Shown here piece by piece: positions 1 to 24,036 of a DNA stretch of 24,036 nucleotides. Source of the DNA: a virus; the IMG/VR virus record IMGVR_UViG_3300046096_000571, positions 1 through 24,036 of that record; one strand, 5' to 3'. Under the pieces are notes generated by a model that was not told where the DNA came from, did no database searches, and saw only the letters and a list, made by a program, of their open reading frames with translations. A program made the translations under genes and the position numbers. Positions within the stretch are counted from its first letter, which is position 1, and every line of letters starts with the position of its first letter.

Positions 1-158
1 TTTTCTATTTTGTCGGAGTTATCTTTATGTTCTACTTTAGTGGCAAAAGACTCACTCATATAATCGAGTTTCTTTTCTATTCTTGAAACAGCATCGTTTG
101 TGAATTTGATTTCTTGTTTCATCAAAGCGATCTCTGTATTAGTATTAGATGGTGGCAT
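1..158 (-). CDS. Coiled-coil protein, possible XhlA-like lysis accessory (3' end outside window)
   Basis: The first about 52 residues of a protein that runs off the low-coordinate end. The ATG shares one base with the stop of the upstream gene (TAATG), which suggests translational coupling. The visible part has a polar N-terminus (MPPSNTNTEIALMKQEIK) followed by charged heptad-like sequence (ISRIEKKLDYM-type spacing), so it probably forms a coiled coil. Short proteins of this look next to phage lysis genes often belong to the XhlA/haemolysin-like group, which has a coiled coil followed by a C-terminal membrane helix. The membrane helix would lie outside the window, so the assignment is tentative. 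Confidence 0.6.
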   Translation of the reverse strand, partial: MPPSNTNTEIALMKQEIKFTNDAVSRIEKKLDYMSESFATKVEHKDNSDKIE

Positions 159-565
159 TATACGGATTTTTTACGAGAAATAAAGTTTTTATAGAGAAAA
201 TATGGATACTTCGATAGGGTAACTGCGAGGAAGAAGCAAGTTGCTATCCATCGTGGCGTTCACTCGACTCGCATAGACTCATAGAATACTTCGTTTGCTA
301 GTTGATACTCTTTTAGAGTTTTTGCCTCAGACCACAAGAAATCATGAAGTATACTTGATTTTATCCATCGAGGATCGTCTCTATCCCATATTAGTGTAAC
401 TATCCATGGTAAGCTCGTAAAGTCTGTTTTTGTTCACTTAGGAGCTACTATATAGAGTCCGCTTCACTTCTCATATCGTTCGTATACTAAGTCATCCATG
501 AGTACATAATACGGATTATTTTTAGTAGGGAGTCTTACGGATGAAAATGAGGTAAAGGAGGACAT
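158..565 (-). CDS. DUF1353 family phage protein
   Basis: A complete 135-residue protein. It carries the two hallmarks of DUF1353: a TDFTSLP motif (about residues 47-53, the family's TDFASIP) and an ILHDFLW motif (72-78), followed by a helix with acidic residues. DUF1353 proteins are common in phages, usually near tail or lysis genes; their biochemical role is unknown, although the conserved Asp and His look like a metal or catalytic site. The C-terminus (about 112-130) is hydrophobic and aromatic and could associate with a membrane. Three glycines are encoded by TGA. The stop overlaps the next start by one base and the ATG lies one base after the upstream stop, so this belongs to the same late operon. 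Confidence 0.85.
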
Positions 566-566
566 A

Positions 567-1637
567 TTAGATTTCGTAAGTTATACTTCCAGTTATCCAT
601 TGCGCTCAGGAATTGTAGTTTGTAGAATTATATTTTCTTAGATACACTTTTGTATTTCAATCCTCAGAAGATAAATATCATGATAAGTTCGGTGCTAATG
701 TAGCGATTCATGTTATACGTACATATTTTGAAGAGAATGGGAGTGCTAATGACATTGATTGTCATAATGTTCATCAGGCAGTAACAACGATTCAAAATTG
801 GAATGTTATTGTACTATTACTGATAATGTATCGTGAGTATTCGCGAACGTCATTATTATCCGTTACAGTCATAGAGCCTAAGTCATCAAAAGTTGGTACA
901 GAATCCATTGCTCTTGTCGAATATATAGGGTAGTTCCTTATATCACTCGTAGCTGGTATGCTCCATGTATATCCTGCACCTGCTGAGAGGATAGCGTTGA
1001 AGCGACCAATGTTTACGACTTCATCAGTAGAAATAGGTGAACCAAAGTTTCATAAATTTCATTTTTCATTAAGCGCATTTATTGAGAAATCTCAATAAAT
1101 TGTAGAACTTGGATAACGTGATGCTGTTAATTTTACTGCATTTTCTCATGACCTCCATACAAAATAACAAAACCAATCTATTTCTTTTGTTGCCAATTCT
1201 GTACTTCATGAGTTTCACCAGTTAAATCAAGCCCCATTAGTAAAACTCAAAGCACTACTAATAGTCCTCACTACTACTCCTATCATTATCTTAACTGGCA
1301 CAGAGGGAGTAGGGTCATTACCTTCGTAGTTCTTGAGAGCTACTGTGAGATTGCCTCCTGAGACAGTACGGACTATAGAGTATTGGTAGAAGTCAGCATC
1401 ACCGAGGTATTTTGAGAGAGTAGTAGTTGCCCAATCGTATACTGATTTTACACTAGGGTATTTAGTATTGCTAGCTTGGTCTGTAGTGACTGAGGTGGAT
1501 TTGTTTGCTACATCTTCCTTTCATACAATATCAGATGCTTCGAGTTTATCTGTATTTAGATTTGCAAAATTAGTATTCGTTTGTGTGCGAAATGAATTTG
1601 CTGTTATTCAATCATTTAATGTTGTAATTGTACTCAT
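567..1637 (-). CDS. Tail fibre-like virion protein
   Basis: A complete 356-residue protein once TGA is read as Gly (more than a dozen in-frame TGA). The N-terminus has the modular pattern seen in many phage tail fibres and appendage proteins: a short helix with NTNFANLNTDKLEA, then a KEDVANKSTSV segment, then TKYPSVKSVYDWA at about residues 60-72. The remainder is Ser/Thr/Asn/Gly-rich and predicted mainly beta. By family resemblance it is a fibre, or a fibre-attached receptor-binding protein, with a conserved N-terminal attachment part and a variable C-terminus. It follows a small gene by four bases and precedes the DUF1353 gene by one base. Receptor-binding function is inferred. Confidence 0.75.
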
Positions 1638-1641
1638 AGGT

Positions 1642-1854
1642 TTATGGGATTATTCTTCAACTCCAAACTGGCGTAACAAGTCAAGCAATATCTCAACTAT
1701 CATTCCAAAACTTTCAGGTTTCAGCCCAGGTATTTATATCATTCCAAATACCAGTTATAATAGGAGAGACAGTATTACTTACTCATCATCCTTGAGGTCT
1801 TCCTGTACACGGTGTTGCAGATGGTCGAGATGGTGTTATCCAGGTTGTACTCAT
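1642..1854 (-). CDS. Small Trp-rich protein, first gene after promoter P5
   Basis: A 70-residue protein that exists only if TGA is sense. It has seven TGA-encoded glycines, including two adjacent TGA codons in a GGG run at about residues 22-24. Trp residues recur at intervals in contexts such as TTWITP, GIWNDI, NTWAE and KFWND, hinting at short structural repeats. The ATG is only 8 nt downstream of the -10 box of promoter P5, so the mRNA would be essentially leaderless. I do not recognise the family. Its position ahead of the fibre-like gene suggests a small virion or fibre-associated protein, but there is no direct evidence of function. Confidence 0.75.
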
Positions 1855-1862
1855 TTGATTTT

Positions 1863-1890
1863 AGTATATGAGAATTGGTATCATTATCAA
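1863..1890 (-). promoter_or_regulatory. Late promoter P5
   Basis: On the minus strand this reads TTGATA, a 16-bp spacer (ATGATACCAATTCTCA) and TATACT. It is one of five copies in the window with the same boxes, the same spacer length and conserved spacer bases. The -35 box starts one base after the TAG stop of the 1007-residue gene, and the downstream ATG is 8 nt past the -10 box. In this copy only the -10-proximal half of the spacer dyad (ATTCTCAT) is intact. Confidence 0.85.
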
Positions 1891-1891
1891 G

Positions 1892-4800
1892 CTATTTTAG
1901 TTTTTTAGGAGATGCCTTTTCTTTTAGTTTTATTATCAATCACCTACCTACATCATTATATTCTCATACATATTCAAATTCAGTATTTCTTGGAAAAAGT
2001 ATCTCTTCTTCGTTATACGCATTATATTTTCTATCTATTACTCTTCAATTTTTTGATTCAATTTCAAACATAATTCACTTTTTTCAATCAATTTTACTAT
2101 TTCTTGAATATGTAGTTGCATCTCAGTAATTTTCAGTAGTTGATGTATATGCCTTATCTTTTATTCAATTTTTTCTTATATTTTCAACTATAGAATTATA
2201 TTTTCAATCGTCTACTGTTAATCATCTGTATACAGTTCAGTTGTATTTCTTAGTCTCTGTTAAGAATTTATCAAGAGCCTCAATCTGTGGATATTCTTTT
2301 CATTCTCTAAGCATTTTGTTTATTTTGTCACTACTATTTGTATATGTTCTTATTGCTCATTCTGGAGAATATGTTTTTTCAATTCAAGGTATCTTTATAA
2401 ATCCCCCTGTTTTATTACTTGGCTTTTTGATGATCTCTCAGAAAGCATTCTTTGTATAACCTTCAGGAATGGTATTGCTTGGAGTAGGCTTGATCAGTTT
2501 TGATTCATTGGAGAGGGGTTTAGGGGTTGAGTTTATGTGTCTTACTCTAATTATCTCATATCCTCATTTATTTTTTATACTTAGAACCTCATAGTTTCCT
2601 CATAAAAGTATACTTTCTTTTTCTTGTGGAAATTCACTGTATTTCTCAATATTTTTTGCACTGCTTGTTTCTATTTCTAGAATTTGTCTTGTATTTTTTG
2701 CAAATTCTTTTGATTGGTTTATGTTCGAGGATACACTTTCTATTTTTTTTCAATCTATAATACTTCCCTTTGATATTCATGTTATTGGATACTGCGAGCC
2801 TCATGAAATTCACTTATAGAAAACTCATGTTTCACTAGGTAGTTTTTTTATCTCATTCATTGCTTCGCTTGATACTTTATCAATATTGCTACTATTCACT
2901 CATATTCTCTTTGTATATTGTTTTATTTTTCCATAGTCTATCTCACCACTCTTCGGTGTTACCTGTACGAGTGGCTTAGCTTTAATATCAGGTCTAAAAT
3001 CATCCTCTGGGTAAAAAGTTAATTGTTTCTTAATTTCTCCGTCAGTTTCTACTGTGATATGACTTCTTTTTAATGCTTCACGAGTTTCAGCATTATCCTT
3101 CGCATATATTTTACCATTTTTTCTATATAGAACCGCATCTCATTTTGTCATACTTTCTGTAGCCTTCTCACTTATAGGAGTTAGCTTCTTTGCTACACTC
3201 TTTTGAGGAGTTGGCTTTGATGATGGGCGGAGTATTTTAGACTCAGTGGTAATATCACTCTTTACTGCAGGAGATTTTGTTGTAGGAGATAATTTCTCTC
3301 CTTTAGGTAGTGTAACCTCAGAGGTTATTAGTCTTGGAGACCGAGAATTATTCAGAGGAGCAGCAATCAAGCGACTAGTATCATATTTTGGAGTTATAAT
3401 CTTTCTTCATTCTTCCATTGTACGGATATTTTCTATGTCTGCAATAGGAGATTGTTTTTTTGGTATCTTCGCTAATTTTTCTAGTCACTTTTGGTATATC
3501 TTCGGTACGATATTCTGAGCGAGCTTCTTTCAAGCGAGGAGAGCTATAGCTTCTGGAGTTGCTGGAACTTGTCAGGCAATGATCCAGTCTGTCAGTGACA
3601 TATTATTATTCCCTGATTGCTTCATAACCTTATTTCATATTGCATCAGCAAGTAGCCTATTTAACTGTGTTTCTCTATTTATTTCTCGTAGATTTCCGAA
3701 TCATAGTTTATCAGCTTCATCGAACTGCCAAGAACGGACTGCATCATCTACATTTGTAGCTCGCTCTACTTCGAGTGAGTTTTGGTCTTTTATGTAGTTT
3801 ACCTTTACTTTCTTCTCGTAGAGGCGTTTTATATCATTTATATCTGCGTGCGATAGGCTACCATTATCTACACTTTGTAGTGCCTTACGAACTCTTGAGA
3901 GAGATTCAATGTCTTTTGTATAGGCGAATCGGGTATTCAGCTCTCATAGCATATCTGTGAATGCTTCAGGAACCTCACCCATCTTATACGGTCTTTGGAT
4001 AGTTGCGAGTCAAAGGTCAGCCTGATCTTTAGACTTCTGAAAGTTGTCCCAGAGCTTTGTTACATTTTCTTCCGCATTCCCTGTTATCCCTCTATCAGCG
4101 AGAAACTTACCTGCTGGCTCTCACTTTGAAGTTTCTAGGAACTTTCTATATATAGTTGGGTCAACACGGTTTGTTTTCTCTAATTGTTTCACGAGGAGAT
4201 CTTGTGCCTTTGGTAAAGTAGGAGTTAGCTTTTTCACCCCACTCACCACCTTTGGTGCTACATATTTTGCACCCTGTACGAGGGCTTTTCCAGGAGCCTT
4301 TATGACTGCCTGCCCTGTTTTAGTGAAAGGAGCTAATGCTGATCCTATCCCTGCGACTGCCTCTACATTCTGAGCAAGACGAGGGTTTGCCTCTCGAAAG
4401 TTTCCATATCATTCACCAACTGCTTTGATTCCTGCACCGAGATATGGAGTTTCCATTGCTGTCTCTACTATAGGTTGTATCACTGGTTGAGCGACTGCAC
4501 CGATTACATCGAAAGGTGTTGCAATTACATCCTTTACTGCGGAGAGTCCTTTTTCTATACCGCTCTTGTCTTGTGTATAGCTCTCTCACGCTGTTTGGAG
4601 ACGATTCCCGAGTGCTGATGCTATTCTCCCACCAACTCACACAGAGGAGTCGTATCACATCTTATTCGTGATAGTATCTTGAATAAAAGAGTCATCCTCT
4701 CCGTTTTGGAGCATCTGGACGACTGCCTTTCGTTTACTCTGCATCTCTGGCTTTGCTTGCGACTCGTTCAAAAATGACTGAATCACATTGCCTTGCTGTT

Positions 4801-4915
4801 TGAGTTGTACATTCTGCTGAGCATCGTAGAGGTTCGATCCAACTTCCCCCATATATTTGTTATATGAGGAGAGTCCTGATTTTGCGGTGTTGAAGATATT
4901 TTCAAAGAGATTCAT
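1892..4915 (-). CDS. Giant ejection-type virion protein with two C-terminal ADP-ribosyltransferase-like domains
   Basis: A complete 1007-residue protein with about 36 TGA-encoded glycines. Residues 1 to about 480 are helix-rich and resemble phage internal/ejection proteins: Gln-rich helices, an Ala/Pro/Val-rich hydrophobic segment near 120-210, and a LREINRETQLNRLL stretch. Residues about 510-620 are a Ser/Pro/Lys/Thr-rich linker. A first ART-like fold spans about 660-785, with VFYKGIS (K701 where the NAD-binding Arg is expected), a Ser-rich strand at 727-730 and EKE at 765-767. A second spans about 845-1000, with IRTYT and INKMLRE helices, VYRGL (R897), YTSTT (S925) and EEEILF (E969, E971), i.e. 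a full R-S-ExE signature. ExE usually indicates arginine-directed transfer. The start at 4915 was chosen because an earlier in-frame ATG (5032) would overlap the upstream gene by 107 nt. An injected effector role is inferred from T4 Alt. Confidence 0.8.
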
Positions 4916-4925
4916 TTTTAGAGTA

Positions 4926-7598
4926 TTACCAAGTATAAGTCTGTTTTCCGCTTGCTTGATTTGTCTGCCCCACTCCTGTATTCGTATTGCCTTGTGGTTG
5001 TACTGGTTGTTTTTGATTTGTCGGTGTACCACCTGATATTTTTGAATACTTTGTTTTTATCTCTCATAGAGTTTTTTCAAATTCTGCCTCTGATAGATCA
5101 GTTGAAAGATATGTTGCTGTATTTCTCAGAAATTCGATATCTTTGTCTGACATAGCTCCCTTGATTTTATCAAGGTTTGCCATAGCGAGGAGATCCTTGA
5201 GTGCCGCTACCTTGAGTTCTGTGACCTTTCTATCTGTTCCTCATCCTGTAAATATCCTACTCTTCCCTAAGAATGTACCAACTGCATCAGACCAATCTCC
5301 AGAGAGAATATCATCAACCTTGCTTACTATGACATTTGCATCAGTTTTCTGTCCTGAGGTAGGTGGCAATAGCCCTGCATTAAAGTTTGCCCAATCTCTT
5401 TCAGTAAATCCATTCTCAGAAAGTGTAGACTTCCCTTGCTTATCAAGTTTTGTGACACTTCATAGGAGAGCAATATCACTATCTGAATACTGTCTAGTCC
5501 CTTGTGTTCCTGTTCCTTGTGTACCTTGTTTCGCAAGAGGAGTATTATTATAGAATCCGTGAATTACTGGATCATTTGCTGGTATAGTTCTACGAGTTAC
5601 CTTATTGTCGTTTTTTAGGTTAGATTCTACGATATTCATAGTGCCATCCTGATTAACTGATTCGATTGCTGCAATATGTCCGTATGTTTTGTCATATCCG
5701 TTTCCAGTAAATAGCACCATACCGCCTGCAACTGGAGCCTTATCTGAGTATGCTGTTTTTCTAGCTTCTAGGCTGTTTCCCCCTGGTGTTGCATCCATCC
5801 CGCATAGAGTACGAGCAAATTGCCCGCATTGTACTCATACATCCGTTCCTGTAGGAATATCGAGGTATTTGGCACTTGCTGTATTTGGTGCGTTTGTAGA
5901 TGATACACTTCCTGCATTAGCGAACGATACAGTTCCTGTTTTAGGATTTGTGATAGCAATTTTACCATCACCGATATTAGAGAACCCATATTCCGTTGCT
6001 TTCGGTGCATACTTATTCATCTCAGCCTGTTGCATAGCATTATACTGTGGCTTTGCCATATAATCCTGTCTCATCTTATCGACATATCCTGCGAGTGTAC
6101 CACCATTCGCTACGAACTTCTGAGCGTCTGCGATCTTCGTTTGGAGTGACTGCTGTGAAGTGATACCCATTCCTGCGAACTCTGACATAACACTCTGGAT
6201 AGCTGTTGCTGGATCATTCATCATCTGAGTCTGTTGTGCGAGCTTTTGGTCGAACTGAGCTTGTCCGAGATTGAGCTGGTTTTGCATCTGACGCTCTTCC
6301 TGTGCGATTTTTTGTTGTTCTGCCTGCTGAGTCTTGTACTGTTCCATATTGAGTGCTAGGAGCTGTGTAGAGCTATTTTTTAGCTCTGTATATAGTCCGC
6401 TTGCATTTTGGTACTCGTCACTTGCACTATTGAACAATCGGCGGATAGCCTTGTCTCTATTCGCTTTTATGGTACTTTTGAACGAGTCCGTGACTTCTTT
6501 TCACTCGAACTCTAGGTCTACCTCATCGCTTATGTTTTCGAGTTGTCTTTTGTATTCATCATAATCTGCCTTTTTTTCGCTTACTACTTTTGCTTGTGTT
6601 TCCACTTCTGCGTTATTTGTGAGAGAGTTGTACTCTTCCTGACTCATAGTTCCATCTGCTAGAGCTTGTGCGACTGTTGGATTATTAGACATTACATACG
6701 CCCCCATTTTCTCGCCTGTTTTTACTATATCCACTTCTCCATTAGTGAATGCTCTTGCTCTTTGGAGCTTTGCAAGCATTTGAGGATCACTAGTAAGGTC
6801 AGTATATGCCTGTGTACCCATCAGAAGATCGCCACCCTGCATAGCGGTTGAGAGAGATGCTACATCATATGTAGTGTACTTTCGGAATGTATTATAGCGT
6901 GCCTGTGCTTGTCGATATTCAGGAGTGTTGCTAGCTGGTACACTTCCACCCATTTTTAAGGTATTGAATATTGTACCAGAGTCCTGTTTTGCTGGATTGA
7001 GGAATCCGTCAATAATAGCCTTTTTCTCAGGAGTAGCCTGTGCATATCCACTTGCATTTTTTATTTGCTCAGGAGTCATATTTTGAGTCTTGAACTTTTC
7101 GAGATTCGTCATTATATCTTGTTCTCGTCACTGAGCTTGTGTATAATCTACTGTTGGTTCTGTTTTTACTGGAGTATTTTCGACTTTAGGTTGTACACTA
7201 TTTATTCAATTATCTTGTATAGTTCATCCATACTGTTTATTTATATCTTGTTCAGTCTGACTAGGTGCAACTGGGATACTCTTTTGAGGCGTTGAAAGTC
7301 CAGTATTTGGATCTACTGGAGCTTGTGTGAATTTCTGTCAGTCTAATCATGTTACCTCTGCTGTTGGAACAACTGGATCAGGAGCTGTTGTCTTCTGGAG
7401 ATTCGCTATAGCTGTTGGACTTCATCCGCTAGCCTGTAGACGAGCAAGACGATTTGCATCTGAGTTTACATCAGGAGCTGGAGCTGTTGGAACAACTGGT
7501 GTAATATTTCAATACGCCTGAGTTTGTGCCTCTTCACGAGAGATGCCACTAGTTCGGAGTTCCCTGAACTTCGCCCTCTGTTCCATTGTTGTTGCCAT
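4926..7598 (-). CDS. Giant virion/ejection protein with CHAP peptidoglycan hydrolase domain
   Basis: A complete 890-residue protein with in-frame TGA codons read as Gly. Residues about 30-165 form a Pro/Thr/Gln-rich linker with recurring VVPTA and TAPxP words. About 165-560 is helical and Gln/Lys-rich with coiled-coil potential. A CHAP-like domain spans about 585-695: VQCGQFARTLCG gives the candidate nucleophile C591 (preceded by a TGA-coded G588), YGHIAAIES gives H641, and NIVESN (655-660) supplies the usual third polar residue. The C-terminal part is again helical, ending in a Gln/Asn/Pro-rich tail. CHAP domains cleave peptidoglycan amide bonds, and in virion proteins they open the wall during DNA entry. 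Its size, linker-rich form and place next to the ART protein suggest it is ejected or tail-tip associated. The ATG at 7598 overlaps the upstream gene by 50 nt; a second ATG at 7586 is an alternative start. Confidence 0.8.
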
Positions 7599-8565
7599 CG
7601 TTAGATTGGTTAGATTCTATTTCTTCGATTTCCTTTTCGATTTGTTCCTGTATTTGTTTCTCTATCTCATCCGCCTCGAAGTCTATATTTTTCTCTATGA
7701 GCTTCTCTATTTCGTCCGCCTCATTCTCTATCATCTTGTCTGTTTTGTCTTGCCTATCAGCGAGTTTTGATACATTTTCGTCTATTTTCTTGGTCTTTTG
7801 CCTCACAAGATTTCTCGTTGTGATATTGTCTTCTTTTATTTCTTTTGTTTTTCTGATTATGTCAGAGCAAACCTCTGTTTCTACTTCTTTTATTGTATCA
7901 ATAATGTTCTCTTCTGCAAGTTTATTTTGAGACACAATCTCATTAAGCTCTTCGGTATAATCATGTGCATTTTCTAGAGTCATCACTTTTTCGTGAGTTT
8001 CCTTGAGATACTTTTTGTCTATTGCATCGAGTCATACATTTCTTACAAATCCGCCACCTGTAGAGTTTTCGAGAGAGAATAGCTTGTCGTGTTCTTCTGT
8101 TGTGAGTCCTGCACTTTCTGTAAGTGTTCTATTAGAATACGCCCATATCTCTGCTGGAGTTGCACCTGATCCTCCACTGCCACCTCATCCTCCGCCTGTC
8201 GATACTGTGATTGCTTGTACTGGCTGTTGATAATTTATCCGTACAGTGTATGCCCCTGTCGTATTGTTAAAAGGATCACCTCATCAATTCACAAGAAGGA
8301 TCCCATCATTTACAGATAGTGTGTGATTTGCTTCTTGAGGCTTGAGTCTCCATCCGTTCATAAGAAAAGCATAGATAGGAATACTCGTACCTGCTGACAC
8401 ATCAATATCGTTTCCCCCTACTTGCTGAAAAGCTGGGAGATATTTGCTATTGTCAGATGTGAGGAACCAGTCTACCCATCGACTCCATAGATCACGAACT
8501 CACAACGAGGTTGTCCCCGTTGTGAGTGTGATTACTTTAGATGGTCAATCAAATGTTAGTGCCAT
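7549..8565 (-). CDS. Virion structural protein: beta N-domain, Gly linker, long coiled coil
   Basis: A complete 338-residue protein. Residues 1 to about 125 form a beta-rich domain with LWSRWVDWFLTSD, a YAFLMNGWRLKPQEANHTL segment and a YTVRINYQQPVQAITV segment, a combination I associate with phage appendage/structural proteins. A Gly-rich linker follows (about 128-140), partly TGA-coded. Residues about 185-320 are highly charged and coiled-coil forming, with EADEIEKLIEKN and EADEIEKQIQEQ repeats, and the tail is Asn/Gly-rich. It resembles the protein just upstream in its N-terminal part. An attachment plus trimeric stalk role is inferred. It ends in TAG and the next gene starts inside its 3' end in another frame. 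Confidence 0.8.
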
Positions 8566-8567
8566 AA

Positions 8568-9917
8568 TTAAATTAAGTAAGCTCGATCTTGCTCTGCTGT
8601 AAGTGTGATATTCTGACCTGTAGCTCTGGTAATTGTATAGTTTGTGACTACTGGTTTTGCACTTCCTGCGTTTCCTGCCACTACTGTAACGAGAGCATCA
8701 GTTGCTGGTGTTCGTCCGCCCTGAGTATTGCTATCATAGGCGAATGTGAATGCGATAGACGATCCTGATATAGTTCCCTGGATATCAGCTGGAGTTGCAT
8801 CTTGTACCGTGATAGCACCTGTGAGTCCGTAGTCCGCTGATCCCGCGAGATCCGTGAAGTACATTCTGTAGTATCCTGTACCTCCTGCTGTCAATACTGA
8901 GTTGAAATTGAGGTTTCCTGTAGCGGTAAATGGTTCTGTACGCTGTACGCCTGTCTGATCCGTGAAAACGAGGCGGTTGATATCATTGGCATCATAGTTG
9001 TCGATATACACGCCTGTAGTGGTGATGAGCGTATCACCTACAAAGTTGAGGAGGGCAGCTGCGGTTTTTCCTATGACTGATCCTGCCCCTGCATCGATAT
9101 CTGTAGCCTGTCGAAGCTGGTATTGTACCTTGGTATAGATATCCTCAGCACTCGCACCGTTACCTGCAATGATTACACGAAAGTTGCGCGATACTCCACC
9201 GATTGTACGAGCCTGATCTGTAGCATAGTATGTGATCGTGATTCCGTTGTATGGAGCACCTGTCATCGATCCATCGACCGCCTGGATTTTTAGATCATCC
9301 TCATTACCGAGAAGCATATTGACTGTGTATGCTCCTGTTGCTGTCTGACCAGTATCTGAGAGAACTGAGTCGTCATACTTTTTACCATACTCACGGACAT
9401 ACCCCTTGAAGTAGGTTCGAGAATCAAAGTTTCCATTGGACGCATCCCCAAATACCTGGATACCTTCATTCACTTCATCATCGAATGTGAAGTTTGCAGA
9501 AGCTCCGCCATTGACCTTTTGATAGTAGAGCTGTGCCCCTGTATTCACATCACCGAGTGATACGATACCTACATACTGACGGTTGAGGACACCTGCTGAC
9601 GAGAACTCTGACCATCCTCCATCTCGGAGCATCTGGCGAGTTGCATCATTAGCTGGCTTCCATCCCGAGAATGTCGATCCATCTGTACCGAATTGGTACT
9701 GTCCTGATTTGGCATCGATTGTATACATTGGAAACTCGAACTTGTTGTATGCTGAGGTTGTCCAGAGATCCACAAACTTCGAGTAGAGAGCCTGGATCGT
9801 GACACCGTCTTTTGCAACAAGCGTACCTGCTACATTGAGTGTGAAGGTAGAGAGTGCGGTATCAAGGGTGAGCTCGACACCGACATCAATGTCATCTGGG
9901 TCTATGATCTTTGCCAT
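8568..9917 (-). CDS. Large virion structural protein without any TGA codon
   Basis: A complete 449-residue protein open from ATG to TAA even under the standard code, because all of its many glycines use GGN. It is Thr/Gly/Ala/Asp-rich and predicted mainly beta. The N-terminal 100 residues contain LYSKFVDLWTTSAYNKFEF and GWKPANDATRQMLRDGGW, resembling phage tail or appendage structural proteins and the N-terminal domain of the next gene. The middle and C-terminal parts look like repeated beta-sandwich domains. Avoidance of the recoded codon is shared only with the major capsid protein among the large genes, suggesting an abundant virion component. The exact role (tail, decoration or fibre) is not determined. 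Confidence 0.8.
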   Translation of the reverse strand: MAKIIDPDDIDVGVELTLDTALSTFTLNVAGTLVAKDGVTIQALYSKFVDLWTTSAYNKFEFPMYTIDAKSGQYQFGTDGSTFSGWKPANDATRQMLRDGGWSEFSSAGVLNRQYVGIVSLGDVNTGAQLYYQKVNGGASANFTFDDEVNEGIQVFGDASNGNFDSRTYFKGYVREYGKKYDDSVLSDTGQTATGAYTVNMLLGNEDDLKIQAVDGSMTGAPYNGITITYYATDQARTIGGVSRNFRVIIAGNGASAEDIYTKVQYQLRQATDIDAGAGSVIGKTAAALLNFVGDTLITTTGVYIDNYDANDINRLVFTDQTGVQRTEPFTATGNLNFNSVLTAGGTGYYRMYFTDLAGSADYGLTGAITVQDATPADIQGTISGSSIAFTFAYDSNTQGGRTPATDALVTVVAGNAGSAKPVVTNYTITRATGQNITLTAEQDRAYLI

Positions 9918-9929
9918 AAAATGAAGTGG

Positions 9930-12488
9930 TTATAAGAGATAATTGCGATCGACAACCTGGGCTATTGGAACAGATCAGTCTGTACTTCCGAGTATATAGT
10001 TGCGTATATAGAATGGTACATATCCTGCCTTGAACACGCCTATATCTATGGTTTCTGGGGTCTCATAGACATATCCATAAGTAGTTCCTGCGTTCGAGTC
10101 TACATTGACTCGCTCTGTTTCTGTTCCTGCGGATAGGATCACTATATCAGATCCTGTGACAAGTCAATTAAGTGTGAGAGTCACTACATCGAGAGGATAC
10201 TGAAAGTCCTGTGCTGTCGTGGTACTAACGGTTGTCAGATAGACTGAGGTGATTGCTGTCGCGTTCGTGGTTCCTGTCGTGATCTTGAGTCTGAGCTTGA
10301 ATCCGAGACTTGCACTGATCCCTGTGATCCCACTCAGAGCGGTTCCGAGAGTTGTCGCGGTATAATTAGAGGTTGTCATGGTACTCCATCCATTCCCATC
10401 ATTTTTGTTGATCGAGTACTCATAGGTATAGTTTGTCGCTGTACCACCTGCCATCACGAGAGCTGAATTGGCGAATGCAGTGTGTCACTTCATAAATACA
10501 GGCATCTCGAATGTCACTGTATGTCCGATCACAGGCATATAGAGACCACCTGCCGAGGTGAAGGCAGACCCATTGGCGAGAGTTACCTGTGAAGTGGTAG
10601 TTGCTGTTGGCTCGTTCATCAGTATCGCGATACGCCCTGCTGTAGTCGAGGTGAATCCATCTCGCCAATGTGTTCCATAGACTGATACCTGAGCAGTGAG
10701 AGCACCTGTCCCTCCCATACCTTTTCTCTGCATATTCAGTACTGCCATTACATCCACCGCATCCGCATAGTCACCAAATACATTTTCCTCGGTGAACCTC
10801 GTACACGAGTTATCTGCTGTCATTATTCCAGTTCTCGTTGTCGCGACATACACTCGCTGGATTTTCCAATCCGCACACGCTGTACCTGCTGTATAGATGA
10901 GACCTGTATTGTTCACGGATCCCATACTCATAGGGGCAACACGAGTTCCGATATTTCTGAGCTTGATATTTGCACATCCTGTAGCACCGATGAGGAGGGC
11001 GGTATATGGTTGTGTATTCGTGACTGGTATAGTGAGTCCTGAGAATGTCGAGTTGAGTGTATTCGATGAGAGGTTGAACACATACATGGCGTAGGTAGTG
11101 ACAGTTGTTCCTGAGACACAGTCGCAGTAGATCGTATCTGTGACGATGATACCGTTACAGGTGATGAACTGCATAGATCCCTGTATGACGGTAGGATTCG
11201 TCCAAGTACAGCTCACCGCACGAGTAACTGAGAGTGAGTGTGAAGTCGCGATACCACGAATCACTCCTTGCCTATATGTATCACGAACAAAAGTGAATCA
11301 CTCGATATCCTGGTAGGTATTGGTGACACCTACTGCGGCTCAAGAGGTTTTTTGCCATACACAATCTGTGAAAGTACCTCCTGCGAAACAGTATGTCATC
11401 GTGAGAGGATTGGTGACGAGGGCAGTAGTTGGCTTATTCCCTACTCACACCTTGGTGAATACCATGGGTGTCGCGATCTCCGATAGGAGAATAGCATCCA
11501 CGAATCCTGAGTTCGATACATTCACCTGATATGCTTGAGCACACGATAGATACCACGCCATATTACACTTATCGATATTCACCACTCCTCCACCTGTAGT
11601 CGTGAAGTCATAGCGAGTCGCGATAGTAGCATTCGGGATCACATTGGCAGTTCGAGCCGCAGTGGTACAGTTCTCAAAAAATATATTACCCACGACTACC
11701 TTGAGTCCAGTAACAGGGGTATATCCATTAGTAGCTGCACCCGAGTTTCCTATTCTCACGAGTCCAGTATTATCTATCCATACTACCTTCCCACGAGTCG
11801 CTTCTATACCTGTAGTCGTATTTACTCCATTATTTGGATAGAACTCATAGTTTCCACTTCCGACTGTCTTCTCTATGAAAACTCCTGCGACATATCGAAG
11901 GAGTCAATTATTTGGGATCTGCATTGTCTGATTACTCGTGCCATTCGTTGTTCCGACTTCATACCATGCACCTGTAATATTGAATGTACCAAGGCGGTTG
12001 GCATTTATTGTAGAGGCTTCATCTCAGACGAGCTCGATCCACCCTATACGACCAGCATCTGATGCAGTAGCAGTGATACCTGTGAGTAACCCTGCTGAAT
12101 ATGTTCATGTCTTTTGTTTTACACGGATGAATCCAGATACTGGCATAGCCGCACCTGTAGCAGTCGAGGCAGAAGTGAGTGAGGCATGTACGCCTATAAG
12201 TTTCCCTGATCCTGATCCATTCGTTATAACAGTATTCCATGCAGGAACTGTACCTGCGCCTACTGTATATGGGATCATCCATATGCCTGTACCATCTATA
12301 TTAACAATACCGCCAAGTGAGGCAGATAGAGTGATTGTACCGAGAGTTGTTGAAGTGGTCTGATTTGTACCTACACGAGAGTCCTGATCGATAGTCAATG
12401 TACCACCATTCACATTATAAAGATCCCCACCAGCCTTAGCAGTAAGAGCATCTATATTTTGTGAGGCTGTAATTGTAAAAGTAGCCAT
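9930..12488 (-). CDS. Large tail spike/fibre-like structural protein
   Basis: A complete 852-residue protein that the standard code would split into about ten pieces at TGA. It is strongly Thr/Ala/Gly/Val/Asn-rich, low in charge and shows alternating hydrophobic beta strands through most of its length (short NIxxC/NIxxN rungs at about 300-560), compatible with a beta-helix or stacked beta architecture. The C-terminus ends with GYVPFYIRNYILGS and PIAQVVDRNY, a pattern I associate with large phage structural proteins. About nine glycines out of many use TGA. It is the first gene after promoter P4, its ATG lying 11 nt from the -10 box. A spike, fibre or baseplate-like role is inferred from composition and position. 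Confidence 0.8.
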
Positions 12489-12499
12489 TGATTGTATTT

Positions 12500-12527
12500 A
12501 GTATATGAGATTCTATCTCATTATCAA
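12500..12527 (-). promoter_or_regulatory. Late promoter P4
   Basis: On the minus strand: TTGATA, 16-bp spacer ATGAGATAGAATCTCA, TATACT. The dyad is kept in altered form (ATGAGAT and ATCTCAT arms, 3-nt centre). The -35 box starts one base after the TAA of the upstream gene. The ATG of the 852-residue gene is 11 nt downstream of the -10 box, leaving a leader of only about 4-5 nt. Confidence 0.85.
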
Positions 12528-12528
12528 G

Positions 12529-12840
12529 TTAATTTTGTGATTCAAATAATTCTTTCATTTCTGCTACGCATTCATTAAAAGCCTCGACTTCATCTCAGCG
12601 AAGCGGACATCTTTTGAGGAACTCAGCAAGTTTTGCTATAGTAGTGTTTTTCATAATTATATTTTTTAGATTTCTTAGTTCTGTTTTTTCTATCTCTATC
12701 CTAGCTCTTATATTAAACTCCTCTTCTATATTTTCCACAATTCATTCAGCATCAAGATCATTAGAAACTTTTTTACTGATTGCATTGAGCTCTTTTAGTT
12801 GTTCATATGTAGGATTTATTGGTTTTGTTATATCAAACAT
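12529..12840 (-). CDS. Small charged coiled-coil protein
   Basis: A complete 103-residue protein with two in-frame TGA codons (Gly). The sequence is rich in Glu, Lys, Leu and Asn, and largely helical: a TYEQLKELNAISKKV helix, a central EEEFNIRARIEIEKTELRNL helix and a C-terminal helix around FNECVAEMKELFES. Its ATG overlaps the TAA of the fibre-like gene by one base (TAATG), and it is the last gene before promoter P4. I do not recognise a family. A small helical protein directly behind a fibre gene could be a fibre-assembly chaperone, but that is only positional reasoning. Confidence 0.75.
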
Positions 12841-13910
12841 TATACGATGAGTACAGTATAGTTAGATCAATCTATTTTTAATGAGTATCATTGGCAATTA
12901 TAGTTTGCTGATCCACCACTTGTTGTGGATACAAATCGTCCTGTTGTGAACAAATATGAATTATTGCTCGAAACAACCTCTCTCCCCTGATGCCTAAAAG
13001 TAGATCAAGCTATATATGCTGATCATCCTATATCTAAATTTCCTGTTGCCGCTAACAGTCATCCTGCGACAAATCATCCTGTAGAATATAAAACATCAGT
13101 TGTTCATCCATAAGATGCTGTATATGTATTATCTCATAATGCAGATACTGATGAACCTGATGATTTAAAAAAAGCAAGAGTTGGAGTTGCTGCATTAGCA
13201 AGCTGTATTCTTACTACTCCAGAACTATCTCTTCCAAGGAATCCATTTGATGCCATTTCTGATCGTGCACCACTTGTTGCTGTTTGTAATGTAGCACCTG
13301 TTATTATACCAGTTGCTGTTATATTCTGTGCAAATAGGTTTGTAACATCTATTTTAGATGCTTGTATTGTACCAGCGAGGATATTATTCGAGGTGATTGT
13401 ATTTGCTGCAATCTCATTTGCCGTAATAGTCCCAGCAGCTATGTTATCTGCGTTGATGAATGTCTGACTTCCAGCTCCTCCGAACACTTGAAATTGCGCA
13501 TCTTTTCCTGTTACCGTGAGGTTTGCTACACACACAAGTATGCGAGTAGGTCATACACTGTTATTTGCTGTTGTAGTGACTTGCAGTGCTGTCACGGATA
13601 TTGCAGTATCTAGATATATATAAGTCACCGTAGTGAGTGTTGTAGATGCTCCAGTGATACTATATGATGATCCATTTGATAGAGTGAGTGTACCAGATGA
13701 CCAAGTGACATTATTATATCCAGTAGACGACCAAGTGAGATTGTTTACCCATCCACGGATTCCTCATACTATTCCATTATTTACATCAGATACAAAAGAA
13801 GAGAGTCCAGTTATAGATCTCAGTTGCTGTTGTTCAGCATTTAGTCCTGGTCTTTTTGTAAAAACAGGGACAAATTCTGATATACTTATGTTGTCACTTT
13901 TTAGTTTCAT
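12840..13910 (-). CDS. Fibre-like / tail tip-associated structural protein
   Basis: A complete 356-residue protein. The N-terminal third is Ser/Thr/Gly/Asn-rich with WVNNLTWSS and NVTWSSGTLTLSNG strands. The middle (about 155-205) has the repeat typical of phage central tail fibres and tip proteins: GTITANEIAANTITSNNI, then LAGTIQASKIDVTNLF and ITATGIITGATLQT. The C-terminal third resembles a fibre knob or endosialidase-like stalk, with many TGA-coded glycines (GGxxAGG words). Its start overlaps the end of the upstream gene by 10 nt. It probably forms a trimeric fibre joined to the tail machinery. The recognition target is unknown. Confidence 0.75.
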
Positions 13911-15334
13911 TTCCTTATATTAGCGTTTATCATAAGATCAAATACTTTTGGTGCTTTTCTATAAAATCCAGGATTTCCTGAGTATTCATCTCCAGCCTTT
14001 ATCTCCAAGCTAACTCTCGAATAGTTAAAATCAGAGTCATATCCAGCCGTACTTAGTGCCTTTGCTATCTCACTTGGTCATATCCTGAGTGTACCATACT
14101 TTAGATTCCCCAGCGAGTCTGTTATATCTCCATCCGTTACCTTCCCTATGGATATTTCTAGTGATTCACTTATGAGTTGCATAGACTCAGTCTGCAAAAA
14201 TAGTTCTACCTCCTGTTTTGTTGTTCAATTTATGTATGTTCCCCAGTCAAATAGGTATCCGAGTTCTATATAGAGATCATTTTTCTTGTCTTTGTAGGTT
14301 GTTCCGTCAATTGGACGAAGATATATCTTATTTATCCGTTTTGTAGATCCTGATAAGATATTTATATTTGATACTGTGCTATTCTGACATAGTACTTTAT
14401 CATTTGATATATCGACTATCGTATGCGTTGCGTTGTTGCTTGTGAGTATTTTACTTCTTCCAGGCTTTCTATTCCCTAGATTGTACACACGAGTACCATC
14501 AGAGAATATCAGTCATTTATCCCATCCGCATTTTGCATCTTCTGATAGTGGTATATAGCGTATGAGTTGAGATTGCCCACCTTGATACTGATTTACTCAC
14601 TCAGAACTCAGCCAATATAGACTGTAGCCTTCCCCGATAGCATCAAAACACTCTTCTCGTAGTGCCGGAGTCTTCCCAACTATATTGTAGTTTCCACCAG
14701 TAAAATTGATTTCGTATATAAAAGTATTGCCCTGATTTATTGCTACTACTATTGTAGAGTCAAAAGAGTACGAGTATATGTGCTTTATAACACTTCCAGG
14801 CATAAATGTCACAAATTCTGCATTTACTACATTGTTCACAGTATCGAGATAGTATACTTTGTTGTCCTTTGCAAAAAGAAGATTTGTTACATGCCATCCA
14901 ACCGCTGTTGTTGTCCCAGCTGGATAGCCAGATGATATAGTAGATTGTAGTGTTGTTCCTGTATAATCAGTCTTTTTTATGCTCGTTGATCCGAAAAAGT
15001 AGTTGATCTGTGATATTCCGTATCCGTATGCTTCCATGTGAGTGATTCCTGATCCAATAGTTCCAGTTATGCTATTTAATAGATAGTTGTATGTGAAATC
15101 TGTATTACCACGAAAAGTACCCTGATCGGTATCCTTTACCCATAGCATAGGGGAAGCACTTGTGACAAGTCAAGATGCTATATATGCCTCAGATGCTGTT
15201 GCATATCGATCATTAAGCCTTACCTCTATTCACTCCATATCCTGTACGGAGTTCTCAGTACCAACAAAATCATCATCAGATATTCCACCTCAGAACGAAT
15301 TATATGTCTTTGATATGTCGTATTTTGATTCCAT
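13901..15334 (-). CDS. Candidate tail nozzle / beta-propeller-like tail protein
   Basis: A complete 477-residue protein, read through TGA at several Gly positions (for example NSFGGGISD near the N-terminus). It consists of repeated beta strands rich in Gly, Thr, Tyr and Ile with blade-like words: SQINYFFGS, NLLFAKDNKVYYLDT, IVVAINQGNTFIYEI and GEGYSLYWLSS, about 40-50 residues apart. This is consistent with a beta-propeller such as podovirus nozzle proteins (T7 gp12 or P22 gp10 type). It directly follows the adaptor gene (one-base TAATG overlap), which is the expected place for a nozzle or stopper. The identification rests on pattern and synteny, not on a clear family motif. Confidence 0.7.
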
Positions 15335-16026
15335 TAGCGAAATTGTTTTTGAATATAAGAACCTTGTTGTACGAATCCATCTCCACGAACCGATAGGTCA
15401 TTGATTGCGTCTCGGAGTCTTTTATCAAAGAGATTTTCTTGTGCGATAGCTTCATTGAGTGGCTTGCCGAGATATTCGAGTCAAAATGATACCATTCCGT
15501 CCTCGATCAGCTCATTTATACGCTCAGGAACTTGCACCTTGTCCGCCGTATCGCTCGTTAGAAGTGATGGAGGCTGTATGATAGCTTCTATGAACAATCA
15601 CGCTGTCACGGCTTCTGTAGAGGCTGGAAACACCCATATAGAGTTATCCTGTATGTAGAAAAAAGGGTCTGACTTGTTCCAATTCGCATAATAGTCCTTT
15701 CCATAAGTGAGAGTAGCAGGATTTGCTTCACGACAAGGAGTATAATATGTATCTGTAGCCGAATATTTTATAAATACACGCTTTGTACGAGTTATTGCCT
15801 CTACTCCAATAGTATTGACTGTATATTCTACTTGTCCTATGACTGTATCAGACTTTCCTTGCTCATAAAAATACTCATCATCGAGCATTCGCATCTTAGC
15901 AATTACTTTCTTATAAGATCTGTTGTAGTGTTTTATTCCTACTGTGTCAGGATAGCTCGTGAGAGTCGAGTGTAGACGATCCTCACGAACATTTGCGATT
16001 GCTTGGATTGGTGTTGTGTTTGCCAT
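15334..16026 (-). CDS. Head-tail adaptor/connector protein
   Basis: A complete 230-residue protein. The N-terminal region is helical (IQAIANVREDRLHS, then YKKVIAKMRMLDDEYF). A central beta part (about 65-160) has EYTVNTIGVEAITRTKRVFIKY and IWVFPAST strands, where the latter reads like the IxxxP segment of phage adaptor proteins. The C-terminus is helical again (INELIEDGMV, then NLFDKRLRDAINDLSVR). This helical-beta-helical layout, the length and the position between capsid and tail genes fit a head-tail adaptor that docks under the portal. Two glycines use TGA. The start is at an ATG preceded by AAAAAATAACT, with no Shine-Dalgarno sequence. Confidence 0.75.
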
Positions 16027-16028
16027 AG

Positions 16029-16223
16029 TTATTTTTTAAGAGCGTATCATCCTTTTATAGCAGAGCGAAGATCACGCAATACTACTTTCCTTTTTTCCTC
16101 GGTGAAGTCCTTTACTTGTGCAACACCAGTATCTCATCCTATACTATAGAAAACCTCCAGTACATCTGTAGGCTTTCATCCTAGTTCACAAATTCTAGTA
16201 TGGATTTTATTGAATCTTAGCAT
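16029..16223 (-). CDS. Small protein between capsid and adaptor genes
   Basis: A 64-residue protein that begins inside the end of the preceding gene (17-nt overlap, different frame) and ends two bases before the adaptor start. It has three TGA-coded glycines, each directly after a GGA (GG pairs: ELGGKP, SIGGDT and KGGYALKK). It contains one long amphipathic helix, VKDFTEEKRKVVLRDLRSAI. I do not recognise a family. Head-completion or connector accessory proteins are often found here, but no motif shows that. Confidence 0.7.
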
Positions 16224-16401
16224 TCTTTTTAGTTTTAGTTGGTTCTACTACTTTCTCGACCTTATCGAGTGACTCGAATCCCATATTTGCAAAAATGGTG
16301 GCGACCTCCTCAATATCAGTAGAGATAACACCAGTTTCATCTGCTACAAAACGGAATCAGTTACGATTTACTACACGACCAGCTGTTGTTTGAAAATTCA
16401 T
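16207..16401 (-). CDS. Small protein downstream of the major capsid gene
   Basis: A 64-residue protein, first gene of the transcription unit from promoter P3, with its ATG 20 nt past the -10 box. It shows a short beta hairpin (NGFRFVADETGVIST, with the Gly coded by TGA) followed by a helix (EEVATIFANMGFESL) and a Lys-rich tail. Tiny proteins with this GVI...E...L...GF layout commonly sit beside phage capsid genes, but their role is unknown. The 3' end overlaps the next start by 17 nt. Confidence 0.7.
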
Positions 16402-16421
16402 ATTTGAAAAGTTATATTTCC

Positions 16422-16449
16422 ATTATATGAGAATCTGTATCATAATCAA
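16422..16449 (-). promoter_or_regulatory. Late promoter P3
   Basis: On the minus strand: TTGATT, 16-bp spacer ATGATACAGATTCTCA, TATAAT (a perfect -10 consensus). It lies immediately after the capsid terminator and is the only copy not abutting a stop codon. Only the -10-proximal half of the dyad is intact, as in P5. Confidence 0.87.
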
Positions 16450-16464
16450 GTATATTTTTAGACA

Positions 16465-16488
16465 CAAAAAATCCCTCCGAAGAGGGAC
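16465..16488 (-). terminator. Rho-independent terminator after the major capsid gene
   Basis: On the minus strand a 6-bp GC-rich stem (TCCCTC / GAGGGA) closes a TTCG tetraloop and is followed by six T (TTTTTTGTG). It begins 8 nt after the capsid TAA. It separates the scaffold-capsid unit from the next promoter, P3, which starts 15 nt further on. Confidence 0.92.
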
Positions 16489-16495
16489 TTTATGA

Positions 16496-17380
16496 TTACG
16501 CATTGTAATGAATGGCAATTGCCTTTGCATTCTCTCCAAAGATCTTCATTCCCCAGATAATCTGAGCAAGAACATTTGTATAGAATCCGTCTACACCTTC
16601 TGTAACCTTTGTGTCTGATACCTGAAGAACTGCATTAACAGAACCTTCAGCCATCATAATCATTTCCTTACTAGCATCAAGTGCGGTAGTAACATATACA
16701 GGAACTCCACCGATCATACCAATGTATCCTGTCTTTACAACCTGAAAAGCATCGTTAGAACCTGAAGTGAACTGTGTAGCCTGAAGAAGGAGTCCTTCGA
16801 CATCTGTAGAAACAAAGAGTTTCATGTTTGATACCTTCACATTCTGCTTTCGGAGTGCTGTACGCATTGCGATAACTCGTGCGTAGATATTTCCAGAAGT
16901 TGCTGCAGTTGGGGCTCCAGAGTCAATCTTATTTCCTTCTGGGATATCTGCAACCTGAGTGACAAGGATCTGATTGACGACCTGGTCATCAAGGAGAGTT
17001 CCCATACCTTCAGAGAAGCGAGATGCAACCTTTTGCTCAAGAGAAAGATTAGACTGTACTTCCTGAATGTTCGGGAGAGTAACACGCTTCTCAGTGTACT
17101 TATCGATGATAAGGTTCTCAAGAGTGATAGCGAAGTCAGAAGCAGCGATTGCTCCTCCAGGTCCTACACCTACATCACTATTCGTGAGGTCACCTGCACC
17201 AGTAATAGTAGAGGCAGTAAATGTAAGAGTAGGGAGAGTCTGTACGCGAACTGTGTCTCCACGTTGCTTGAGTTCTCCTTCGTATGCACGGTTTGTATGT
17301 GCGAGGAATACGGTATCACGATCGAGGTTACGGATAACTTCGTTCGAGAAAATAGCGGGGGTAATAATAGTATTAGCCAT
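16496..17380 (-). CDS. Major capsid protein, P22-coat-like (HK97 fold)
   Basis: A complete 294-residue protein. The N-terminus (MANTIITPAIFSNEVIRNL, then AHTNRAYEGELKQRGDTVRV) matches the opening of P22-type coat proteins, in which a helix precedes the GDTVxI strand. The middle has a LIIDKYTEKRVTLPNIQEVQ strand and a spine-like helix, and the C-terminus has IGMIGGVPVYVTTAL and a final beta layer ending FGENAKAIAIHYNA. The family has the HK97 fold and assembles with a scaffold, whose gene lies just upstream. No in-frame TGA is used although the protein has many glycines. A strong terminator follows. No capsid maturation protease gene is visible, as in P22. Confidence 0.9.
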   Translation of the reverse strand: MANTIITPAIFSNEVIRNLDRDTVFLAHTNRAYEGELKQRGDTVRVQTLPTLTFTASTITGAGDLTNSDVGVGPGGAIAASDFAITLENLIIDKYTEKRVTLPNIQEVQSNLSLEQKVASRFSEGMGTLLDDQVVNQILVTQVADIPEGNKIDSGAPTAATSGNIYARVIAMRTALRKQNVKVSNMKLFVSTDVEGLLLQATQFTSGSNDAFQVVKTGYIGMIGGVPVYVTTALDASKEMIMMAEGSVNAVLQVSDTKVTEGVDGFYTNVLAQIIWGMKIFGENAKAIAIHYNA

Positions 17381-17426
17381 AATAGTTTAGTTTAAATAGT
17401 TAAGTTTTGACTATCTGGCTTCCTAT

Positions 17427-17945
17427 CTATCTCATAGTGACTTTTCCTGAGTCCATTAGATCACGAATACGATTGTATTCTTTTGGATTATTCTTTGCGA
17501 TTTTCTCCAGTTCAGCCTTTGTAACAGTTGTCTTCTGTGAGTTAGACTCTCAGTCAGATAATCCGAGTGAGTTTGTTTTATCACGATTCTGCTTTGCTTT
17601 GTCTGAATTCAAGACAAGAGTTTTAGCTTCTTCAAGTGAAAGCCCTTTCTTTGTACTGTATTCAGATAATTCTGAACGATACTCAGATAACTCAGGGTTT
17701 TTATCCAAGAACTTTTCCATTGCATAGTCTGCTTTGGTCATTATGTCGTTGGATTCTGATGATTTGCCTTCGAGTTCTTTGAGCTTTCGCTTTTGTTCTA
17801 CGAGGGTTTTTTCGGCTTTTTCTCTTCGTGCCTTTTCTCGAAAATAGTCATCTTCGGTAAGTTTCACTGGAGTATCATCAGTTGTGTCATTGTCCTCTGT
17901 AACATCAGTTACATCGTCAATAACTTCGTCAGTTGCTTCTGTCAT
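17427..17945 (-). CDS. Capsid scaffold protein
   Basis: A complete 172-residue, highly charged protein. The N-terminal 30 residues are very acidic (Asp/Glu/Thr-rich), followed by a helix DYFREKARREKAEKTL with coiled-coil continuation to about residue 60. The centre has KFLDKNPELSEYRSELSEY, and the C-terminus is a basic helical segment (AELEKIAKNNPKEYNRIRD) of the kind that binds coat subunits. This composition, and the place directly before the capsid gene, are typical of phage scaffolding proteins. One Gly is coded by TGA, and the gene ends in TAG. It is preceded by a structured leader of about 95 nt after promoter P2. Confidence 0.85.
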
Positions 17946-18002
17946 AGCATATTGGGTTAACAGATAATAAAAGAAATTTTGTAGAGTGTTCTCGAACTCC
18001 AG

Positions 18003-18024
18003 CCTACCATCCGTAGATAGTAGA
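18003..18024 (-). promoter_or_regulatory. Stable 5'-leader hairpin of the scaffold-capsid mRNA
   Basis: On the minus strand TCTACTATC pairs with GATGGTAGG (9 bp, two G-T pairs) around a TACG loop of the stable UNCG tetraloop class. It starts about 10 nt from the predicted 5' end of the P2 transcript and is not followed by a T-run, so it is not a terminator. A 5' stem-loop of this kind may protect the mRNA or tune translation. A weaker second hairpin (GGAGT / ACTCT) follows. The remaining leader to 17946 holds nothing else I can identify apart from a 17-codon ORF of doubtful meaning. Confidence 0.6.
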
Positions 18025-18040
18025 ATTGGAATCTAAAACC

Positions 18041-18068
18041 AGTATATGAGAATTATTCTCATAATCAA
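18041..18068 (-). promoter_or_regulatory. Late promoter P2
   Basis: On the minus strand: TTGATT, 16-bp spacer, TATACT. The spacer together with the first base of the -10 box forms a perfect 17-bp palindrome, ATGAGAATAATTCTCAT. The core is identical to P1. The -35 box starts one base after the TAA of the upstream gene. It drives scaffold and capsid. Confidence 0.88.
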
Positions 18069-18069
18069 G

Positions 18070-18321
18070 TTATACTTTAGGTCTTGCAACTCCGAGAGTG
18101 TTATGATTCACGAGGTCAAACACTCACTTTCTTGCTCTGATATACATACTCGCCTCTTGTACTTTCTTTTGTGTCTCTACACTAGTGATATCGAAGTCAG
18201 GAGATTGCATAACTTCACGATTGAAGTCTGCAACGAACTCCTCTTCGAGCTTCTTGAGTATGAGGAATCAATGGTGCTTCTTGAGGCTTTCGAGATGTCC
18301 TTTTTCTTCGGTAGTTAGCAT
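18070..18321 (-). CDS. Small helical protein between portal and scaffold
   Basis: An 83-residue protein coupled to the portal gene by a TAATG overlap. It is mostly helical and charged (EEKGHLESLKKHHGFLILKKLEEEFVADFN), followed by a short Val/Lys/Arg-rich C-terminus (VQEASMYIRARKGVFDLVNH). Two TGA codons are read as Gly. I do not recognise the family. Its place suggests a head-assembly accessory. Its stop codon lies one base before the -35 box of promoter P2. Confidence 0.75.
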
Positions 18322-20165
18322 TATTGGATTGTTGGATTATTATTCTGATTCTGAATAACTGAGTTCATCGCCTGTGCCGTGCTTCCTCAATTAGCTTCTC
18401 ACATCTCTGTAGGAACTTGTGGGATAGTTGCAATGATCAGCTCGTCTATTCGCTTGATGATAGCTTGCTTCGCTGGAGTATCGAGAGCTTGTGAGTAGAT
18501 TGCACGGAGTGTTTCTAGGTCTTGATTTGGCAACGGATCTGCGAGTTGCTCGTTATTATTGAGAAGTTCGAGATTACCCATTGCTTCTCGTTCGTCTACA
18601 CTTGGTGGGATATACTGCATTGGATTTGCATCTACGATACCTGAGTATTCTATACCTGCACGCATCCAGCTATTGAGTCAGTATCCAGGCTTCATATTCG
18701 GCATTATTGTACCTGAGAGTGCAACCCATGTAGCGAATGACTCTTTGTTTTGTGCTTGTACTTCCTCAGCTGATACAATATAGATATTTATCATTCCACC
18801 TGATAGGAACTCTCTCTTGCGAAGTGATCGAGAGAATGCTTGTCACTTGTCGAATAGTGCGATATTCTTTGTTGATTTTTCTCACATATTCAGCTCATAT
18901 GATTTGAATATATCTTCCCACATTCTCTGATATGATTCCTGATAGTTACTAGAGATATATCTATGGATCTTATTACCGTTCTTATCAAGGATCTGTATCT
19001 CTGCCTTTGTCTGACTTCCACTTGGAGATTGTCCGAATGATGGAGCCTGAGAACCTGATGTATCGCTTGCATCCTGTCTGATCTCTTGCTTCATGGCACC
19101 TACTCGTCATCCTGATTTATTCAGAGGGATTTCTATGAGTGCTGGTTCATTGCCGAGGTCTGAGAAGTTGCCCTCAAAAGTTATTCCACCTGCTTTTTCC
19201 TTATTGAATGCGTTTATATCTATACCGAGCTTTTGATTTACGATCTTATCGCTTCCGAGTTCTTCTATACGAATACCTGCAAGCTCTAGGTTTACGAGTT
19301 CATCGTATGTATTTTGAAAGTTTATAACTTCATCGAGGAGAGCGAATCCAAAGAATGACTTATACTTTGGCTTTCGTCTGTGAAGTTGGATAGGATATTT
19401 GATTTTCTCAGGATTAGCTACCTCATCTTCGTCAAGTGCCTCAAGTTCTTCTTGTCGGAGCAAGTGAGTCATTGTATGATCCCATATTGTCATATACTTC
19501 TTGCCTTCATAACAAGTGAAGTGATAGTATATTGTTGTCATCTCGTCATCCTCTACATACTGGACATTGTTTGCATTAGCTGTAGCCTGTTCTGTCTTGC
19601 GTTGTTCCTCAGATATTCCTGCGAATACCTCATCTCGTGCAGACTTGTTGTAGTATTTGTTGCTCTTTATATAGTCGAGTGTGACTTGCTTCTCAAATCC
19701 TATATATCGCATCTCAGAGTCCTGATAGTTGCGAGGGTCTGGGATGATAGAAAGAGGATCAATTCCCTTTATAACTGGTCGATTTGTCTTATCATCGAAC
19801 TTGTCGATAAAAGTCGCATAAATACCATAGTAGTTGTTGCCATTGATAATATCTCTCTTTATTTGCTTAATCCCCATCTTTCTATAGTCGAACTTTGCTA
19901 CCTTTTCTGCCATCTTTACAATCCCATCTTCGAGGACTCACTTCTCAGATACGAGTTTTATATCGAGATCATCAGTGAGAAAAGTTGCCTCTTCGAGTTG
20001 CATATGCTTGTATGCAAGATTCGACCTGATAAATCCCTCAGGAACATCCTTTAGGATTTCTTTATCGAGGTTTCTTTTTCTATCTCGTTCAGACTGTACA
20101 TATTGGAGTCCTGCATTGTACTCCTTTTGTACCTTATCCCTGAGTCAATCTATATCCTTGATCAT
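18321..20165 (-). CDS. Portal protein
   Basis: A complete 614-residue protein when eight TGA codons are read as Gly. The identification rests on its position after the terminase and on portal-type sequence: an NGNNYYGIYATFIDKF region, then IDPLSIIPDPRNYQDSEMRYIGFEK at about residues 140-165 (split here only as one motif area), a helical stem with NFQNTYDELVNLE near 275-290, and an AMKQEIRQDASDTSG segment after a TGA-coded Gly at about 353. The C-terminal part is Gln/Asn-rich and helical, as in portal barrels. Portals form a dodecameric ring that passes DNA into the capsid and docks the terminase. The ATG is 20 nt from the -10 box of P1, with an A-rich leader and no Shine-Dalgarno sequence. 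Confidence 0.88.
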
Positions 20166-20185
20166 AGTTTGGTGTTATTTATTCC

Positions 20186-20213
20186 AGTATATGAGAATTA
20201 TTCTCATAATCAA
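20186..20213 (-). promoter_or_regulatory. Late promoter P1
   Basis: On the minus strand: TTGATT, 16-bp spacer, TATACT, with the perfect 17-bp palindrome ATGAGAATAATTCTCAT between and touching the boxes (20191-20207). The -35 box starts one base after the terL stop codon. It drives the portal gene. Confidence 0.88.
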
Positions 20214-20214
20214 G

Positions 20215-21705
20215 TTAAAATCTAGGGCGGGCTATTCAGAGAGGTTTTTTCTCAAGATCACCTTTATTTGCGAGATAATCAACTCATTGCGAGAGACAAT
20301 CTATTACATCATCGTGCTTTCAATTAGGAAACTCATAGAGTTGGTCTTCGATTTTACGAGTAAACGACTTATCAGCCATATCTTTTCTCAGATAGATTGC
20401 GTGAAGTGATACCTTTGGCTCCAGGATAAATTTTATTCTATCCTCTTTCTTCATCTTTGGCTTGTAAGTATTAACTATAATATTACGATTGTTCTGTTTT
20501 AAGAATATCCGCAAGTCCTCTATAAATTTTGATTGCTCACGATTGATTGCCACATCTTCCACAACAATACTATTTATTTTGTATCCATCAGCTTGCATCC
20601 GATCATACATCGAAAGGATAGCGTAGAAAGTCTTAGATGGTGCAGAAGTTTCAGCATATCCGTCAAGTTGGTATATGTTTCTGGATATATTATGTATTCA
20701 CATTCCAATTATTACTGCATCATCAGAGCTAGATGATGAAGAAAAAGCAGGATCGACTGAGAGAATACAAGTAAGGTCTCATTTTTTAAGTATTCCATCT
20801 GCTCGCTCGAAGTCAGACTGATTATAGTATTGTATATCCGATAGAGAGAATATGTTACTAGATGAAGCAATCGGATCTTGCTGATATAGTGCTGAGAAGT
20901 CCTTTTTGCTCACATTAGATCGGATCTCTTCAAAATATGTTTCATCCCACTTTCACTCCCAGAGAATTGGATTTCATTTCTCGTCTATAGCTGGTATTTT
21001 TAGAATATCCCACTTATCTCATCAATTTTCTTGTTCTTTTAGTAGGTATCAGGCGAGATCGTTCACATTCCATCGTGTAAGCATCACGATAATAGCCGAG
21101 TCTTGCGATTGTCGGCGTGTATAAAATGTCGAAGTATACCAATCAATTACCCTTTGTTGTGTTGTTGGACTTTCTGCTTCCATTCTATCCTTTGTTGGAT
21201 CATCGATAATCCCGATATCAAAACCCTTACCAGTAAGAGCTCATCATACACCAACGGTATAGACTCATCCACCTTTGCTTGTCTCCCAGTTTCCTCATTC
21301 CTTCTTATCTTTTGATAGTGCAAATGTAGGAAATATGTTTTTGAAATCATTATCCTGGACGACTTGTTTTGCTTTACGACCAAAGTCAGAGGCAAGATCG
21401 GCTCCATAAGAAGAGATTACGAGCTTTCGTTTTGGATCACGACCAAGACACCACATAGGAAAACGAATAGATACAAGCTCACTCTTTCCAGTTCGAGGAG
21501 GACAGAATATCATTAGACGCTTTATATCTCATCTCTCTACTGCCTCGAGCTTGTCGATTATTTGTCTATGGATTCATACTCAATTCTGTTCAGCTATCAT
21601 CTCATATTCTTCTTTTGTGTACTTCGTGAAAAAATCGAGCTTTCTGTAGCTCAATTCTCTCAGTGCGAGTTCTTTTTGTGCTTGTTCCTTTGTTGGTATT
21701 GTCAA
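20215..21705 (-). CDS. terL: Terminase large subunit
   Basis: A complete 496-residue protein and the anchor for the genetic code. The ATPase domain has Walker A CPPRTGKSE (K74), a WETSKGGG / VYTVGVGGALTGKG region (140-161) in which G147, G154 and G155 are TGA codons, Walker B IIDDP (D168, D169) and a motif III area around IIVMLTRWN. The nuclease domain has LSVDPAFSS (D318), VVEDVA (E383) and KHDDVIDC (D465, D466), the acidic residues of the RNase H-like fold. It packages DNA by ATP-driven translocation and cuts concatemers. I chose TTG at 21705 because no ATG exists between the upstream in-frame TAA (21720) and residue 37, and the residues after TTG look coding. Confidence 0.95.
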
Positions 21706-21758
21706 GTTTGTTGTTTTTTAGATAAAACCCCGTGTATTTTGTGCCTTTTTGTTATTTT

Positions 21759-21787
21759 TATAGCTTTTATTACAAAATAAAACTATA
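21759..21787 (-). promoter_or_regulatory. AT-rich hairpin between terS and terL
   Basis: A 12-bp stem (TATAGTTTTATT / AATAAAA-CTATA with one bulged G) and a TTGT loop begin directly after the terS stop. The stem is almost all A-T and no T-run follows, so it is not a normal terminator. It may modulate expression of terL, whose apparent start is TTG 54 nt further on. The rest of the 82-nt gap shows nothing I can name. Confidence 0.45.
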
Positions 21788-22192
21788 TTATACAATATCC
21801 GTCATAGATAATAGCTCAGAAGTTGTCATATCTTTTAGAGAATTTAGTCCTCATTTATCATCAGTGGCAGATCAACGGAATAAAGAGTATCTTGCTGTTG
21901 ATTCTTTTATAACTTGCGATATTTCGACTGTACGCATCTTTTCTACCTCATCCTTATCATTGAGTCGTCTTTCTATTTCTCGTTGTCCTATCGTCAAGAT
22001 AGATAGGTCTGTATCCGTTATACCAATGATCCGATCGTCCTTTTTGCCTTCATGTTCAAGTTTGTTCAACTTATCATTAACATTTCCTAATGATAATCAT
22101 GTCTCATCGGCAATATCTCTTTGACTAGCAAGTGGATTTTCTAGTACAACTTTTGCTACCTTTGCTATGTTTTTTGCCTTATCTGCTCGCAT
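21788..22192 (-). CDS. terS: Terminase small subunit
   Basis: A complete 134-residue protein. The N-terminal half has a helix-turn-helix (SQRDIADETGLSLGNVNDKL at about 24-43, with one Gly coded by TGA) that would bind the packaging site. A charged coiled-coil-like middle follows (REIERRLNDKDEVEKM). The C-terminus has ARYSLFRGSAT and LKDMTTSELL, a pattern typical of small terminases, where this region contacts the large subunit or forms the oligomer. It lies directly upstream of terL. The start has the AATAACTATG context and no Shine-Dalgarno sequence. Confidence 0.85.
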
Positions 22193-22194
22193 AG

Positions 22195-22386
22195 TTATTT
22201 AGTTTTAATGTATTCAATAAAGTATTCTAGTGTCTTGATAGCTTCTTCCTTTGTCATCTCTACTTTTATATAGTAATCACAATGCTCCATGAATTCAACA
22301 TTATCTCATTCTACTGTTATTCAAAATACGTCATCAAGGTATCATTTTGATATGTCGATGTCTCATTCTTTAGTCTTAATTATCAT
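22195..22386 (-). CDS. Small acidic protein upstream of terS
   Basis: A 63-residue acidic protein with four TGA-coded glycines. It consists of short strands (IIKTKEGDIDISKGYL, DVFGITVEGDNVEF) followed by a helix (TKEEAIKTLEYFIEYIK). It ends two bases before the terS start and begins one base after the preceding stop, so it is part of one operon with the terminase. No family recognised. Confidence 0.72.
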
Positions 22387-22387
22387 A

Positions 22388-22735
22388 TTATTTAATTAAG
22401 ATTACCATCTTCCCTTGTTTTCTATCAATCAGGAAATCATATATCATATCCTCAGTATACTCAACTGGAAGATATTTCAAAGCCTCTTTCTTTATAAAGG
22501 CATCTGATCTGTTCTTATTAAATATTGGTGCAGTATGATATCCCCAGTGAGGAATATCATTTGTAAGTTCCTCTATTTTTTTTCATAGATTAGCATTATG
22601 CTCAATATGCTTATCTCTTATATATAACAAATGTCCTACTTTATCTACTTGTTCTTCAAATTGCTTTATATATATTTCGAGATTGATTCTTAATCTCTGC
22701 AGTTCAGATGTTTTTATAAGTGTGTATCAGAACAT
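22388..22735 (-). CDS. Hypothetical helical protein
   Basis: A 115-residue protein with two TGA-coded glycines. The N-terminal half is a long helix (SELQRLRINLEIYIKQFEEQ), with His-containing sequence RDKHIEHNAN after it. The second half includes DIPHWGYHTAPIF and a YLPVEYTEDMIYDFLIDRK segment. Its start follows the sequence TAACTAATAAATT, which recurs upstream of the next gene along. No family recognised. Confidence 0.72.
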
Positions 22736-22741
22736 AATTTA

Positions 22742-23179
22742 TTAGTTAATTTTTAAAAGATTTTCTTTATCTGCCTTATTTAGAAACTCCATGTTCGATA
22801 TCATAATAATGTAACGAATATCACTATCTTTAGTCTTGGATAGATACTCATATACTTTGGTTTGTATTTCGTCAAATGAATATTGTTCTAATCAGTAAAT
22901 GAGTTCTGCTACTGTATAGACTCATCCAAACGCTTCACCCCTCTCCATTGTTGTGTAGTTGAATTTACATGGGAAAAACACATAATCAGGATTTCATATA
23001 ATTTGCTTGAGTGCTTCCTGTTTGGCTAATTCCTCAAGCTCTTTGAGTTTATCTCAGGTAACGATTCATTTTATTGGTGGTACAAGAATAGATCCGACAC
23101 ATAAGATTGGTATAGTATTCATTAAAACTGTATCTCCTTTATATTCGAGGGATCACTGATATTCGTATATTACTTTCAT
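22742..23179 (-). CDS. Hypothetical protein
   Basis: A complete 145-residue protein with five TGA-coded glycines. It starts with a beta-rich part (MKVIYEYQGSLEYKGDTV, then ILCVGSILVPP), followed by a Lys/Glu-rich helix (KLKELEELAKQEALKQI). The C-terminal half contains FFPCKFNYTTMERGEAFGG and a helical end (FDEIQTKVYEYLSKTKDSD). I do not recognise a family. It belongs to the closely spaced small-gene operon that leads into the terminase genes (6 nt gap on either side). Confidence 0.72.
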
Positions 23180-23185
23180 AATTTA

Positions 23186-23365
23186 TTAGTTAGTGATTCT
23201 ATTTTCCAAATTGTCTTGCATTCATCCGAAAGTTCCGTCCCAGAAGATTATCTCTTCTTTATTTGCTACTACTGTAGTGGTTCCATCTTTCATTACTATC
23301 CTATGCTCTTCTCAGTCTATGACTAGAACTGATATGTTTTGTGTGTTTACTATGTAGTTTTTCAT
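23186..23365 (-). CDS. Small hypothetical protein
   Basis: A 59-residue protein with two TGA-coded glycines. It is almost all beta: NYIVNTQNISVLVIDGEEH, RIVMKDGTTTVVANKEEI and IFWDGTF. It looks like a small barrel or SH3-like sandwich. No family recognised. Its start overlaps the preceding small ORF by 16 nt. Confidence 0.65.
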
Positions 23366-23448
23366 ATACTTTGGTTAAGTGATTCTATTTTCTCTATCTC
23401 GATTCTATTCTCTTGAGTATCACGGATGATGAGTCAGTGGTAGAGCAT
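23350..23448 (-). CDS. Very small possible protein
   Basis: A 32-codon ORF from an ATG in TAATG overlap with the preceding gene to TAG. It has two TGA-coded glycines and a charged helical centre (TQENRIEIEKIESLNQSI). The coupling and the lack of any gap suggest it is translated, but its length gives little support. No family recognised. Confidence 0.4.
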
Positions 23449-23774
23449 TACTTGAATCTTTTGGTAAATCAATCACAAATTGTGTTTGCCCATTCTAATG
23501 TTCTCTTCTCTGTAATAGAGAATGTTCCTCAAGCCAACGCTGTTGATACTGATATAAACAGCTCTTTTTCATAAGATTGTTCTTTTTGAGATACATTATT
23601 GTATATATCTAGCATTTCTTGGTTTTCCATTTGTGATATTGCTATCTCTTGGATCATACCTTCAAGTCTCATCATATTCGCTATCATAGCCTCATTATTA
23701 CTCGGGATAAGATTATGGAGTTCTCAGTATGTTTCTATTTGTTCCTTAGAGAATTTTGTGTTTGTTTCTGACAT
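23448..23774 (-). CDS. Hypothetical helical protein
   Basis: A complete 108-residue protein, largely helical and acidic (FSKEQIETYGELHNLIPSN, Met-rich IANMMRLEGMIQEIAISQM, QKEQSYEKELF). A possible short hydrophobic hinge (SVSTALAGG) follows, and the C-terminus ends in TICDGFTKRFK. Three TGA codons are read as Gly. Both ends use one-base TAATG overlaps with the neighbours. No family recognised. Confidence 0.72.
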
Positions 23775-24036
23775 TAGTAAAAAAAGTTAATAAGTGTTTG
23801 AATTGTGACTAATAAAAGTGATAATATGGCAATATTACGATAATTAGATACTTTTTCTTCTAATTCGTGTTTCTTATACATAGCTTCATATTCCTTTGTA
23901 TGGAAGTGCTCTATTATTGCGATAGGCTTTAAGTGCCTACTTATAGTTCCCCTACCGTGTCAGTAATTTTTTGCTATATACCTTTGACTTAAATCCCAAG
24001 TATATAGATCATATATTTCATCTACCTTATCTTGTG
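23774..24036 (-). CDS. GIY-YIG-like endonuclease fragment with C-terminal membrane helix (5' end outside window)
   Basis: The last 86 residues of a protein whose start lies beyond the window. The segment SQRYIAKNYGHGRGTISRHL, then PIAIIEHFHTKEYEAMYKKHELE, resembles the second half of URI/YhbQ-type GIY-YIG nuclease domains (R...H..G.G...TR..P..LV..E.F.TK.EA...E...K). The Gly of NYGHG is a TGA codon. Afterwards come a short charged helix and a hydrophobic C-terminus (IAILSLLLVTIQTLINFFY), probably one membrane helix. The catalytic GIY-YIG half is not visible. A helix-turn-helix reading of the same segment is an alternative. Confidence 0.6.

Follow-up and report, generated by a model that had tools for sequence, protein, structure and literature searches.

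Comparison with described code-25 phages

Phages and prophages that use genetic code 25 have been predicted for Absconditabacteria and Gracilibacteria (PMC10746230), and the tailed phage RSA-ATP1 of the Absconditicoccaceae was reported with the same code (PMC13059738). Code-25 phages of such bacteria are already published, and the DNA analysed here adds one more, a phage lineage in which the reading of UGA as glycine is well supported. We analysed the record IMGVR_UViG_3300046096_000571, a stretch of 24,036 nt that is classed as linear in IMG/VR and is called the window throughout. It is very likely a fragment of a tailed phage in code 25 with UGA as a glycine codon, and its host very likely has the same code, supplies tRNA-Gly(UCA) and lacks release factor 2.

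Like the phages of PMC10746230, the window has dense in-frame TGA codons, genes of tailed phages, an inferred CPR host and a coding density that is higher under code 25. The published phages were linked to their hosts by spacers, whereas no spacer match was found for the window phage. The window further differs from them in that CGA is shown to code for arginine, TGA makes up about one quarter of the glycine codons and the GC content is 0.39. RSA-ATP1 is 39 kb long, similar to the 39.8 kb of the nearest relative of the window, and its portal and TerL genes are readable only if UGA is glycine, as in the window. Compared by its published description, RSA-ATP1 has four tRNAs including a tRNA-Gly(TCA), whereas the window has none. 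The near relative, IMGVR_UViG_3300048691_000157 (39,830 bp), shows the gene order of the window, uses code 25 and is 93%, 98% and 96% identical to it in TerL, the major capsid protein (MCP) and the portal protein, respectively.

Genes of the window and their reading frames

When TGA was read as a sense codon, about 25 tightly packed genes were found, all on the minus strand, whereas most of them were broken up in code 11. The coding density was 0.65 in code 11 and 0.94 with TGA as sense; with TAG or TAA as sense it was about 0.79 and 0.78, respectively. The 25 genes contain 162 in-frame TGA codons and not a single internal TAA or TAG, where about 357 were expected from the off-frame rate. They end with TAA (22 genes) or TAG (3 genes) and never with TGA, leaving TAA and TAG as the only stops. 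TGA accounts for about 26% of the glycine codons in the window and is found in 23 of the 25 genes, the exceptions being the genes at 16496-17380 and 8568-9917. This bears out the initial annotation, in which nearly all genes were said to carry in-frame TGA and yet to stay open up to TAA or TAG. That the TGA codons come from pseudogenes or sequencing errors is practically out of the question, since the absence of TAA and TAG is opposed to it, 37 of the TGA positions are common to an independent contig and no supporting evidence for such an origin was found.

The large terminase gene (20215-21705) starts with TTG, encodes 496 residues with 17 TGA codons and matches PHROG_38 (1.5e-98) and PF03237 (6.8e-18). 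It adjoins a gene for a winged-helix DNA-binding protein at 21788-22192 (3 TGA; PF13412, 1.3e-7), which is possibly the small terminase. The portal gene (18321-20165, 614 aa, TGA at 8 of 40 glycines) was assigned by synteny and homology to code-25 relatives; its weak Pfam match to the SU10 portal (E 5e-4) was below the cut-off. Between the portal and capsid genes lies 17427-17945 (1 TGA), which from this position, kept in the relatives, probably encodes the scaffold protein. The MCP gene follows at 16496-17380 (294 aa, no TGA among 24 glycine codons; PHROG_267, 1.3e-23). Virion genes were also found at 9930-12488 (852 aa, 9 TGA) and 8568-9917 (449 aa, no TGA among 50 glycine codons); the product of the latter is a homologue of the Syn5 structural protein 53. 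The gene at 7549-8565 (338 aa, 6 TGA) is the first of a module common to standard-code phages. An 890 aa protein with a CHAP domain is encoded at 4926-7598 (12 TGA; PF05257, 6.8e-9) and a 1046 aa protein at 1892-5032 (36 TGA), with an ADP-ribosyltransferase-like domain at residues 763-835 (PF01129, 6e-8), which by its position is possibly an internal virion protein. A DUF1353 protein (3 TGA; PF07087, 8.6e-15) is encoded at 158-565.

Assignment of UGA to glycine

The TGA codons of TerL are at residues 42, 44, 59, 137, 147, 154, 155, 219, 228, 229, 244, 251, 309, 336, 462, 474 and 490. When they were set to each of the 20 residues and scored on PHROG profiles, glycine reached 332.4 bits, followed by serine with 320.3, and tryptophan was the lowest with 288.3. 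Glycine was top-scoring on each of the four best profiles (PHROG_38, 4758, 30251 and 5573).

The TGA positions of TerL were then masked and aligned with 12 standard-code homologues. Glycine was the facing residue in 77 of 169 cases, while tryptophan (3), cysteine (2) and arginine (1) were rare; tryptophan or cysteine at these positions would have spoken against glycine. The TGA at residue 219 (21049-21051) faced glycine in all 12 homologues, the one at residue 59 (21529-21531) in 11 and the one at residue 462 (20320-20322) in 10. The initial annotation had relied on residues 147, 154 and 155 as conserved glycines. All three are indeed TGA, and the pair 154 and 155 (21241-21246) faced glycine in 10 and 7 of the 12 homologues, but residue 147 is poorly conserved, with glycine in only 5. 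Judged by these alignments, residues 219, 59 and 462 are stronger evidence for glycine than the three named before. In two virion genes, the close standard-code homologues had glycine at 48 of 70 positions facing TGA and no tryptophan, arginine or cysteine; for seven of the nine TGA codons in 9930-12488, four or all of the 5 standard-code homologues had glycine. Scored over the 29 TGA columns of four genes, glycine obtained +49.1 bits, the next residue, serine, -19.9 and tryptophan -60.9. The same scoring returned the expected residue for 58 of the 62 codons. The portal and CHAP positions, also said to fit glycine, were compared with code-25 relatives only.

A further test was the exchange of codons in the near relative, which shares 93-98% protein identity in the core genes. 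Opposite the TGA codons of the window it had TGA in 37 cases, a GGN codon in 12 and another codon in 3. TGG or CGA, though each is also one base away, was never seen. Profile scores, standard-code homologues and codon exchange, three largely independent tests, all agree, and we conclude that UGA in the window is a sense codon for glycine, as originally proposed.

In code 4, UGA is read as tryptophan, as is known from Mycoplasma and some recoded phages, and this code would leave the reading frames just as open. It is hardly conceivable here: on the top-scoring TerL profile no residue came out lower than tryptophan, which was also far below zero over the 29 columns, and TGA does not exchange with TGG in the near relative. 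In addition, TGG is the normal tryptophan codon of the window (132 bits over 25 columns), which had likewise been expected.

CGA is read as arginine

In Absconditabacteria, CGA and CGG also code for tryptophan (Shulgina & Eddy, PMC8629427). The use of this extended code by the window phage was considered, since UGA as glycine is common to both codes and code-25 phages of Absconditabacteria are common (PMC10746230). For CGG, only 2 columns were informative, which leaves tryptophan some probability. CGA, however, was scored over 17 columns and obtained +39.6 bits as arginine and -43.9 bits as tryptophan; in the near relative, AGA, CGT and CGC are found in its place. The codon is also frequent: the window has 7.8 per 1000 codons, whereas 27 of the 28 code-25 genomes sampled have 0-1.8. 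The extended code is therefore very improbable. Because CGA is arginine, the window uses table 25 proper, with TGG as tryptophan and the remaining codons standard, CGG being judged from its 2 columns only. For the same reason, the Absconditabacteria are the less probable of the two host groups originally proposed. Codons such as CGA can thus tell apart host groups that have code 25 in common.

In the code-25 genomes, CGA was nearly absent from the rpoC loci L019, L024, L030, L031, L033 and L037. Several rpoC loci of genomes titled Gracilibacteria or Patescibacteria had one CGG each, at a tryptophan column, in line with CGG as tryptophan beyond the Absconditabacteria.

A virion module found in phages of different codes

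The three virion genes at 7549-12488 form a module with relatives in standard-code or code-11-compatible contigs (L140-L149). The near relative is without the region 8568-12488, and its other virion genes differ. The protein encoded by 8568-9917 is up to 75% identical to proteins of contigs in which TGA is a stop codon. With one contig, L140, the protein identity reaches 87%; TGA occurs there neither as a stop nor in frame, which fits both codes. These sequence comparisons suggest that virion genes may cross between phages of different codes.

The product of 8568-9917 matches the Syn5 structural protein 53 over its full length with 39% identity. The capsid of Syn5 bears an unusual horn, of which this protein may be a part. 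Recent transfer as the cause of the complete lack of TGA in 8568-9917 was not favoured, since this gene and its nearest relative share only 72% DNA identity and the synonymous sites therefore had time to change.

Host of the phage

The initial annotation had proposed a CPR host of the Gracilibacteria or Absconditabacteria and reliance on a tRNA-Gly(UCA) that is not encoded in the window. ARAGORN indeed found no tRNA in the window, and none was found in the 39.8 kb relative. As the window is a fragment and the relative may be incomplete, a tRNA-Gly(UCA) encoded elsewhere by the phage keeps some probability. Since no phage tRNA was found, we infer that the phage uses the tRNA of its host. The phage would infect a bacterium sharing code 25, whose tRNA-Gly(UCA) would decode the phage UGA codons, the phage bringing no visible decoding machinery of its own. 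Such a host would be without release factor 2, so that UGA would not be a stop there. With this tRNA present and release factor 2 absent, UGA would be just another glycine codon.

Code-25 genomes were collected with the rpoC motif NADFDGDQMAVH, which has TGA at a universal glycine. It matched 28 genomes, all of them with titles consistent with code-25 groups (Gracilibacteria, SR1 and Patescibacteria included). In the 8 code-25 genomes examined for release factor 2, no match was above the cut-off; 7 of them had one weaker match to the profile, most likely release factor 1. The genomes G059 and G007 have a tRNA(UCA) with the glycine identity elements G1:C72, C2:G71, G3:C70 and U73, following the rule given in PMC8629427. 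In G059, this tRNA is nearest to the tRNA-Gly(UCC) of the same genome.

An MCP profile search gave no match in the first 28 code-25 genomes. Among 353 SR1-class genomes, G059 has a 6.2 kb contig (C187) with TerL, portal, scaffold and MCP genes in the order of the window. This contig is TGA-rich, its frames are open only with TGA as sense, and its proteins are 41% (MCP), 36% (portal) and 32% (TerL) identical to those of the window. Homologous genes in the same order are thus found in a genome of the Gracilibacteria/Absconditabacteria type, on a small contig of a metagenome bin that could be mis-binned. In an EF-Tu tree, G059 was placed near the Absconditabacteria side; its tRNA(UCG) looks Arg-type.

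G007, titled Candidatus Gracilibacteria and with a GC content of about 0.4, was the only one of the 28 code-25 genomes that reached the CGA level of the window. It was also the closest of them in synonymous codon usage and has an Arg-type tRNA(UCG). A G007-like host is a lead, taken from small sampled loci. The code, the gene content and the codon usage support the proposed CPR host, whereas its Absconditabacteria half is disfavoured by CGA as arginine. This suggests a host from a Gracilibacteria-type lineage that keeps CGA as arginine.

A search for CRISPR spacers in the DNA of the 353 SR1-class genomes gave only weak, short matches (E 1e-5 or weaker) to positions 4037-24036 of the window, and no repeat arrays were found around the seven window matches that were checked. 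With 20 kb of the near relative, the matches in the 353 genomes fell into an HNH-type gene. No integrated copy or spacer tying the window phage to a host was found in these searches. The near relative carries an HNH/NUMOD-like gene (L008, 3677-4321) that is 65-69% identical in DNA to loci in the code-25 genomes G122 and G019.

Lak and crAss-like phages are known to switch their code with UAG or UGA. The window phage could likewise live in a standard-code host and switch late to UGA as glycine by means of its own tRNA-Gly(UCA). Virion genes predominate in the window, as such a switch would have it, and the code-25 phage RSA-ATP1 has a tRNA-Gly(TCA) (PMC13059738). We regard this as very improbable. 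Neither the window nor its 39.8 kb relative has a tRNA, with the caveat that the genome may be incomplete; TGA is dense in the near relative outside the virion genes too, and it is missing from the very gene that is most typical of late expression, that of the capsid.

Uneven use of TGA among the genes

The share of TGA among the glycine codons of the MCP gene was 0/24 in the window, 0/25 in the near relative, 11/23 in G006, 6/16 in G059, 1/20 in L041 and 4/22 in L042. In G006, the portal gene had 35/36. TGA was depleted in the MCP gene compared with other conserved virion genes in each of the six phages (Fisher p 0.002 to 2e-5), which are related and not fully independent. Capsid genes avoiding TGA were located at 16496-17380 of the window, L009 11145-12026, L010 4818-5699, L041, L042 and L073. 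The depletion was not seen in the two deeper relatives L044 and L045.

As a rule, the genes for EF-Tu and for capsid proteins are highly expressed. In all 27 of 27 code-25 genomes, TGA was lower in EF-Tu than in rpoC (p 1.5e-8), and when counted against GGA alone it was lower in 24 of 27 (p 5e-5). Within the window, the TGA fraction fell with GC3 (rho -0.64, 13 genes). GC explains a part of the low TGA use but was rejected as its only cause, since EF-Tu remained low against GGA alone. More likely than not, selection in code-25 bacteria and their phages purges UGA, as a glycine codon disfavoured in translation, from strongly expressed genes. PMC10746230 suggests that dense TGA aids phage translation in code-25 hosts; the depletion pattern does not fit such efficient translation and points the opposite way. 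In the literature, which was partially covered, no earlier report of TGA depletion in strongly expressed genes was found. The uneven use offers a simple handle on how efficiently a reassigned codon is read.

A TGA-rich gene of the near relative (L008, 4332-5777) encodes a 481 aa protein in which near-identical GGYSAQMS/GGDYAQMS repeats form a long array.
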